Source: Tistrella mobilis KA081020-065 (GTDB taxonomy: Bacteria > Pseudomonadota > Alphaproteobacteria > Tistrellales > Tistrellaceae). Taken from it: a stretch of DNA of 64,000 nucleotides. Below are positions 1 through 64,000 of the stretch, in pieces. Under the pieces are notes generated by a model, which worked only from the letters and a program-made list of their open reading frames with translations, did not search any database and was not told the DNA's origin. Numbering within the stretch: the stretch's first letter is position 1; every line of letters begins with the position of its first letter. Location of the stretch: assembly GCF_000264455.2 (NCBI RefSeq), contig NC_017958.1, forward strand, positions 1,059,001 through 1,123,000, given 5' to 3'. Position numbers and translations under genes: made by a program.

Positions 1-670
1 ATAGGTCAGCGCGTCGCCCCGGTCCGGATCGCCGGCCGTCACCCGGCCGACCACCGCACCGGCCTCGCCGCCCTGCACCGCATCCCCCGCCACCGCGGGC
101 GCGGTCGGCGCCTCGTTGACGTTGGTCACGGCGAGGGTGATCAGGCTGGTGGTGGCAAGGCCGTCGCCGTCGGTTGCAGTCAGCACCAGCGTCACCGAGG
201 GTTCGGCCTCGTGATCGAGCGCGATACCGTCCTTCAGCTTCAGCTGGCCGTCGACGATCTCAAACCGCGCATCGTCGACCGCATAGCTCAGCGCATCGCC
301 GTCGGGGTCGGTCGCCGTAACCGTACCGATCACGGCCCCGGCCGCATTCTCGGCCACCGTGCTGCCCGAGACCACCGGCGCCGCCGGGGCCTCGTTCACA
401 TCGGTGACGGTGATCGTCACGCTGCGGGTGGCCGTCAGCCCGCCCGCATCGGTGACGGTGATCACCAGATCGACGACAGGCTCCGCCTCGTGATCGAGGG
501 TGACGCCGTCCTTCAGCTTCAGCACGCCGCCCACGATTTCGAACCGGGCATCGTCCACGGCATAGCTCGCCCGATCGCCCGCATCCGGATCGGTGGTCGT
601 CACCCGGCCGATCACGCCGCCGGCAGCATTCTCGGCGACCGTGTCACCCGCCAGCACCGGCGCCGCCGGA
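1..670 (-). CDS. Giant cadherin-repeat surface protein, third in-frame segment (runs off left edge)
   Basis: This stretch continues the repeat protein that occupies 644-23145, but in a different minus-strand frame because of an extra base near 670. It encodes a little over two cadherin-type units with the same signatures as the rest: DVNEAP at unit borders, VDDARFEIV, LKLKDG and LDHEAEPSV. The last unit visible has the 'VQGG' variant border near 69, which also marks positions near 3461 and 7745. There is no start in this frame. It only makes sense as a downstream part of the same gene, or as one reading frame with a sequencing error at 670. The true C-terminus, where a type I secretion signal would be expected, lies outside the window. 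Confidence 0.75.
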
Positions 671-3600
671 GGCCTCGTTCACATTGGTGACCCGGATGGT
701 GATCGGGGCGTCGAGGCTGTGGCCTTCGATATCGGTCGAGGTGATGACCAGATCGATGGTGGCCGCCGCCTCGTGGTCGAGCGCGATACCGTCCTTCAGC
801 TTCAGCACGAAGCTGCCATCGGCCTCGACGATCTCGAACCGGGCATCATCGACCGTGAAGCTGCCGCCCTCGGGGTCGGGCAGCGTCCCGATCACGGCCC
901 CGGCCGCGTTCTCGGCGACCGTGCTGCCGGTCAGCACCGGCACTACCGGCTGCATGCCGTCATCGACCACGGTGATGGTCACGGTCAGACTGCTGGTCAG
1001 GCCCCCCGCATCCTGCGCGGTGATGACCAGATCGACCGTGGGTTCGGTCTCGAAGTCGAGGGCGACGCCATCCTTCAGCTTCAGCTGACCGTCGACGATC
1101 TCGAACCGGGCATCGTCGACGCTGAAGGTCAGCGCATCGCCGTCCGGATCGCTGGCCGAGATAGTGCCGATCACCGCCCCCGGCTGGTTCTCACCCACCA
1201 GGCTGGCCGAGAGCACCGGCTGCGCCGGGGCCTCGTTGACATCCGTCACGGTCACCACGACCACCCGGGTGGCCGAGAGGCCCCCGGCATCGGTTGCAGT
1301 CAGCACCAGCGCGACCGAGGGTTCGGCCTCGTGATCGAGCGCGATGCCGTCCTTCAGCTTCAGCTGGCCGTCGACGATCTCGAACCGGGCGTCGTCGACC
1401 GTGAAGGTCAGCGCGTCGCCGTCGGGATCGCCGGCCGTCACGCTGCCGATCACGGCCCCGGCCGCATTCTCGGCAACCGAGCTGCCCGAGACCACCGGCG
1501 CCGCCGGGGCCTCGTTCACGTCGGTGACGGTGATGGTCACGCTGCGGGTGGCGGTCAGGCCGCCGCCGTCGGTGACGGTGATCACCAGATCGACGACGGG
1601 CTCCGCCTCATGGTCGAGCGCGACGCCATCCTTCAGCTTCAGCACGCCGCCGACGATCTCGAACCGGGCATCGTCGACACCATAGGTCAGACGACCATTG
1701 CCGGTGTCGGCCCCATCCGGATCGGTGGCGGTCACCCGACCGATCACGCCGCCGGCAGCATTCTCGGCAACCGTGTCGCCATCCAGCACCGGCGCGGCCG
1801 GGGCCTCGTCGACATCCAGCACCCGCACCAGCACCAGGGCGGATACCGTGCCGCCATCGGCACCGCTGGCGGTGATACGAAGCGTGATCTCCGCCGCCGC
1901 CTCGTGGTCGAGGGCGATGCCGTCCTTCAGCTTCAGTGTCCAGGTGCCGTCCAGCTCGACGACCTCGAAGCGGGCATCGTCGACCGTGTAGCTGGCCCCT
2001 GCCACATCCGGCAGGGTACCGACCACGGCGCCTTCCGCATTCTCGGGCACCGTGGTGCCGTCGAGCACGGGCGTCGGCGGAACGATACCGTCGTCGATCA
2101 CACCGATGGTGACGGTGGTGGACACCGACACCGCCTCGCGGTCGGTGACCGTCAGCACCAGCGTCACCGTGGGCTCGGTCTCGTAGTCGAGCGAGACACC
2201 ATCCTTCAGCTTCAGCTGGCCGTCGACGATCTCGAACCTGTCGTCGTCGACCGTGAAGGTCAGCTCGTCATCGACATCCTGATCGGTGGCGGTGACCGTG
2301 CCGATCACGGCACCGGCCTGGTTCTCGGGCACCGAACTGCCGTCCAGCACCGGCGCCGTCGGGGCGTCGTTGCCGTCCAGCACCTGGAGGACATAGGTTT
2401 CGGAAGCCGAGAAGCCGTTGGCCGCGGTCGCCGTGATCACGACGCTCACCGAACCTTCGGTCTCGTAGTCCAGCGACACCCCGTCCTTCAGCTTCAGCAC
2501 GCCGCCCACGACCTCGAAGCGGTCGTCATCGACGGTGAAAGTCAGGCCCTTGCCGTCCGGATCATCCGCGGTGACCGTGCCGATCGCCACGCCCGGCTCG
2601 TTCTCGGGGATGTCGCCACCCTCCAGAACCGGCGTGGTCGGCGCTTCCGGCACATCGGTGACCGTCAGCCGCACCGCGGTCGAGGCAGTGAGCCCGCCCT
2701 TGTCGGTGACGGTGATCACCAGGTCGACGAAGGGCTCGCCCTCGTGGTCCAGGGTCTCACCCGCCACCAGTCGCAGCTCACCGTCGACGATCTCGAAGCG
2801 CGGATCGTTGACCGAGAAGGTCAGGGTCTCGGCCGCATCCGGATCCGTCGCGGTCACCCGGCCGATCACCTGGGCATCCTCGGGCACCACGGTCCCGGAG
2901 AGCACAGGGGCCGAGGGCGCCTCGTTCACATCGCCGATCGCGATGGTCACGACCGACGAGCGGGTGCCCTCGATGGTGGTGGTGGTCAGCAGCAGGGTGA
3001 CCCGGTCGGCCGCCTCGTGATCGAGCGCCACACCGTCCTTCAGCTTCAGCACGAAGCTGCCATCCTGTGTGACGACCTCGAAGCGGGCATCGTCAACCGC
3101 AACGGTGACGTCCACACCCGGATCAACATCCTCGAGGAAGCCGATCACGCCGACCACGGCACCCGGCGCATTCTCGGGCACCCGGCCATCGGCGATCACC
3201 GGCACCGGCGGGGTGGTGTCGGGGCGCACGGTCAGATCGACGGTGGTCGAGGCCGAAAGCCCGCCACCGTCGGTGACCGTAATCACCAGGCTCACCGAAG
3301 CCTCGTCGGCCGCGGAGATGACCACGCCATCCTTCAGCTTCAGCACGCCGCCGACGATCTCGAACCGCGCATCGTCGACCGTATAGGTCAGCCGGCCGTT
3401 GGCGGTGAGCGGATCATCCGGATCGCTCGCCGACACCCGGCCGACGATCGCACCTTCCGAACCGCCCTGCACCGCATCGCCGGTCACCACCGGCACCGTC
3501 GGCGCCTCGTTCACATCGCCGACCGCCAGCGTGACGATCATCGCCGTCGCCAGACCGCCCGGATCGCGGGCAGTGACCACGAGGGTCACGGTCGGGTCGC

Positions 3601-6600
3601 TCTCATGGTCGAGCGCGATGCCGTCCTTCAGCTTCAGGGTCTGGACACCGTCGATATCGACGATCTCGAAGCGACTGTCGTCGACCGTATAGGTCAGCGC
3701 ATCGCCATCCGGATCGGTGCAGGTCACCGCACCGATCACGGCACCGGGCGCGTTCTCGGCCACCTCGGTGCCTGAAACCGACGGCGTCGCCGGGGCCTCG
3801 TTCACATCCGAAACCGTGATGGTCACCGTGCGGCTGGCGGTGAGCCCGCCGCCATCGGTGACGGTCAGCACCAGATCGACCGTCGCCGCGGCCTCGTGGT
3901 CGAGGGACACGCCGTCCTTCAGCTTCAGCACGCCGCCCACGATCTCGAACCGGGCATCGTCGACCGTATAGGTCAGCCGGCCATTGGCCGTGCTGCCGCT
4001 GTCGGGATCGCTTGCGGTCACCCGGCCGACCACCGCGCCGGCGGCATTCTCGGCGACCGTGCCGCCATCGAGCGCAGGCGCGCCCGGCACCTCGTTCACA
4101 TCGCTGACGGTGATCGTCACCGTGCTCGACAACGTGGTGTCGTCGACCGCGGTCGAGGTGATGACCAGGCGAACCGAGGCCTCGGCCTCGTGGTCGAGGG
4201 ACACGCCATCCTTCAGCTTCAGCGTCCAGGTGCCGTCCAGGTCGACGATCTCGAACCGGGCATCATCCACCGAGAAGCTGCCGCCATTCGGGTCCGGCAG
4301 GGTGCCGATCACACCGCCGGCCAGATTCTCGGCCACCGTCCGCCCGGTCAGCACCGGCACGGTCGGGGTGACGCCGTCGTCGAGCACGGTGATCGTCACC
4401 GTGGCCGATGCCGACAGCCCGTCCGGATCGGTCGCGGTGATCACCAGATCGATCGATGCCTCGGTCTCGGCATCCAGGCTGATGCCGTCCTTCAGCTTCA
4501 GCACGCCATCGACGATTTCGAACCGGGCATCGTCGACCGTGTAGGTCAGCGCGTCATCATCGGGATCGGTCGCTGTCACCATGCCGATGCCGGCGCCGGC
4601 CACGCCCTCCGGCACCACCGACCCGTCGAGGGTGGGGGCAGCCGGGGCCTCGTTCACATCGGCCACCGCCACCGTCACCAGCCGCGAGGCGGTGAGACCG
4701 CCTGCGTCGGTTGCGGTGACGACCAGCGTCAGCTCGGCGGTCGTCTCGTGGTCGAGCGACACGCCGTCCTTCAGCTTCAGCACGCCCGAGACGATTTCGA
4801 ACCGGGCGTCGTCGACCGTGAAGGTCAGCGTGTCGCCGGCATCCGGATCGGTGCCGCTGACGGTGCCGACCACCGCGCCCGCCACATTCTCGGTGACGGT
4901 CGTGCCCGAGACCACCGGCTGGGCCGGGGCTTCGTTCACATCGGTCACGGTGATGGTAACCGTGCGGCTGGTGGTAAGCCCGCCGCCATCGATGACGGTC
5001 AGCACCAGATCGACCGAGGGCTCGGCCTCGTGATCGAGGGTGATGCCGTCTTTCAGCTTCAGCACGCCCGAGACGATCTCGAAGCGCGTATCGTCGACCG
5101 TATAGGTCAGCTGCCCGGCAGAGGTTGCCGCATCATCGGGATCAACCGCGCTCACCCGGCCGACCACCGCACCGGCGGTGTTCTCGGGCAGGCTGGAGCC
5201 GCCGACGGTCGGTGCCGCCGGCGCCTCGTTGACGTCGGTAACCCGGATCAGCACCTCCGCGGTCGCGGTGTCGCCCTCGCTGACCTCTGAGGTGATGCGG
5301 AGCGTGATGCTCGCCTCGGCCTCGTGGTCGACCGAGACCCCATCCTTCAGCTTCAGCGTCGGCACGCCGTCGCGATCGATGATCTCGAAGCGGGCATCGT
5401 CGACCGTGTAGGAGACCCCGGCCCCGCCCGGCAGCGTGCCGATCAGGGCGCCGGCGGCATTCTCGGCCACCACGCCGCCGCTCAGCACCGGCAGCGGTGC
5501 GGTCACGCCGTCGTCGACCACCGTCACCTGCACCGTGGTGCTGGTGGCGAGGCCGCCCGCATCGGTGGCGGTGATCACCAGATCGACCGAGGGCTCGGTC
5601 TCGAAGTCGAGAGAGACGCCGGCCTTCAGCTTCAGCACGTCGCCCACGATCTCGAAGCGGGCATCGTCGACCGTGTAGGTGAGCGTGTCGCCGGCATCAG
5701 GGTCGCCGGCCGACACCACGCCGATCACCGCCCCGGGCAGGTTCTCGACCACCGAGTTACCGTCGAGCGCCGGTGCCGTCGGTGCCTCGTTCACATCGCC
5801 GACCGTGATGGTCACGCTGCGGCTGGCGGCAAGCCCGGCCGCATCGGTCGCGGTGATGGTCAGTTGCACCGACGCCTCGACCTCGTGATCGAGCGCGATG
5901 CCGTCCTTCAGCTTGAGCGTGCCGTCGACGATCTCGAAGCGGCTGTCGTCGACCGAGAAGGTCAGCATGTCACCCGCATCCGGATCGCTGCCGGTCACCG
6001 TGCCGATCACGGCGCCGGCCGCATTCTCGGCCACCGTCGCACCCGAGAGCACCGGCTGGGCCGGCGCCTCGTTCACATCGGTCACGGTGATGGTAACCGT
6101 GCGGCTGGCGGTGAGCCCGCCGCCATCGGTGACGGTCAGCACCAGGTCGATGCTCGCCGCAGCCTCGTGGTCGAGGGACACACCGTCCTTCAGCTTCAGC
6201 ACGCCGCCCACGATCTCGAACCGGGCGTCGTCGACGGTGAAGGTCTTCTGGCCGAAGCTCACCGTCGGATCGTCCGGATCGGTCGCGGTCACCCGGCCGA
6301 TCGTGGCACCCGCCGCATTCTCGGCCACGGTCGCGGCATCGAGCACCGGCTGGGCCGGGGCCTCGTTGACATCGGTGACACGGATGGTGACGTCACCCTC
6401 GGCCGTGCCGCCATCGCCGCCGGTGGCGGTCAGGCGTACCACGACCTCGGCCGCCGCTTCGTGATCGAGCGAGATGCCGTCCTTGAGCTTCAGAAGCTGG
6501 ACGCCGTCGCGCTCGACGATCTCGAAGCGGGCATCGTCAACCGCATAGCTGCCGTCGCCGATATCAGGCAGCGAGCCGATGATCGCCCCGGCCGCATTCT

Positions 6601-9600
6601 CGGCCACGATGCCGCCATCCAGCACCGGGGTCGGCGCGACGATGCCGTCATCGACGACGGTGATGGTCACGGCACGGGTGGCGGTGAGCCCGTCCCCGTC
6701 GGTGGCAGTGATCACCAGATTGACACTCGGCTCGGTCTCGTAGTCGAGCGCGATGCCGTCCTTCAGTTTCAGGCTGCCGTCGACGATCTCGAACCGATCG
6801 TCGTCGACCGTGAAGGTGATGCTGTCGCCATCATCCGGATCAGACCCGGTCACAGTGCCGATCACGGCGCCAGCCGCATTCTCGGCCACCGTCGAGCCCG
6901 AGAGCACCGGTTGCGCCGGGGCCTCGTTCACGTCGGTGACGGTGATCGTCACGCTGCGCGTGGCCGTCAGGCCATCCGCATCCGTCGCGGTGATCACCAG
7001 ATCGACCGAGGCTTCCGTCTCATAGTCGAGGCTGATGCTGTCCTTCAGCTTCAGGCTGCCGTCGACGATCTCGAACCGGTCGTCGTCGACCGTGAAGGTC
7101 AGCGTATCGCCGGCATCGGGGTCGGACCCGGTCACGGTCCCGATCTCGGCACCGGCCGCATTCTCAGCCACCGTCGCGCCGGTCAGAACCGGCTGGGTCG
7201 GGGTCTCGTTCACATTGTCGACGGCGATCACCACGACATTGGAACGGCTGCCCTCGATGGTGGTGGCGGTGATCACCAGCGTGACCGAGGCCTCCGCCTC
7301 GCGGTCGAGGCTGATACCGTCCTTCAGCTTCAGGGTCGGCACACCATCGACGTCGACGATCTCGAAGCGGGCATCATCGACCGTCAGAGACACATCCACA
7401 CCCGGATCGACCGGATCGGTGAACCGCACCGGCCCGATCACCCCGCCGGGGGTGTTTTCAGAGACGATGCCATCGGGCAGGGCCGGCACCGGCGGCGTGG
7501 CATCGGGCAGCACGGTCAGCACGACCGTCTGCGTCGAGGCGAGGCCAAGCCCGTCGGTTGCGGTGATGACCAGGCTGACGGTCGGCTCGTCACCCACCGA
7601 CAGGCTTTCGCCCGCCTTCAGCTTCAGCATGTCGCCGACGATCTCGAACCGGCTGTCGTCGACGTTGAAGGTCAGACGGCCTTCCTGCGTGGTCGCATCA
7701 TCCGGATCGGTCGCGGTCACGCGGCCGACGATCGCGCCGGCGTCACCGCCCTGGACGGTGTCGGAGGACAGCACCGGCGTGGTCGGGGCCTCGTTGACGT
7801 CGGTCACCGTGACCAGCATCACGCGCTCGGCCGAAAGGCCGCCGGTATCGGTGGCGGTGATCACCAGCGCCACGGAGCCCGCGGCCTCGTGATCCAGCGA
7901 CACGCCGTCCTTCAGCTTCAGCACCATGTCGCCCGCGACATCGACGATCTCGAAGCGATCGTCGTTCACGGTGTAGGTGAGGTCGTCGCCGGCATCCGGG
8001 TCGGTGGAGGTGACGGTGCCAATCACGGCACCCGCCGCGTTCTCCGCCACCGTCGCACCCGACACCACCGGGGTGGAGGGGGTTTCGTTCAGGTCGGTGA
8101 CATTGATCGTGGCAACCAGGCTGTCGCTCAGACCGCCGCCATCGGTGACCTGGATGTTGAGGGTCACCGTCGCCTCGGTCTCGTGATCGAGGCTGACGCC
8201 GTCCTTCAGTTTCAGAAGGCCGTCCACGATCTCGAAGCGGGCATCGTCGACCGTGAAGGTCTTCTGGCCGAAGCTGGTCGAGGCATCATCCGGATCGGTC
8301 GCGCTCACCCGGCCGATCACCGCACCTTCGGCATTCTCGGCCACGCTGTCGTTGTCGAGCACCGGTGCGCCGACCTGCTCATTGGCATCGGCGACCGTGA
8401 TCACGAAGGTGCCGGTCTTGGCATCGTCGTTGACGTAGATCGAGGTGATCTGCAGCGTCACCGTCGGCTCGGCCTCGTGGTCGAGCGAAATGCCGTCCTT
8501 GAGCTTCAGGGTCGGCGTCATGCCGATGAAGACCACTTCGAAGCGGGCATCATCGACGATATAGCCGTTGAGCGTCGCCACCGGCAGGGTGCCGATCACG
8601 GCCCCGGCCTCGTTCTCGGTGACGGTGGTGTTGCTGAGAACAGGCGTGGCCGCACTGTTGGTGTCGTCGAGCACCTTGACCGAAACCGTGCTCTGGGTCT
8701 GGAGCCCCGCCACATCGGTGGCGGTGATCACCAGATCGACCGAGGTCGCGGCCTCGTAATCGAGATACTCGCCATCCTTCAGCTTCAGCTGGCCGCCGAC
8801 GATCTCAAAACGGGCGTCGTCGACGGTATAGGTGACGCTGTCCCCGTCATCCGGGTCGCCGCCGCTGACATTGCCGATCACCGCGCCGATGTCGTTCTCG
8901 ACGACCACATTGCCATCGAGCACCGGGGCATTCGGCGCTTCGTTGACATCGGTCACCGTCAGCATCAGCAGCCGGGTGGCGGTCAGACCGCCGCCATCGG
9001 TTGCGGTCAGCACCAGGGTGATGGTCGGCTCGGACTCGTGATCGAGCGAGACGCCGTCCTTCAGCTTCAGCTGGCCATCGACGATTTCGAACCGGGCATC
9101 GTCGACCGACAGGCCGGCCAGGTCGTCGACATCCGGATCGGAGGTCGTGACCGTGCCGATCGCCGCGCCGGCGTCATTCTCGGCAACCGTCCCGTCGCCG
9201 GTGAACACCGGCACCGAGGGCGCCTCGTTGACGTTGGAGACCGTCACGGTCACCGTCCGCTCTGCGGTCAGCCCGTCGCCATCGGTCACCGTCACCACAA
9301 GGTCGATGGTCGCCGCCGCCTCGCGATCCAGGCTCACGCCGTCCTTCAGCTTCAGGACATTGCCCACCACCTCGAACCGGCTGTCGTCGACGGTATAGGT
9401 CAGGGTGTCGCCGGCATCGGGATCGGTGGAGGCGAGGGTGCCGACGGCAACCCCCGCGGCATTCTCGGCCACGGTGCCGCCGGTCAGCACCGGCTGCGAC
9501 GGCGCCTCGTTCACATTCGCGACCCGGATCAGCACATCGGCGGTGCGGGTCTCGTTATCCGCATCGGTCGCGGTGATCGTGACCGTCACCTCGGCGGCGG

Positions 9601-10075
9601 CCTCGCGGTCGAGTGAGATGCCGTCCTTCAGCTTCAGCACGGTCCGGCCGTCGCTTTCGACGATCTCGAAGCGGGTGTCGTCGACGGTATAGCTGATGCC
9701 GTCGAGCGTCGGCAGGGTGCCGACCACCGCACCGGTATCGTTCTCGGTGACATTGCCGCCGGTCAGCACCGGCAGCGGCGTGATCACGCCGTCGTCGCGG
9801 ATGGTGATGGTCACATTGGTGGCGTTGGAGGCGTTGTCCGGGTCGGTGACCGTCAGCACCAGATCGACGGTCGGCTCGGTTTCGTAGTCGAGGCTGACCC
9901 CCTCCTTGAGCCGGAGCAGCTGGACGCCGTCGACGCTGACGATCTCGAAGCGCGCATCATCGACCGTATAGGTCAGCGTATCGCCATCGGCATCGGTCGC
10001 GGTCACGCGGCCGATGACCGCGCCGGCGTCGTTCTCGTCCACCTCGTCATTGTCGAGAACGGGTGCCGTCGGCTG
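1..10075 (-). repeat. Array of at least 35 tandem cadherin-type repeat units
   Basis: I count 35 repeats of the LKLKDG-type core between 231 and about 9900, spaced 270-295 bp (mean 284 bp, about 95 residues). Each unit reads roughly NEAP-x-PVL, ENAAGAVIG, DPD-x-GD-x-LTYTVDDARFEIV, LKLKDG-x-SLDHE, then a hydrophobic strand ending in DVNEAP. A shorter unit type starting DDG-x-x-P-PVL or TPPVPV recurs every fourth unit (near 792, 1923, 3037, 4207, 5344, 8498 and 9627, with a 3-unit step between 6481 and 7321). The units near 2768 and 9900 have degenerate cores. The array continues beyond position 1. Confidence 0.9.
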
Positions 10076-13000
10076 ATCGTTCACGGCAGAGACCGAGAGC
10101 GTCACCGTGGCCGTGTCGGTCCGCGCTCCGCCAGAGCCCGTGTTGCCGCCGTCATCGATATCGACGGTCAGGGTCACGTCGCCATTGGCGTTCGCCACAG
10201 GCGTGAAGGTCAGCGCACCACCCGAGAGGAAGGCATTGATGTCGGTAACGGTGCCGGTCAGCGTCAGCGCCGTCGCCGTCCCGCCAACCGTCACATCGGC
10301 CGTGCTGGTCGCGGCCAGTTCACCCTCACCCACCGTGAAGGTCACCGTCACCTCGCCGGTGCTGGCATCCACATCCGAAATCGAAATGCCGGTCAGCGCG
10401 GTTTCGGTGTCTTCGGTCACGTCGATCGAGGCCGGCGCCGTCAGCTCCGGCGCATCATTCACGGCCGTCACCTCCAACGTCACCGTCGCGGTGTCGGTCT
10501 GCGACCCGCCCGAGCCGGTGTTGCCGCCGTCGTCGACGGTCACGGTCAGGGTGACATCGGCAGTCGCATTCGCTGCCGTGGTGTAGCCGACGCCGCTGGC
10601 GGCGATGAAGGCATTGATCGCGGTAACCGTGCCGGTCAGCGTCAGGCTGGTCGCCGTACCGCCCACCACAACACCCGAACCGCTGGTCGCGGACAGGGTC
10701 CCGGTGGCGACCTCCAGCGTGACGGTCACATCGTTGCTGCCGGCATCGGCATCACTGATCGAGATACCAGTCAGCGCGGTTGCGACGTCCTCGGTCACGC
10801 TGATCGAGCCCGGCGCCGTGATCTCCGGCGCGTCGTTCACCGCCGACACCGACAGCGTCACCGTAGCGGTGTCGGTCTTGGCGCCACCGGAGCCGGTGTT
10901 GCCGCCGTCATCCACATCGATCGTCAGCGTCACATCGCCGCTGGCTTCCGCATCCGGCGTGAAGGTCAGCCCGCTGCCCGTGATGAAGTCGTTGATATCC
11001 GCAACCGTACCGGTCAGCGTCAGCGCCGTCGCCGTGCCGCCAACCGTCACATCGGCCGTGCTGGTCGCGGCAAGCGTGCCCTCACCCACCGTGAAGGTCA
11101 CCGTCACATCGCTGCTGCCCGCATCGGCATCAGAGATCGAGATGCCGGTCAGCGCGGTTTCCGTGTCTTCGGTGACGTCGATCGAAGCCGGCGCCGTCAG
11201 CTCCGGCGCGTCGTTCACCGCCGAAATCGTGATCGCGAAGGTCCGACCGGTGACCGACAGATTGGTCGTGTCCTTCACCGAGAAGCCGAAGCTGCCCGAC
11301 GCCGTCTCAGAACCGTCGTGATCATAAGTCACGAGCCCGTCGTCGATATCCTTCTGGGTGAAGGTATCGCCCACTTCAAGCGCGGTGCCGTCCAGCTTCA
11401 GCGTGCCCGACGCCGGCGCCGTGGTCAGCGTGTAGGTGACGTCCGCCGGATCCGTGTCCTCGCTGTCGGAAGACGACAGCATCGCCGAAGTGATCGTGGT
11501 CGAACCGCCCTCGTCCACCGTCGTGCCGGTGTTGGTGTCGACCTTCGGCGCGGCGTTGACCTCGATCGTGCGCTCGAACGCCACACTCGTCTGCGTATCC
11601 GTGTCGCCGCTGTCGTCGGTGGCGACGATCGACACCACGCGGTCGCCGCCCGGCATCGTCGACGACGCGCCGGTGTAGAGGAAGGCCGCCCCTTGCAGCA
11701 CCGTCTGGTAGTCGGCGACAGACGCCGTGCCCGAAAGCGTCAGCGTGCCCGCCGCCGAATTGTAGTTATAGCTGATGCCATGGTCGTTGGCGTAATTCGC
11801 CGCCGGCACGAACAGGCCCATATAGTCCGACGTGCCGCCCGGGCGGGTGGTCAGGGTCAGCACAACGCCGGTCAACATGGTCGAGTCGACGTCGCTGAGC
11901 GCCGCAGAGCCGACAACCGCCACGGCCGCACCACCGGCCATATAGACCGGCGAGGACGACAGGTCGGTCACGACGGGGGAATCATTCGTGGCCTGGATGT
12001 TCATGGTAGTGACGTGCGTGCCGGTCAGCGCGCCGCCCGAGCCCTGGGCGCCGGTATTGCCGTCATCGACCGACCAGAGCAGATCGACAGAGGAGGGCGG
12101 CGTATTGTTCGCCGTGGCATAGCCGATCTGCTTCGCCGCTTCGTTCACCAGATCATAGGTGGCGTCGGCATTGAGCGTGAGGACCAGTGTCCCGCCGGCA
12201 TTGGTCGTGACGGTCCCGATCACGGTGCCGCCGACCGTCAGATCCTCACCCTCGGTCAGATCACCCAGCGTGCCGCCGCTGATCGCTCCGAACAGGTCGT
12301 CGGCATCGGCCCCGCCATCGCGGGTGATGGTGATGACCATGCCGTCATGATTGTCGACCAGCCACAGCTCGGGATCGTAAATGTCGATCTCGGGATCGAT
12401 GGCGGTGAAGCCGCCATCCTCGACATGGGTCGGATCCATGTTGAAGCCGATGACGGGCGTACCATCGGCGGTGAAGCGCGCCGCGAAGATCTCATCGCCG
12501 CCGCAGCCGCACCCCAGATAGCTGCCGCCCAGCAGCAGATCACCATTGTCGTCGATGGTGAGCGACGAGATCGTGAAGCTGCGCAGATCGTCGCCGAAGG
12601 TGACTTCGCCATTGGTCCCGAAGCTGGTGTCCAGCTGCCCGTCGGCGCCGATCTTGATGATCGAGGCCGTAGCGGACGGGATGCCCCCGTCGATCGTCAT
12701 ATGGGTGCCGACGAAGACCATGCTGCCATCGGCCAGCAGGGTCGCATCGGTGGTCAGATTGCCGGTGAAGACCAGGCTGCCGCCGCTGCCGAAGCTGCCA
12801 TCCACCGACCCGTCATCAGTCAGGCGCACAAGCGTGGTGACCGGCAGTCCGGTATCCGCATCGGTATGGATGTTCACGACGACCATGCCGCCGGCGGACT
12901 GCGGCAGAACGATCATACTGCTCTCGAAGATATCGGGATCGTCGATCGTGACGGTGCCGCTGCCGCCGAAGCCGGTATCCAGCGTGCCATCGGCGTTGTA

Positions 13001-16000
13001 GCGCTGAAGTATGGCACCATCGTCATTGGCGCCGGCAACGACGATCTTGCCGTCGTCCTGGACCGCGACGCTCAGCAGCGTCTCGTTGCCGCCAAGATCG
13101 ATCGCAACCGGCGCACCGCCGTTGAACGCGGCGTCGATGCTGCCATCGGCAAGCAGCCGGTACAGCAGGCCATCGGTGGTGCCGGCGGCGCCGGTGAAAT
13201 TCATGCCCGCCACCAGGATGCGGCCGGTGTCGTCCACCGTCACCTTGAACAGCGAGAATTCCACCCCGGCGTCGTTGAAGAGGACGACGCCGCTCGTGCC
13301 GAAGCCCTCATCCATCGAGCCGTCGTCGTTCAGGCTGATCAGCACGGCGGCGGTGGTCCCACCGGACGGGCTGACCGTGCCAGAGATCAACAGCTTGCCA
13401 TTGCTCTGCAGCAGGGCGGTCACGGGCGTGAACGTGCCGCCGCCGTCCAGGGTGACGACGCCATTGGTGCCGAAGCTGGTGTCGAGCTTGCCGTCGGCGT
13501 CATAGCGCGCGACCACGATCATATTCGGCGCGACATCGGTATCGACGCCGAACTGGTAGTAACTGCCGTCAGGCAGGGCGACGATCCCGCCGACGCTGTC
13601 CATGTCCCCGGGCCCGTCGACGACGACCACACCATCGGGCATGGTGGTCACATCGGGCGCATCGTTGACGGCGTCGACTGTGATCGTCACCGTCTCGCTG
13701 GCGGTTTCAGAGGCGCCGCCGCTGTTGCCCAGATCGTCGATATCGACGGTCAGGGTGACATCACCGGTATCGTCGGTATCGGTCTGGAAGGTGACGCCCT
13801 GGGCGGCGATGAAGGCATTGATGTCGGCGATGGTGCCCGACAGCATGATCGCCTTGGTGCCGTCGGTGACCGTCACTCCCGCCCCGCTGGTGGCGGTGAT
13901 CGTGCCCTTGTCGACGCTCAGCGTCACCTCGACCGTGCCACTGCCGGCATCGGCATCGGCAAAGGAAATGCCGGTGATCGCCGTGGCCGTGTCTTCGGTG
14001 ACCGTGATCGTGGCACCAGCCGGCACGGTGATCACCGGCGCGTCGTTGACGGTGGTGATGGCGACGGTGGTCGTCAGCGTGCCCTCGGCCGCACCGCCGG
14101 TCCCCTGCGTGCCGCTATTGCCGTCATTCACCGTCCAGACCAGATCGACCGAGGCCGCTGGCGCGTCGCTGGAATTGGTATAGGCGATCTGGCGCAGCGC
14201 CTCGTTCACCAGCGCACGGGTCGCTGCGGCATTGAGCGACAGCACCAGCGTGCCGGCCGAATTGGTGACCACCGTGCCGATGGTGGTGCCGGAGACGACA
14301 AGGGCATCGCCTTCGGTCAGGGCATCGAGCGTGCCGCCATCGGCTGCCGAGAACTGATCCTGGCCGTCGGCGCCGCCATCGCGCGTGAGGCTGACGGTGA
14401 AACCGTCGAGCGTGTCGGCATCGCCCAGATCGACATCGTCGACCGCAATCGTCGGCGCAATGACGACCGCAGCGCCGTTTTCGGTATAGGCCGCCGGGTC
14501 GGCATCGAAGACCGGCTGGCCGGTCGCGTCATAGCGGGCGAAGTAGATATCGGCCGGCTGCAATGCCGAGTCGTAATGGACGCCGCCCAGCAGGATTTCG
14601 CCGGTGTCGGCGTCGATCCGGACCGAGGTGTGATTGAGCGGGAATTCGGTGCCGCCGATCGTGAACCCGCCATCCCGGCCGAAACCGGCATCGAGCACGC
14701 CATCGGCGGTAAAGCGCTGAACCGTCGTCGAAATATCCGCGGCGAAGGAGATGGTGCCGACGACGATGATGCCGCCATCCGGGGCGAAGGCGAAGGAGAC
14801 GGTGTGCGCCGCCTCCCCCGTCACGGCACCGTTCACACCAAAGCCGGTATCCAGCGCACCATCGGCGGTCAGCCGCCAGATCACCGGCACCTGCTGGCCG
14901 GGGAGGCCGGAATCCTCGGTCGCCGACGCCACCAGAATGCTGCCATCGGCCTGCACGCTGACCGCCTGGGCGCCGGTGCCGCCGCCGAGGAGATCGGTAT
15001 CGATGATCAGATAACCGCCGGTTCCGAAGCTGGTATCCAGCGTGCGATCGGCATTGTGGCGGTAGACGATCAGATCGCGGCCCTGGGCCGCCAGCGTCAC
15101 GACCTTGCCGTCGGGCTGGATGACCGAATCGAGGGCCTGCTCGCTGCCCGGAATGCTGGCGCCGACATTGAACACGCCGTCCGCGGTGCCGTCGGCGGTG
15201 AAGCGGAATACGACGGTGCTGGTATCGCCCGAGGTGGGCGTCAGCGTCGCCGTGACATAGATCCGGTCGCTGCCGTCGATTTCGATATCGACCGGACCGA
15301 AGCTCGATGAGGCCTGGATGACGGTGATCGGGAAGCCCGACACCACGCTGCCATCGGTCGCAAGACGCGTCACCACCAGCGAGCTGTCGAAGACCGCGCG
15401 GCCGGCAATGATCAGCTCGCCCGAGTCCAGCACCTTCACGGCACTCGGAACCGTGCCGGTGAAATAGGCCGCACCATCCGTGCCATAGCTGGTATCGATG
15501 CTGCCATCGGCGTTGTAGCGATAGACCAGCACATTCTGGTACGCATCCCCACCGGTGGTGCGGCTGCTGACCACATAATGGCCGCCGCCCGGCGCATCCA
15601 GCATCCAGATCGGGTTGGAGATCGGCTCGGGCATGCCGACCACATCGACGCCGTTGTCGATGGTGTAGACATCCGGCGCGTCGTTGACCGGATCAACGGT
15701 CACGGTGATCGTTTCGGCATCGGTGCCCGGCAGGGCCGCGTCCTGGTCGCTGACGCTGACCGAGAGATCGACCGTACCGGTGACGTTCACCCCCGGCCGG
15801 TAGGTCACATTGCCGCCGGAAATGAAGGCGTTGATATCGGCCCGGCTGCCGGTGAGGATCAGGGTCTGGCCGCCGGCCGCAACGGTGACGTCGGCGGTGC
15901 CGGTGACGGTGAACGAACCGCCCGGGGCGGTGATCGTCAGCACGTAATCCTGGCCGAGATCGTCGGTGTCGGCGATCGAAATGCCGGTGATCTGAAGATC

Positions 16001-17584
16001 GGTGTCCTCGTTCACGGTCAGCGAGCCCGGCACGGTCAGCACCGGTGCCTCGTTCACGACCGTCACCTCCATGCTGCCGGTGGCGAGCGCCGAGGAATAG
16101 GCGCTGGAGCTGCCGGTGATGGTGGTGTCGGCGGTGCCGCGGATGGAACCGCTGGTGGCGGTGCCGATCGTCTGGTCCCAGGCGCGGAACGAGATGGTCG
16201 CGGTCTCGGCCGTGTTACCGGCCGGGTCGTAGCGGAGCTGGGCATCCGCCGCCAGCAGAAGCGAGGCATTCACCGACACGGTGCCGACCGCATACCAGTT
16301 CGTGCCGTCGGTCGAATATTCCCAGCTGCCGGTGCCGGTCAGCGCGGTGATCGCGATACCCGAAGACGGGCTGGCATCGACGTCGCCATAGCCGGCATCG
16401 GTGAGCAGGTCACTGACGGTCACCGGCGTCGACACGTCGTTGCGGTCAATCGGGTCCAGCGTGACATCGGTGTTCGACAGGGTCGGCGCGTCGTTGATCT
16501 GGGTGACGACCATCCCCGCACGGGAATCTTCCACGGAATAGGCGGTGCTGCCGCCGGTGCTGGACGCATCCCCCGTCCGGAGCGTGGCCCCGCTGGTGGC
16601 CGTGCCCGAGGTCTGGTCCCAGCCCCGGAAGGTCAGCGACGCCGGGCCGCCGCGGTTGTTGTCGGGGATGAAGCGGAACTGGGTGGTCGCTGCGAACAGC
16701 AGGGCCGCAGCGTCGGATGCCGTCGTGCCCAGCCCGTACCAGTTGGTGCCGTCGGTTGTGTACTGCCAGGCGCCGTTGCCGACGATACCGGTGATCGCGA
16801 TGCCCGAAACCGCACCGCTGTCGGGATCGGCATAATTCACATCGGTCAGCCAGTCGCTGACCGAATAGGTCGTCGAAGGAGTGTTCTCGTTGGTGGTGGT
16901 CAGCGCGACCTCCGAACCGTCGATGGTCGGCGCGTCGTTCACCGCAGAGACCGCCAGCGTCACCGTGGCCGTGTCGGTCTTCGCCCCACCGGAGCCGGTA
17001 TTGCCGCCGTCGTCGACATCGACGGTCAGGGTCACGTTGCCGGTGGCGTCGGCGGCGGGCGTGAAGGTCAGCGCGCTGGCCGCGATGAAGGCATTGATGT
17101 CGGCCACCGAGCCGGTCAGCGTCAGCGCCGTCGCCGTCCCGCCAACCGTCACATCGGCCGTGCTGGTCGCGGCCAGTTCACCCTCACCCACCGTGAAGGT
17201 CACCGTCACCTCGCCGGTGCCGGCATCGGCATCCGAAATCGAAATGCCGGTCAGCGCGGTTTCGGTGTCTTCGGTGACGTCGATCGAGGCCGGCGCCGTG
17301 ATCTCCGGCGCGTCGTTCACCGCCGTGATCGTGATCGCGAAGCTCTGGCTGCTGAGCGTCAGATTGGTCGTGTCCTTGACCGAGAAGCCGAAGCCGCCCG
17401 ACGCCCCTTCCGAACCGTCGTGATCATAAGTCACAAGCCCGTCGTCGATATCCTTCTGGGTGAAGGTATCGCCCACTTCAAGCGCGGTGCCGTCCAGCTT
17501 CAGCGTGCCCGACGCCGGCGCCGTGGTCAGCGTGTAGGTGACATCCGCCGGATCCGTATCCTCGCTGTCGGAAGACGACAGCAT
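644..17584 (-). CDS. Giant cadherin / delta-60 repeat surface protein, middle reading frame (5646 codons)
   Basis: This is the main body of the giant protein. From its N-terminal side the order is: a CSPG/cadherin-like domain (17.6-17.3 kb); an FTVGEGEL-type cadherin-like unit; two units with a W-x-YSTDGTNWY motif (16.9-16.1 kb); a delta-60 block (15.7-14.5 kb); a cadherin-like unit; a second delta-60 block (13.6-12.4 kb); CSPG-like and three cadherin-like units (12.4-10.1 kb); then a long array of about 95-residue cadherin-type repeats. The array is rich in D, E, T and V, with DxD/DPD and DVNEAP motifs typical of calcium-rigidified extracellular repeats. The first codons are not a real start: they continue the N-terminal frame exactly across a one-base deletion at 17605/17606. 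It ends at 644 only because of an extra base near 670. Expected role by family: adhesion or biofilm matrix. Confidence 0.85.
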   Translation of the reverse strand: MLSSSDSEDTDPADVTYTLTTAPASGTLKLDGTALEVGDTFTQKDIDDGLVTYDHDGSEGASGGFGFSVKDTTNLTLSSQSFAITITAVNDAPEITAPASIDVTEDTETALTGISISDADAGTGEVTVTFTVGEGELAATSTADVTVGGTATALTLTGSVADINAFIAASALTFTPAADATGNVTLTVDVDDGGNTGSGGAKTDTATVTLAVSAVNDAPTIDGSEVALTTTNENTPSTTYSVSDWLTDVNYADPDSGAVSGIAITGIVGNGAWQYTTDGTNWYGLGTTASDAAALLFAATTQFRFIPDNNRGGPASLTFRGWDQTSGTATSGATLRTGDASSTGGSTAYSVEDSRAGMVVTQINDAPTLSNTDVTLDPIDRNDVSTPVTVSDLLTDAGYGDVDASPSSGIAITALTGTGSWEYSTDGTNWYAVGTVSVNASLLLAADAQLRYDPAGNTAETATISFRAWDQTIGTATSGSIRGTADTTITGSSSAYSSALATGSMEVTVVNEAPVLTVPGSLTVNEDTDLQITGISIADTDDLGQDYVLTITAPGGSFTVTGTADVTVAAGGQTLILTGSRADINAFISGGNVTYRPGVNVTGTVDLSVSVSDQDAALPGTDAETITVTVDPVNDAPDVYTIDNGVDVVGMPEPISNPIWMLDAPGGGHYVVSSRTTGGDAYQNVLVYRYNADGSIDTSYGTDGAAYFTGTVPSAVKVLDSGELIIAGRAVFDSSLVVTRLATDGSVVSGFPITVIQASSSFGPVDIEIDGSDRIYVTATLTPTSGDTSTVVFRFTADGTADGVFNVGASIPGSEQALDSVIQPDGKVVTLAAQGRDLIVYRHNADRTLDTSFGTGGYLIIDTDLLGGGTGAQAVSVQADGSILVASATEDSGLPGQQVPVIWRLTADGALDTGFGVNGAVTGEAAHTVSFAFAPDGGIIVVGTISFAADISTTVQRFTADGVLDAGFGRDGGFTIGGTEFPLNHTSVRIDADTGEILLGGVHYDSALQPADIYFARYDATGQPVFDADPAAYTENGAAVVIAPTIAVDDVDLGDADTLDGFTVSLTRDGGADGQDQFSAADGGTLDALTEGDALVVSGTTIGTVVTNSAGTLVLSLNAAATRALVNEALRQIAYTNSSDAPAASVDLVWTVNDGNSGTQGTGGAAEGTLTTTVAITTVNDAPVITVPAGATITVTEDTATAITGISFADADAGSGTVEVTLSVDKGTITATSGAGVTVTDGTKAIMLSGTIADINAFIAAQGVTFQTDTDDTGDVTLTVDIDDLGNSGGASETASETVTITVDAVNDAPDVTTMPDGVVVVDGPGDMDSVGGIVALPDGSYYQFGVDTDVAPNMIVVARYDADGKLDTSFGTNGVVTLDGGGTFTPVTALLQSNGKLLISGTVSPSGGTTAAVLISLNDDGSMDEGFGTSGVVLFNDAGVEFSLFKVTVDDTGRILVAGMNFTGAAGTTDGLLYRLLADGSIDAAFNGGAPVAIDLGGNETLLSVAVQDDGKIVVAGANDDGAILQRYNADGTLDTGFGGSGTVTIDDPDIFESSMIVLPQSAGGMVVVNIHTDADTGLPVTTLVRLTDDGSVDGSFGSGGSLVFTGNLTTDATLLADGSMVFVGTHMTIDGGIPSATASIIKIGADGQLDTSFGTNGEVTFGDDLRSFTISSLTIDDNGDLLLGGSYLGCGCGGDEIFAARFTADGTPVIGFNMDPTHVEDGGFTAIDPEIDIYDPELWLVDNHDGMVITITRDGGADADDLFGAISGGTLGDLTEGEDLTVGGTVIGTVTTNAGGTLVLTLNADATYDLVNEAAKQIGYATANNTPPSSVDLLWSVDDGNTGAQGSGGALTGTHVTTMNIQATNDSPVVTDLSSSPVYMAGGAAVAVVGSAALSDVDSTMLTGVVLTLTTRPGGTSDYMGLFVPAANYANDHGISYNYNSAAGTLTLSGTASVADYQTVLQGAAFLYTGASSTMPGGDRVVSIVATDDSGDTDTQTSVAFERTIEVNAAPKVDTNTGTTVDEGGSTTITSAMLSSSDSEDTDPADVTYTLTTAPASGTLKLDGTALEVGDTFTQKDIDDGLVTYDHDGSETASGSFGFSVKDTTNLSVTGRTFAITISAVNDAPELTAPASIDVTEDTETALTGISISDADAGSSDVTVTFTVGEGTLAATSTADVTVGGTATALTLTGTVADINDFITGSGLTFTPDAEASGDVTLTIDVDDGGNTGSGGAKTDTATVTLSVSAVNDAPEITAPGSISVTEDVATALTGISISDADAGSNDVTVTLEVATGTLSATSGSGVVVGGTATSLTLTGTVTAINAFIAASGVGYTTAANATADVTLTVTVDDGGNTGSGGSQTDTATVTLEVTAVNDAPELTAPASIDVTEDTETALTGISISDVDASTGEVTVTFTVGEGELAATSTADVTVGGTATALTLTGTVTDINAFLSGGALTFTPVANANGDVTLTVDIDDGGNTGSGGARTDTATVTLSVSAVNDQPTAPVLDNDEVDENDAGAVIGRVTATDADGDTLTYTVDDARFEIVSVDGVQLLRLKEGVSLDYETEPTVDLVLTVTDPDNASNATNVTITIRDDGVITPLPVLTGGNVTENDTGAVVGTLPTLDGISYTVDDTRFEIVESDGRTVLKLKDGISLDREAAAEVTVTITATDADNETRTADVLIRVANVNEAPSQPVLTGGTVAENAAGVAVGTLASTDPDAGDTLTYTVDDSRFEVVGNVLKLKDGVSLDREAAATIDLVVTVTDGDGLTAERTVTVTVSNVNEAPSVPVFTGDGTVAENDAGAAIGTVTTSDPDVDDLAGLSVDDARFEIVDGQLKLKDGVSLDHESEPTITLVLTATDGGGLTATRLLMLTVTDVNEAPNAPVLDGNVVVENDIGAVIGNVSGGDPDDGDSVTYTVDDARFEIVGGQLKLKDGEYLDYEAATSVDLVITATDVAGLQTQSTVSVKVLDDTNSAATPVLSNTTVTENEAGAVIGTLPVATLNGYIVDDARFEVVFIGMTPTLKLKDGISLDHEAEPTVTLQITSIYVNDDAKTGTFVITVADANEQVGAPVLDNDSVAENAEGAVIGRVSATDPDDASTSFGQKTFTVDDARFEIVDGLLKLKDGVSLDHETEATVTLNIQVTDGGGLSDSLVATINVTDLNETPSTPVVSGATVAENAAGAVIGTVTSTDPDAGDDLTYTVNDDRFEIVDVAGDMVLKLKDGVSLDHEAAGSVALVITATDTGGLSAERVMLVTVTDVNEAPTTPVLSSDTVQGGDAGAIVGRVTATDPDDATTQEGRLTFNVDDSRFEIVGDMLKLKAGESLSVGDEPTVSLVITATDGLGLASTQTVVLTVLPDATPPVPALPDGIVSENTPGGVIGPVRFTDPVDPGVDVSLTVDDARFEIVDVDGVPTLKLKDGISLDREAEASVTLVITATTIEGSRSNVVVIAVDNVNETPTQPVLTGATVAENAAGAEIGTVTGSDPDAGDTLTFTVDDDRFEIVDGSLKLKDSISLDYETEASVDLVITATDADGLTATRSVTITVTDVNEAPAQPVLSGSTVAENAAGAVIGTVTGSDPDDGDSITFTVDDDRFEIVDGSLKLKDGIALDYETEPSVNLVITATDGDGLTATRAVTITVVDDGIVAPTPVLDGGIVAENAAGAIIGSLPDIGDGSYAVDDARFEIVERDGVQLLKLKDGISLDHEAAAEVVVRLTATGGDGGTAEGDVTIRVTDVNEAPAQPVLDAATVAENAAGATIGRVTATDPDDPTVSFGQKTFTVDDARFEIVGGVLKLKDGVSLDHEAAASIDLVLTVTDGGGLTASRTVTITVTDVNEAPAQPVLSGATVAENAAGAVIGTVTGSDPDAGDMLTFSVDDSRFEIVDGTLKLKDGIALDHEVEASVQLTITATDAAGLAASRSVTITVGDVNEAPTAPALDGNSVVENLPGAVIGVVSAGDPDAGDTLTYTVDDARFEIVGDVLKLKAGVSLDFETEPSVDLVITATDAGGLATSTTVQVTVVDDGVTAPLPVLSGGVVAENAAGALIGTLPGGAGVSYTVDDARFEIIDRDGVPTLKLKDGVSVDHEAEASITLRITSEVSEGDTATAEVLIRVTDVNEAPAAPTVGGSSLPENTAGAVVGRVSAVDPDDAATSAGQLTYTVDDTRFEIVSGVLKLKDGITLDHEAEPSVDLVLTVIDGGGLTTSRTVTITVTDVNEAPAQPVVSGTTVTENVAGAVVGTVSGTDPDAGDTLTFTVDDARFEIVSGVLKLKDGVSLDHETTAELTLVVTATDAGGLTASRLVTVAVADVNEAPAAPTLDGSVVPEGVAGAGIGMVTATDPDDDALTYTVDDARFEIVDGVLKLKDGISLDAETEASIDLVITATDPDGLSASATVTITVLDDGVTPTVPVLTGRTVAENLAGGVIGTLPDPNGGSFSVDDARFEIVDLDGTWTLKLKDGVSLDHEAEASVRLVITSTAVDDTTLSSTVTITVSDVNEVPGAPALDGGTVAENAAGAVVGRVTASDPDSGSTANGRLTYTVDDARFEIVGGVLKLKDGVSLDHEAAATVDLVLTVTDGGGLTASRTVTITVSDVNEAPATPSVSGTEVAENAPGAVIGAVTCTDPDGDALTYTVDDSRFEIVDIDGVQTLKLKDGIALDHESDPTVTLVVTARDPGGLATAMIVTLAVGDVNEAPTVPVVTGDAVQGGSEGAIVGRVSASDPDDPLTANGRLTYTVDDARFEIVGGVLKLKDGVVISAADEASVSLVITVTDGGGLSASTTVDLTVRPDTTPPVPVIADGRVPENAPGAVVGVIGFLEDVDPGVDVTVAVDDARFEVVTQDGSFVLKLKDGVALDHEAADRVTLLLTTTTIEGTRSSVVTIAIGDVNEAPSAPVLSGTVVPEDAQVIGRVTATDPDAAETLTFSVNDPRFEIVDGELRLVAGETLDHEGEPFVDLVITVTDKGGLTASTAVRLTVTDVPEAPTTPVLEGGDIPENEPGVAIGTVTADDPDGKGLTFTVDDDRFEVVGGVLKLKDGVSLDYETEGSVSVVITATAANGFSASETYVLQVLDGNDAPTAPVLDGSSVPENQAGAVIGTVTATDQDVDDELTFTVDDDRFEIVDGQLKLKDGVSLDYETEPTVTLVLTVTDREAVSVSTTVTIGVIDDGIVPPTPVLDGTTVPENAEGAVVGTLPDVAGASYTVDDARFEVVELDGTWTLKLKDGIALDHEAAAEITLRITASGADGGTVSALVLVRVLDVDEAPAAPVLDGDTVAENAAGGVIGRVTATDPDGADTGNGRLTYGVDDARFEIVGGVLKLKDGVALDHEAEPVVDLVITVTDGGGLTATRSVTITVTDVNEAPAAPVVSGSSVAENAAGAVIGSVTAGDPDGDALTFTVDDARFEIVDGQLKLKDGIALDHEAEPSVALVLTATDAGGLSATRVVVVTVTDVNEAPAQPVLSASLVGENQPGAVIGTISASDPDGDALTFSVDDARFEIVDGQLKLKDGVALDFETEPTVDLVITAQDAGGLTSSLTVTITVVDDGMQPVVPVLTGSTVAENAAGAVIGTLPDPEGGSFTVDDARFEIVEADGSFVLKLKDGIALDHEAAATIDLVITSTDIEGHSLDAPITIRVTNVNEASGGAGAGG
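11311..11690 (-). repeat. Direct repeat copy A, near-identical to 17413-17791
   Basis: About 380 bp encoding the CSPG-like domain is almost base-for-base identical to copy B 6.1 kb away. Weaker similarity continues to about 11950. The offset between copies is 6102 bp up to position 17605 and 6101 beyond it, which exposes the one-base deletion in copy B. A related but more diverged third copy lies near 18.94-19.29 kb. These are obvious substrates for homologous deletion or duplication inside the gene. Confidence 0.85.
12430..13620 (-). repeat. Second block of delta-60 repeats within the giant protein
   Basis: The translated minus strand has successive units of the form QSNGKLLISG, DGSMDEGFGTSG, DDGKIVVAG, LQRYNADGTLDTGFG and so on. 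This is the delta-60 repeat pattern (about 50-60 residues, probably beta-propeller-like). A CGCGG tetrad of residues, with two cysteines, sits near 12500-12515 in an otherwise almost cysteine-free protein. Confidence 0.8.
14490..15660 (-). repeat. First block of delta-60 repeats within the giant protein
   Basis: Units such as VSVQADGSILVAS, RLTADGALDTGFGVNG and QPDGKVVTLAAQG repeat here with the same register as the block at 12.4-13.6 kb. The two blocks are separated by one cadherin-like domain, so a delta-60 plus cadherin module appears to have been duplicated. Confidence 0.8.
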
Positions 17585-17791
17585 CGCCGAGGTGATCGTG
17601 GTCGACCGCCCTCGTCCACCGTCGTGCCGGTATTGGTGTCGACCTTCGGCGCGGCGTTGACCTCGATCGTGCGCTCGAACGCCACACTCGTCTGCGTATC
17701 CGTGTCGCCGCTGTCGTCGGTGGCAACGATCGACACCACACGGTCGCCGCCCGGCATCGTCGACGACGCGCCGGTGTAGAGGAAGGCGAGC
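17413..17791 (-). repeat. Direct repeat copy B, near-identical to 11311-11690
   Basis: Partner of copy A. It carries the single-base deletion between 17605 and 17606: copy A reads tcgaaccgcc where copy B reads tcgaccgcc. The deletion breaks the reading frame of the giant gene at this point. Confidence 0.85.
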
Positions 17792-20700
17792 CCCTGAAGC
17801 ACCGTCTGGTAGTCGGCAACCGAGGCCGTGCCCGAGAGCGTGTACGTGCCAGCACCTCCATTGAAGGTGTAGCTGATGCCATGGTCGTTGGCGTAATTCG
17901 CCGCAGGCACGAACAGGCCCATATAGTCAGACGCACCACCAGGACGGGTGGTGAAGGTCACCACGACACTGGTCAGATTGGCCGAATCGACATCGCTCAG
18001 CGCCGCGGAGCCGACAACCGCCACAGCCGCACCGCCCGCTGTATAGACCGGCGAGTCCGACAGGTCGGTCACGACCGGCGCGTCGTTCACCGCGGTCACG
18101 TCGAGCGTGATCGTGGCACTGTCGGTCTTCGCACCGCCGGGGCCGGTATTGCCGCCGTCATCGACGGTCACGGTCAGCGTCACATCGGCGGTCGCATTCG
18201 CCGCCGTGGTGTAGCCGACGCCGCTGGCGGCGATGAAGGCATTGATCGCGGTCACCGTGCCGGTCAGCGTCAGACTGGTCGCCGTGCCGCCGACCACAAC
18301 ACCCGACCCGCTGGTCGCGGACAGGGTCCCGGTGAGGACGTCCAGCGTGACCGTCACATCGCCAGTCCCGGCATCGACATCACTGATCGAGATGCCGGTG
18401 AGCGCGGTTTCCACGTCTTCGGTCACATCGATCGTGGCCGGTGCCGTAATCTCCGGCGCGTCGTTCACCGCCGACACCGCCAGCGTCACCGTCGCCGTGT
18501 CGGTCTTCGCCCCGCCGGACCCCGTATTGCCGCCATCATCGATATCGACGGTCAGGGTCACGTCGCCGCTGGCATTGGCGACCGGCGTGAAGGTCAGCGC
18601 ACTGCCCGTGATGAAGGCGTTGATGTCGGCCACCGTGCCGGTCAGCGTCAGCGCGGTCGCCGTGCCACCCACCGTGACGTCGGCGGTGCTGGTCGCGGCC
18701 AGTTCACCCTCACCCACCGTGAAGGTCACCGTCACTTCGCCGGTGCCGGCATCGGCATCACTGATCGAAATGCCGGTGAGCGCAGTCTCGGTGTCTTCGG
18801 TCACGTCGATCGACGCAGGCGCCGTGATTTCGGGCGCGTCGTTCACGGCCGTTACGGTGATCGCGAAGGTCTGACTGCTGACGGTGTGGTTGGTCGTATC
18901 CGTCACCGAGAAGCCGAAGCTGCCCGACGTGGTTTCCGAGCCGTCATGCTCGTAGGTCAGCAGCCCGTCGTCGATGTCCTTCTGGGTAAAGGTGTCATTC
19001 ACCGACAGCGCAGTACCGTTGCGCTTCAGCGTGCCCGCGGCCGGCGCCGTGGTCAGGGTATAGGTGACATCGGCCGGATCGGTGTCTTCGGTATCCGACG
19101 ACGACAGCATCGCCGAGGTGATGGTGGTGGAGCCACCCTCGTCCAGCGTCGTGCCGGTGTTGGTGTCGACCTTCGGCGGGGCATCGACCTCGACCGTGCG
19201 TTCGAAGGCGGCGCTGGCCTGGGTCGCACTGTCGCCGCTGTCATCCGTCGCGACGATCGAGACCACACGGTCGCCGCCGGGCATGGAGGCAGCGGCGCCG
19301 GTATAGGCATAGACCACGCCCCGCAGCACGGTCTGATATTGGGCGACCGAGGCCGTGCCCGAAAGGGTCAGCGTGCCCGTGGCGTTGTTGTAGGCGACGT
19401 TGATGCCGTAGTTACTTGCATCGTCCGCCCCCGTGGTCGACATGGCGATACGATCCGACGTCCCGCCCGGGCGGGTGGTCAGGGTCAGGACCACGCTGGT
19501 CAGATTGCCGGAGTCGACGTCGACGATCGTAGCGGATTCGGCCACCGCCACCGGCGAGCCGCCGGCACTGAAGAGCGGCGATGCCGAAGTATCGTTCACC
19601 ACCGGCGCATCATTCACCGGCGTCGTGCTGACGGTGAAGGTATGCTGCACCGAGTCCGAATAGTTTGCGGACGACTGCTTCAGCGTGAAGGTCAGGGTGC
19701 CGGCAGTTTCCCCGCCGTCATGCTGGAAGGTGACGAGCCCGTCGTCGATATCCTGCTGGGTAAAGGTCCCGTTGGTCGACAGCGTGCTGCCGTTGAGCGA
19801 CACGGTCAGATGACTGAGCGCCGCCACCGTATAGATCAGATCCGCCCCGGTGGCGTAATCGTCGGAGGCTTCCAGCATCGCGGTGGTGATGCTGCCCGAT
19901 CCGCCCTCCGCAACCGTGGTGCCGGTATTGGTGGCGACCGTCGGGGTCTTGTCGATCTCGATCGTCAGATCGAAGGTGCCGACCTGATCATTGGCATCGG
20001 TGACGGTATAGCGGATGGTGCGGTCGGTCGTATCGACAGTGGCCCCCGACGACGTGTTCTTGTACTCGACGTTGCGGAGAGCCTCCTGATAGGTATTGAG
20101 CGACGCCGTGCCGGTGAAGGTCAGCGTTTTGGTGTACGTATCATACGAGATGGTGATACCAGCATAGGTTCCCGCAATGCGCGGACGCTCCGCGGTATCG
20201 TCCGGGTCATCGACCAGCTGCACCGTCGCCGATTTAATCATCGCCGTGTCGTCGATGAGGAACAGGTCCGGTGCGAACTGCGCATAGCTGCTATTGCCTG
20301 AATAGGCACCAGGGGTATAGACGAAGGTGTCGGCCGAAATCGCCGGCGGATCGTCGTCCAGGCTGGTGACGGCGACGCCGCTGCCGATCAGCGCGTCCGA
20401 GGTGGCGCCGTCGGCATCGGTGACGGTGACGCGGAGGATGCGCGAGCCGGCGGCATCGGGGGTATAGGCCGATCCGGTATTGCCCCAGGTGGGGGCGTCG
20501 GAGGTGGACGAATAGGTGACCGTCCGCAGCGCCGCCTGCATCTGCGCCACGGTGCCGCTGCCGGTCAGCGTCAGGACGAGGAAGCCGCCTTCCATTGCCA
20601 GGCTGGCACTATAGGGCCCGGGCGAGGTGATCGCGAGCACGTCGCCGTCCTTGGGGTTGGAGATCCAGACCTTCGCCGAGGTGATCAGGTCGCCGTCGTC

Positions 20701-23145
20701 GTCGGCGACCGTGATACCGGGCAACGCGACGGTCGGGGCGTTGCCTTCGGTCCAGGACACCGTCTGCGAGCCGCCAAGCACCGGGGTTGTGTCGTTCACC
20801 AGCTCGACCGCACCGATATCGATGGCACTGCCCGAAATGCGGGTCGCGCCGGTCTGGTCGGTGGCGGGCTGGCCGGTGATCGAGGCATTGCCGGCATCGA
20901 TCGCCGAGCTGCCGGTGCCCGGCTTCATCGTCTGGGTATAGCCGCCATTATCCGCCAGCGCCCCCAGATTGGGATCGGTGGTCTTGTCGGTGCCGGCGCT
21001 GGTCCAGCCGTTATTGGCAAGACTGTTGCCGTAATAGATGTTCCAGCCGACATTGGTCGTAGTGCCGCCGGTGACGTTCACGCCCCGGCCGGTGTTGTTG
21101 GCCAGAATCGTATGGCTGACGCTGACCGAGCCGCCATAGGAATCGATGGTACCTTGATAGGTGGCATTCGTCGCGCTGTTGCCCGAGAAGGTGCTGTGCG
21201 CCACGGTAAGCGCCGAGGAATTCTCGATCGCACCACCATAAGTTGCCGAATTACCCGAAAAGGTAGAGTTCACCACCGAGGTGGTGCTGTTGGTGCCGAG
21301 CATCGCGATCGCACCGCCACTTCCCGAACTGGCGGTATTCCGATCGAAGGTCGAGCGGACAATCTGGAGGTCGATCCGCCCAGAGCCGCCGCTATAAATG
21401 GCACCGCCGTTGCCGTTCGTCGCATTGGCTGTGTTCTGCGTGAAGGTGCTGTCGGTGATGAAGGCTTCGGACGCCGTCGCCGTGTCCGCGAGGTCGAGAG
21501 CGCCGCCCCCAGTGCTGCCGCTTGTCGCATCGTTGCTTGTGAAGGTCGACCGGTCGATCGTGGTCGAGCCGCCGCCGGTCCGGGCAGATATTGCCCCCCC
21601 CGCCGCAGTCGTGTTGTTGGTAAAGCTGCTATCCGCTACGGAAAAAGTTATGTTGCCGGAGGTATTTCCCTCCACGCGGATCGCACCACCGGCATTCGTC
21701 GCACTGTTCTGATCGAAACTGCTGTCAGCGACGTTCAGCGTGGCGCCGGCCGCACTGGTCTGATAGATCGCACCGCCCTGGGTGGTCGCGGTGTTGGTGG
21801 TGAACTGGCCGGTGACCGTGTGGATGAAATTGCCGCCGGAAATATAAATCGCGCCACCGGCGCCGCTGGTCGCCTGGTTGTCGACGAAGCTGTTGGTGCC
21901 GGTCATCGCCAGCTGGCCGCCGGCCATATAGACGGCACCGCCCTCCGTGGCCGTCAGATTGTTCATGGTGATGTCGGTCAGCGTCAGCGTGTCCGAGCCG
22001 GAGGCGGTGAAATTGATGCCGGCGCCGCCGCCCGAGGTCCTGGTCGCATTCTCGATCTGCAGCCGCGCAAAGGTGACCGTGGCATCCGTGACGGTGAACA
22101 CGCTGCCATTGGTCAGGCCGGCCGCATCCAGCACCCGGGTGGTGGTGTCGTCCGAACGGATCAGCACATTGTCGGTGATGGCGCTGAAGCCCGCAGAGAC
22201 CGTGAGATTGGCGGTGATGTCGATCTGGTCGGTGCCGACCGCGGTATTGGCATTGATGATCGCGGTTTCCAGCTGGGCCGCCGTGCCGGCGGTGAAGGTC
22301 GCCATCAGCCCGTCATAGCCGGCGCGGGTGTCTTCGGTCACCGCGATCGAGGTCTCGACCCGGCCGATCGAAACCTCCAGATCCCAGTCGCCGAAACGGC
22401 CGCCGCCATTGGCGGCGACGCTGCCGGTGGCATCGTCCGAGGCGGCGACATCGGCGCCGGTCAGCTCTGCCAGCCGGCCCAGAAAGGCCAGGCCGTCGCT
22501 GCCACCGGCGACATCGCAGCCATAAAGCAGGATGTCGCCATCCTCGGCCAGGCCGGCGCCGATCACCGCCAGGTCGCCGGCCCGGTCGTCGATATTCCTG
22601 TCCGAGAGGGTCGAAGATCCCAGCCAGATTTCGCCGACACTGCCTTCGGAAATGATATGGACGGCATCGACCGCCCCCGACTGTTCGGCCATCCAGTCGG
22701 CGATCTGTTCCAGCCCGTCGCGGCCGGCATCCAGCACCACGATTTCGACGTCGTCGGCCAGACCCGCCGCCAGGGTCTGCCAGTCGGTGACACGGGTATC
22801 GATGAAGGCGACCTCGCGACGGTCACCCGCCGCCGGAGCCGCCGTCACATCCGATCCGTCATCGCCACCCTGGGCGGCGGTTTCGACCAGAGCCGTGCCG
22901 TCATGAGCATCGGCCGGATGGCCGGCATCGGTGCCCCCGCCGTCGGCGGCGGTATCTGGGTGCAGTTCCTGCGCGGCATCCTGGGCCGCCTGGTCCTGCA
23001 GCGCCTCTGCCGCGGTGGCGACACCGGCGGCATCGAACATCATCCGTGGTTCAAGCGCCTGGGCCAGCGCCCCCCGCCGCCCCGGCCGGCGCGGCCCGAT
23101 GGTCTGACGGCCGGCATGATCTCCCCGACGACGAAAGCGGCGCAT
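17527..23145 (-). CDS. Giant surface protein, N-terminal reading frame: LEPR motif, DUF4347, beta-helix, cadherin-like
   Basis: The start at 23145 is preceded by a GGGGGA ribosome-binding site. Residues 31-40 read LEPRMMFDAA, a short N-terminal motif seen on large DUF4347/cadherin-type proteins. Residues of about 108-275 are a DUF4347 domain (VEIVVLDAGRDG, HIISEG, DILLYGCDVAGG). About 276-765 is a right-handed beta-helix with GGAIY/FTxN repeats like Pmp or choice-of-anchor-Q proteins, closing with GSSAIDAGN. The rest is cadherin/CSPG-like units. Translation leaves the correct frame at 17606, adds about 28 Arg/Pro-rich residues and stops at 17527. The in-frame continuation starts exactly where ORF 644-17584 begins, so the two were one gene. 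There is no signal peptide. Function by family: a non-fimbrial adhesin, probably exported by a type I-like route. Confidence 0.85.
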   Translation of the reverse strand: MRRFRRRGDHAGRQTIGPRRPGRRGALAQALEPRMMFDAAGVATAAEALQDQAAQDAAQELHPDTAADGGGTDAGHPADAHDGTALVETAAQGGDDGSDVTAAPAAGDRREVAFIDTRVTDWQTLAAGLADDVEIVVLDAGRDGLEQIADWMAEQSGAVDAVHIISEGSVGEIWLGSSTLSDRNIDDRAGDLAVIGAGLAEDGDILLYGCDVAGGSDGLAFLGRLAELTGADVAASDDATGSVAANGGGRFGDWDLEVSIGRVETSIAVTEDTRAGYDGLMATFTAGTAAQLETAIINANTAVGTDQIDITANLTVSAGFSAITDNVLIRSDDTTTRVLDAAGLTNGSVFTVTDATVTFARLQIENATRTSGGGAGINFTASGSDTLTLTDITMNNLTATEGGAVYMAGGQLAMTGTNSFVDNQATSGAGGAIYISGGNFIHTVTGQFTTNTATTQGGAIYQTSAAGATLNVADSSFDQNSATNAGGAIRVEGNTSGNITFSVADSSFTNNTTAAGGAISARTGGGSTTIDRSTFTSNDATSGSTGGGALDLADTATASEAFITDSTFTQNTANATNGNGGAIYSGGSGRIDLQIVRSTFDRNTASSGSGGAIAMLGTNSTTSVVNSTFSGNSATYGGAIENSSALTVAHSTFSGNSATNATYQGTIDSYGGSVSVSHTILANNTGRGVNVTGGTTTNVGWNIYYGNSLANNGWTSAGTDKTTDPNLGALADNGGYTQTMKPGTGSSAIDAGNASITGQPATDQTGATRISGSAIDIGAVELVNDTTPVLGGSQTVSWTEGNAPTVALPGITVADDDGDLITSAKVWISNPKDGDVLAITSPGPYSASLAMEGGFLVLTLTGSGTVAQMQAALRTVTYSSTSDAPTWGNTGSAYTPDAAGSRILRVTVTDADGATSDALIGSGVAVTSLDDDPPAISADTFVYTPGAYSGNSSYAQFAPDLFLIDDTAMIKSATVQLVDDPDDTAERPRIAGTYAGITISYDTYTKTLTFTGTASLNTYQEALRNVEYKNTSSGATVDTTDRTIRYTVTDANDQVGTFDLTIEIDKTPTVATNTGTTVAEGGSGSITTAMLEASDDYATGADLIYTVAALSHLTVSLNGSTLSTNGTFTQQDIDDGLVTFQHDGGETAGTLTFTLKQSSANYSDSVQHTFTVSTTPVNDAPVVNDTSASPLFSAGGSPVAVAESATIVDVDSGNLTSVVLTLTTRPGGTSDRIAMSTTGADDASNYGINVAYNNATGTLTLSGTASVAQYQTVLRGVVYAYTGAAASMPGGDRVVSIVATDDSGDSATQASAAFERTVEVDAPPKVDTNTGTTLDEGGSTTITSAMLSSSDTEDTDPADVTYTLTTAPAAGTLKRNGTALSVNDTFTQKDIDDGLLTYEHDGSETTSGSFGFSVTDTTNHTVSSQTFAITVTAVNDAPEITAPASIDVTEDTETALTGISISDADAGTGEVTVTFTVGEGELAATSTADVTVGGTATALTLTGTVADINAFITGSALTFTPVANASGDVTLTVDIDDGGNTGSGGAKTDTATVTLAVSAVNDAPEITAPATIDVTEDVETALTGISISDVDAGTGDVTVTLDVLTGTLSATSGSGVVVGGTATSLTLTGTVTAINAFIAASGVGYTTAANATADVTLTVTVDDGGNTGPGGAKTDSATITLDVTAVNDAPVVTDLSDSPVYTAGGAAVAVVGSAALSDVDSANLTSVVVTFTTRPGGASDYMGLFVPAANYANDHGISYTFNGGAGTYTLSGTASVADYQTVLQGLAFLYTGASSTMPGGDRVVSIVATDDSGDTDTQTSVAFERTIEVNAAPKVDTNTGTTVDEGGRPRSPRRCCRLPTARIRIRRMSPTR

Positions 23146-23622
23146 GATACCCGTCCCCCGAAACCCCGTGACGACCGGGCGACATGATCTCCACCCCCGG
23201 TCTGACTGTCATTCCCGCGGCGCCGGCGGTTCTTCGTCACGAAGTGCCGCATATCGCAACGATACACCTGTCCAGCCGGACGCAGCGTACCTTCGTCGGG
23301 TTTTCGTTAACCTAGCTGAACCTTACTGACCCGAAAAGCGGCTTTCGGGGCGTGCGCCCGGCGAAGCGGTGCTCCAGAAGATTGATTCGGCGCGTTTTTC
23401 AACGATCCCAAGCATTTGAGCTATATCAACGGCCATTAACCTCGCCCTGACATCACGGGCAAGACTCCTGTCGCAAACCGTGCGACATTAATCACGCACG
23501 GCAACCGCCAAGCGAAACGGCGGGAATGCGCCGCAGATGCATGCAATCCAGGCTGGTGCGGCCAGGCTGGTGCGGGGCTGCATCCCGCGGGGTCTGCCGC
23601 CGGTCAACCATCGGGATGTGGG
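23146..23622. other. Divergent intergenic region between giant protein and DUF6916/tail-collar cluster
   Basis: No credible gene is present in this 477-bp stretch, which must hold the promoters of both divergent units. A perfect 6+1+6 inverted repeat (CTTCGT-C-ACGAAG) lies at 23232-23244, about 90 bp upstream of the giant gene start, and could be an operator or a leader hairpin. The stretch is richer in A+T than its surroundings, notably near 23290-23450. I could not assign convincing -35/-10 pairs. Confidence 0.5.
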
Positions 23623-23946
23623 ATGTTCGAGAACTTCACCTTTGAAACCTTCGCGCCGCATGTCGGCACCGAATTCCATGTGCGCCTGCCCCAGGGCAAT
23701 CTGCCGCTGACCCTGGTTTCCGCCCAGCCCGGTATCCAGGCCATGTTGACCGGCCAGCGCCGCCTGGGCTTCAGCCTGATCTTCCGCGGCCCCCCCCAGA
23801 TCTATCTGCCGGCCAACAGCTACGACATCGCCCATCCCCGGCTGGGGCTGCTGAAGATGATGTTCATCTGCCCGGTGATCGCGCCGGTCGATCCGTCGAC
23901 CGGGCGGCCGGCGCCCGGCAATCACTACGAAGCGATTTTCAACTGA
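23623..23946 (+). CDS. DUF6916 family protein
   Basis: A 107-residue soluble protein with no signal peptide or membrane segment. It resembles the DUF6916 family, small beta-rich proteins of unknown function often encoded beside phage-tail-collar-domain proteins. Visible features are the N-terminal MFENFTFETFAPHVGTEF segment and a conserved central RRLGFSLIFRGP region. It opens a plus-strand cluster, 109 bp ahead of the first collar gene, and is divergent from the giant surface protein. The co-occurrence suggests a shared assembly or surface role, but no biochemical function can be assigned. The family call is from memory of the sequence pattern. Confidence 0.65.
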   Translation: MFENFTFETFAPHVGTEFHVRLPQGNLPLTLVSAQPGIQAMLTGQRRLGFSLIFRGPPQIYLPANSYDIAHPRLGLLKMMFICPVIAPVDPSTGRPAPGNHYEAIFN

Positions 23947-24055
23947 AGCCTGCATGTGCCACCGGCTGCGGCCCGGCCGGGCGACCGGATCGCCACGTCG
24001 CGACGACAGCCATGTCGACAATCAAGACGGAACAGGACGAGGACGGAGACCGGAT

Positions 24056-24649
24056 ATGGATGCACCCTTCATCGCCAGCATCGTGACCTGGATGCCGGAT
24101 TTCGCCCCCAAGGGCTGGGCTTTCTGCCAGGGGCAGATCCTGTCGATCGCCCAGAACCAGGCGGTATTCGCGCTGATCGGCACCACCTATGGCGGCAACG
24201 GCACCACCACTTTCGCCCTGCCCGACCTGCGCAGCCGGATCCCGATCGGCGCGGGCAACGGGCCCGGCCTGTCGCCGGTCCGGCTGGGCGAAGCGGCCGG
24301 CGCCGAAACCCAGACCATGACCGATCAGACCCTGCCGGCCCATACCCATTTCGCCCTGCCCCAGCTGCACCCGGTGCTGCCGCTGTCGACCGCCCCGGCC
24401 ACGGCGCCCGATCCGGCCACCGGCGTGCTCGCCACCGGATCGGTCCGCATCGGCAGCGGCCCCACAGCCCAGACCTTCCCGGTGTCGAATTTCACCACCG
24501 CCCAGGCCAATGCCGTGCTGCCGGTCACCATACCGGAGGATCTGACCGCCACCCCCACCGGCAACTCCCAACCCTTTTCGATCATGCAGCCCTATACGGC
24601 GCTCAACTTCATCTTTGCGATGCAGGGCATCTTTCCGCCGCGCAGCTGA
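24056..24649 (+). CDS. Phage tail collar domain (microcystin-dependent-type) protein 1
   Basis: A 197-residue protein. Its N-terminal 60 residues carry the tail-collar signature: the GWAFCQGQILSI, GTTYGGNGTTTFALPDLR and PIGAG stretches. It ends with the paralogous ALNFIFAMQGIFPPRS tail. The start at 24056 is chosen because GGACGAGGACGGAG precedes it; an upstream in-frame ATG at 23954 would add residues with no family counterpart. Such bacterial collar proteins (MdpB-like) are short, lack other phage genes nearby and have no settled function. Extracellular or surface-associated roles are suspected. It is the first of three tandem copies that diverge mostly in the middle. Confidence 0.85.
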   Translation: MDAPFIASIVTWMPDFAPKGWAFCQGQILSIAQNQAVFALIGTTYGGNGTTTFALPDLRSRIPIGAGNGPGLSPVRLGEAAGAETQTMTDQTLPAHTHFALPQLHPVLPLSTAPATAPDPATGVLATGSVRIGSGPTAQTFPVSNFTTAQANAVLPVTIPEDLTATPTGNSQPFSIMQPYTALNFIFAMQGIFPPRS

Positions 24650-24749
24650 CCGGTTTCCGCCGCGCAGCCGGGCCGGCACCACCCCGGTCGCCATCCACGG
24701 GCCAGGTCGCCATCCACATGGTCTCCATCATCCATAAGGTTTCGGAAAG

Positions 24750-25343
24750 ATGACCCCCTATATCGGACTCTGCATGCATTGGGCGCCGGATTTCGCCCCC
24801 CGCAACTGGGCCTATTGCGCCAATCAGCTGATCGCGATCAGCCAGAACACCGCACTGTTTTCGCTGATCGGCACCACCTATGGCGGTAACGGCATCCAGA
24901 CCTTCGCCCTGCCCGATCTGCGCGGCCGCGCCGGCCTGGCCGCCGGCCGCTCGACCACCGGCACCACCTATGTCGAAGGCGAAATCGCCGGCACCGACCA
25001 GACCACTTTGCTGACCCCCAATATGCCGGCCCATACCCATGCGGTCAGCCCGGTCACCGGCACCCTGCCGGCCACCGCCACCCAGGCCGATACCAACGGG
25101 CCGGCCACCGGGCTCGCCTTCGGCATGGCGCACACCACCTTCGACGATAACGGCACCGAAGTATCTGTCCCGGTCAACGCCTATGCAGCCGGCCCGGCCG
25201 ATGTCACCTCGGCGACGGGGGCGTCCGGCGGCACGGTCACCTTCGGGGTGACCGGCCATACGGCCCAGACCCCGATCACCCAGCCCTATCTGGGCCTGAA
25301 CATCATCATCGCCATGTACGGCATCTTCCCGCCGCGCAGCTGA
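24750..25343 (+). CDS. Phage tail collar domain protein 2
   Basis: A 197-residue paralogue of the previous gene. Collar motifs are NWAYCANQLIAI, GTTYGGNGIQTFALPDLRGR and MPAHTHA; the C-terminus is LGLNIIIAMYGIFPPRS. A GGAAAG site precedes the ATG. It lies 100 bp after copy 1 and 31 bp before copy 3, consistent with one transcript. The central 90 residues (Thr/Ala/Gly-rich) differ strongly from the neighbours, as expected if the copies share a fold but bind different partners. Confidence 0.85.
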   Translation: MTPYIGLCMHWAPDFAPRNWAYCANQLIAISQNTALFSLIGTTYGGNGIQTFALPDLRGRAGLAAGRSTTGTTYVEGEIAGTDQTTLLTPNMPAHTHAVSPVTGTLPATATQADTNGPATGLAFGMAHTTFDDNGTEVSVPVNAYAAGPADVTSATGASGGTVTFGVTGHTAQTPITQPYLGLNIIIAMYGIFPPRS

Positions 25344-25374
25344 CCGGCCCCGACCCGAAAACAGGAGAGAACCG

Positions 25375-25974
25375 ATGGACGGAGTTTATCTGGGGGCCGT
25401 GTTCCTCTGGGCGCCGAGCTTTGCACCGCGCGGCTATGCCTTCTGCAACGGCCAATTGCTGTCGATCGCGCAGAACGACGCCCTGTTCGCCCTGATCGGC
25501 ACCACCTTCGGCGGCGACGGCCAGACCACCTTTGCCCTGCCCAACCTGATCGGCCGCACCCCCCTGGGCGCGGGCCAGGGGCCCGGCCTGTCGAACTATG
25601 CCCTGGGCCAGACCGGCGGCAGCGAGACCGTCACGCTGACCGGCAATAATCTGGCCCATCACACCCACACGGTTTCGGCAGATCTACAGGCCGCGATTCC
25701 GATCACCAGCACCGATGCAACCGAGGCCGAGCCTGCCCCCAACGTCATCCTGGGAACCGGGAATTTCGTGCAGACCAATGCGCCCGGCTCCCCCACCCGG
25801 CCCGCCAATCTGTTCGTCGCCAAGCAGGACCCGGAAGCGACCCTGCCGGTGCAGATGAACGGCCAGGTCGCCGTCGGCTCGTCGGGCATGAACGTCCCGG
25901 TCCAGATCATGCAGCCCTTCGCGGTGCTGCAATACATCACCCCGCTCTACGGCATTTATCCGCCGCGGGGCTGA
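25375..25974 (+). CDS. Phage tail collar domain protein 3
   Basis: A 199-residue collar-domain paralogue: GYAFCNGQLLSI, GTTFGGDGQTTFALPNLIGR, PLGAGQGPG, LAHHTHT, ending VLQYITPLYGIYPPRG. It has a good AGGAGAG site 8 bases before the ATG. It is the last intact member of the cluster; a T-rich terminator follows 29 bp after the stop. No signal peptide is visible in any of the three, so export, if any, must be by a non-Sec route. Confidence 0.85.
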   Translation: MDGVYLGAVFLWAPSFAPRGYAFCNGQLLSIAQNDALFALIGTTFGGDGQTTFALPNLIGRTPLGAGQGPGLSNYALGQTGGSETVTLTGNNLAHHTHTVSADLQAAIPITSTDATEAEPAPNVILGTGNFVQTNAPGSPTRPANLFVAKQDPEATLPVQMNGQVAVGSSGMNVPVQIMQPFAVLQYITPLYGIYPPRG

Positions 25975-26002
25975 CCGGGCGCCACACCGTCGACGACGCA
26001 TC

Positions 26003-26041
26003 AGGGGGCACGCGGAGACGATCCACGTGCCTCTTTTTTTG
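26003..26041 (+). terminator. Rho-independent terminator after tail-collar genes
   Basis: A GGCACG/CGTGCC stem (26007-26012 with 26026-26031) is followed directly by tct and an unbroken T-run to 26041. It closes the DUF6916/collar transcript and separates it from the decayed fourth copy. Confidence 0.75.
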
Positions 26042-26182
26042 TCCGTCGCGTGGCCATATGGCCATATTTTCGGCCGCGATCTATGTCCATTATGAACCGT
26101 ATAGTGACTGGCAAGGGTGATATGGGGTGATGCATGGCTCCCCCATTCCCCGCTCCCCACCCGTTAAGGAGGCGCCAGTTCA

Positions 26183-26622
26183 ATGCCCCTGCCCCTTGGA
26201 AGCATCCTCGCCTATGCCGGCACTGCCCTGCCGGATGGCTGGGCTTTTGCCCATGGCCAGATTCTGGCCATCACCGATCATCCCGATCTGTCGCGGTGAT
26301 CGGCACAACCTATGGCGGTGATGGTGTCGAAACCTTCGCATTGCCCGATCTGCGTGGCCGGCGCTGGACCGGCGCCGATGCCGCGACCCACCCGGTCGGC
26401 GGCGCTCTGGGCCGATGCCGCCCTGGCCGACACCGCCCTGGCCAATGCCGACATCACCGGCACGGCCCATGCCGGCCTTTCGGGTTCTGCCGTGCCGATG
26501 GCCGTTTCCTGGCCCCGGCGATCGAGGGTGGGCTGGCGGTTCTGCCGGCCGGTGGCGGGGTGCCGGTGCCGCTGGGCGCGCCCTGGCTGGCGGCCACCGC
26601 GATCATCCGCGCCACCCTCTGA
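26183..26622 (+). pseudogene. Decayed fourth tail-collar gene (multiple frameshifts)
   Basis: A strong AAGGAGG site precedes the ATG at 26183. Translation gives LPDGWAFAHGQILAI as in the intact copies, then hits TGA at 26297. The collar motif VIGTTYGGDGVETFALPDLRGR resumes at 26296 in another frame, as if one base were lost in a 'ctgttcgcggtg' context. The frame shifts again near 26405 (an Ala-rich segment, ADTALANADITGTAHAG) and back near 26500 (FLAPAIEGGLAV to the stop at 26622). At least three indels are needed. The product would be only about 145 residues even if repaired, shorter than its siblings. Confidence 0.75.
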
Positions 26623-26638
26623 CCGGCAACCCCAACGT

Positions 26639-26650
26639 CCCCCCCCCCCC
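26639..26650 (+). repeat. Homopolymeric C12 tract
   Basis: Twelve consecutive C residues lie 16 bp after the stop of the decayed collar gene. Tracts of this length are prone to slippage and to sequencing error. Confidence 0.9.
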
Positions 26651-27357
26651 GCCAGGCCATGCCCCGCCCGACGAGAACATAACGGTTTCGTCTTGCGCCG
26701 CAAAACCATCGGAACAAGGCGCGTACAGGCACAGAATCATACACGTTTTCGGCGTGTTTTCGGGGCAATCGGCATCGGAGCGGGGGCAAGTATCGAACAT
26801 TTTATTTAAATTTCCTTAAAGCGCCGGGCATCCCGTGTGTCAGACCTCACATGAAGCTGCACAATTCACAAGAACAAGAAACATGTCGTCGCACCATGCT
26901 GCATTGCAACATTTCCAAAAGGTAAACGCCCGCACCGCAACCGGCCGGATGCTGAGTGACATATCATCGCACTGTGATCGACAGCCGCAGACTGCAAGCT
27001 CCTGGGAGGCTTGATTTTCCTGTTATATTCCTAATATGTTCTTATTTTGGTTGTAATTACTCTCCTTTAGGTTGTAGTCGATTCGTATAAAGCAGGAACA
27101 TATCCGGAAAATAACGGCGTCATATCATGGTTAACGCCGCAGCCGCATGCGGTGATCAGACCGGCGCAGAATGCCGGGGCGATCGACCGGCCAGGGCCGG
27201 ACGGGCCCGGCTTCCGGTGAATGCGGTGCAATATTCGCCCATCCCGCCACACCTCCCCGCCCCACCCTTTCGGTCAGGGCTCGCCGGGGTTCTCCCGCCC
27301 GGATCGCCATGCCCCACCCTGGGCGCGAACATCATCACCCACACCATCGAAACGCGA
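26651..27357. other. Convergent intergenic spacer with AT-rich segment
   Basis: No supported gene is present. The part from about 26780 to 27120 is markedly richer in A+T than the rest of the window (for example ttatattcctaatatg near 27021), which suggests foreign or regulatory DNA. The open frames here have no ribosome-binding sites and look like shadows. Confidence 0.55.
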
Positions 27358-27386
27358 TGGACATCTCCGGGCAGGCACCCTATAGT
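27358..27386 (+). promoter_or_regulatory. Near-consensus sigma-70 promoter for an orphan transcript
   Basis: TGGACA (27358-27363) and TATAGT (27381-27386) match 5/6 positions each, with the ideal 17-bp spacing. No protein gene follows; a strong terminator lies about 150 bp downstream. Confidence 0.55.
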
Positions 27387-27390
27387 CAGG

Positions 27391-27546
27391 GTCGCAGCCT
27401 GGTCGTGCGATGGCGCGGGGGGATGTATGGGACGGAGGGCATGACGCGATGCCGCCGGCCCCACCGTACAGGTTTACCCGAACTTGTGTGGTGTAGATGC
27501 GACACCGACTTGAGCGCGGCGGACATGCGTCCTGCCGCGCTTTTTT
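27391..27546 (+). ncRNA. Candidate small RNA of about 155 nt
   Basis: The segment lies between a promoter (27358-27386) and a terminator (27513-27546). GTCGCA at 27391-27396 can pair with TGCGAC at 27498-27503, bringing the 5' end to just before the terminator hairpin. An internal hairpin GGCAT-GACGCG-ATGCC sits at 27438-27453. No open frame with a proper ribosome-binding site ends within it. I do not recognise an Rfam family. It is antisense to nothing and convergent with the M50 gene. Confidence 0.45.
27513..27546 (+). terminator. Rho-independent terminator
   Basis: AGCGCGGC-GGAC and GTCC-TGCCGCGCT pair around an ATGC loop with one bulge, followed by TTTTTT at 27541-27546. The orientation is plus, so it does not serve the minus-strand M50 gene ending at 27569. 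Confidence 0.75.
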
Positions 27547-27568
27547 CGTCGCCCCTCGGATGTGCTGA

Positions 27569-29761
27569 TCAGAAGCCGCTTTCGCGGATGGCGACGGCGA
27601 TCACCCGGCGCCACAGGCTGGCGGCGAAGCTTTCCGCCGGTGCGTCGATCCGCACCATGCCCCGCAGGGCCAGGGTCTGGCCTGCGGGCAGCCCGGCGCC
27701 GGCATCGGGTTCCAGCCACACCCGATAGACCGCGCCGCGCGGCACGGGGCGGCGTTCATGGTCCAGCTCGGTTGCGATCGGCCCGCCATTCTGGCTGGCC
27801 AGGGCCGGCTGATCCAGGGCATCCACCGCCGTCTCGGACACGGCGGTCACCACCACCGGCAGCGGGTCGCGCGCGGGGTCGTCGGTCACGAAGCGGCCGC
27901 GGGCGCCGACCTGCAGCCGCGGCAGATCCTCGCCCGACACATAGGCCTCGATCCGCCCGCCCTCGGCGGCGACCACCAGCCCCAGCACCCGGGCGGGGGA
28001 CACCCACAATCCCGGCATCAGATCGGCCGGCGGGTCGCGGAAGATGCCGTCCTGCGGCGCGCGCACCACCAGCCGGGCGCGCTCTGCCACCAGCCCGTCC
28101 AGCTCCGCCAGCCGGGCGGCCAGCCGCCCTTCCAGCACGCCCACCTCGGCGGCGGTGGCGGCGCTGGCGGCCTGGCGCTGGATCAGCCTCTGGGTCACGT
28201 CCAGCTCCAGGCGGATCATCTCGATCTTCCGGTCCAGATCGGGGTTGTCGAGCACCACCACCGGCTGGCCGGCGGTAACGCGCGCACCCGCCGCCACAGG
28301 CACCTCCACCACCCGTGCCGGCGCCGGCGGATGCAGCCGCGGGCTGGCCGATGCCTCCAGCATCGCCGGCAGGCCGATATTGCCCTGCCAGGGCACGAAG
28401 GCGAGCCCGATCAGCAGCGCCAGCACCGCCAGGCTGCGGGCCATGGCCCGGTTCATCCGCATCTCGTCCCTCGCCTTCCACCATTCGCCGATTTCGCGCA
28501 GCGCCGGCATCGCCAGGAACCAGCACACCTCCACCGCCGCCAGCATGATGCCCAGCACCTTGAAGAAGGCGTGATAGACCAGCACGGCGATGCCCAGGAA
28601 CAGGAAGAACCGCCAGATCCAGGCGCCATAGGCATAAAGCAGCACGGCGTGGCGGGTGCGCGGCGGCAGCACTTCCGGCGGCTCGCGCCCCAGGCCGAAC
28701 AGGGTTTCGCGCAGATGCCAGCGGGCCAGCGCGAAGCCGCGGCCCTGCAGGTTGCGCACGCCGATCAGATCCGACAGCAGGTAATAGCCGTCGAAGCGCA
28801 TCAGCGGGTTCAGATTGACCAGCAGGGTCATGAACCACGACACCGCCGCCAGAAAGAACACGGCGGATCGCGCGGGCCCGTCGGGCATCAGCGTCCACAG
28901 AATGGTGGCGATGGCGGCGATGCCCAGCTCCACCGCCATGCCCGCCGCCCCGATGATCAGTCGCCGGTGGCGTTCCGGCAGCCGCCAGGCATCGCTGACA
29001 TCGGTATAAAGCACCGGCATCATCACCAGCAGGGCGACCCCCATGGAATGCACCCGGCAGCCGAAGCGCTTGGCGGCCAGGGCATGGCCCATCTCGTGCA
29101 GCACCTTGGCGATGATCAGCGCAATACCGAACCAGACCGCCCCTTCAAGGGTCAGGAAGCTGGTGAAGGTGTGCAGGAACACATCCCATTGCCGCCCGAC
29201 CAGATAAAGCGCGATGGCGACCAGGGTGAGCAGGGTAAGCCCCGCCCCTTTGGAGAACATCATCCGGCCGAGCGGCGTCAGCCCGTCCAGCCACATATCG
29301 GGGCGGACCAGCGGCACGCGCACGAACAGATAATTGTGCAGCATCCAGGAAAAGGCGCTGCGCTTCGCGGCCTTGCGCTGGCGGGCATAGCTGCCGGTCA
29401 TCCCCGGCTCGTCGCCCGCGACCAGATTGTTGGCGATCAGGAAACGGGCCAGCTCGTCCACATCGCTCAGCTCCAGCGGCAGGCGAGAGGCGGCCATGGC
29501 CCGGGCCAGAACCCTGTCGGGCATGCCCTGATCCCAGGCGCCCAGCAGCGCCACCGCCTGGGGCGACAGGCTGTAATAGCGCCCGCGCGCCGGATCCAGA
29601 ATCGTCCAGCTGGGGCTGCCGTCCAGATCGGTGGGGCCCGGCAGCAGCTTCAGATCCTCGCGCAGCCGCGGCACCGGTTTGGCCTGCTGCTGGCCACCCG
29701 CGCCGCCCCCGAACGAGATGGTCGGCCCCCCCGGCGCGCTGCCCTGCACGGATGCGACCAT
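27569..29761 (-). CDS. PqqD-like / site-2 protease M50 / HlyD fusion protein
   Basis: A 730-residue membrane protein. Residues of about 30-115 look PqqD-like. The M50 core has HEMGH at 222-226 (zinc-binding HExxH) and NPLMRFDGYYLLSD at 318-331 (the second zinc-ligand motif), surrounded by several membrane segments. From about residue 455 it continues as a HlyD-type adaptor: lipoyl-like VPVAAGARVTAGQPVVVL, a coiled-coil, then a beta-barrel. The combination suggests an inner-membrane protease that also reaches into the periplasm. It is the last gene of a three-gene operon, 3 bp after the stop of the GAF-like/HlyD gene. By family it belongs to M50/HlyD proteins linked to exported large proteins or peptides; the substrate is unknown. 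The giant repeat protein or a small GG-leader protein are candidates by inference. Confidence 0.8.
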   Translation of the reverse strand: MVASVQGSAPGGPTISFGGGAGGQQQAKPVPRLREDLKLLPGPTDLDGSPSWTILDPARGRYYSLSPQAVALLGAWDQGMPDRVLARAMAASRLPLELSDVDELARFLIANNLVAGDEPGMTGSYARQRKAAKRSAFSWMLHNYLFVRVPLVRPDMWLDGLTPLGRMMFSKGAGLTLLTLVAIALYLVGRQWDVFLHTFTSFLTLEGAVWFGIALIIAKVLHEMGHALAAKRFGCRVHSMGVALLVMMPVLYTDVSDAWRLPERHRRLIIGAAGMAVELGIAAIATILWTLMPDGPARSAVFFLAAVSWFMTLLVNLNPLMRFDGYYLLSDLIGVRNLQGRGFALARWHLRETLFGLGREPPEVLPPRTRHAVLLYAYGAWIWRFFLFLGIAVLVYHAFFKVLGIMLAAVEVCWFLAMPALREIGEWWKARDEMRMNRAMARSLAVLALLIGLAFVPWQGNIGLPAMLEASASPRLHPPAPARVVEVPVAAGARVTAGQPVVVLDNPDLDRKIEMIRLELDVTQRLIQRQAASAATAAEVGVLEGRLAARLAELDGLVAERARLVVRAPQDGIFRDPPADLMPGLWVSPARVLGLVVAAEGGRIEAYVSGEDLPRLQVGARGRFVTDDPARDPLPVVVTAVSETAVDALDQPALASQNGGPIATELDHERRPVPRGAVYRVWLEPDAGAGLPAGQTLALRGMVRIDAPAESFAASLWRRVIAVAIRESGF

Positions 29762-29764
29762 GGC

Positions 29765-31330
29765 CTAGAACCCGGTATGCTGGCGCAGCGCCGCCAGCGG
29801 CCTGCGGAACAGATAGAAGGCCAGCGGCACATCCGCGCCATAGACCTTGGCGGTGCCGCGCAGCCCCACGCGGGGCAGGGCCTCGCCGGCGTCCTGGTCC
29901 AGCCGGGCCTTCAGCTCATAGGCCAGAATGCCCCCCGGGGTCTGTTCCGCCGTATAGCTCATGCTGGTCATCCGCCCGGCCACCGGCTCCAGCGGCCGGG
30001 CATCCAGGAACAGCTGCACCGGCGCGCCCGGCTCCAGCCGGATCGCCTCGCCCACCGGCAGTTCCACGCGGATCTCGGCCCGGGCCGGATCGGCGATGGT
30101 CATGATCCGCTGGCCGGTCTGCACCGGCCGGCCGATCCAGTCGTCGGCGCGGGTGAAGAGCACGATGCCCGGGCGTTCGGCACGGACCTCCACCCGGGCC
30201 AGGCGCTGTTCGGCATACTCCAGCTCCGCCTGGCGCAGCCGGGCGCGGGCTTCCAGCAGGGCGATCTGCGCGCCGGCATCGCGGTCGTCAAAGGCGCCCT
30301 GGCGCGCGCGGCGCAGTTCGGCCTCGGCGATTTCCAGCGTGCGGCGGGCCACTGCCACCTCGGCCTGAAGATTGGTCGGGTCCAGCCGCAGCAGCAGATC
30401 GCCGGCGTCGACCCGCTGGTTGGGCTGCACCTCGATCGCCTGCACCACCCCGTCCAGCGGCGAGGCGACGGTCGCCGGGTCGCTGGCCGACACCTCGGCC
30501 GGCGCCAGCACGCTCTGCGGCACCGGAATGAAACCGGCGGCAACGGCAGCCGCCACCAGCCCCAGCACCAGCCAGCGCGGCCTGGGCAGCCGCCGCCGGC
30601 CGGCACCACGGCCGGCCAGCGCCAGCCAGGCATGGGCATAGGCATCGGCCAGCTGGGCGGCCAGAACCTGATCGGCGGGGGCGAAACCGGTATCGCGGGC
30701 CAGCCACAGCCAGCCGCGCACATGGCCCTCGCGATCGGTCAGCGGGCAGAGCAGCGCATGGGGGGCGGCCAGCTCCGGCCAGGCCTCGGCCAGTTCCTGT
30801 GGCAGATCGGCGGGCGTCACCAGCCGCGGCTTCAGCAGCTCGGCCTCGGGCGCCGGCGCCGGCGTGGCGCCGGCCAGGGGTTGTGGCGCCGGTACAGGCG
30901 CAGGCGCCGCCTTCAGCGCCTTCATCTGGTCGCGATGGGCGGCGGCCAGATGGCCCAGCACCCGTTCCAGCCAGGTGACATAGGGCGCCGTGCGCTCCAC
31001 CCCCGGCACGTCCGACAGGGCGACGGGTTTCGGGCGGATCGCGCCCTCGGCCAGCGCCGCCTGGCGATAGGGCAGCAGACGGCGGGTTTCGTTGACGATC
31101 ACATAGCGCAGGCTTTGCACATCCGGCGCGCGCCGGGCGGCACGTTCCAGCGACAGCATGATCGAGAACAGGATCGCCGACCGGCCGCGCGCCGGATCGG
31201 CTGCCGCTCCCCCGGCTGCCGCTCCCCCGGCTGCCGCTCCCCCGGCTGCAGGTGCACCCGGCTTCGCCGCCGCGGCGGCCAGCTTCTGCAGATCGATCTT
31301 GGGCGGCTGCGGCCGGGGATCGGCGTTCAT
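29765..31330 (-). CDS. GAF-like N-terminal / HlyD-type membrane-fusion adaptor
   Basis: A 521-residue protein. An N-terminal low-complexity Ala/Gly/Pro stretch precedes a cytoplasmic GAF-like region (about 50-240, ending in the WLWLARDTGF segment). One membrane helix follows (WLVLGLVAAAVAAGFIPV, about 255), then a HlyD architecture: SPLDGVVQAIEVQPNQRVDAGDLL as the lipoyl half-motif, a coiled-coil (AEAELRRARQ through LRQAELEYAEQR), and a C-terminal barrel. It overlaps the upstream adaptor gene by 4 bp (start and stop in TCAT at 31327-31330), so the two are translationally coupled. The cytoplasmic GAF-like part suggests signal-responsive assembly with the M50/HlyD partner. No ABC ATPase is fused. 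Confidence 0.75.
   Translation of the reverse strand: MNADPRPQPPKIDLQKLAAAAAKPGAPAAGGAAAGGAAAGGAAADPARGRSAILFSIMLSLERAARRAPDVQSLRYVIVNETRRLLPYRQAALAEGAIRPKPVALSDVPGVERTAPYVTWLERVLGHLAAAHRDQMKALKAAPAPVPAPQPLAGATPAPAPEAELLKPRLVTPADLPQELAEAWPELAAPHALLCPLTDREGHVRGWLWLARDTGFAPADQVLAAQLADAYAHAWLALAGRGAGRRRLPRPRWLVLGLVAAAVAAGFIPVPQSVLAPAEVSASDPATVASPLDGVVQAIEVQPNQRVDAGDLLLRLDPTNLQAEVAVARRTLEIAEAELRRARQGAFDDRDAGAQIALLEARARLRQAELEYAEQRLARVEVRAERPGIVLFTRADDWIGRPVQTGQRIMTIADPARAEIRVELPVGEAIRLEPGAPVQLFLDARPLEPVAGRMTSMSYTAEQTPGGILAYELKARLDQDAGEALPRVGLRGTAKVYGADVPLAFYLFRRPLAALRQHTGF
31200..31244 (-). repeat. Three perfect 15-bp tandem repeats
   Basis: The unit gctgccgctcccccg occurs three times in a row, plus a partial fourth. 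It encodes repeated GGAAA in the N-terminal linker of the GAF-like/HlyD protein. Being a multiple of three, copy-number change would only alter linker length. Confidence 0.9.
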
Positions 31331-32289
31331 TTCGGCGTCCCTTGCGGTTTGGCCCCTTGCGGTTTGGCCTGCGGCACGGGCTCGCCTTCGGCGGGGCCGG
31401 CAGGCCGTGCCGCAGGGTCGAAGCGCGCCGTGCCGCTCATGCCCGGCAGCAGATCGGTCGGTTTCCCCTCGATCGCCGCCAGCACCGGCACGGTCTGCGA
31501 CACCTGATCGACCCGGGCACCGATGGCAGTGACCTGCGCCTTGACCGTGCCGCCGGTCTCGTCGACCGCGAAATCGAACGGCTGGCCGGGCACCAGCCAG
31601 GCCAGCCAGGTGGAGGGCACGATCAGCCGGATGCGCGGCAGCCCGTCCGAGACGATCGCCAGCAAATCGTCACCGGCGGCGACGCCTTCGGCCGGCTGTG
31701 CCAGGCGGCGCACCACCCGGCCGGCATAGGGTGCCTCGATCCGGCAGCGCTCCACCGTGGCGGAACTCAGCCGGATGGCGGCCGAGGCCTCGGCCAGCTT
31801 CGCCTCGGCCAGCTGCACGTCCAGCACGCCGATCGACTGAAGCTTCGCCAGGCTGCGGGCATTGTCGAGTGCGGCCTTGGCCCCGGCCGCCTGGGCGCGC
31901 GCCTGGGCCAGCTGGGCCTCGTAGAGCGTGCAGTCGAACCGCACCAGCAGGGCGCCCTTGGCAAAGTCCGCGCCTTCGGTCACCGGCAGATCGACGATCC
32001 GGCCGGCGATCTCGGCCGAAATCACCGCCTCCGCCGCCGGCTCCAGCACGCCGCGCGCGGCCTCGGGCGACGGCGCATCGGGACCCGTCTTCACCGGCCC
32101 CGGCACGGGCGCGGCCGACAGGATCGGCGGCAACTGGCGGGGCGCTGCGGTGGCATCGGCTCCCCCACCTGACGACAGGGGCGGCAGCCCGGTCTGTGCC
32201 GCCGCAAGGGTGGCCATCGTCACCAGAGCCGCCGCCATGGCGGCTCCGGTCACCACCCGACGGGCCCGCATCGCGTTCCGAAGCTGCAT
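31327..32289 (-). CDS. Periplasmic HlyD/RND-type adaptor subunit
   Basis: A 320-residue protein with a clear signal peptide (MRARRVVTGAAMAAALVTMATLAAAQ). The lipoyl half-motifs are VISAEIAGRIVDLPVTEGADFAKGALLVRFD and APYAGRVVRRLAQPAEGVAAGDDLL, flanking a hairpin of coiled-coil (LYEAQLAQARAQAAGAKAAL). A C-terminal barrel and a low-complexity QAKPQGAKPQG tail follow. It is the first gene of the operon with the GAF-like/HlyD and M50/HlyD genes. The system thus has three different adaptor modules but no visible ABC/RND pump or outer-membrane channel, so it must borrow them or work differently. Confidence 0.8.
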   Translation of the reverse strand: MQLRNAMRARRVVTGAAMAAALVTMATLAAAQTGLPPLSSGGGADATAAPRQLPPILSAAPVPGPVKTGPDAPSPEAARGVLEPAAEAVISAEIAGRIVDLPVTEGADFAKGALLVRFDCTLYEAQLAQARAQAAGAKAALDNARSLAKLQSIGVLDVQLAEAKLAEASAAIRLSSATVERCRIEAPYAGRVVRRLAQPAEGVAAGDDLLAIVSDGLPRIRLIVPSTWLAWLVPGQPFDFAVDETGGTVKAQVTAIGARVDQVSQTVPVLAAIEGKPTDLLPGMSGTARFDPAARPAGPAEGEPVPQAKPQGAKPQGTPK

Positions 32290-32396
32290 TCCCTCAACCG
32301 CCCCTGACTGTTATTCCGGCGCCGTCCCTGTCGCCCGCACGCCGGGTCAGCCTACGCCTGTTGGCGCAGGCGCGCCACGCCCCTCGGCCGCCATGG

Positions 32397-33302
32397 TCAC
32401 TTCGCGGGCCCGGCCTTGCGGCCGGCCATATGGGTCAGATAGGCCACGATATGGTCGATATCGGCATCGCTCAGCTCGTCGGCAGAGAAGGCCGGCATCA
32501 CCGATCCGGGCCAGCTGCGCACCGATTTCGTGTTGCGGATCAGCTGCTTCAGTGCCGCCGGCTGGAAGTACTCCGTGGGGTTCATCGGCAGGTTCAGATC
32601 CGGCCCCAGCTCGGCCGGCCCGGCACCGTTGATCTTGTGGCAGGCGGCGCACTGCACCGCGAAGACCTGCTCGCCCTTCCGCTCCGGCGCATCGGCCGGC
32701 AGCGTCTCCGCCACCCGCATCGGCGGGAAACGGTCCAGCAGCGGCACGGTGGCGGTGAAGCTCGCCACCTGATAGGGCCATTGCTCCTGAGTCACCCCGC
32801 TCGCCGCGGCATTGGTCCACACCACGTAGAACGGGCCCGGATCGGCATCCTTGTCGGGCAGGGTCGGCCAACCACCATCAGCGGTGGCGCCATCAGCCGT
32901 AGATAGCGCCAGCCAGGCCCGGGCGCGGTCGGGGCGGGTTTCCAGCACCAGGGCCGCCGGCAGCTGGGCGACGAACCCATCCAGCGCCGCCACCTCCAGA
33001 TGGTCGTCGGCCGCCAGGCCGTGATCGGCCAGGATCGGCGCCAGCGGTACCGCCTTGTAGCGCATGGGCCGGTGATACGAGACATCGTCCGGCACATCGA
33101 TCACGGTCAGGTCGGGCCGCTTCAGCAGGGCCTCGCGATCCAGCGAAAACACCCGGCCCTCGATCGCGAAGCTCACCGCCGGCACCTCGGCGGCGTTCAG
33201 CCCGGCTGCCATCGGCGGCAGGCTCACCAGAGCCAGCGCCACGGCGATCGCCGCGACACCCGCCCGCACGCGTCTCGTCACATGTGCCATCACATCACCC
33301 AT
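32397..33302 (-). CDS. Exported c-type cytochrome with N-terminal molybdopterin-oxidoreductase-like domain
   Basis: A 301-residue protein. The start at 33302 is chosen for its AAGGGG site 5 bases upstream; a longer open frame to 33704 has no family-like sequence. A signal peptide (RRVRAGVAAIAVALALVSLPPMAAG) is followed by a domain of about 140 residues (LLKRPDLTVIDVP, YKAVPLAPILADHG, FVAQLPAALVL) resembling the sulfite-oxidase-type substrate fold but too short to hold a complete cofactor site. The C-terminal third is a class I cytochrome c: CAACH heme site, MPAFSADELSDADIDHIVAYL with its axial Met. It is probably a periplasmic electron carrier. Its natural partner is not encoded nearby. Confidence 0.75.
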   Translation of the reverse strand: MGDVMAHVTRRVRAGVAAIAVALALVSLPPMAAGLNAAEVPAVSFAIEGRVFSLDREALLKRPDLTVIDVPDDVSYHRPMRYKAVPLAPILADHGLAADDHLEVAALDGFVAQLPAALVLETRPDRARAWLALSTADGATADGGWPTLPDKDADPGPFYVVWTNAAASGVTQEQWPYQVASFTATVPLLDRFPPMRVAETLPADAPERKGEQVFAVQCAACHKINGAGPAELGPDLNLPMNPTEYFQPAALKQLIRNTKSVRSWPGSVMPAFSADELSDADIDHIVAYLTHMAGRKAGPAK

Positions 33303-33537
33303 CACATCCCCTTTCCGGCCGTCGTCATCCCGTGCGACCGGTTGGGATGCAGTATGCACCAGTCCGGCTTTGTCGGCGCGTGGATTGAAGATCCTGCGTA
33401 AACGTCGGTGGATGCCGGTCCGGTGCCGGATCATGGACCCTTGCGGACGAAGCGCTGTACCTGGCCGCCGATCCCCGGCAAGCTTGGCGGACCATCTTTC
33501 TCCGCGCTGCGGACCCTGCGCCAGATCGGTTCCAACC

Positions 33538-34491
33538 ATGACCACCACCCCCAACCCGCCCGCCGGCCCGGAGCCGGTCGGAACGCAGTCGCTCGCGGCC
33601 TCCAACCCGTCGCTCGCCCCCAACCCGTCGCTCGACCGCCTGAAGGGCATCGGCCTGATGATCGTGGCGGTGGGCCAGTTCGTGGCCATGGACACCATCG
33701 CCAAGCTGCTCTCGGAAACCCAGCCGGTGCCGCAGCTGGTCTGGGCGCGCTATGGCTTCCATCTGCTGTGGATGCTGCCGCTGATCCCGGTTTTCGGGCT
33801 CCGGCGGATGATCTCCACCCGTGTGCCCGGCCGTCAGCTCGCCCGCTCGGCCCTGCTGATCTCGTCGACCGTCTTCGCCTATTTGGCCGTGCACCGCCTG
33901 CCGCTCACCCAGCTCTATGCAGTAAATTTCACGGCGCCGCTGATGGTGACCCTGATGTCGGGTCCGCTCCTCGGCGAAGCGATCGGCCCGAAGCGCTGGG
34001 CGGCGGTGCTGCTCGGCCTCGGCGGCGCGCTCATCGCCGTGCGCCCCGATCCGGGCAATCTCGATCCCGGCATTCTCTATGCCTTCGCCATGGCGCTCAG
34101 CTTCGCGGTCTATCAGATCATCACCCGCCAGATCTCGCCCTATGACGGGCCGCTGGTCGGGCTGTTCTATGCCGCCCTGTTCGGCTTCACGCTCACCTCG
34201 ATCGCGGTGCCGTTCTACTGGGCGCCGGTCGATGCCCGAACCTGGGTGATGATGGCGCTGCTCGGCCTGTTCGGCGCGCTCGGGCATCTTGCGCTGATCT
34301 CGGCGCTCCGCCTCGCTCCTGCCTCGCTGATCTCGCCCTTCAGCTATACCCAGCTGATCTGGGCGACCGCGGTCGGCTTCGTGATCTTCGGCCATCTGCC
34401 CGATCAGTGGACGCTGACCGGGGCCGCCATCGTGGTCGCGGCCGGGCTCTATCTCGCTTTCGGGGAACGGCTGCGCTTCCGTCGGCGTTGA
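33538..34491 (+). CDS. EamA/DMT-family transporter
   Basis: A 317-residue inner-membrane protein with about ten hydrophobic helices in two EamA repeats (GIGLMIVAVGQFVAMDTIAKLL and ILYAFAMALSFAVYQIITRQ begin the halves). Drug/metabolite-superfamily proteins of this size export small metabolites; the substrate cannot be told. The start at 33538 gives the usual length; the upstream frame would add 56 non-conserved residues. It is divergent from the cytochrome gene, with 235 bp between them, and 50 bp ahead of the M20 hydrolase, so exporter and hydrolase may be co-transcribed. Confidence 0.85.
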   Translation: MTTTPNPPAGPEPVGTQSLAASNPSLAPNPSLDRLKGIGLMIVAVGQFVAMDTIAKLLSETQPVPQLVWARYGFHLLWMLPLIPVFGLRRMISTRVPGRQLARSALLISSTVFAYLAVHRLPLTQLYAVNFTAPLMVTLMSGPLLGEAIGPKRWAAVLLGLGGALIAVRPDPGNLDPGILYAFAMALSFAVYQIITRQISPYDGPLVGLFYAALFGFTLTSIAVPFYWAPVDARTWVMMALLGLFGALGHLALISALRLAPASLISPFSYTQLIWATAVGFVIFGHLPDQWTLTGAAIVVAAGLYLAFGERLRFRRR

Positions 34492-34541
34492 AGAGGCAGC
34501 CCCGCCCGGGGGAGATGCCCATCTTCGAGGAGCCGCCAGCC

Positions 34542-35795
34542 GTGAGCGTGCCAGCCAGTCCCCGCACCGATACCGCCCGCCTCGCCGGGATCGTCGACCG
34601 CAACCACGAGACCGCGGTCGACTTCCTCTCCGAACTGGTGCGCACGCCCTCCGACGCGCCGCCCGGCGACTGCACCGCCATCGCCGAGGTCACCGCCGGC
34701 TGGCTGGAGACGCTGGGCTTCGAGGTGGAACGTCTGCACGTGCCCGAGGCAGCCTTCGGGGCAGCCGGTGTCGCCGCCGCCCCCAACCTGATCGTGCGCG
34801 AGGAATTCGGCCCCGGCCCGACCGTCGCACTCGCCGCCCATGGCGACGTACCGCCACCGGGCCATGGCTGGTCGATCGAACCCTATGCCGCCGTGGTCCG
34901 CGACGGGCGGATGTATGGCCGCGGCGCCGCGGTCGCCAAATCCGACATCGTCGCCTATGCGCTGGCGCTCCGGGCGATCAGACAGGCCGGCCTCAGCCTC
35001 GGCGGCACGATCGAGCTGCATGTCACCTGGGACGAGGAAAGCGGCGGCGAGGTCGGGCCGCCGCTGATCCTGGAGCGGCGGAAAACCCGGCCCGATTTCG
35101 CGATCTGCTCGGGCGGCTCCTACGCCGTCGGCACCCGGCAGAACGGCTGTCTGCATCTGGAGGTGACGGTAGAGGGCCGCTCCGCCCATGCCGCCCGGCC
35201 CGAGAGCGGCGCAGATGCGATCGAGGCGGCGCTGCGGATCATGCAGGCGGTCTACGAGCTGCGCGACCGGCTCGCCGCCGACGGCCGTCCGCCACTGGTG
35301 ATCGGCAGCCTTGCCGCCGGCACCAACCCCAACATGGTCGCCGACCGCGCCCGCTTCGTGATCGATCGCCGTATCACCCCCGATGAAGATCCCGAAGCGG
35401 TGGAGACCGAGCTGATCCGCCTGGTCGAACGGACCGGCGCCGGGGCCGGTGCGCTCAAGACCCACTGCACGCGCCTGCTGCTCGCCCGCCCCCTCACCCC
35501 CGTGGGCGAGGTCGCCCGCCTGTCGCAGGCGATCCGCCACGCCGCCGCTCAGGAGCTGGGGGAAGAGATCGGCGAGGCCACCTCCCCGCTCTATTCCGAT
35601 GCCCGCCACTACGCCGCGGCCGGCATCCCCACCATCACCTATGGCGCCGGCCCCCGCGATCCCGAGGACGCCCACGGCCACCGCGCCGATGAACGCATCA
35701 CCCTCGACGATCTCCGCCGCGCCACCCGCATCATCGCCGCCGCCCTGGTGGAGCTGCTGCCGGCGGGGGCGAGAAATGCGGGAAGGAAGAGCTGA
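34542..35795 (+). CDS. M20-family metallohydrolase (ArgE/DapE/carboxypeptidase-like)
   Basis: A 417-residue cytoplasmic amidohydrolase. Zinc-site motifs of M20 peptidases are in order: AAHGDVPPPG (H-x-D), YGRGAAVAKSD, TWDEESGGEVG (catalytic Glu pair), EGRSAHAARPESG in the dimerisation domain, and a late YSDARHYAAAGIPTITYGAG with the final metal ligand. GTG at 34542 is preferred because GAGGAG lies 9 bases upstream; ATG at 34515, in frame, has its site almost touching it. Likely substrates are N-acyl amino acids or small peptides. Whether it is ArgE, DapE or a general deacylase cannot be decided. Confidence 0.85.
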   Translation: MSVPASPRTDTARLAGIVDRNHETAVDFLSELVRTPSDAPPGDCTAIAEVTAGWLETLGFEVERLHVPEAAFGAAGVAAAPNLIVREEFGPGPTVALAAHGDVPPPGHGWSIEPYAAVVRDGRMYGRGAAVAKSDIVAYALALRAIRQAGLSLGGTIELHVTWDEESGGEVGPPLILERRKTRPDFAICSGGSYAVGTRQNGCLHLEVTVEGRSAHAARPESGADAIEAALRIMQAVYELRDRLAADGRPPLVIGSLAAGTNPNMVADRARFVIDRRITPDEDPEAVETELIRLVERTGAGAGALKTHCTRLLLARPLTPVGEVARLSQAIRHAAAQELGEEIGEATSPLYSDARHYAAAGIPTITYGAGPRDPEDAHGHRADERITLDDLRRATRIIAAALVELLPAGARNAGRKS

Positions 35796-36064
35796 TCCGC
35801 CTTGAAACCGACCAATCTGGCATCACCCGATCGGGTATTGGGTGACGTCCCATAGGCCTCAAAGAGAGGCATGCCGAAGAAGTGCCGTTGTGCATCGGCA
35901 ATCTGGCAGATCAGTGGCCATATCCGGCGATCTTCGACAGCAACCCCGGCCAGAACTTCATAAGGGGAGTACCGCCGATCCTGCTCCGATTCATCGACAA
36001 ATAATGCCCAGCTCACCTGCGGAGCCCCCGTCATCAGCCTCCTGGGAGCATGCTCCGATGCCAT
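35796..36064 (-). pseudogene. DUF3800 gene remnant (N-terminal part only)
   Basis: From 36064 the minus strand encodes about 70 residues like the N-terminus of DUF3800 proteins: FVDES (the acidic DxE-type motif), YSPYEVLAGVAVEDRRIWPLI, then DAQRHFFGMPLFEAYG. Full members have roughly 230-300 residues. Here the similarity fades after about 35855 and the frame then runs antisense into the M20 gene, stopping at 35639. Surrounding DNA is comparatively AT-rich (36085-36145). It is probably the leftover of a transferred gene truncated by the neighbouring hydrolase. Confidence 0.55.
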
Positions 36065-36145
36065 GCCCCCATCATCGATCTGACATGCAATATTACATAA
36101 CCCCAGGTAGATTTTTCAGAAAAATATATCGATCAGATTTGCGGG

Positions 36146-36826
36146 CTAATCGACCTTCTCCCGCGGCAACAGCGTCGCCGCCACCGCCGCCGCGGCGAGG
36201 GCCGGCAGGATCCAGGCGTCGGGCCAGTCCATGGCGATCTGGGTGAGGGTCGAGAGCAGGCACCAGAGCAGCGGCACCGGCAGGAGCAGCAGGCGCAGGC
36301 GGAGCGGTTTCAGGGCAAGCAGGCCCAGGGTGAAGAGCGCGGTGGCATCCGGGGTCACCCCCACCAGTTCGGCCGAGAGCCAGGGTCGGCCCGAAAGCGG
36401 AGCGGCGAGCGGCAGCAGGATCACGGCCGCGGCCATGACCAGCAGGCCGGCATCGCGGGCGGCGGGCGGGACGCGGACATCCGGGGGCTGTTCCGGCTCG
36501 GCGAAGGCCGTCGCCAGCAGCAGCACGCCCTGCAGCATGAAGCCGGCAGCCGGCCAGACCGCCGCCCAGTTGATCTCGCCATAGCGCTGATAAAGGAAAT
36601 CGGTGCCGATCCACACCCAGACCACCGCCAGGATCGGCAAGGCGATGCGCATCATCCGCGGCTCCACCCCGCCGCGGCGCAGGATCAGCCAGGGGATCAC
36701 CAGCATGGCGATCACCACCGGGATCTGCAGCGGCCAGATCGCCTCGTGATAGCGGATGAACAGGCGCTGATAGGTCTCAGGCGCAAACAGCAGGAAGTCG
36801 TTCAGGGTATAGTCGGTCCAGGGCAT
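36146..36826 (-). CDS. DUF6064 family membrane protein
   Basis: A 226-residue integral membrane protein with about seven hydrophobic segments. Family-like stretches are TLNDFLLFAPETYQRLFIRYHEAIWPLQ near the N-terminus and YQRYGEINWAAVWPAAGF in the middle. The start at 36826 overlaps the TGA of the aldo/keto reductase gene by one base (TGATG), implying coupled translation. DUF6064 proteins have no known activity. A longer open frame in the same register, up to 37594, is a shadow of the reductase. Confidence 0.75.
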   Translation of the reverse strand: MPWTDYTLNDFLLFAPETYQRLFIRYHEAIWPLQIPVVIAMLVIPWLILRRGGVEPRMMRIALPILAVVWVWIGTDFLYQRYGEINWAAVWPAAGFMLQGVLLLATAFAEPEQPPDVRVPPAARDAGLLVMAAAVILLPLAAPLSGRPWLSAELVGVTPDATALFTLGLLALKPLRLRLLLLPVPLLWCLLSTLTQIAMDWPDAWILPALAAAAVAATLLPREKVD

Positions 36827-37797
36827 CAGACTGCCGCCTCGACATCCGCGGCGATCCGCTCCCGCAAGGCGCGGTCCGGCAGCGGGCCCGATGCCGCCGC
36901 CAGATTTTCGCGGACATGGTCGACGCGGGTCGTGGCCGGAATGACGCAGGTTACCGCCGGATGTGCCAGGATGAATTTGAGCAGCGCCTGCGCCCAGCTC
37001 GACACCTCCAGCTCCCGCGACCAGCCGGGCAGCGGCACCCCCGCCAGCCGCCGGGTCAGCGCGCCCTGACGGAAGGGCCGGTTCACGATCACCGCCTGGC
37101 CGTGATCGGCCGCGAGCGGCAGGATTCGCGCCTCGACCTCGCGATCGAGCGGGTTGTAGGTGACCTGCACGCTGTCCAGCGGCTGCGTCGCCATCACCTG
37201 CTCGAAGCTGTCGTGGCGCCGGCCTTCCGAGGTGGTGATGCCGACATGGCCCAGGCGGCCTTCGGCCTTCATCGCGAACAGCGTCTCCAGATGATCCTGC
37301 CAGGCGAGGAGGTTGTGGACCTGCATCAGGTTGAACCGTTTCACGCCCCAGAACTCGCGCGTTTCCTCGATCTGCTCCGGTCCGTCTTCGCCCGACGAGG
37401 TCCAGACCTTCTCGGCAGAGAACACGCGGTCGCGGGCATCCAGCGCCGCGAGCCCCTGGCCGACCACCATCTGCGACGACCCGTACATGGGCGAGCTGTC
37501 GATCACCCGGCCGCCGGCCTCGAAAAAGGCACGCATCACCTCGGTGCAGCCGGCGATGGCTTGCGCGTCGCGGCCGACATTGAAGGTGATCCACGTGCCG
37601 AGCCCCACCGCGGGCAGCAGAACGCCACTCGAGGGAATCGGCCGGTGGAGCGGACCGTCGGCTGCCGTCGCCGCCCCGGCAGCAGCGGCCGCAACCGGCC
37701 GCAGAGCAAACGCTGCCGCCCCGGCGGCCAGGCCGCCCAGGACGTCGCGACGCGTGGGCCGGAGGATGAGTCGGCCGGTGAAAGGCATCTCCGTCAT
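36826..37797 (-). CDS. Aldo/keto reductase with Tat signal peptide
   Basis: A 323-residue protein. The N-terminus carries a twin-arginine signal (RRDVLGGLAAGAAAFALRPVAAAAA), so the enzyme is exported folded to the periplasm. The AKR barrel follows: LPAVGLGTWITF, then GGRVIDSSPMYGSS containing the catalytic Asp/Tyr region, SAEKVW with the Lys, and the MQVHN His position. The late WAQALLKFILAHPAVTCVIPATT corresponds to the cofactor-binding C-terminal part. The start at 37797 is chosen to keep the Tat motif, with CGGAG upstream. A periplasmic AKR is unusual; such proteins occur in alphaproteobacteria with unknown substrates. Confidence 0.85.
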   Translation of the reverse strand: MTEMPFTGRLILRPTRRDVLGGLAAGAAAFALRPVAAAAAGAATAADGPLHRPIPSSGVLLPAVGLGTWITFNVGRDAQAIAGCTEVMRAFFEAGGRVIDSSPMYGSSQMVVGQGLAALDARDRVFSAEKVWTSSGEDGPEQIEETREFWGVKRFNLMQVHNLLAWQDHLETLFAMKAEGRLGHVGITTSEGRRHDSFEQVMATQPLDSVQVTYNPLDREVEARILPLAADHGQAVIVNRPFRQGALTRRLAGVPLPGWSRELEVSSWAQALLKFILAHPAVTCVIPATTRVDHVRENLAAASGPLPDRALRERIAADVEAAV

Positions 37798-37909
37798 CGG
37801 GGTGGGTCTCCGGTGACCGGGCTGGAATGAGGCGCAGGCCCGTTCATACGGATCTGTGTCGCAAATCCGATATGGCAACCCCATTGTGCCGTCCTGTCGG
37901 GGCCGGTCG

Positions 37910-38557
37910 TCAGCTCCGGTCCTCCCGATCCGGCAGGCGGGGGACGGGCAGCTGCCAGCCATGCCGGATCGCCATGACCCGCAATCCGAAACAGAGCGCC
38001 GCCCCGGCCAGCATCGAGGGGGCGGCCGGCAGGTCGAGGGCATGGGCGGTGACCACCACCCCGGCACCGGCGAGCGCCGCGACCGCGTAGAGATCCGCCT
38101 TCAGCACCGCCGGCACCTGGGCGACCAGAACGTCGCGCAGAATGCCGCCGCCGATACCCGTCAGCATGCCGAGCAGCGCCGCCATCGCCGGCTCCAGCCC
38201 GGCCCCCAGCGCCTTCTGCGCGCCCGAGACCGCGAACAGCGCAAGCCCTGCCGCATCGCTCACCTGCACCGGGTTGCGGAAGCGTTCGATCAGCGCATGA
38301 CGATAGAAGGCGAACAGCCCCGCCAGGCAGGCGGTGAGCACATAGCGCGGCTGGCTGATCGCCGCCGGCGGCACCGCGCCGATCAGCAGATCGCGCAGGA
38401 TCGCCCCCCGCGCTCGCGGCCGCAAAAGCAGCACCAGCACGCCGAAGAGATCCAGCCCCCGGCGCACCGCGACCACCGCCCCCGACAGGGCGAAGACGAA
38501 GGTGCCGATCAGATCGAGTGCCGCCAGCACCGTGCCGGCGGTCAGGATGCCATCCAC
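37910..38557 (-). CDS. TRIC / UPF0126-type trimeric cation channel family protein
   Basis: A 215-residue membrane protein with seven helices in two repeats (DLIGTFVFALSGAVVAVRRGLDLFGV and DAAGLALFAVSGAQKALGAGLEPAMAALLG). The second repeat has the canonical GIGGGILRDVLVAQVP. The first should have a matching FAAxxAGGxxRD segment but reads LLRPRARGAILRD here. Shifting frame by one base at the A4 tract (38424-38427) and back at the C6 tract (38404-38409) restores FAAASAG, so a compensating pair of indels is likely. Family members conduct potassium or amino acids across the inner membrane; its physiology is unclear. Confidence 0.85.
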   Translation of the reverse strand: MDGILTAGTVLAALDLIGTFVFALSGAVVAVRRGLDLFGVLVLLLRPRARGAILRDLLIGAVPPAAISQPRYVLTACLAGLFAFYRHALIERFRNPVQVSDAAGLALFAVSGAQKALGAGLEPAMAALLGMLTGIGGGILRDVLVAQVPAVLKADLYAVAALAGAGVVVTAHALDLPAAPSMLAGAALCFGLRVMAIRHGWQLPVPRLPDREDRS

Positions 38558-38570
38558 GACCCGCCCCGGC

Positions 38571-38741
38571 TCAGGCCCGGCCGGTCGCGCGCAGCATCAG
38601 CCGCCAGGGCCAGCTGAGCGCATTGATCACGCCGTCTTCTCCCCCTTTGGCGGCCAGGCTGCGGCGGGTCTGCTCCGCCATCCAGAAGATGACCGGCGCC
38701 CCCGATACGACAAGCAGGAAGCTGATCAGGTCAGGCTGCAT
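38571..38741 (-). CDS. Small hypothetical membrane protein (56 aa)
   Basis: A short frame with an excellent GGGGAGGA site before ATG 38741. The N-terminal half forms one hydrophobic helix (LISFLLVVSGAPVIFW); the tail is basic (RRSLAAKGG, WPWRLMLRATGRA). It overlaps the end of the 150-residue membrane protein gene by 11 bp and lies 13 bp before the TRIC-type gene, so all three are probably one transcript. I do not recognise a family. Confidence 0.6.
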   Translation of the reverse strand: MQPDLISFLLVVSGAPVIFWMAEQTRRSLAAKGGEDGVINALSWPWRLMLRATGRA

Positions 38742-39183
38742 GACGGTCCTCCCCGCTTTCCGAGACAGCGATCCTCATGTCCACGATATATGCCGTGAGC
38801 ACGACCAAAACAATCATGACCATGCCCAGCCGCCAGACCGCGAAGCTCACCTGTCCACCGGAGACGGCCAGAACGCTGAAAAAGATCCACAGCAGTGTCG
38901 TGAACAGCACCAGCACCGCAAAGGACAGCATCACCCCGTGCGTCGGCCATCTCTTCTGGCGCATGAAGTTCAGAAACGAGGCGAGCGCCACTGATATGCC
39001 AACGAGCGAAAAATGCCCCAGCCAGTTCTGATCAAGGAACGGCAAGGCCCCGATTGCCACCACAAGGTTTAATTCCACCAGGGCAGCAATCAACGCGTGT
39101 CCCAGGACAGGGATCAGGCCGAAGATGATCCCAACGAAAAAGATCGTCCGCTGTTCTTTCTTCGCCCGCCGCAGGTTGGACAT
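38731..39183 (-). CDS. Hypothetical membrane protein with four helices
   Basis: A 150-residue protein. A basic N-terminus (NLRRAKKEQR) is followed by four predicted membrane helices: FFVGIIFGLIPVLGHALIAALV, FSLVGISVALASFLNF, VMLSFAVLVLFTTLLWIFFSVLAV and LGMVMIVLVVLTAYIVDM. There is no recognised domain. Its codons use more A/T than the neighbours (39.0-39.18 kb), which hints at a different origin. It appears to head a small operon with the 56-residue protein and the TRIC-type gene. Confidence 0.7.
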   Translation of the reverse strand: MSNLRRAKKEQRTIFFVGIIFGLIPVLGHALIAALVELNLVVAIGALPFLDQNWLGHFSLVGISVALASFLNFMRQKRWPTHGVMLSFAVLVLFTTLLWIFFSVLAVSGGQVSFAVWRLGMVMIVLVVLTAYIVDMRIAVSESGEDRHAA

Positions 39184-39264
39184 CGTGGCTCTCGGGAGAT
39201 GTCTGTTTCCCGGATACTGGATGCCCCGCCGCAGAAACTCAACAGATTATAATGCGCCCCGTAC

Positions 39265-40050
39265 TCAATCCCTGATCCCCACCGCCTGAAACCCGCCATC
39301 GGCGGCGATGATCTGGCCGGTGACATAGCCTGCGGCATCGCCGGCCAGGAAGCGGATCACGCTGGCCATCTCTTCGGGCGTGCCATAGCGGCCGAGCGCC
39401 ACGCGCTCTTCCCACGAGGCGCGGACCTCGGGGCGGTGGACGGCGCGGGTCAGCGGCGTGTCGATCGGGCCCGGCGCGACGCAGTTGACCCGGATGCCGT
39501 GGGGGCCCAGTTCCAGCGCCATCACCTGGGTCAGCAGATGGACGGCACCCTTCGATGCGCCATAGGCGGCCCGGCCGCGATTGCCACGCAGCCCCGAGAC
39601 CGAGCCGATATTGACGATCGACCCGGGCCGGCCGGCCGCGATCAGGCCGCGGGCGACGATCTGGCCCAGCATCATCGTACCACGCAGATTGATGCCGATG
39701 ATCCGGTCGAGCAGCGCCGGATCGGTGTCGAGGAACGGCACGTCGACGCCGATCCCGGCACTGTTGACCAGCACCCGGACCAGGCCGTGATCGCGGGCGA
39801 TCGCGGCCATGGCTGCCGCCACCGCCTCGGGCTCGGCGACGTCGAAAGCGGCGGGGGCTGCACGCAGCCCCTGCCCTGTCAGATCCGCCGCCACCCGGGC
39901 GGCACCCTCGGCATCGCGGTCGGCCGCCACGACCATGGCGCCCGCCTCGGCCAGGGACCGGGCAGCCGCGAGGCCGATCCCGCTTGCCGCCCCGGTCACG
40001 ACAGCGACGCGGCCATCCTGCAAGCCATGCTCATCGCGTTCTCCGGTCAT
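39265..40050 (-). CDS. SDR-family NAD(P)-dependent oxidoreductase (FabG-like)
   Basis: A 261-residue classical short-chain dehydrogenase. TGAASGIG (19-26) is the cofactor-binding glycine motif, VVAADRD the acidic end of strand 2, NSAGIG the NNAG position, and YGASKGAVHL the catalytic Tyr-Lys. It ends in the usual AGYVTGQIIAADGGF. It is the last gene of a five-gene minus-strand group, 26 bp after the other SDR and downstream of a TRAP transporter. It therefore probably oxidises the imported compound or its product. Substrate unknown. Confidence 0.85.
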   Translation of the reverse strand: MTGERDEHGLQDGRVAVVTGAASGIGLAAARSLAEAGAMVVAADRDAEGAARVAADLTGQGLRAAPAAFDVAEPEAVAAAMAAIARDHGLVRVLVNSAGIGVDVPFLDTDPALLDRIIGINLRGTMMLGQIVARGLIAAGRPGSIVNIGSVSGLRGNRGRAAYGASKGAVHLLTQVMALELGPHGIRVNCVAPGPIDTPLTRAVHRPEVRASWEERVALGRYGTPEEMASVIRFLAGDAAGYVTGQIIAADGGFQAVGIRD

Positions 40051-40076
40051 GATCGTCTCCTTGTCCGGGATCGCCG

Positions 40077-40871
40077 TCAGGCCGCGCGGCAGGACAGCCC
40101 GCCATCGACCGGCAGGCAGTGGCCGGTGATGTAGCCGGCATCGTCGGAGGCCAGGAAGACCGCCGCCTTGGCGATGTCCCAGCCATCGCCCATCCGCCCG
40201 GTCGGGCAGGCGGCGTGGCGCTTCGCGATCATGTCCTCGGCATCGGCATACTGGCCGACGATCTGGGTGCGGATCAGCGGCGTATCCATCATGCCGGGCA
40301 TGATGGCATTACAGCGGATGCCCTGCTTCGCATATTCGAGCGCGATGGCGACGGTCATCTGATTGACCGCCGCCTTGGCCGCGTAATAGGCGAGATAGGG
40401 ATAGTTGGTCCAGCGGATCGCCGCCAGCGACGACACGTTGACGATGGCGCCGCCGCCGCCCTTCAGCATTTCCGGGATGGCATGCTTGCAGGCCAGGAAG
40501 ACGGAAGTGGCGTTCACGTCGATCGCCCGCCGCCAGCGCGCCTCGTCCAGCTCCACCGGCCCGCCCATCTCGGTGATGCCGACATTGTTGTGCAGCACGT
40601 CGAGCCGGCCGAAGGTCTCGACCGTCTTCGCCACCGCCGCCGCGATCTCGGCCGAAGAGGTGACGTCGGCCGTAACCGCGATCGCCTCGAAGCCTTCATC
40701 GCGGATGATGCCGGCGGTCTCTTCCGCCGCTTCGGCGACGCGATCGACGCAGACCACCCGCGCGCCCTCGCGGGCGAAAAGCACGGCGGTGGCCTTGCCG
40801 TTACCCCAGCCCGGGCCGCTCGATCCGGCACCGAAGACGAGGGCGGTCTTGTTCTCCAGACGCTTGGTCAT
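40077..40871 (-). CDS. SDR-family oxidoreductase with unusual glycine loop
   Basis: A 264-residue SDR. The nucleotide-binding loop reads GAGSSGPGWGNG instead of the short TGxxxGIG, a variant of one SDR subgroup. Other motifs are HNNVGI, VNVSS with the catalytic Ser, YYAAKAAVNQ with Tyr and Lys, and a C-terminal AGYITGHCLPVDGG. It sits 28 bp after the TRAP large permease gene and before the second SDR. The pair suggests sequential dehydrogenations of a hydroxylated substrate delivered by the transporter. Confidence 0.85.
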   Translation of the reverse strand: MTKRLENKTALVFGAGSSGPGWGNGKATAVLFAREGARVVCVDRVAEAAEETAGIIRDEGFEAIAVTADVTSSAEIAAAVAKTVETFGRLDVLHNNVGITEMGGPVELDEARWRRAIDVNATSVFLACKHAIPEMLKGGGGAIVNVSSLAAIRWTNYPYLAYYAAKAAVNQMTVAIALEYAKQGIRCNAIMPGMMDTPLIRTQIVGQYADAEDMIAKRHAACPTGRMGDGWDIAKAAVFLASDDAGYITGHCLPVDGGLSCRAA

Positions 40872-40899
40872 CGGAAAGCTCCAGTTTTTCGGGCACGCC

Positions 40900-42186
40900 T
40901 CAGCCGGCGGCGAGGCCCGGCAGCAGCAGCGAGGCCTGCGGCACCAGGGTGACGAGCAGCAGCACGGCCAGCGCCGCCGCCAGGAAGGGCAGGATCGCGA
41001 CCGAGCCGCGTTCCAGCGGCGACCGTGCGATCATGCAGGCGATGTTCAGACAGAGCCCGACGGGCGGCGTGATCAGGCCGATGCACAGGTTCAGCACCAC
41101 CACCACGCCGAAATGCACCGGGTCGACACCCAGCGCGAGCGCGATCGGGTAGAGCACCGGCACCAGCATCACCAGGGCGGCATTGGCCTCCAGAAACATG
41201 CCGATGATCAGCAGCAGTACGTTCACGACCAGCAGGAAGACCAGCGCATCCGACACATTGGCGAGCACGAAGGCCGACACCGCCTGGGGGACGCCGGTAT
41301 AGGCCAGCAGCCACGAGAACAGCTTGGCGGCACCCACCACGATCATGATCACCGCGGTCGAGCGGCCGGCCGAAACCAGGGCGGCATAGATCCGCTTCAG
41401 GTTCAGTTCCCGATGCACCACGCCGCCCACGAACAGCGCATAGACCACCGCCACGCCGGAACATTCGGTGATGTTGAACACGCCCATCCGGATGCCGACC
41501 AGGATGAAGACCGGCATCAGCAGAGCGAAGGCGGCACGGGCGAGCGCCCGGCGGACGGTGCCGCGGGGCCGTGGTCCCGTCCGCACGGCCGGCGCATCGC
41601 GGATCGCCAGCCGCCGCGCGATCCAGAGCATGGCGAGGGTGTAGAGCAGGCCCGGGATCACCCCGGCCAGAAACAGGTTGGTGATCGACTGGTTGGTCAG
41701 CACCCCCATCACGATGAACGGGATCGAGGGCGGGATGACCGGCGCCACCACATTGGCGGCCGCGATCAGCGAAGCGGCGAACGCCGGTTTGTGGCCGACC
41801 TTGATCATCGCCGGGATCATGATCCGGCCGAGCGCCGAGGTATCGGCCACGGCCGATCCCGAAATGCCGGCAAAGAGGGTGGAGGCGACCACGCCGCTCA
41901 TGGCGAGCCCGCCCGGCTTGTGGCCGAGCAGCGCATCGGCCAGTTCCAGCAGCCGCCGGGTCATGCCGCCCGCGGTCATCAGCGAGCCCGCGAGCAGGAA
42001 GAAGGGAATGGCGAGCAGGGTGAAGCCGTCGATGCCGCCGAAGATCGATTGCGGCACCACCATCAGATTGATGTCGCCGACCCAGAGCAGCACGCCGACC
42101 ACGCCCGCGATCACCGCGAAGCCGATCGGCACCGCGATCGCCATCAGGCCCAGGATCAGGATCAGCAGGATTTCGACCAGGGTCAT
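40900..42186 (-). CDS. TRAP transporter large permease (DctM family)
   Basis: A 428-residue inner-membrane protein with about twelve helices. It has the DctM-type segments LLAIPFFLLAGSLMTAGGMTRR, FAGISGSAVADTSALG (the conserved GxSGSAxAD signature) and NLCIGLITPPVGLCLNI. Together with the small permease it forms the Na+-driven translocator. The start overlaps the end of the small permease by 4 bp (ATGA-type). The substrate is set by the binding protein and remains unknown. Confidence 0.9.
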   Translation of the reverse strand: MTLVEILLILILGLMAIAVPIGFAVIAGVVGVLLWVGDINLMVVPQSIFGGIDGFTLLAIPFFLLAGSLMTAGGMTRRLLELADALLGHKPGGLAMSGVVASTLFAGISGSAVADTSALGRIMIPAMIKVGHKPAFAASLIAAANVVAPVIPPSIPFIVMGVLTNQSITNLFLAGVIPGLLYTLAMLWIARRLAIRDAPAVRTGPRPRGTVRRALARAAFALLMPVFILVGIRMGVFNITECSGVAVVYALFVGGVVHRELNLKRIYAALVSAGRSTAVIMIVVGAAKLFSWLLAYTGVPQAVSAFVLANVSDALVFLLVVNVLLLIIGMFLEANAALVMLVPVLYPIALALGVDPVHFGVVVVLNLCIGLITPPVGLCLNIACMIARSPLERGSVAILPFLAAALAVLLLVTLVPQASLLLPGLAAG

Positions 42187-42797
42187 CGACGCACGCCCCC
42201 GTCACGCGCCGCCTCGGCCGCGCGCATGGCGACCGGCACGAAGCCCTCACCTTCGTCTTCCACCGGGGCATCCGGATCGGGCAGCGCCCAGTCGGCACCC
42301 GGCCGCGACAGCCGCGCAATCACCACCATGATCGCGATCAGCACGCCGCCGACCGGCATCGCCATATAAGGCACCGACATCGGCACCTCGAAAGCCGGGC
42401 TGTCCTGGAAGGAATTGAGGTCGGCGAAAGCCAGACCATGGATCACCAGCACGGCCGCCACCCCCAGCATCACCAGATCGCGCAGGATCCGGATCGCGGC
42501 GGCGGGGCCCGACCCCAGACGCTCGATCAGGGCGGTGACCGCGACATGGCCGCCGCCGCGCAGCACCGCGGCCGAGCCGACCATCGCGACCCAGGGCATC
42601 AGAAAGCGTGCCAGTTCCTCGCTCCAGTAGGGAGCGGCATCCAGTACATAGCGGGCAAAGACCTGCCAGACGATCGCCCCGGTCATGGCGGCGATCATGA
42701 GGGCGAGCACCCCGTCGAGCACACGCTCGACGAGGCGTCCCAGACGTCCGGCCCCGACGGCGACGCCGCCCGGGCCGGAGTCGCGCTGCGGGGTCAT
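42183..42797 (-). CDS. TRAP transporter small permease (DctQ family)
   Basis: A 204-residue protein with four membrane helices, e.g. VLDGVLALMIAAMTGAIVWQVFARYVL followed by the conserved WSEELARFLMPWVAMVGSA of DctQ proteins. The C-terminal 35 residues are acidic and soluble. It lies 4 bp downstream of the binding-protein gene and overlaps the large permease gene, as usual for dctPQM operons. Confidence 0.9.
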   Translation of the reverse strand: MTPQRDSGPGGVAVGAGRLGRLVERVLDGVLALMIAAMTGAIVWQVFARYVLDAAPYWSEELARFLMPWVAMVGSAAVLRGGGHVAVTALIERLGSGPAAAIRILRDLVMLGVAAVLVIHGLAFADLNSFQDSPAFEVPMSVPYMAMPVGGVLIAIMVVIARLSRPGADWALPDPDAPVEDEGEGFVPVAMRAAEAARDGGVRR

Positions 42798-42801
42798 GCG
42801 C

Positions 42802-43788
42802 TCACTTGACCGCGCGGATCTTCTCGACCCAGGGCTTCAGATCGGGGAAGGCATCCGGCATGTCGGCCAGCTTCGCCGCAAAGGCGTCGCGGTCGACGGC
42901 AACGAAGGTCATGCCCTTACCCTGAAGCCGCTTCTTGATCTCGGCCTCCATGGCCGCCATGCGGGTGCTGGCATCGTCCATGGCCTTGCGGCCCTCTTCG
43001 ATCAGCACGGTGCGCACGTCTTCCGGCAGGCGCTTCATCCGCGCGTCGTAGAAGATAAAGGTCATGGCGCCGATGACATGGGCGGTCTCCATGACATGGC
43101 TCTGCACCTCGTCATAGCGCATGCTCTCGATGATCTCGAGCGGGTTCTCCTGCCCGTCGACCACCTTCTGCTGCATCGAGGTGAAGAGTTCCGCGACACC
43201 CATCGGCACCGGGCTCGCACCCAGCTTGGCCCAGGTCATCGAATACATCTTGAGCGGCGGCACGCGCAGCTTCAGACCCTTCAGATCCTCCAGCGTCGGT
43301 ACGGCGCGGTTGGCGGTCAGATGGCGGGCACCGCGATAGCCGGCGCCGACGATGCGGAAGCGGGTCTGGGCGGCGATCGCATCGGCCAGCTCGGCACCGA
43401 TCGGGCCGTCATAGACCTTCCGGAAATGATCGAGATCACGGATCAGATAGGGAAAGGCCTCGACGCCAGCCACGATGCCATAGCGGTCGAGCGTGCCGAT
43501 CGACTGCAGCACGATGTCGTTGGTGCCGATCGCCAGGCCTTCGATGGACTGCGGCCAGTCGCCGGTCGATCCGGAATCGGCGATCTGGATCTTCACCTTG
43601 CCCTGGGTGCGATCTTCGACCGCCTTCTTGTAGGCTTCGGCGGTCTCGTACCAGATGTTGCCGGGGGTGTAGACATGCGCCATCTTGAGGACGATGTCCT
43701 CGGCGCGTGCAACACCGGTGGTTGCAAGTGCGATACCGAGCACGGTCGCACAGGTCGCGAGACCGCGACCGATCATGGTTCTGAGCAT
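42802..43788 (-). CDS. TRAP transporter periplasmic substrate-binding protein (DctP family)
   Basis: A 328-residue protein. The start at 43788 has a GGAGGAAA site 8 bases upstream and yields a standard signal peptide (IGRGLATCATVLGIALATTGVARA). DctP features are LKMAHVYTPGNIWYETAEAYKKAVEDRTQGKVKI, then RHLTANRAVPTLEDLKGLKLRVPP with the Arg that contacts the substrate carboxylate in this family, and GQENPLEII. A carboxylated ligand such as a sugar acid is therefore likely, but its identity is not visible. It is the first gene of the TRAP/SDR operon. Confidence 0.9.
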   Translation of the reverse strand: MLRTMIGRGLATCATVLGIALATTGVARAEDIVLKMAHVYTPGNIWYETAEAYKKAVEDRTQGKVKIQIADSGSTGDWPQSIEGLAIGTNDIVLQSIGTLDRYGIVAGVEAFPYLIRDLDHFRKVYDGPIGAELADAIAAQTRFRIVGAGYRGARHLTANRAVPTLEDLKGLKLRVPPLKMYSMTWAKLGASPVPMGVAELFTSMQQKVVDGQENPLEIIESMRYDEVQSHVMETAHVIGAMTFIFYDARMKRLPEDVRTVLIEEGRKAMDDASTRMAAMEAEIKKRLQGKGMTFVAVDRDAFAAKLADMPDAFPDLKPWVEKIRAVK

Positions 43789-43900
43789 CCGGGCTTTCCT
43801 CCCTGCACCGGTCGCCATGGCACGCGACCCGTTCTTGTCCGGTCGTCGATCACCATGGCCGTGGAGGGTCAGCCTAACAGCCCCGGCCTGCATACGCAGA

Positions 43901-43929
43901 GGCCCGGGTCCGCCAAATGGACCCAGGCC
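43901..43929. other. Strong inverted repeat between the TRAP and cco clusters
   Basis: GGCCCGGGTCC and GGACCCAGGCC pair (one mismatch) around a 7-base loop. No T-run follows on either strand, so it is not a classical terminator. It lies downstream of ccoS and upstream of the dctP-type gene, and may stabilise or end the cco transcript. Confidence 0.5.
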
Positions 43930-44015
43930 CCCATGAAATCTTGAAGATCAGCCGTTTCCGTCGTCTCCGGACCATATGACGGACCACTGGCCCCGCCAGC
44001 GGAACCGGCGGTGGA

Positions 44016-44201
44016 TCAGCCCTGCCGCCGTCTCTCCGCCGGCGGTTCGTCGGCGGGCTGATCATCGTCATCCATCAGGATCCGATGGGCGGCGCCTTCG
44101 ATATCGTCGTACTGGCCGCTCTTCAGCGACCACAGGAAGGCGGCGAGCGCACCACCTGCAAGCAGCAGGCTGGCTGGAATCAGGTAGATCAGAACGTCCA
44201 T
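44016..44201 (-). CDS. ccoS: cbb3-type oxidase assembly protein CcoS
   Basis: A 61-residue protein with one N-terminal helix (VLIYLIPASLLLAGGALAAFLWSLKSGQYDDIEG). The WSLKSGQYDD stretch is the CcoS/FixS hallmark. The acidic-then-basic tail is variable. It lies 27 bp after the copper ATPase gene ccoI, as in other fixGHIS operons. CcoS is needed for cofactor insertion into cbb3 oxidase. Confidence 0.9.
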   Translation of the reverse strand: MDVLIYLIPASLLLAGGALAAFLWSLKSGQYDDIEGAAHRILMDDDDQPADEPPAERRRQG

Positions 44202-44228
44202 GGGACGATGGCCTTCCGGAGGGGGACG

Positions 44229-46691
44229 TCAGGACCGCACGCCGCGGCCGAGCCGGACCGCGTTCAGGATCACGATCAGCGACGAGCCGCTCATGGCGAG
44301 GGCGGCGATCAGCGGCGTGACGAAACCGGCCACCGCCGCCGGCACCGCAATCATATTGTACACGATGGCTGCCGCGACATTCTGACGCGCGGTGCGTTCG
44401 GCGGCGCGCGCCATGGCAAGTGTGGTGACCACGGCATCCAGCCGCTCGCCCCGGAACACAGCATCAGCGGCGCCCTGGGCCAGATCGGCACCGCCGGCCG
44501 GGGCGATGGAGGCGGCAGCCTCGGCCAGCGCCGGGGCATCGTTCAGCCCGTCGCCGACCATCAGAACCCTGCGCCCCTCACCCGCCAGATCACGGATGCG
44601 CCGGGCCTTGTCGGCCGGCAGGGCCTCGGCGGTCCAGCGCTCGATGCCAACCGCGCGCGCGATCGCGGCCACCGCCTCGGGCCGGTCGCCCGACACCAGT
44701 TCCACCCCCATGCCGCGCGCCTTCAGCGCCGCCACGGTCTCCGCCGCGGCCGGCCTCAGCGGATCGGCGAAGCGGATCAGCAGCGGCGCGGCCCCCGGCT
44801 CGACATACCAGAGTTCCGGGCCGGGAATGTCGTCGCCGGCAAGCAGTGTCGCGGCCCGGATCGCTGCCGCCGTCTCGTCGCTCAGCCCGCAGAACGCGGC
44901 CTTGCCCAGGCGCACCGCGCCCAGCGCCATGCCGTGGCCGGCCTGTTCCACCGCCGTTTCCCCGCCCTCCCCCGCCGGTGCCACGGGCAGAAGATCGGCC
45001 GGCACCGCCTGCGCCAGCGCCTGGGAGAGCGGATGGCGGCTCATCGCCGCCAGCGCCGCCGCCCGGCCGAGGCGCGCGCGGGCATCTGCATCGCCGAGCA
45101 GTGCCTCCAGCCCCACCGGCCGCGGCCGGCCGAGGGTCAGCGTCCCGGTCTTGTCGAGCACGACATGATCCACCTGGCCCAGCCGTTCCAGCGCCAGCGG
45201 GCTTTGCAGCAGCACGCCGCGGCGGGCCAGGGCGGACGCGGCGGCGACCTGGGTGGCCGGCACCGCCAGCGCCAGCGCGCAGGGGCAGGTGATGATCAGC
45301 ACCGCCACCGCATGCGACAACGCATCGTACCAATTGATCCCGACCAGCGCCCACCAGCCGAAGAAGGTGAGCAAAGCCGCCAGATGCACGGTCGGCGCAT
45401 AGGCGCGCGACACCCGGTCGGCAAAGGCGACCCGGCCGGCGCGGCGCTGCTCGGCTGCCTCGATCAGCCGGGCCATTTCGGCCAGCTGGCCGTCCTCGCC
45501 CGCGGCATCGACCCGGATGTCGAGCGGTGCGCCCAGCACCACGGCGCCGCCGGTCACCCGGTCGCCGGGCACCACCATCCGCGGCAGGCTTTCGCCGGTC
45601 ACAAGGCTCTGGTCGATCTCGCCCTCGCCGCGCAGCACCACGCCGTCGACGCCGATCCGCTCCCCTGCCGCCACCCGGGCGATCATGCCCGGCCGCACAT
45701 CGGATGCCGCCAGCCGGCGCAGCGCGCCGGTCGCCTGGTCCAGGATCGAGACCGGCTGACGCGCCAGCGCGATCAGCTCCGCCACGGTGCGGCGGGCCTG
45801 GCCGCGGGCGCGGGCATCCAGCACCCGGCCGATCAGCAGGAAGAACAACAGCATGGTGGCGCTGTCGAAATAGGCATGCATCTCGCCGCGCCAGGTATGG
45901 GCCAGAGAGGCCGCGGCGGTCAGGATCACGCCAATGGAAATCGGCACATCCATGTTGGTGCGCCCGCGCGACACCGCCGCCCAGGCCGATTTGAAGAAAG
46001 GCCGACCGGCATAGGCGATGGCCGGCAGTGCGATCAGTGCGGACGCCCAGTGCAGCAGGCTGCGGGTCGCCTCGCCCATGCCCGCATCGCCGGCCGCCCA
46101 GATGCCGATCGACAGCAGCATCACATTGCCGGCGGCGAACCCCGCCACCGCCATGGCGCGGATCAGGTCGCGGCTCTGGGCATCGTCGGCCGCCGCCATG
46201 CGCTCGGCGTCGTAGGGCAGCAGGCGATAACCCAGGCGCACGGCCGGATTGACCAGCCGGTCGGCCAGCTCCGGCGCCCCCTCCCAGGCGACTCGCAGCC
46301 GCCGGGTGGTCATGTTCATGCGCGCATCGGCCACCCGGTCGTCGGCGGCGATCGCGCGCTCGATCAGCTGGACGCAGGCCGCACATTGCAGCCCGTCGAC
46401 CATCAGGTCGATGGTGTTGCGGCCGCGATCATCGGTGCGGACATGGGCGGTGAGTTCGGGCAGCTCTTCATCCGGCCTGGGCGGCCGGGCGGTCGGGTCC
46501 AGGGTGCGGCGGGCATAAAGCCCGTCGAGGCCCAGTTCGCGGACCAGATCGGCAGCGGCAGCGCAGCCGGTGCAGCAATACCGTTTCCCGGCAACACCCG
46601 CGGTTCCCCGCCCGATCACCGGCTGTCCGCAATGGGCGCAGGCGACCGCGGCCGCATCCTCGCGGCCGGTACCGGTCAAGGGTATGCTCAT
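44229..46691 (-). CDS. ccoI: CcoI/FixI-type copper-exporting P1B ATPase
   Basis: An 820-residue pump. An N-terminal cysteine-rich segment (CxxC at 18-21, CCTGC at 39-43) precedes an HMA domain with CAAC (103-106). The ATPase core has CPC in the transmembrane metal site, DKTGTLT with the phosphorylated Asp, a TGES actuator motif and GDGLNDAPAL. YFDSATML is also present. It delivers Cu across the membrane for the CuB centre of cbb3 oxidase rather than for detoxification, judging from its place between fixH and ccoS. It starts 8 bp after fixH. Confidence 0.93.
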   Translation of the reverse strand: MSIPLTGTGREDAAAVACAHCGQPVIGRGTAGVAGKRYCCTGCAAAADLVRELGLDGLYARRTLDPTARPPRPDEELPELTAHVRTDDRGRNTIDLMVDGLQCAACVQLIERAIAADDRVADARMNMTTRRLRVAWEGAPELADRLVNPAVRLGYRLLPYDAERMAAADDAQSRDLIRAMAVAGFAAGNVMLLSIGIWAAGDAGMGEATRSLLHWASALIALPAIAYAGRPFFKSAWAAVSRGRTNMDVPISIGVILTAAASLAHTWRGEMHAYFDSATMLLFFLLIGRVLDARARGQARRTVAELIALARQPVSILDQATGALRRLAASDVRPGMIARVAAGERIGVDGVVLRGEGEIDQSLVTGESLPRMVVPGDRVTGGAVVLGAPLDIRVDAAGEDGQLAEMARLIEAAEQRRAGRVAFADRVSRAYAPTVHLAALLTFFGWWALVGINWYDALSHAVAVLIITCPCALALAVPATQVAAASALARRGVLLQSPLALERLGQVDHVVLDKTGTLTLGRPRPVGLEALLGDADARARLGRAAALAAMSRHPLSQALAQAVPADLLPVAPAGEGGETAVEQAGHGMALGAVRLGKAAFCGLSDETAAAIRAATLLAGDDIPGPELWYVEPGAAPLLIRFADPLRPAAAETVAALKARGMGVELVSGDRPEAVAAIARAVGIERWTAEALPADKARRIRDLAGEGRRVLMVGDGLNDAPALAEAAASIAPAGGADLAQGAADAVFRGERLDAVVTTLAMARAAERTARQNVAAAIVYNMIAVPAAVAGFVTPLIAALAMSGSSLIVILNAVRLGRGVRS

Positions 46692-46699
46692 GGTTCAGG

Positions 46700-47284
46700 T
46701 CACTCCGTCTCGCCCGCCTTCGCCGCGGCAGGCTGCCCCGACTTCGCCCCGGCATCGCCCGCAACGGGCGCGATCCAGAGCCTGTGGGTCGAAATGTGGC
46801 GATCCTTGGCCTTCGTGACAATGACGTGCAGATCCCACTGCCCGGGGCGCACGCCGGGGCCCACCAGCCGCCAGGCGCCTGCCGGCCCGCCCGGCCGCGG
46901 CATGGCCATCAGCGCCACCCGCTCGCCGTCCAGCGGCCTTTGCAGCCGGGCCTCGACATTCGCCCCGGTCAGCGGGCCGTCGGGGCCGGCCAGTGTGAGG
47001 GCAAAATCGCTCTCGCCCGCAGGTGCCCCCGGCTCGACCGCGGTGGTCACCGTCCAGCCCAGCCGGTCCTGTGCCTCCACGGCGGCGACCAGCCGGTCGT
47101 AATCCAGGCCGCGTTCGAAGGGCTTTTCCACCACCACGCCGGTGAAGCCGTCCAGCGCCTTGACGATCAGCGTGGTGTTCACCGCCACCACCACCAGGAA
47201 GCCGCCGACGAAAACCCAGGGGATCCAGGCACTCTTGCGGCCTGAAGCTTTGGTGCGGGGCTGCATCGGAAGACTGCGGGCCAT
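46700..47284 (-). CDS. fixH: FixH family protein (cbb3 oxidase assembly)
   Basis: A 194-residue protein with one membrane helix (WIPWVFVGGFLVVVAVNTTLIVKAL) followed by a periplasmic Ig-like domain. The sequence FERGLDYDR after the helix is typical of FixH. A Lys/Ala-rich C-terminal tail extends it slightly beyond many homologues. It lies between ccoG and ccoI in the canonical fixGHIS order. The intergenic hairpin at 47313-47334 separates it from ccoG. Confidence 0.88.
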   Translation of the reverse strand: MARSLPMQPRTKASGRKSAWIPWVFVGGFLVVVAVNTTLIVKALDGFTGVVVEKPFERGLDYDRLVAAVEAQDRLGWTVTTAVEPGAPAGESDFALTLAGPDGPLTGANVEARLQRPLDGERVALMAMPRPGGPAGAWRLVGPGVRPGQWDLHVIVTKAKDRHISTHRLWIAPVAGDAGAKSGQPAAAKAGETE

Positions 47285-47312
47285 GGCTCGTCTCCTGGCT
47301 CTGAAAGAAGAT

Positions 47313-47334
47313 CCAGGTGCCCGGAGGCACCTGG
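47313..47334 (-). other. Perfect 9-bp intercistronic hairpin between ccoG and fixH
   Basis: CCAGGTGCC and GGCACCTGG pair around a 4-base loop. In the direction of transcription it is followed by atcttctttc, only weakly T-rich. It could be a leaky terminator or an mRNA-processing/stability element. Confidence 0.6.
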
Positions 47335-47359
47335 AGGGGTATCGGAGGGGGCGCCATGA

Positions 47360-48868
47360 TCAGGGCATCTGGACGGGCGCCACGCTGTTCACGCGCTGGG
47401 TGCGGTCGCCGCCCGAGGGCGGGGCCACGAAGACGGTGGCCACACTCGCCTCCTCACCCGTGGTGAGGTTGCGGATATGCACGTCGATCGGGGTCTGCTC
47501 TTCCGGGATCGCCTTGCGCGGCATGGCGATGAACATCCGGAGCGCGCCCTGGGTGTCGCCGCGCACCTCGACATTGTCGGCCGGCAGCTCGCGGCCGTCG
47601 GGGGTGTGGACGCTGGCGACCAGGCCGTCGGGGCCGTCGACGGTCACCGCGAATTCAGACCCTTCGGGGCGGCGGTTGGTGATCTTGAGCGTATAGCCGT
47701 TGCGGATGGAGCCGTCGGACAGGGTGACGAACAGCGGTGCCCGGTCGCGGATGACGGTGGCATCGACCCGGGTGCGGGTCAGCATCGCGGTCAGCATCAC
47801 GGCACCCAGCACCACGATCAGGCCGGCATAGATCAGGGTGCGCGGGCGGATGATCTTCATGTGCCGGGGCTGCTCACCCTTGGCCAGCGCCGCCTGATTG
47901 GCGAAGGTGTCCCAGGTGATCAGGGCGTTGGGCCGGTGCAGCTTGTCCATCACATTGTTGCAGGCGTCGACGCAGAGGCCGCAATTGATGCATTCCAGCT
48001 GGATGCCGTCGCGGATGTCGATGCCGGTCGGGCAGACCTGGACGCACTGGGTGCAGTCGACGCAGTCGCCACGCAGATCGAAGCTCTCGCCCTTGCGGTA
48101 CTTGCCGCGCGGCTCGCCCCGCCAGGCCTGATAGGTGACGGTGACCGTCTGGTCGTCGAGCATCGCCGCCTGGAACCGCGGCCAGGGGCACATATAGGTG
48201 CAGACCTGTTCGCGCGCCCAGCCCGCCAGCGTATAGGTGGTGATGGTGAACAGCGCGAACATGGAATAGACCGTAGCCGAGGCCTGGCCGGTCAGCATCT
48301 CCATGGTCACGGTCGGCGCGTCGCGGTAATACATGATCCAGGCGCCACCGGTGGCGGCGGCGATCAGCACCCAGGCGCCATGCTTGGCGACCTTGCGCCA
48401 GACCTTGTCGAAGCTGAGAGCCGCCTTGTCGCGGCGGATCCGCTCGGCGCGGTCGCCTTCGATCTTGCGCTCCACCCACATGAACAGGTCGGTCCAGACC
48501 GTCTGCGGGCAGGCATAACCGCACCAGAGGCGGCCGTAGAGGCTGGTCACCAGGAAGAGCAGCACGGCGCCGAAGATCAGCAGGCCGGCCAGGTAGTAGA
48601 TCTCGTCGGGCCAGATCTCCAGATTGAAGAAATAGCCGCGCCGGCCTTCGAGGTCGAGGAGCAGGGCCTGGTCCGGACGTCCCGGCCCGCGATCCCAGCG
48701 GATCCAGGGCAGGATGTAATAGATGCCGAGCATCACCACCAGCAGGGCCCATTTGATCCGGCGGACCGGACCCTGAACCGCCTTGGCATAGACCTTCAGG
48801 CGGTTGGCGAACAGTGCGGGCGGGGCGGTGGTGTCGTCGTGACCGCCCATGTCGATGCCGGTGGACAT
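47360..48868 (-). CDS. ccoG: CcoG/FixG-type polyferredoxin, cbb3 oxidase accessory
   Basis: A 502-residue membrane protein. Several helices surround CGYACPQTVWTD and the second polyferredoxin-type CTYMCPW. Two classical 4Fe-4S motifs follow: CVDCTQCVQVCPTG and CINCGLCVDAC. After the last helix an Ig-like C-terminal domain of about 110 residues faces the periplasm. CcoG family members reduce Cu(II) for cbb3 assembly. It lies 71 bp downstream of ccoP, with a GC-rich hairpin in the gap. Confidence 0.93.
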   Translation of the reverse strand: MSTGIDMGGHDDTTAPPALFANRLKVYAKAVQGPVRRIKWALLVVMLGIYYILPWIRWDRGPGRPDQALLLDLEGRRGYFFNLEIWPDEIYYLAGLLIFGAVLLFLVTSLYGRLWCGYACPQTVWTDLFMWVERKIEGDRAERIRRDKAALSFDKVWRKVAKHGAWVLIAAATGGAWIMYYRDAPTVTMEMLTGQASATVYSMFALFTITTYTLAGWAREQVCTYMCPWPRFQAAMLDDQTVTVTYQAWRGEPRGKYRKGESFDLRGDCVDCTQCVQVCPTGIDIRDGIQLECINCGLCVDACNNVMDKLHRPNALITWDTFANQAALAKGEQPRHMKIIRPRTLIYAGLIVVLGAVMLTAMLTRTRVDATVIRDRAPLFVTLSDGSIRNGYTLKITNRRPEGSEFAVTVDGPDGLVASVHTPDGRELPADNVEVRGDTQGALRMFIAMPRKAIPEEQTPIDVHIRNLTTGEEASVATVFVAPPSGGDRTQRVNSVAPVQMP

Positions 48869-48896
48869 GGTCCTGGCTCCTCGGGGAAGAGGTCGG

Positions 48897-48928
48897 CCCG
48901 GCCGGCCCTTCTGATGGGACCGGCCGGG
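48897..48928 (-). other. Perfect 9-bp intercistronic hairpin between ccoP and ccoG
   Basis: CCCGGCCGG (48897-48905) pairs with CCGGCCGGG (48920-48928); inner CCC/GGG can extend it. There is no T-run after it, so it probably stabilises or processes the mRNA and sets structural subunits above assembly factors. Confidence 0.6.
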
Positions 48929-48939
48929 CGGGGGGGCGG

Positions 48940-49809
48940 TTATTCGCCGCCGCCCAGGCTGTGGACGTAGACTGCGAGCATGTTGATGGTGGCGTCGTCC
49001 AGGCGGCCGCCCCAGTTGGGCATGACGCCGTGGCGGGGCTGCGCGACCTGGGCCGTGATCTGCTCAAGGCTGCCGCCATAGAGCCAGACCTGGTCCGCAA
49101 GGTTCGGCGCGCCGAAGTCGCGGCCACCATGCCCGGTCTCGCCGTGGCAGGAGGCGCAGTTGTCTGCGAAGATCTGGGCACCTTCGGTCTTCACCGCCGG
49201 GGCCGGATCCGCTGCGCCTGACAGCGACAATACATAGGTCGCGACGGTCTGGATTTGATTCCTGTCAAGAATCTCTCCAAAAGCCGGCATCTGCGACGTC
49301 CGGGTATCCGCATCGGTGGCCGAGCGGATACCGTGGAGCAGGGTCTGGCGGATGGCATGGATGTCGCCACCCCACAGCCAGTCGTCGTCACCCAGCGCCG
49401 GATAGCCCGCCTGACCGGCACCGCCGGCGGCATGGCAGGCGGCACAGTTCTCGGCGAAGGCGACCCGGCCGCCCGCCACCGCATAGGTGGCGGTCTCGGG
49501 GTCCTTCAGGATGTCGGCGACATCGGTCGTGCGGATCTTGGCCAGAATGTCGGCCCGGCCCGCCTCGACAGCCGCCAGGTTTTCGGCATGCTCAACGCGG
49601 GTGGAATACCCGAGCACGCCCTTGAAGTAGGTGGTCCCAAGCGGGATGCCGGGATAGAGCACCACCCAGACCGCCGAGAAGGCGATGCAGGCGTAGAACA
49701 CGTAGAGCCACCATTTTGGCAGCGGCGTGTTCAGCTCCTTGATCCCGTCCCATTCGTGGCCGGTGGTCATACGGCCCGTGGCCGTATCCTTTTCGATCTT
49801 GGTCGGCAT
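48940..49809 (-). CDS. ccoP: cbb3 oxidase diheme subunit CcoP
   Basis: A 289-residue protein. One N-terminal helix (WLYVFYACIAFSAVWVVLYPGIPL) anchors two cytochrome c domains with heme sites CAACH and CASCH. Axial methionines are expected in the MPAFGEIL and MPNWGG stretches. DGIKELNTPLPKWW before the helix is the CcoP N-terminal signature. It passes electrons from cytochrome c to CcoO/CcoN. Gene order ccoN-O-Q-P is complete. Confidence 0.95.
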   Translation of the reverse strand: MPTKIEKDTATGRMTTGHEWDGIKELNTPLPKWWLYVFYACIAFSAVWVVLYPGIPLGTTYFKGVLGYSTRVEHAENLAAVEAGRADILAKIRTTDVADILKDPETATYAVAGGRVAFAENCAACHAAGGAGQAGYPALGDDDWLWGGDIHAIRQTLLHGIRSATDADTRTSQMPAFGEILDRNQIQTVATYVLSLSGAADPAPAVKTEGAQIFADNCASCHGETGHGGRDFGAPNLADQVWLYGGSLEQITAQVAQPRHGVMPNWGGRLDDATINMLAVYVHSLGGGE

Positions 49810-49821
49810 GGCGCCAGTCCT

Positions 49822-49989
49822 TCAGGCGTCGTCGTCGCGAAGCGGGATGCGGGAGGCGCTGTCCATCGCGGCCTTCTGGCCGGGAAGGAAGGCCCTCACA
49901 CCGATCACGACGAGCAGGATCATGACGGCGACGATCCACCACGAGCGGACGAACTGATAGACAGCGACCAGTTCCTCATAGCCAGGCAT
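49822..49989 (-). CDS. ccoQ: cbb3 oxidase small subunit CcoQ
   Basis: A 55-residue frame: one membrane helix (SWWIVAVMILLVVIGVRAF) preceded by YEELVAVYQFVR and followed by a short charged tail (SRIPLRDDDA). Size, position between ccoO and ccoP, and sequence fit CcoQ/FixQ, which stabilises the CcoNO core with CcoP. Confidence 0.92.
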   Translation of the reverse strand: MPGYEELVAVYQFVRSWWIVAVMILLVVIGVRAFLPGQKAAMDSASRIPLRDDDA

Positions 49990-50002
49990 GGATGTGGCCT
50001 CC

Positions 50003-50728
50003 TCACTGCTGCAGTTCGTCTTCCGTCAGGTCGTTGAACCGCACCATGGTGCCAAGGACCTGCAGATAGGCGACGAGGGCGTCCATCTCGGTCAGCTTCG
50101 CGGTATCACCGTCGAAGTTGTCGACACGTGCGCCGGGATAGCGGGCGAGCAGGCCTTCGGCATCGCTCATCGGGTCCGCCTGGGCCGCGAGATCCGCCTT
50201 GAGGCTGTCGATCATCTCCGCCGTATAGGGCACGCCCACCGTGGCATTGGCCTCCAGCCGGCCCTTCAGACTGTTGGTCTCAAGCGGCCGGTCGGCGAGG
50301 AAGGCGTAGGTCGGCATCACCGAGCCCGGCACCAGGGCACGCGGGTCGATCAGATGCGCCACATGCCACTCGTTGGAGTACTTGCCGCCGACGCGCGCCA
50401 GATCGGGACCGGTGCGCTTCGACCCCCACTGGAAGGGATGGTCGTATTTGCTTTCGGCCGCCAGGCTGTAATGGCCATAGCGTTCCGCCTCGTCCCGGAA
50501 GGGCCGCACCTGCTGACTGTGGCAGGTGTAGCAGCCTTCACGGACGTAGATGTCGCGCCCGGCCAGCTCCAGCGGGGTGTAGGGGCGCACCCCGTCCACC
50601 GCTTCGACCGTGGTCTCGATGGTGAAGAGGGGGATGATCTCGACCATGCCGCCGATGGCGACGGTGCCGAGGGTGAGGATGACCAGAAGCCCGGTGCGCT
50701 TCTCGATCTTGTCATGCGTGAGCGCCAT
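50003..50728 (-). CDS. ccoO: cbb3 oxidase monoheme subunit CcoO
   Basis: A 241-residue protein. The start at 50728 gives the usual N-terminus ([10 protein letters not shown]) before the single helix ([23 protein letters not shown]); a further upstream start would overlap ccoN. The heme site is [11 protein letters not shown], followed by [16 protein letters not shown]. Axial Met lies in [10 protein letters not shown]. It lies 4 bp after ccoN and 13 bp before ccoQ. Confidence 0.95.
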
Positions 50729-50732
50729 CGGA

Positions 50733-52223
50733 TCAGGCCTCCACCGCTGCGGCGGCCGCGGGCTTGCGGGCAGCCACCGGCTCGCCGGCACGCACCGTCA
50801 TGATCAGGTTGTAGACCATGATCAGGGCGCCCACGAGGAACAGCACGCCGCCCAGACCGCGGATGATGTAGAAGGGATGCATGGCCATGACGGTCTCGAT
50901 GAAGCTGTACTGCAGGAAGCCCAGCTCGTCATAGGCGCGCCACATCAGGCCCTGCATGATGCCCGACACCCACATCGAGGTGATGTAGAGCAGGATGCCG
51001 AGGGTCGAAATCCAGTAGTGCCAGGCGACCAGCGGCAGCGAATACAGCTCCTTCTTCTTCCACAGCGTCGGCACCAGCATGTAGATCGCGCCGAAGGAGA
51101 CGAAGGCGACCCAGCCCAGCGCACCGGAATGCACATGGCCGATGGTCCAGTCGGTGTAGTGGCTGAGCGCGTTGACCGCGCGGATCGACATGACCGGGCC
51201 TTCGAAGGTCGACATGCCGTAGAAGGCGACCGAGGTGACCAGGAAGCGGATGACCGGGTCGGTGCGCAGCTTGTCCCAGGCGCCCGAGAGCGTCATCAGG
51301 CCGTTGATCATGCCGCCCCAGGAGGGCATCCACAGCATGATGGAGAAGACCATGCCCAGCGTCTGCGCCCAGTCCGGCAGCGCCGTATAGTGCAGATGGT
51401 GGGGGCCCGCCCAGATGTAGAGGAAGATCAGCGACCAGAAGTGGACGATCGACAGGCGGTAGGAATAGACCGGCCGTTCGGCGCGCTTCGGGATGAAGTA
51501 GTACATGATGGCCAGGAAGCCAGCGGTCAGGAAGAAGCCCACCGCGTTATGGCCGTACCACCACTGCACCAGCGCGTCCTGCACGCCCGAGAACACCACA
51601 TAGCTCTTCGAGCCGACCAGGCTTGCCGGGATCGCGAGGTTGTTCACGATGTGCAGCATCGCGATGGTCACGATGAAGGCGATGTAGAACCAGTTCGCCA
51701 CATAGATGTGGGGCTCACGCCGGCGCACGACCGTGCCGATGAAGGCCACGAAATAGCAGACCCAGACGATGGTCAGCCACAGGTCGATATACCATTCCGG
51801 CTCGGCGTATTCCTTGCCCTGGCTGAAGCCCAGCAGGTAGCTGAGGGCGGCCTGGACGATGAAGAAGTTGTAGCCCCAGAAGATGAAGCGGGCGAGTGCC
51901 GGGCCGCCGAAGAGCGGGGCGCGGCAGGTCCGCTGCACCACATGGAACGAGGTACCGATCAGCACGTTACCACCGAAGGCGAAGACCGCCGCCGAGGTGT
52001 GCAGCGGGCGCAGACGCCCGAACGAGGTGTATTCCAGGCCGAGGTTCAGCGAGGGGAAGGCCAGCTGGAAGGCGATATAGGTGCCCGCCAGAAAGGCCGC
52101 GACACCCCAGAACATCGCGGCAATGACGAACAGACGCACCGTCTCTTCGTCGTAGCGGGCGGCGCTGCGCACGGGCGCGGATGCGCGCGTCGTGCCGTCG
52201 CCATAAGTTGCGGTCATCGTCAT
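50733..52223 (-). CDS. ccoN: cbb3-type cytochrome c oxidase catalytic subunit CcoN
   Basis: A 496-residue heme-copper oxidase with 12 helices. Heme and CuB ligands lie in [40 protein letters not shown] and [13 protein letters not shown]. This is the C-family high-affinity oxidase used at low oxygen. It is the second gene of the transcript started at the FNR/FixK box, after an 85-residue membrane protein. Confidence 0.97.
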
Positions 52224-52255
52224 TTGGTCACCGCTCCGGTGTCAGAGGGCGCGCG

Positions 52256-52513
52256 TCACAGATCGGGGCCGTCGGCGGGGAGATGTCCCTCGCCATCGGT
52301 CTCGACCGCTGCGTAGTGCCGGTTGATCTCGCCGACGATGTAGACGATCGCCAGCACGCCCAGGCCCAGGCCGAAGATGCGGATGCCCACGTCCATGGCG
52401 TGTCCCGCCATGAACAGGCCGACCACACCGGCCACCGTCAGCAGTGCGCCGATCACGATCGAGACGCCATCGGCGCCGATCGGCCTCTTCTCGCCCTTGT
52501 CGCTGTTGCTCAT
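52256..52513 (-). CDS. Small membrane protein at the head of the cco operon (85 aa)
   Basis: The start at 52513 follows GAGGATA. Two hydrophobic helices are visible (VSIVIGALLTVAGVVGLFMAGHAM and IFGLGLGVLAIVYIVGEI) with short polar ends. I do not recognise the family. It lies 32 bp before ccoN and behind the FNR/FixK-type box, so it should be induced with the oxidase at low oxygen. Its role could be assembly or a small accessory subunit; this is inference from position only. Confidence 0.65.
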   Translation of the reverse strand: MSNSDKGEKRPIGADGVSIVIGALLTVAGVVGLFMAGHAMDVGIRIFGLGLGVLAIVYIVGEINRHYAAVETDGEGHLPADGPDL

Positions 52514-52633
52514 GCCCGTATCCTCGAGTCTTGGCCCATCTGCGGGTGCGGCGGCGTCAAGGGCCCGCTTCGCCCCGCCGGCTTTCAACGGAACCCGGGG
52601 CACACGTCACCCCTGCCCGTCTCCATGGTTGCG

Positions 52634-52675
52634 ACCCTATTCCGCCCGGAAGCTCACAGCCTTGACACAGGTCAA
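52634..52675 (-). promoter_or_regulatory. FNR/FixK box and -10 element of the cco operon
   Basis: TTGAC-N4-GTCAA at 52662-52675 is a perfect dyad matching the FNR/FixK consensus TTGAY-N4-RTCAA. On the minus strand TAGGGT (52634-52639) lies about 30 bp from the dyad centre, the spacing of a class II site centred at -41.5. The dyad also lies about 45 bp upstream of the divergent plus-strand start at 52712, so it may serve both directions. Confidence 0.75.
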
Positions 52676-52711
52676 GGCGGGTCGTGACAGGGCTGGTGAG
52701 GATCGGTCAGG

Positions 52712-53620
52712 ATGGCGTTCAGGACCGCGGCGGATGGTCGCACAACCGTTACCCACGCCTTCCGATCACCCGGACGACTGGCCCCCATGTTCGATGCCAT
52801 CGATCTCGACACGCTTGCGGCGCTGTGCCGCCCGGCCTTCAGCGGCGATGCCGCGGGCTGGGGCGGGCTTGCGGCGCTCATGGGTGCGCTCGCCCTCGCC
52901 GGCCTTGCCGGCGGGCTGATGCACTGTGCGCCGATGTGCGGGATTTTCGTGCTGGCCCAGGTCGATGCCCGGCTCGCCCGGGTGCCGGTCGCAGCCATGT
53001 CGGAAGCGAACCGGCTCCGCGCGGGGCTGCTGCCCGGCTATCATCTGGGACGGATCGCGACCTATGCCGGGCTGGGCGCCGTGGCGGGCCTGGTCGGTCA
53101 GGGTCTGGGGGACGGGCTGGCGATGGTAGGCCGGCTGCGCGACTGGGCGGCGGTGCCGCTGGGGCTGGCCGGGCTGGTGCTGCTCGCCTCCGCCGCAGCG
53201 CGGCTCGGCCTGTTCGGCCGGTTGCATGTCAGGCCACAGAACGCGATCACCGGCGGCCATGGCCGCCCTGCAGCCGGCGGTGTCGCCGGCTTCGCCGCCC
53301 GCATGCTCACCCGGGTGCGGCCCTGGCTCGCCGGCGGCGGCTGCCGCGGCGTCGGCACGGGGCTGGTGCTGGGCTTCCTGCCCTGCGGTCTGGTCTATGC
53401 GGCGCTGGCGGCGGCACTCGCCTCGGGCCGGCCGCTGGCCGGCGCGCTCGCCATGATCGCCTTCGGTCTCGGCACCGTTCCCGCCCTTTCGGCGGTGGGC
53501 CTGGGTGGCCAGGCAGTGCTGCGCCGCCGCCCGGCCCTCGCCCGCAGGGCCGCCCCGGCCCTGCTCGGCCTGGCCGCCCTGCCGCTCATCGCCGGGGCGG
53601 CGGTGATGATTGTGGGATGA
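52712..53620 (+). CDS. Sulfite exporter TauE/SafE-like (DsbD_2 type) membrane protein
   Basis: A 302-residue protein with six or more helices. GGLMHCAPMCG in the first helix and GFLPCGLVYAAL later are the paired cysteine motifs of the DsbD_2/TauE-like family found beside cbb3 genes and thought to handle copper or thiols. The start at 52712 has GGTGAGGA upstream; an in-frame ATG at 52787 is also possible and would lie downstream of a transcript begun from the shared FNR/FixK box. It is divergent from the cco operon, which supports a role in oxidase maturation. Confidence 0.75.
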   Translation: MAFRTAADGRTTVTHAFRSPGRLAPMFDAIDLDTLAALCRPAFSGDAAGWGGLAALMGALALAGLAGGLMHCAPMCGIFVLAQVDARLARVPVAAMSEANRLRAGLLPGYHLGRIATYAGLGAVAGLVGQGLGDGLAMVGRLRDWAAVPLGLAGLVLLASAAARLGLFGRLHVRPQNAITGGHGRPAAGGVAGFAARMLTRVRPWLAGGGCRGVGTGLVLGFLPCGLVYAALAAALASGRPLAGALAMIAFGLGTVPALSAVGLGGQAVLRRRPALARRAAPALLGLAALPLIAGAAVMIVG

Positions 53621-53641
53621 ATGCCCTCGCGATCTCCCGGC

Positions 53642-53860
53642 TTACGATCCTCCGGTGATCACCTGCCAGGCAATCGGCATATATCCCGGATCCGGCGTCG
53701 CCGGCTTCTGGAAGATGAAGAAGCCGTTCTGATTGCCGCTCTGATTGTTGAAATTGATGGTGTAGGTCACGCCACCCGCCTGATCCAGGGCTTCGTCAGG
53801 CAGGGCGCCATCAGCAGACGGCTGATCGGCGGGGGTTTCGGTCGGCTTTTCGGTGGTCAT
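53642..53860 (-). CDS. Small hypothetical protein with double-glycine-type leader (72 aa)
   Basis: The N-terminal 30 residues are Pro/Thr/Asp/Glu-rich and end in LPDEALDQAGG (20-30). This closely resembles the leader end of double-glycine peptides (L-x-x-x-x-L-x-x-x-GG). The remaining 42 residues (NFNNQSGNQNGFFIFQKP, then PIAWQVITGGS) form a short beta-rich polar core without Cys. It is monocistronic and convergent with the TauE-like gene (21 bp apart). It could be an exported peptide or small surface protein; no C39 ABC exporter lies in the window. The leader reading is inference. Confidence 0.55.
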   Translation of the reverse strand: MTTEKPTETPADQPSADGALPDEALDQAGGVTYTINFNNQSGNQNGFFIFQKPATPDPGYMPIAWQVITGGS

Positions 53861-53956
53861 GTCGGCTACTCCTGGTTCCGATGTCGGGTAGCATGGCCGG
53901 TCCCGGGCCGGCGCGCCAGTCCCGGCCCGCGGCGATATCGCCCGCGGTTGACCGGA

Positions 53957-54648
<692 letters not shown>

Positions 54649-54652
<4 letters not shown>

Positions 54653-55401
54653 GCCTCGTCCTCGCCCAGATAGGCGGCGATCACCTTCGGATCGGCGCGG
54701 ATCGCGTCGGGGCTGCCGGACGCGATCGCATGGCCCGCCACCAGCACCGTCACCCGATCGGCCAGCGCGAACACCGCCTCCATGTCGTGCTCGACCATCA
54801 GAATGGTGGTCTCACGCGCCAGGGCCCGGATGGTCTCGACCATCGCGGCACTTTCGTCGGGCCCGAGCCCCGCCAACGGCTCGTCCAGCAGCAGCAGCCG
54901 CGGGCGCTGCGCCACGGCGAGCGCGATTTCCAGGCGCCGCCGCTCGCCATGGGACAGCACAGCCGCCGGCCGCCGGTCGGTGGGGTCGAGCCCGAAGCGC
55001 GCCAGCACCACCGCCGCCCGCGCCGTCAGATCCCGGTCCCGCGCCCGGGCGGCGAAGGGCCGCCAGACGGCGCGGGTCGGCGCCAGCAGCCCGACCTCGA
55101 TGGTCTCGATCGCCGTCAGGCTGGGGAACAGGGCGACGATCTGATAGGCGCGCACCAGCCCGCGCCGGGCGCGGGTCACCACGCCCAGGGCACCGACATC
55201 GCGGCCGTCGAAGAGGATCCGCCCGGCATCGGTCATGATCTCGCCCGAAATCAGCGCGCAGGCCGTGGTCTTGCCGGCACCGTTGGGGCCGATCAGCGCA
55301 TGGATCTCTCCGGGCATCACCTGAAACGACAGGTCGTCGGCGGCGGCCAGCGCCCCGAAGCGGCGGGTGACGCCGGCCAGTTCCAGCAGGGCCGCGGTCA
55401 T
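54649..55401 (-). CDS. Liv-type ABC transporter ATPase (LivG family)
   Basis: A 250-residue ATPase with Walker A GPNGAGKTT, signature LSHGERRRLEIA and Walker B LLLLDEPLAGLGP, and the H-loop in MVEHDMEAVF. The start at 55401 overlaps the LivM-type gene by 4 bp. The longer open frame up to 55938 is antisense-free but reads LivM out of frame, so it is rejected. Confidence 0.92.
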
Positions 55402-56504
55402 GCCCGCCCCCGCCGCCGGATCCGGCTCCAGGCCCGGCCAAGGGTGCCCGTGACCCCGCCCCGGTTGAAAATCGCCGCCAGCACCAGCATCGGCCCCAGG
55501 ATCGCCGCCCAATGTTCGGTCCAGCGGCCGAGCATCTCTTCCAGAACCACCATGATCGCGGCACCGGCCACGGCCCCGGCGGGCGTCGCGGCTCCGCCCA
55601 GCACCACCATCACCATCAGCTCGCCCGATGTCGTCCAGGCAAGCGGCGTCGGGCTCACGAAGCCGATCAGGTTGGCGTTGAGCGCGCCCGCCACCCCCGC
55701 CACCGCGGCCGCCGTCACGAAGGCCGCCAGCCTCAGGCCATAGGGGCTTCGGCCCAGCGCCCTGAGCCGGCGTTCGTCGTCGCGCGCCGCTGCCAACACC
55801 AGCCCGTAGCGGCTGCCCGATATCCGGTGGGCGATGCCGAGCCAGAGCCCGAGCAGGGCCACACAGATCCAGTGAAACACCAGATCGTCGCCGGTATCGA
55901 GGCCGAGACCGCCGATCGCCGCGGTGTTGCGGCTCCACATCGACAGCCCGTCCTCGCCGCCGTAATCGGCGAAGGCGATGGTGACGAAATAGAGCATCTG
56001 CGAGAAGGCGAGCGTGATCATGATGAAATAGGCACCGCCCGTGCGCAGGCTCACCGCGCCGATCGGCAGCGCGATCAGCGCCGCCGCCACCGCCGCGGCC
56101 GGCAGGGTGACCAGCAGGCTGTCAGAGCCGGTGCCGGCCAGGAAGCCCAGCGCGCCCTCCATGCCCTGGGCATGGTGAAAGGCCACACCCACCGCATAGG
56201 CGCCGATGCCGACGAAGGCGCCATGGCCGAGCGAGGGCAGCCCGGCGCCGCCGATCAGCAATTGCAGGCTGGCGGCGGCCAGCCCCCAGATCGCGATCCG
56301 GGTGGTGAGCGAGACCAGGTACGAGGCCCCGGCCGCCTCGGCGAGGAGGGGTGCCACGGCCAGCAGCACCAGCAGAACGATCGCCGCGCGGCCGCCGCGG
56401 CCGGGTACGGTGATATGCATCGATGCCGATGCATCTGCAACACCCGCCCCGGCCGGATGCATCGACGTCGATGCAGTTTCGGGCTGACGCTCAGTCCCGG
56501 CCAC
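55398..56504 (-). CDS. Liv-type ABC transporter permease (LivM family)
   Basis: A 368-residue permease with about ten helices, including PSLGHGAFVGIGAYAVGVAF and the AFFIMITLAFSQML-like segment of LivM proteins. The GTG at 56504 has AAGGGGG 6 bases upstream and overlaps LivH by 14 bp. This start adds about 38 polar residues containing two similar peptides (TASTSMHP, DASASMHI) that are encoded by palindromes. ATG at 56420 (MHITVPG) is the alternative. Confidence 0.9.
   Translation of the reverse strand: MAGTERQPETASTSMHPAGAGVADASASMHITVPGRGGRAAIVLLVLLAVAPLLAEAAGASYLVSLTTRIAIWGLAAASLQLLIGGAGLPSLGHGAFVGIGAYAVGVAFHHAQGMEGALGFLAGTGSDSLLVTLPAAAVAAALIALPIGAVSLRTGGAYFIMITLAFSQMLYFVTIAFADYGGEDGLSMWSRNTAAIGGLGLDTGDDLVFHWICVALLGLWLGIAHRISGSRYGLVLAAARDDERRLRALGRSPYGLRLAAFVTAAAVAGVAGALNANLIGFVSPTPLAWTTSGELMVMVVLGGAATPAGAVAGAAIMVVLEEMLGRWTEHWAAILGPMLVLAAIFNRGGVTGTLGRAWSRIRRRGRA
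56416..56475. promoter_or_regulatory. Two TGCATCG...CGATGCA inverted repeats inside the start of the LivM-type gene
   Basis: TGCATCG-ATGC-CGATGCA lies at 56416-56433 and the perfect 18-bp palindrome TGCATCGACGTCGATGCA at 56458-56475. The half-sites are identical and the centres lie 42 bp apart (about four helical turns). Such a pair looks like an operator for a dimeric repressor acting at a distance, but it lies in coding sequence where a repeated peptide could create it by chance. Confidence 0.4.
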
Positions 56505-57408
56505 CGAACACCCCCTTCGGACGGATGGCCAGCACCACCGCCATCAAAAGATAGATCGTCATCGATGCAAGTGCGGCCCCGATCTGGTCGGCCGCGGCTG
56601 GCGGCAGCAGCTCGCGCGCCAGCTGCGGCAGATAGGCCCGGCCGAGCGTGTCGGCGAGGCCGACGATGATCGCGCCGATGAAGGCGCCCTTCACCGAGCC
56701 GATGCCGCCGATCACGATTACCACGAAGGCGAGAATCAACACCGGCTCCCCCATGCCGACCTGCACCGCCAGCACCGGCCCGGCCATAGCGCCGGCAAGG
56801 CCCGCCAGCAGCCCGCCCAGCGCGAAAAGCACGGCATAGAGCCGGCCGATATCGACGCCCAAGGCTGCGACCATGCGCCGGTTCTGGGCGCCGGCACGGA
56901 TCAGCATGCCGAGGCGGGTGCGCTCGATCAGCAAAGCGAGGCCCCCGGCCACCACCAGGCCGGCCAGGATGATCGCCAGCCGCCAGGCCGGATAGGGCGT
57001 GCCGGGCAGCACCTCCACCGTACCGGCGGCAAAGGCGGGCACGTCGAGGAAGAGCGGCCGCGGCCCGAACAGGATCCGCACCATTTCATTGGCAAACAGC
57101 ACGATGCCGAAGGTGGCGAGCACCTGGTCCAGATGATCGCGGGCATAGAGCCGGGCGATGACCAGCCGTTCGATGACGAAGCCGAGCAGGGCCGCCACCG
57201 GCAGCGCCGCCAGGATGCCGAGCGGGACCGAGCCCGTCTCCGCCGCAACGAAAGCGGCCGCGAAGGCGCCGCACATATAGAGCGCGCCATGGGCAAGGTT
57301 CAGCACGCCCATCACGCCGAAAACCAGCGTCAGGCCGGCGGCGATCATGAACAGCATGACGCCGAGCTGCAGGCCGTTCAGGACCTGCTCAAGGACAAGG
57401 GAAGACAT
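56491..57408 (-). CDS. Liv-type ABC transporter permease (LivH family)
   Basis: A 305-residue permease of about eight helices: NGLQLGVMLFMIAAGLTLVFGVMGVLNLAHGALYM at the start is the LivH signature. GGLLAGLAGAMAGPV and VVIVIGGIGSVKGAFIGA follow. ATG 57408 is preferred over the GTG at 57426. It is preceded by the binding-protein gene, with an 80-bp gap. Confidence 0.9.
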   Translation of the reverse strand: MSSLVLEQVLNGLQLGVMLFMIAAGLTLVFGVMGVLNLAHGALYMCGAFAAAFVAAETGSVPLGILAALPVAALLGFVIERLVIARLYARDHLDQVLATFGIVLFANEMVRILFGPRPLFLDVPAFAAGTVEVLPGTPYPAWRLAIILAGLVVAGGLALLIERTRLGMLIRAGAQNRRMVAALGVDIGRLYAVLFALGGLLAGLAGAMAGPVLAVQVGMGEPVLILAFVVIVIGGIGSVKGAFIGAIIVGLADTLGRAYLPQLARELLPPAAADQIGAALASMTIYLLMAVVLAIRPKGVFGGRD

Positions 57409-57488
57409 GAGCGGATGCAGGATCACCGCCGGCAGCCGCGGGATCGGGTGGAGTCAGCTCCCCTCCCCCGCGGCCGGCCGGTCCGGTA

Positions 57489-58676
57489 TCACATCTTGCA
57501 ATCGGCCGCGTAGGCGTCGACATGGTCGTCGAACACCTTCGCGACGATGCGGTTCACCAGCCGGCCCTGATCATCCTTCACCACTTCGCGGGCGTAGAGA
57601 TCCTGGATCGGGTGCTGGTTGTTGCCGAAGCGGAATTCGCCGCGGACGCTGTCGAACTTTGCGGCCTTCATGCCGGCCCGCAGCCCGTCGCGATTGGCGA
57701 CGTCGCCGCCGACCGCTTCCAGACCCGCGCCCATGATATGCGCCGCTTCATAGCCCTGCATGGCATAGACCGAGGGCAGACGGCCATAGGCCTTCTCGAA
57801 GCCCGCAACGAAGGCCTTGTTGGCGGGGTTGTCGAGATCGGTCGACCACTGCGCGCCGTTGATCACCCCCAGCGCCGCATCGCCCACCGCCGGCAGGATG
57901 TCCTGCGAGAACGAGAAGGCGGGGCCGTAGAGCTTGATCTTGCCCTTGAGACCGGCCTGATCGAACTGCTTCACGAAGTTGATCCCCATGCCGCCGGGCA
58001 GGAAGATGAAGACGCCCTCAGGGTCGGCCGCGCGGATGCTGGCGATTTCCGCGGCGTAATCCAGCTGGCCCAGCTTGGTATAGACCTCCTGGACCACTTC
58101 CCCCTTGTAATAGCGCTTGAAGCCGGTCAGCGAATCCTTGCCCGCCGGATAATTGGGGGCGATCAGGAACATGCGCTTCAGCCCGGCCTGCTCCACGGCG
58201 GCACCGGTTGCCTCGTGCAGGTTGTCGTTCTGATAGGCGGCGTTGAAATAGTTCGGGCTGCAGCCGGCACCGGCCAGCTGCGAGGGGCCGGCATTGGAGC
58301 TGACATAGATCACGTCGTCGCGGGTGACCTTGGGCACCACGGCCAGCGCCAGGTTCGAGAAGACGATGCCGGTCATCAGGCTGACACCGTCTTCCTTGAC
58401 CAGCCGATCGGCCGCCTGCACGGCGATTTCGGGCTTGCGGGCGTCGTCGACGGTCAGCACCTCGACCGGCACGCCGCCCAGCTTGCCGCCGGCTTCCGTC
58501 ACCGCCAGCATGAAGCCGTCGCGGGTGTCGACCCCCAGCCCCGCGCCATCACCGCTCAAGGTGGTGAGCAGGCCGATCTTCACCGGATCGGCCGCCTGGG
58601 CCGCCGCCAGCCCGAAGCCCATCACGATACCCGTCGCCGCCGCGATCATCCGCGAGGCCGCCTTGTTCGTCGTCAT
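57489..58676 (-). CDS. Liv-type ABC transporter periplasmic binding protein
   Basis: A 395-residue type I periplasmic binding protein with a signal peptide (RMIAAATGIVMGFGLAAAQA). VKIGLLTTLSGDGAGLG is the N-terminal lobe; IYVSSNAGPSQLAG and MGINFVKQFDQAG line the cleft region. Its Peripla_BP_6 sequence is typical of importers for amino acids, amides or aromatic acids; the ligand cannot be told. It is the first gene of the five-gene set. No regulator other than the nearby RAM-domain protein is seen. Confidence 0.9.
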   Translation of the reverse strand: MTTNKAASRMIAAATGIVMGFGLAAAQAADPVKIGLLTTLSGDGAGLGVDTRDGFMLAVTEAGGKLGGVPVEVLTVDDARKPEIAVQAADRLVKEDGVSLMTGIVFSNLALAVVPKVTRDDVIYVSSNAGPSQLAGAGCSPNYFNAAYQNDNLHEATGAAVEQAGLKRMFLIAPNYPAGKDSLTGFKRYYKGEVVQEVYTKLGQLDYAAEIASIRAADPEGVFIFLPGGMGINFVKQFDQAGLKGKIKLYGPAFSFSQDILPAVGDAALGVINGAQWSTDLDNPANKAFVAGFEKAYGRLPSVYAMQGYEAAHIMGAGLEAVGGDVANRDGLRAGMKAAKFDSVRGEFRFGNNQHPIQDLYAREVVKDDQGRLVNRIVAKVFDDHVDAYAADCKM

Positions 58677-58767
58677 CTCCCGTCCCGTCCCTGCGAGGTG
58701 TGGCCAAGCCTTTCCCGGCGGCCCCGCGCTCCCCGCGGACCCGCCTGCCCGTCCCGGTGGCCCGGGA

Positions 58768-59010
58768 TCAGGTAAAGGCCTTGAAGGTGATCATCGTGAA
58801 GGTGTCCTTGACGCCTGCAATGGCGTGGAGCTTCTCGTTCACGAAATGCCCGATGTCGCGGCCGGGCGCCAGATAGCACTTCATCAGCAGGTCGTACTGA
58901 CCCGAGATCGAATGCACCTCGGAAATCTCCTCGATCGTCGCCACCGCCTGATGGGCGACGTCATAGGCCTTGCCGAGTTCGCATTTGATAAGGACGAAGA
59001 TGGTCTGCAT
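58768..59010 (-). CDS. Stand-alone Lrp/AsnC ligand-binding (RAM) domain protein
   Basis: An 80-residue protein equal to the C-terminal RAM domain of Lrp/AsnC regulators: FVLIKCELGKAYDVAHQAV, then SISGQYDLLMKCYL, and VKDTFTMITFKAF. The DNA-binding helix-turn-helix half is absent and there is no upstream sequence to supply it. Stand-alone RAM proteins form oligomeric rings that bind amino acids. Its place 91 bp upstream of a Liv-type operon suggests sensing of the imported compound or partnering with a full Lrp. Confidence 0.85.
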   Translation of the reverse strand: MQTIFVLIKCELGKAYDVAHQAVATIEEISEVHSISGQYDLLMKCYLAPGRDIGHFVNEKLHAIAGVKDTFTMITFKAFT

Positions 59011-59145
59011 GGGGCTCCGACCGGCATGAGATCAGGGAAAATGGGCCGGCGGCAGGGGCGCACACGGCCGTTTCGCCGACCGTACCCGGTTTTGCCCGCT
59101 TTGGGTAGCGGCTGCGCCGGAACTCTGCGCGCCAAGACAGGGATT

Positions 59146-59184
59146 AAAAACGACAAAAGCCGGCCACCATGAAAGGTGCCGGCT
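59146..59184 (-). terminator. Terminator of tRNA-Leu(GAG)
   Basis: On the minus strand AGCCGGCACC and GGTGGCCGGCT pair (one bulge) around TTTCAT, followed by TTTTGTCGTTTTT. It lies about 35 bp after the tRNA 3' end. Confidence 0.75.
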
Positions 59185-59219
59185 TGATCCGATCTTCAGC
59201 TCGCCCTGCTTCGGGAGAG

Positions 59220-59306
59220 TGGTGCGACCAGCAGGACTTGAACCTGCACGCCCTTTCGGGCACTAGCCCCTCAAGCTAGCGCGTCTACCAATTCCGCCAT
59301 GGTCGC
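59220..59306 (-). tRNA. tRNA-Leu (anticodon GAG)
   Basis: An 87-nt class II tRNA. The acceptor GCGACCA/TGGTCGC has discriminator A and an encoded CCA (59220-59222). The anticodon arm is CTAGC-TTGAGGG-GCTAG, giving GAG. The variable arm is GCCC-GAAA-GGGC, and the T-arm contains GGTTCAAGTCC. Confidence 0.93.
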
Positions 59307-59404
59307 AGCGGTGTCGTGTGGTCCGTGGTTATACGCAAAACCGTCCCGGATGCAAGCATCGTCGTCAGAAAAACGACACAAGATCCGGTATTTCGGCTTT
59401 GCCA

Positions 59405-59430
59405 ACAAAAAACCCGCCGAACCGAGGCGG
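59405..59430 (-). terminator. Terminator of tRNA-Leu(CAG)
   Basis: On the minus strand CCCGCC-TCGGTT-GGCGGG is followed by TTTTTT. It lies about 50 bp after the tRNA, so the two tRNA-Leu genes appear to be separately transcribed. Confidence 0.75.
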
Positions 59431-59480
59431 GCGTTTCGTTGACGATGACGCTTCCCGATGGTCACCCTCCTTTTGGAGAG

Positions 59481-59567
59481 TGGTGCGACCGGTAGGACTT
59501 GAACCTACACGTCCGTACAGACACTAGTACCTGAAACTAGCGCGTCTACCAATTCCGCCACGGTCGC
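59481..59567 (-). tRNA. tRNA-Leu (anticodon CAG)
   Basis: An 87-nt class II tRNA with acceptor GCGACCG/CGGTCGC, discriminator A and encoded CCA. The anticodon arm is CTAGT-TTCAGGT-ACTAG, giving CAG, the reader of the commonest Leu codon in GC-rich genomes. The first 30 nt are almost identical to the neighbouring tRNA-Leu(GAG), suggesting local duplication. Confidence 0.93.
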
Positions 59568-59684
59568 ATCGGGCGTCGTCGTCGTGGCGGTCTTATAGCC
59601 AATACTCCGGGAGGAGCGCAAGAGGTCTTTTTCATGGGGACGCAACATTTCTGAGGGGGCCGGGGCATGCCCGAAACCAAACCA

Positions 59685-59712
59685 TTGACCTGTAATGAAA
59701 ATGCCATATCCG
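59685..59712 (+). promoter_or_regulatory. Candidate promoter for the Mn riboswitch transcript
   Basis: TTGACC (59685-59690) and TATCCG (59707-59712), 16 bp apart, precede the riboswitch by about 100 bp. The -10 is a weak match. Confidence 0.35.
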
Positions 59713-59814
59713 CCCCTTCGAAAAAAAATCTGCGCACCGCCTCCGCCCCCTCTCGGACCGCTCATGACGCCTGCAAACATTGACACCCGAGCCGCCTCCG
59801 GGGCATGCTCCCCC

Positions 59815-59970
59815 CACTTCCGAGGGGGAGTAGCCGACCGCGACCGGGCAGACCAGCCCGGCAGGACGGATCGCACGTCAACAGACTTGCCCGCCGGCCC
59901 TGTGTGCCGGCATCCGGCATGGCGTGCGAGCGACGGGGACCATCCCGGCGCCGGCGAGACCTTCGGACGC
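59815..59970 (+). ncRNA. yybP-ykoY manganese riboswitch
   Basis: The hallmark GGGGAGTAGCC (59826-59836) follows the 5' side of P1 (TCCGA, 59819-59823). A perfect hairpin CCGGGC-AGACCA-GCCCGG lies at 59844-59861. GTCAACAGACTTG matches the conserved internal segment. The conserved 3' loop GCGAGACC (ending 59961) runs into TCGGA (59963-59967), which closes P1. The gene downstream encodes a GDT1/UPF0016 transporter, a classical yybP-ykoY target. Mn2+ binding should favour expression of the exporter. Confidence 0.85.
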
Positions 59971-60001
59971 GATCGCATCGACCGTCGACACCAGCGCGAC
60001 G

Positions 60002-60091
60002 GGACGGCCGGACCGGCCGATGCGTGTCGTGTCCGATCGTGCTCGCTGCTTGCGCGCCAGGAATTCAGGTCCGGCCGTCCACCCTCGGAGG
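60002..60091 (+). promoter_or_regulatory. Probable riboswitch expression platform
   Basis: GGACGGCCGGACC (60002-60014) is perfectly complementary to GGTCCGGCCGTCC (60068-60080). The second arm ends 6 bases before the GGAGG ribosome-binding site (60087-60091) of the transporter gene. An alternative pairing with aptamer or linker sequence could hide or free this site. Confidence 0.55.
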
Positions 60092-60102
60092 CAGATCACA
60101 TC

Positions 60103-60681
60103 ATGGAAGCGCTCGCGGTCTCCACGCTCGTCGTGGCCCTGGCGGAAATCGGCGACAAGACACAGCTGCTCGCACTCGCGCTCACGCTGCGCTACCGCAC
60201 CCCCTGGCCGGTGGCGGCTGGCATTCTGGTTGCAACGCTCGCCAACCATGCCGTGGCGGGCGCGGTGGGGGCCGCCGTCGCCGCCCATGTCGATCCGCAA
60301 TGGATGCGCTGGATCCTGGGCGCCTCGTTCATCGCCATGGGCCTCTGGGTTCTGGTGCCGGACAGGCTGGACGAGGATGAAGGCCCCCGCACCACCGCCC
60401 GCGGCGCCTTCCTGGCCACCACCCTCACCTTCTTCGTGGTCGAGATCGGCGACAAGACCCAGGTCGCGACCGTGGCGCTTGCCGCCGATTATGCGCCGCT
60501 GATCGCGGTGGTCATCGGCACCACCATCGGCATGATGATCGCCAACCTGCCGGTCGTGTTCCTGGGCGACCGCATCACCCGGGTCATCCCGCTGGGCCTG
60601 GTCCGCAAGGCGGCAGCTGCCCTGCTGATCGTGCTGGGCGTGCTCGCCCTGCTGGACGGCGGCGAACTGCTGCACCTCTGA
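60103..60681 (+). CDS. GDT1/TMEM165 (UPF0016) family Mn2+ exporter-like protein
   Basis: A 192-residue membrane protein with six helices in two repeats. Each repeat has the E-x-G-D-K-T-Q metal motif: ALAEIGDKTQLLAL and VVEIGDKTQVATV. The start at 60103 has GGAGG 11 bases upstream; the frame continues upstream only through the riboswitch. Bacterial members (MneA-like) export Mn2+. Control by the Mn riboswitch at 59815-59970 supports this function strongly. Confidence 0.9.
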   Translation: MEALAVSTLVVALAEIGDKTQLLALALTLRYRTPWPVAAGILVATLANHAVAGAVGAAVAAHVDPQWMRWILGASFIAMGLWVLVPDRLDEDEGPRTTARGAFLATTLTFFVVEIGDKTQVATVALAADYAPLIAVVIGTTIGMMIANLPVVFLGDRITRVIPLGLVRKAAAALLIVLGVLALLDGGELLHL

Positions 60682-60805
60682 GGGAAACGCAGGACGGCCG
60701 TCCCGATCTTGCCACTTGAACCGGCGCCGCCGACGGTGAACATGTCAGGGCAAGACAGATCTCTGCCATCCGGTGACGGCAGAGCCGGAACGGAGCCCGG
60801 GTGGC

Positions 60806-62011
60806 ATGGATGACGGTGGGGCAGGCAGATATGCGGCGGGTGCGGCGGCGGCGCTCATTGCCCCGGCGGCACGGCGCCCCGCCATCGCCATCCGGGACGC
60901 GACCCTTGCCGATATCGACGCGCTGCTGGCGATCGAAAACGCCTCCTTCGTCCACGACCGGATCAGCCGCCGCAGCTTCCGCCATCTGCTGACCCGCGCC
61001 CATGCCGATACGGTGATCGCCGAAGCGGCGGGTGCCGACGGACGGATGGTCGTCGCCGGTTATGCGATGGTGCTCTACAACACCGGCACCCGGCTCGCCC
61101 GGCTCTATTCCATCGCCACCGCCCCCGGCTGGCGCGGGGCGGGGATCGGCGGCCGGCTGCTGGCCGAGGTGGAGGCCCGCTCGCGGGCGGCCGAGGCCAC
61201 CACCATCCGCCTGGAAGTCCGTGCCGACGCGCCCGATGTGGCGGCAATCTATGAACATGCCGGCTATCGCCGCTTCGGCCGCTATGTCGCCTATTACGAA
61301 GATGCGGTGGATGCGATCCGCATGGAGAAGTCGCTGGCCCGGCGCCTGGATCCGTCGCGCGACCGCGTGCCCTATGTGGAACAGAGCCTGCCCTTCACCT
61401 GCGGGCCGGCGGCGCTGATCATGGCGATGCATGCGCTCGACCCCGAACGGGCCACCGGCCCTGAGGAGGAACTCAGGATCTGGCGCGAATCCACCACGAT
61501 CTTCATGACTTCCGGCCATGGCGGCTGCTCGCCCCATGGTCTGGCGCTGGCGGCCGCCGCCCGCGGCTTCGGTGTCCGCCTGCACGTCACCGGCCAGGGC
61601 GTGCCCTTCGTCGACGGCGTGCGCAGCCCGGAGAAGAAGCGGGTGATCGAGATGGTCCAGGCCGAATTCGTGCGCGAGATCGCGGACGAGCCGCTGATCA
61701 CCCTCGACGAACGGCCGGCCACGCTCGACGACATCGCCACGGCCCTCGGCCAGGGCGAGATCCCGCTGCAGCTGGTCAGTTCCTGGCGCTTCGACCGGCA
61801 GAAGGCACCGCATTGGGTGGTGGTGGTCGCGGTGGACGACGCCTGCGTTCACATCCATGATCCCTTCGTCGACCGCGACGAAGGCCGCGCCCCCATCGAC
61901 TGCATCCGCATCCCCGTCCCCCGCCGCGATTTCGAGCGCATGTCGCGCTATGGCCGCGCGGGGCTGCGTGCCACACTCCTCATCTCCTCCCTTCCCACCC
62001 CGGGTTCCTGA
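60806..62011 (+). CDS. GNAT acetyltransferase / C39-like peptidase fusion
   Basis: A 401-residue two-domain protein. Residues of about 25-185 form a GNAT domain with ARLYSIATAPGWRGAGIGGRLL (acetyl-CoA loop) and a late YEHAGYRRFGRYVAYY. From about 190 a C39-like (DUF3335-type) peptidase follows: QSLPFTCGPAALIMAMHAL has the nucleophile Cys and oxyanion residues, APHWVVVVAVDD the His, and IHDPF the Asp. ATG 60806 has GGAG upstream; GTG 60773 is an alternative. The stop lies 4 bp before the ATP-grasp gene. The pair may acylate or cleave and ligate a peptide; the substrate is unknown. Confidence 0.85.
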   Translation: MDDGGAGRYAAGAAAALIAPAARRPAIAIRDATLADIDALLAIENASFVHDRISRRSFRHLLTRAHADTVIAEAAGADGRMVVAGYAMVLYNTGTRLARLYSIATAPGWRGAGIGGRLLAEVEARSRAAEATTIRLEVRADAPDVAAIYEHAGYRRFGRYVAYYEDAVDAIRMEKSLARRLDPSRDRVPYVEQSLPFTCGPAALIMAMHALDPERATGPEEELRIWRESTTIFMTSGHGGCSPHGLALAAAARGFGVRLHVTGQGVPFVDGVRSPEKKRVIEMVQAEFVREIADEPLITLDERPATLDDIATALGQGEIPLQLVSSWRFDRQKAPHWVVVVAVDDACVHIHDPFVDRDEGRAPIDCIRIPVPRRDFERMSRYGRAGLRATLLISSLPTPGS

Positions 62012-62015
62012 GCCA

Positions 62016-63521
62016 ATGCACCGGCATATCGTCATCGTCGACCGCCCCGAGGATCGGGCATCGGTACCTGCCGCCACGGGCCGCGTGGTGCTGACGGCGC
62101 GCGAATACGTCGAGGCGCCGCCGCCCGAAAAGCCCGGCGCCAAGGTGGTGAACCTGGTGCGGGACCACCATTATCTCTCGCTCGGCTATTACGCCTCTCT
62201 GCTGGCGGAAGGCCGGGGCGAGAAGGTCATCCCCACCCCCCATGCCCTGACCGAGATTTCCTCGAAGCGCATCTACGCCCATGCGCTGCCCGAGTTGACG
62301 GCAATCGCCCGGCGGCATCTGCTGGCGCCGGCAGACGGCGGCGCGGTCGCCCGCACGGTCACGGTGATCTTCGGCGAGACCTGCGAGGCCGAGACCGCAG
62401 CGCTGGGCCGGCGGGCCTTCGAGCTGTTCCGCCTGCCGCTGATGGCGCTGCACCTCACCTACGGCGCGTCGGAACCGGCCGCCGGCGGCCGTCTGGGCTG
62501 GACGGTGCGCTCCATGCGCAGCCGCAGCCTGCGCGGGCTGGATGCGGCCGAACGCGGCCGGTTCGACACAGCGCTCGACCGCTTCACCTCCGATCGCTGG
62601 CGCGACCCGAAACCGCGCCCCGGCAGCCGCTACAGCCTGGCCATCCTGCACGACCCCAACGACCCGCTGCCGCCGTCGAACCCCAAGGCGCTGGAGCGGT
62701 TCCGCAGGATCGGCCGGACCCTCGGCATGGAAGTGGAGCTGATCACCCGGCGCGACTATCCGCGGCTGGCCGAATACGATGCGCTGTTCATCCGCGAGAC
62801 CACCCGGATCGACCACCACACCTTCCGCTTCGCGACCAGGGCGCAGCAGGAAGGCATGCCGGTGATCGACGATCCGCAGTCGATCGTCCGCTGCACCAAC
62901 AAGATCTATCTGGCCGAGCTGCTGCGCACCCACGACCTGCCGGCGCCGCGCACCATGATCCTGCATCGCGACCGGCTGCTGGAGGCCGAAGCGCTGGGCT
63001 ATCCGATCGTGCTGAAGATCCCCGACGGCGCCTTTTCGGACGGTGTCTTCAAGGCCGAGAACCGCGAGCAGCTGGTGGCACTGGGCGCCCGGGTCTTCGC
63101 CCGCAGCGAGCTGGCACTGGCCCAGTCCTTCGTCTACACCGCCTTCGACTGGCGGGTCGGCATCCTGAACCGGCAGCCGATCTATGCCTGCCAGTATTTC
63201 ATGTCGCGCAACCACTGGCAGATCGTGAAGCATGGCGGCGACGGCCGCATCGACGAGGGGCGCTTCCGCACCTTCGGCGTCGACGAGGCCCCGGCCGAGG
63301 TGATCGATGCCGCCCTGCGCGCAGCCGCCCCGATCGGCGACGGGCTCTATGGCGTCGATCTGAAGCAGAATGCCGAGGGCGTGTTCGTGATCGAGGTGAA
63401 CGACAACCCGAACATCGATGCCGGGGTCGAGGATGCGGTGCTGAAGGACGAGTTGTACCGGATCGTGCTGAGGGAGTTCATTCGCAGGATCGATGCCGCC
63501 AGGGCAGGTGCTGCGACGTAA
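62016..63521 (+). CDS. RimK-like ATP-grasp ligase with N-terminal RLAN-type domain
   Basis: A 501-residue protein. The first 160 residues (NLVRDHHYLSLGYYASLLAEGRGEKVIP, then EISSKRIY) resemble the RLAN domain that precedes RimK in this subgroup. The ATP-grasp part begins near 215 (YSLAILHDPNDPLPPSNPKALERF), with FIRETTRIDHHTFRFA, PIVLKIPDGAFSDGVFKAEN (nucleotide-binding Lys and loop) and VIEVNDNPNIDAG (Mg2+-binding Glu/Asn). RimK relatives add glutamate or other amino acids to peptides or small acceptors. Tight coupling with the GNAT/C39 gene suggests a shared peptide substrate. Confidence 0.88.
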   Translation: MHRHIVIVDRPEDRASVPAATGRVVLTAREYVEAPPPEKPGAKVVNLVRDHHYLSLGYYASLLAEGRGEKVIPTPHALTEISSKRIYAHALPELTAIARRHLLAPADGGAVARTVTVIFGETCEAETAALGRRAFELFRLPLMALHLTYGASEPAAGGRLGWTVRSMRSRSLRGLDAAERGRFDTALDRFTSDRWRDPKPRPGSRYSLAILHDPNDPLPPSNPKALERFRRIGRTLGMEVELITRRDYPRLAEYDALFIRETTRIDHHTFRFATRAQQEGMPVIDDPQSIVRCTNKIYLAELLRTHDLPAPRTMILHRDRLLEAEALGYPIVLKIPDGAFSDGVFKAENREQLVALGARVFARSELALAQSFVYTAFDWRVGILNRQPIYACQYFMSRNHWQIVKHGGDGRIDEGRFRTFGVDEAPAEVIDAALRAAAPIGDGLYGVDLKQNAEGVFVIEVNDNPNIDAGVEDAVLKDELYRIVLREFIRRIDAARAGAAT

Positions 63522-63564
63522 TGTCGCAGATCTGAGAGGCGCCCCGCATCCCTACACTGCGCCG

Positions 63565-64000
63565 ATGACGGGGCACGGGCGGCGGACCGCAGACCAGGGC
63601 AGGCATGCTCACCAACCGGCACGGCGCGTTCTGCGCCGCGCAGCGGGCTGGCTGGCGCTTTTTGCCCTGCTGCTGACCCAGCCCGCCATGCTGGCCGGCA
63701 TGACCATGGCCGAGGCCGGCCCCGTCGCCATGGGTGCCGCGGCCAGGAAAGGCCCATGTCCGGGCCCTGCGACCGGCGCGCCCCGCCTGTCGCCACCGGC
63801 CGACCCGCCGTCGCCGTCGCCGTCCGCGCGCCCCGCCCGCCCCCTGATCCCGCAGACCCCCCTTCCGGTTTCCAGGATCAGGACACAAGACCAGATGATG
63901 ACCCGTCTTCCGCCCCGCGGCGGCCGTCCCCGGCCGGCCGTGCGCTGCCTGCTGTCGGCCACGGCCGTCACCGCCCTCACCCCGCTTGCAGCCCTAACCC
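63565..64000 (+). CDS. Partial exported-protein gene at right edge
   Basis: A frame open from ATG 63565 to the end of the window. Two signal-like segments occur: AAGWLALFALLLTQPAMLAG near residue 30, and a second after MM at 63895, where a basic stretch leads into CLLSATAVTALTPLAAL. Between them the sequence is Pro/Ser-rich (PPADPPSPSPSARPARP) and may be untranslated. The real start is probably 63895, giving a Sec signal peptide of an outer-membrane or periplasmic protein whose body lies outside. Only about 35 residues would then be visible. Confidence 0.35.
   Translation, partial: MTGHGRRTADQGRHAHQPARRVLRRAAGWLALFALLLTQPAMLAGMTMAEAGPVAMGAAARKGPCPGPATGAPRLSPPADPPSPSPSARPARPLIPQTPLPVSRIRTQDQMMTRLPPRGGRPRPAVRCLLSATAVTALTPLAALT

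Follow-up and report, generated by a model that had tools for sequence, protein, structure and literature searches.

Genes and features at the locus

The window, that is, the whole stretch of 64,000 nucleotides of Tistrella mobilis KA081020-065 analysed here, carries on its + strand a compact unit bounded by a putative sigma-70-type promoter and an intrinsic terminator (Table 1). A gene of the opposite strand, 27569-29761 (-), converges on this unit and encodes an M50/HlyD protein according to Pfam. The surrounding region 17527-33704 encodes a large DUF4347/cadherin-like protein, a DUF6916 protein, three collar-domain proteins, two HlyD proteins, an M50/HlyD protein and a cytochrome c domain protein, and is probably a surface-protein secretion locus.

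Several other elements are seen in this part of the window. A short tandem repeat (about GGCCAGGCTGGTGC) lies at 23545-23580, upstream of the DUF6916 gene; counted by eye, it has two copies here, two in genome G001 and four in genome G058. After the three longer collar genes, a partial collar-domain frame at 26134-26622 (+) matches positions 33-55 of the 57 in the Pfam profile. Its counterpart stretch differs, by eye, in the other Tistrella genomes, and the frame looks like a decaying further collar copy. The 43-codon frame 26883-27014 (+) contains the blocks HAA-Q--QKVN and LSDISSHCD, which recur in the two other Tistrella genomes, in one of them as judged by eye, and its only Pfam match is below threshold (DUF5330, E 0.0068). 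It may be a small peptide gene beside the export genes or a conserved non-coding element. The longest frame in the window's frame listing, open over 5646 codons, occupies 644-17584 (-).

Table 1. Features of the candidate small RNA gene, in window coordinates
Feature	Position	Strand	Basis
Conserved upstream patch	27311-27330	+	18/20 identical to the more distant genome; limits chosen after alignment
Inverted repeat CCATCG-AAACG-CGATGG overlapping the -35 box, putative operator	27344-27360	.	Identical in 3/3 genomes
-35 element TGGACA	27358-27363	+	Promoter scans; same in 3/3 Tistrella genomes
-10 element TATAGT	27381-27386	+	Promoter scans; same in 3/3 Tistrella genomes
Predicted small RNA, about 153-158 nt, start within 27389-27394	27389-27546	+	Conservation and fold; start deduced from the -10 box
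Closing stem, 5' arm TCGCA, pairing with 27498-27502	27392-27396	+	Predicted fold
Internal 14-bp hairpin, loop ACCC	27462-27493	+	Predicted fold
Closing stem, 3' arm TGCGA	27498-27502	+	Predicted fold
Linker CACCGACTTG ahead of the terminator, largely unpaired in the predicted fold	27503-27512	+	Unchanged in 3/3 genomes
Intrinsic terminator: hairpin 27513-27541 and T6 27541-27546	27513-27546	+	Fold and scan; more distant genome differs in the loop only

Promoter, terminator and predicted fold

The -35 and -10 hexamers are 17 bp apart and agree with the consensus at 10 of 12 positions, and they are followed about 150 bp later by a GC-rich, bulged hairpin (AGCGCGGCGGACATGCGTCCTGCCGCGCT) with its run of six T. 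Both elements had been pointed out in an earlier note made from the sequence alone, and both are present as described. A promoter and terminator scan of 1.4 kb found this promoter and no other, against a shuffle mean of 0.2, and did not list the terminator at 27546, probably owing to the bulge in its stem. To appreciate how rare such an arrangement is, both strands of the 64000 bases were scanned for promoters (at least 4/6 matches per hexamer and 10/12 in total, spacing 16-18), for terminators (a fold of at most -14 kcal/mol followed by at least five T) and for units with a terminator 60-350 bases downstream of a promoter. With these cut-offs, fixed after the finding was already known, the scan gave a single promoter, TGGACA-17-TATAGT, three strong terminators and one unit, whereas 60 first-order Markov windows of the same composition had a mean of 0.47 promoters and 0.48 terminators each and not a single unit between them. 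The locus thus displays two features of an intergenic sRNA gene: its own promoter, recognized from the sequence only and unique in the window, and its own intrinsic terminator, which serves no gene of the + strand.

The terminator had been described as used by no gene and the unit as an orphan. The first statement holds for the + strand; on the - strand, the gene 27569-29761 ends 22 bp past the T run. Likewise, the unit is an orphan in that no same-strand gene follows it, but it stands in close convergence with 27569-29761. No same-strand gene lies between the unit and its convergent neighbour, so the unit does not look like a leader or a riboswitch. A sigma-54 promoter was also considered, by eye against the consensus; the GG-N10-GC spacing is present, the remainder is poor, and this reading was set aside.

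The inverted repeat across the -35 box is a possible operator for the sRNA promoter. An exact search for it in two genomes found no site in either besides this one. With up to two mismatches it gives 46 + 31 matches in the T. mobilis genome against 10 + 14 for the backwards pattern, a control that does not preserve dinucleotide content, and 37 + 37 against 12 + 8 in the other genome (G001). Counted together, ACCATCG-N5-CGATGGA-like sites of the 27343-27361 type thus number 77 versus 24 here and 74 versus 20 in G001. This surplus of loose copies may be a composition effect or a real, wider set of sites.

The 155-nt strand 27392-27546 folds with a predicted energy of -74.7 kcal/mol (z = -3.08; 1 of 200 shuffles as good). 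Removal of the terminator brings z to -1.16, with 25 of 200 shuffles as good, which is unremarkable and indicates that the terminator supplies most of the excess stability. The fold model consists of a 5-bp closing stem, two weaker arms, the 14-bp hairpin, the linker and the terminator stem. The pairing proposed earlier between the first bases of the RNA and those just before the terminator is possible, GGGTCGCA (27389-27396) with TGCGACACC (27498-27506) and one mismatch, and the internal hairpin that had been noticed is located at 27462-27493.

Conservation and range of the unit

The unit is present in all three Tistrella genomes examined, that of the T. mobilis window included. When the window is compared with the more distant genome, in regions whose limits were chosen after the alignment had been seen, the RNA with its terminator (27389-27546) has 152 identical positions, 6 different and 1 gapped, and the promoter region 27331-27388 has 51 identical and 7 different. 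On the other hand, the spacer 27015-27310 has 141 identical, 120 different and 35 gapped, so that 141 of its 261 aligned positions are identical. Both the RNA (6/158 versus 120/261 differing; Fisher p = 4e-23) and the promoter region (7/58 versus 120/261; p = 6e-7) differ clearly less than the spacer, and the same is seen in the same-species genome, in which 1 of 158 RNA positions differs versus 30 of 304 in the spacer 27015-27330 (p = 4e-5). Promoter, stems and terminator are kept in both other Tistrella genomes, which supports the small-RNA reading of the earlier note.

High identity alone is, however, not specific to the RNA, since the convergent gene also matches the more distant genome without any difference over its last 112 bases. 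The conservation close to the terminator could thus belong partly to the side of the convergent gene. The telling signal is that conservation within non-coding DNA rises sharply at about 27311, a little ahead of the promoter. Conservation above that of the neighbouring non-coding DNA, here in three genomes of one genus, is a further feature of an sRNA gene.

Do the few changes respect the predicted fold? In the RNAalifold consensus, which was built from the same two copies that are compared, namely those of the window and of the more distant genome, two of the six substitutions alter one side of a pair and leave it intact, and the remaining four fall, like the insertion, at unpaired positions. 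For instance, an A to G change in the 27462-27493 hairpin of the more distant genome turns an A-U pair into G-U. No pair is changed on both sides between these two copies. Folded separately, they share 49 pairs of 52 and 54. When 1000 random mutants carrying the same types of change were folded, 94 preserved the structure no worse than the more distant copy does, which makes fold conservation weak evidence. Collectively, the sequence changes are compatible with the predicted fold but do not prove it.

The unit had been said to match no known family, and indeed no Rfam 15 family reaches its gathering threshold or rises above chance at the locus; in the whole window, only two tRNAs reach threshold. 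A DNA search of 58 genomes, in which the next-nearest relatives share only the class, gave two matches, both in Tistrella, and neither DNA search nor covariance model found further copies in the T. mobilis genome. The covariance model, made from two copies, was run with stricter filters that lose weak matches against 385 genomes of the class, evenly drawn from a larger group, and returned the three Tistrella genomes and one match at E 0.09. The DNA of this fourth match reads as coding for a TrmFO-like protein, and it was taken as chance. The covariance search in relatives suggested by the earlier note therefore recovered the RNA in Tistrella genomes, with no credible match elsewhere among the 385 class genomes. 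Exact core patterns, which are blind to diverged copies, had no match in general genome contigs and viral contigs, and no match to the unit was found in a plasmid collection; near relatives are possibly absent from these sets. From these searches, the known range of the predicted RNA is one genus.

Proposed function, alternatives and related systems

Taken together, these features indicate that the stretch is very probably the gene for a small regulatory RNA. Our best reading, which we consider rather probable, is a stand-alone gene with a sigma-70-type promoter, an RNA of about 155 nt and an intrinsic terminator, restricted to the genus and most likely acting in trans. Observed are the two signals and how rare they are in the window, the conservation and the frameshift in the longer open frames; transcription, trans action, Hfq dependence and the operator are the parts that we infer. 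The promoter (27358-27386) would drive an RNA of about 155 nt ending at 27546, which would fold as a closed multi-branch domain followed by the terminator stem. With assistance of Hfq, a conserved and exposed part of the RNA, for instance the linker 27503-27512, would pair in trans with at least one mRNA, and a repressor or activator bound at the -35 inverted repeat could set the timing of RNA production. Hfq is encoded in both Tistrella genomes searched, and the own promoter, the terminator, the conserved linker and the Hfq-encoding genome make a trans-acting regulator the best explanation.

Alternatively, the RNA could act in cis on the M50/HlyD gene 27569-29761 (-), as an antisense to the 3' end of a read-through mRNA that is trimmed or protected, or by blocking the oncoming RNA polymerase. 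The two are separated by the 22 bp mentioned above and adjoin each other in all three Tistrella genomes. Furthermore, on the - strand the hairpin has no following T run, so that no intrinsic terminator is apparent for the convergent gene at this place and its transcription may continue into the RNA gene. However, plain antisense action alone does not account for conservation across the whole RNA and the promoter repeat, and we regard a cis role as unlikely.

Transcription could also start further upstream, in which case the RNA would be processed from a longer transcript that might, for example, originate at the small frame 26883-27014. Position 27388, an A in the window, is a G in both other Tistrella genomes, and with this G the end-to-end inverted repeat grows to AGTCGGGGTCGCA / TGCGACACCGACT, with 12 of 13 pairs and three bases inside the -10 box. 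Since a sigma-70 transcript should not have begun within the -10 box, the extension may be due to chance or to a different transcript start. A start further upstream is very unlikely, as the spacer 27015-27310 is poorly conserved relative to the more distant genome, whereas the -35 and -10 boxes and the repeat are unchanged.

It is likewise very doubtful that the unit represents a new genus-restricted RNA family dedicated to the surrounding, probable surface-protein export locus; the 5' end of the RNA would then pair with the leader of the upstream collar genes and its 3' end would oppose the convergent export mRNA. If this were true, one RNA would balance the cargo and the exporter of the locus. 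More generally, a target search for the proposed trans-acting RNA among leaders of the window gave no convincing candidate, which speaks against the preferred reading. Four short RNA segments were compared with 22 frame starts of the window, some of them spurious. The best pairing, 27389-27402 with 23962-23974, has -27.3 kcal/mol (0.0007 of 1500 random 75-base stretches as good) and came from frame start 23954, which is probably not the real one. The paired segment sits 82-94 bases upstream of the likely start 24056 of a collar gene, and 5 of 2000 random 140-base stretches equal it. With 11 successive pairs possible between the RNA 5' end and the leader of this gene, the pairing is a weak lead and is not significant, given the many comparisons made. 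Positions 23962-23974 are unchanged in all three genomes, as is nearly all of the surrounding block, and the RNA 5' end is itself paired in the predicted fold. The next-best pairing joins 27422-27430 and start 42186 (0.0033). When 27389-27515 was paired with 11 nearby leaders, between 72 and 300 of 300 shuffles gave duplex energies as good or better, and for the leader of 24056 all 300 did.

A small peptide, encoded by a dual-function RNA or by a purely coding locus, is highly improbable. Closed frames of 28 and 15 codons (ATG) and of 9 codons (TTG) exist in the window RNA, and additional frames stay open beyond the terminator. Translation of the window copy and of the more distant genome shows that both ATG frames shift at the insertion in the latter, which is absent from the same-species genome, and that two substitutions before it alter residues of the 28-codon frame. 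Where a frame begins past the insertion, as the 9-codon TTG frame does, it reads the same in both copies, and the underlying DNA is the same too. By eye, no clear ribosome-binding site is found at a good distance. The frames that span the insertion shift, and the very short later ones, which may still be coding, are unchanged; peptide coding is disfavoured and the locus is probably non-coding.

The preferred reading, a trans-acting sRNA, adds for Tistrella a well-delimited sRNA gene candidate with a defined start, a defined end and a possible operator, and leaves the understanding of how such RNAs work unchanged; a search of an open-access collection found no paper on a Tistrella small RNA or a Tistrella mobilis sRNA. 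Among known RNAs, a diverged housekeeping RNA such as 6S (RF00013) is hardly credible: the length near 155 nt and the pairing of the 5' and 3' ends are similar, but its covariance model has no match at the locus up to E 10, and both genomes searched have a 6S candidate at another place (45.2 bits on another contig of the T. mobilis genome, below the 46.4 cut-off, and 47.3 bits, above it, in the other Tistrella genome). Of all Rfam families scanned against 27380-27550, the Burkholderia sRNA ncS54 (RF02871) has the lowest E-value, its 14.5-bit match covering the terminator-bearing 3' part, 27479-27548; with a gathering score of 43 and E 0.54, this is a chance-level match. The closest known systems are the trans-encoded intergenic sRNAs of Alphaproteobacteria, such as those of Sinorhizobium meliloti surveyed in PMC3927594. 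The Tistrella candidate belongs to another genus and has no Rfam match. According to that survey, most of its sRNA family models do not extend beyond Sinorhizobium or the family to which it belongs, and a range as narrow as one genus is, by this comparison, usual for such RNAs.
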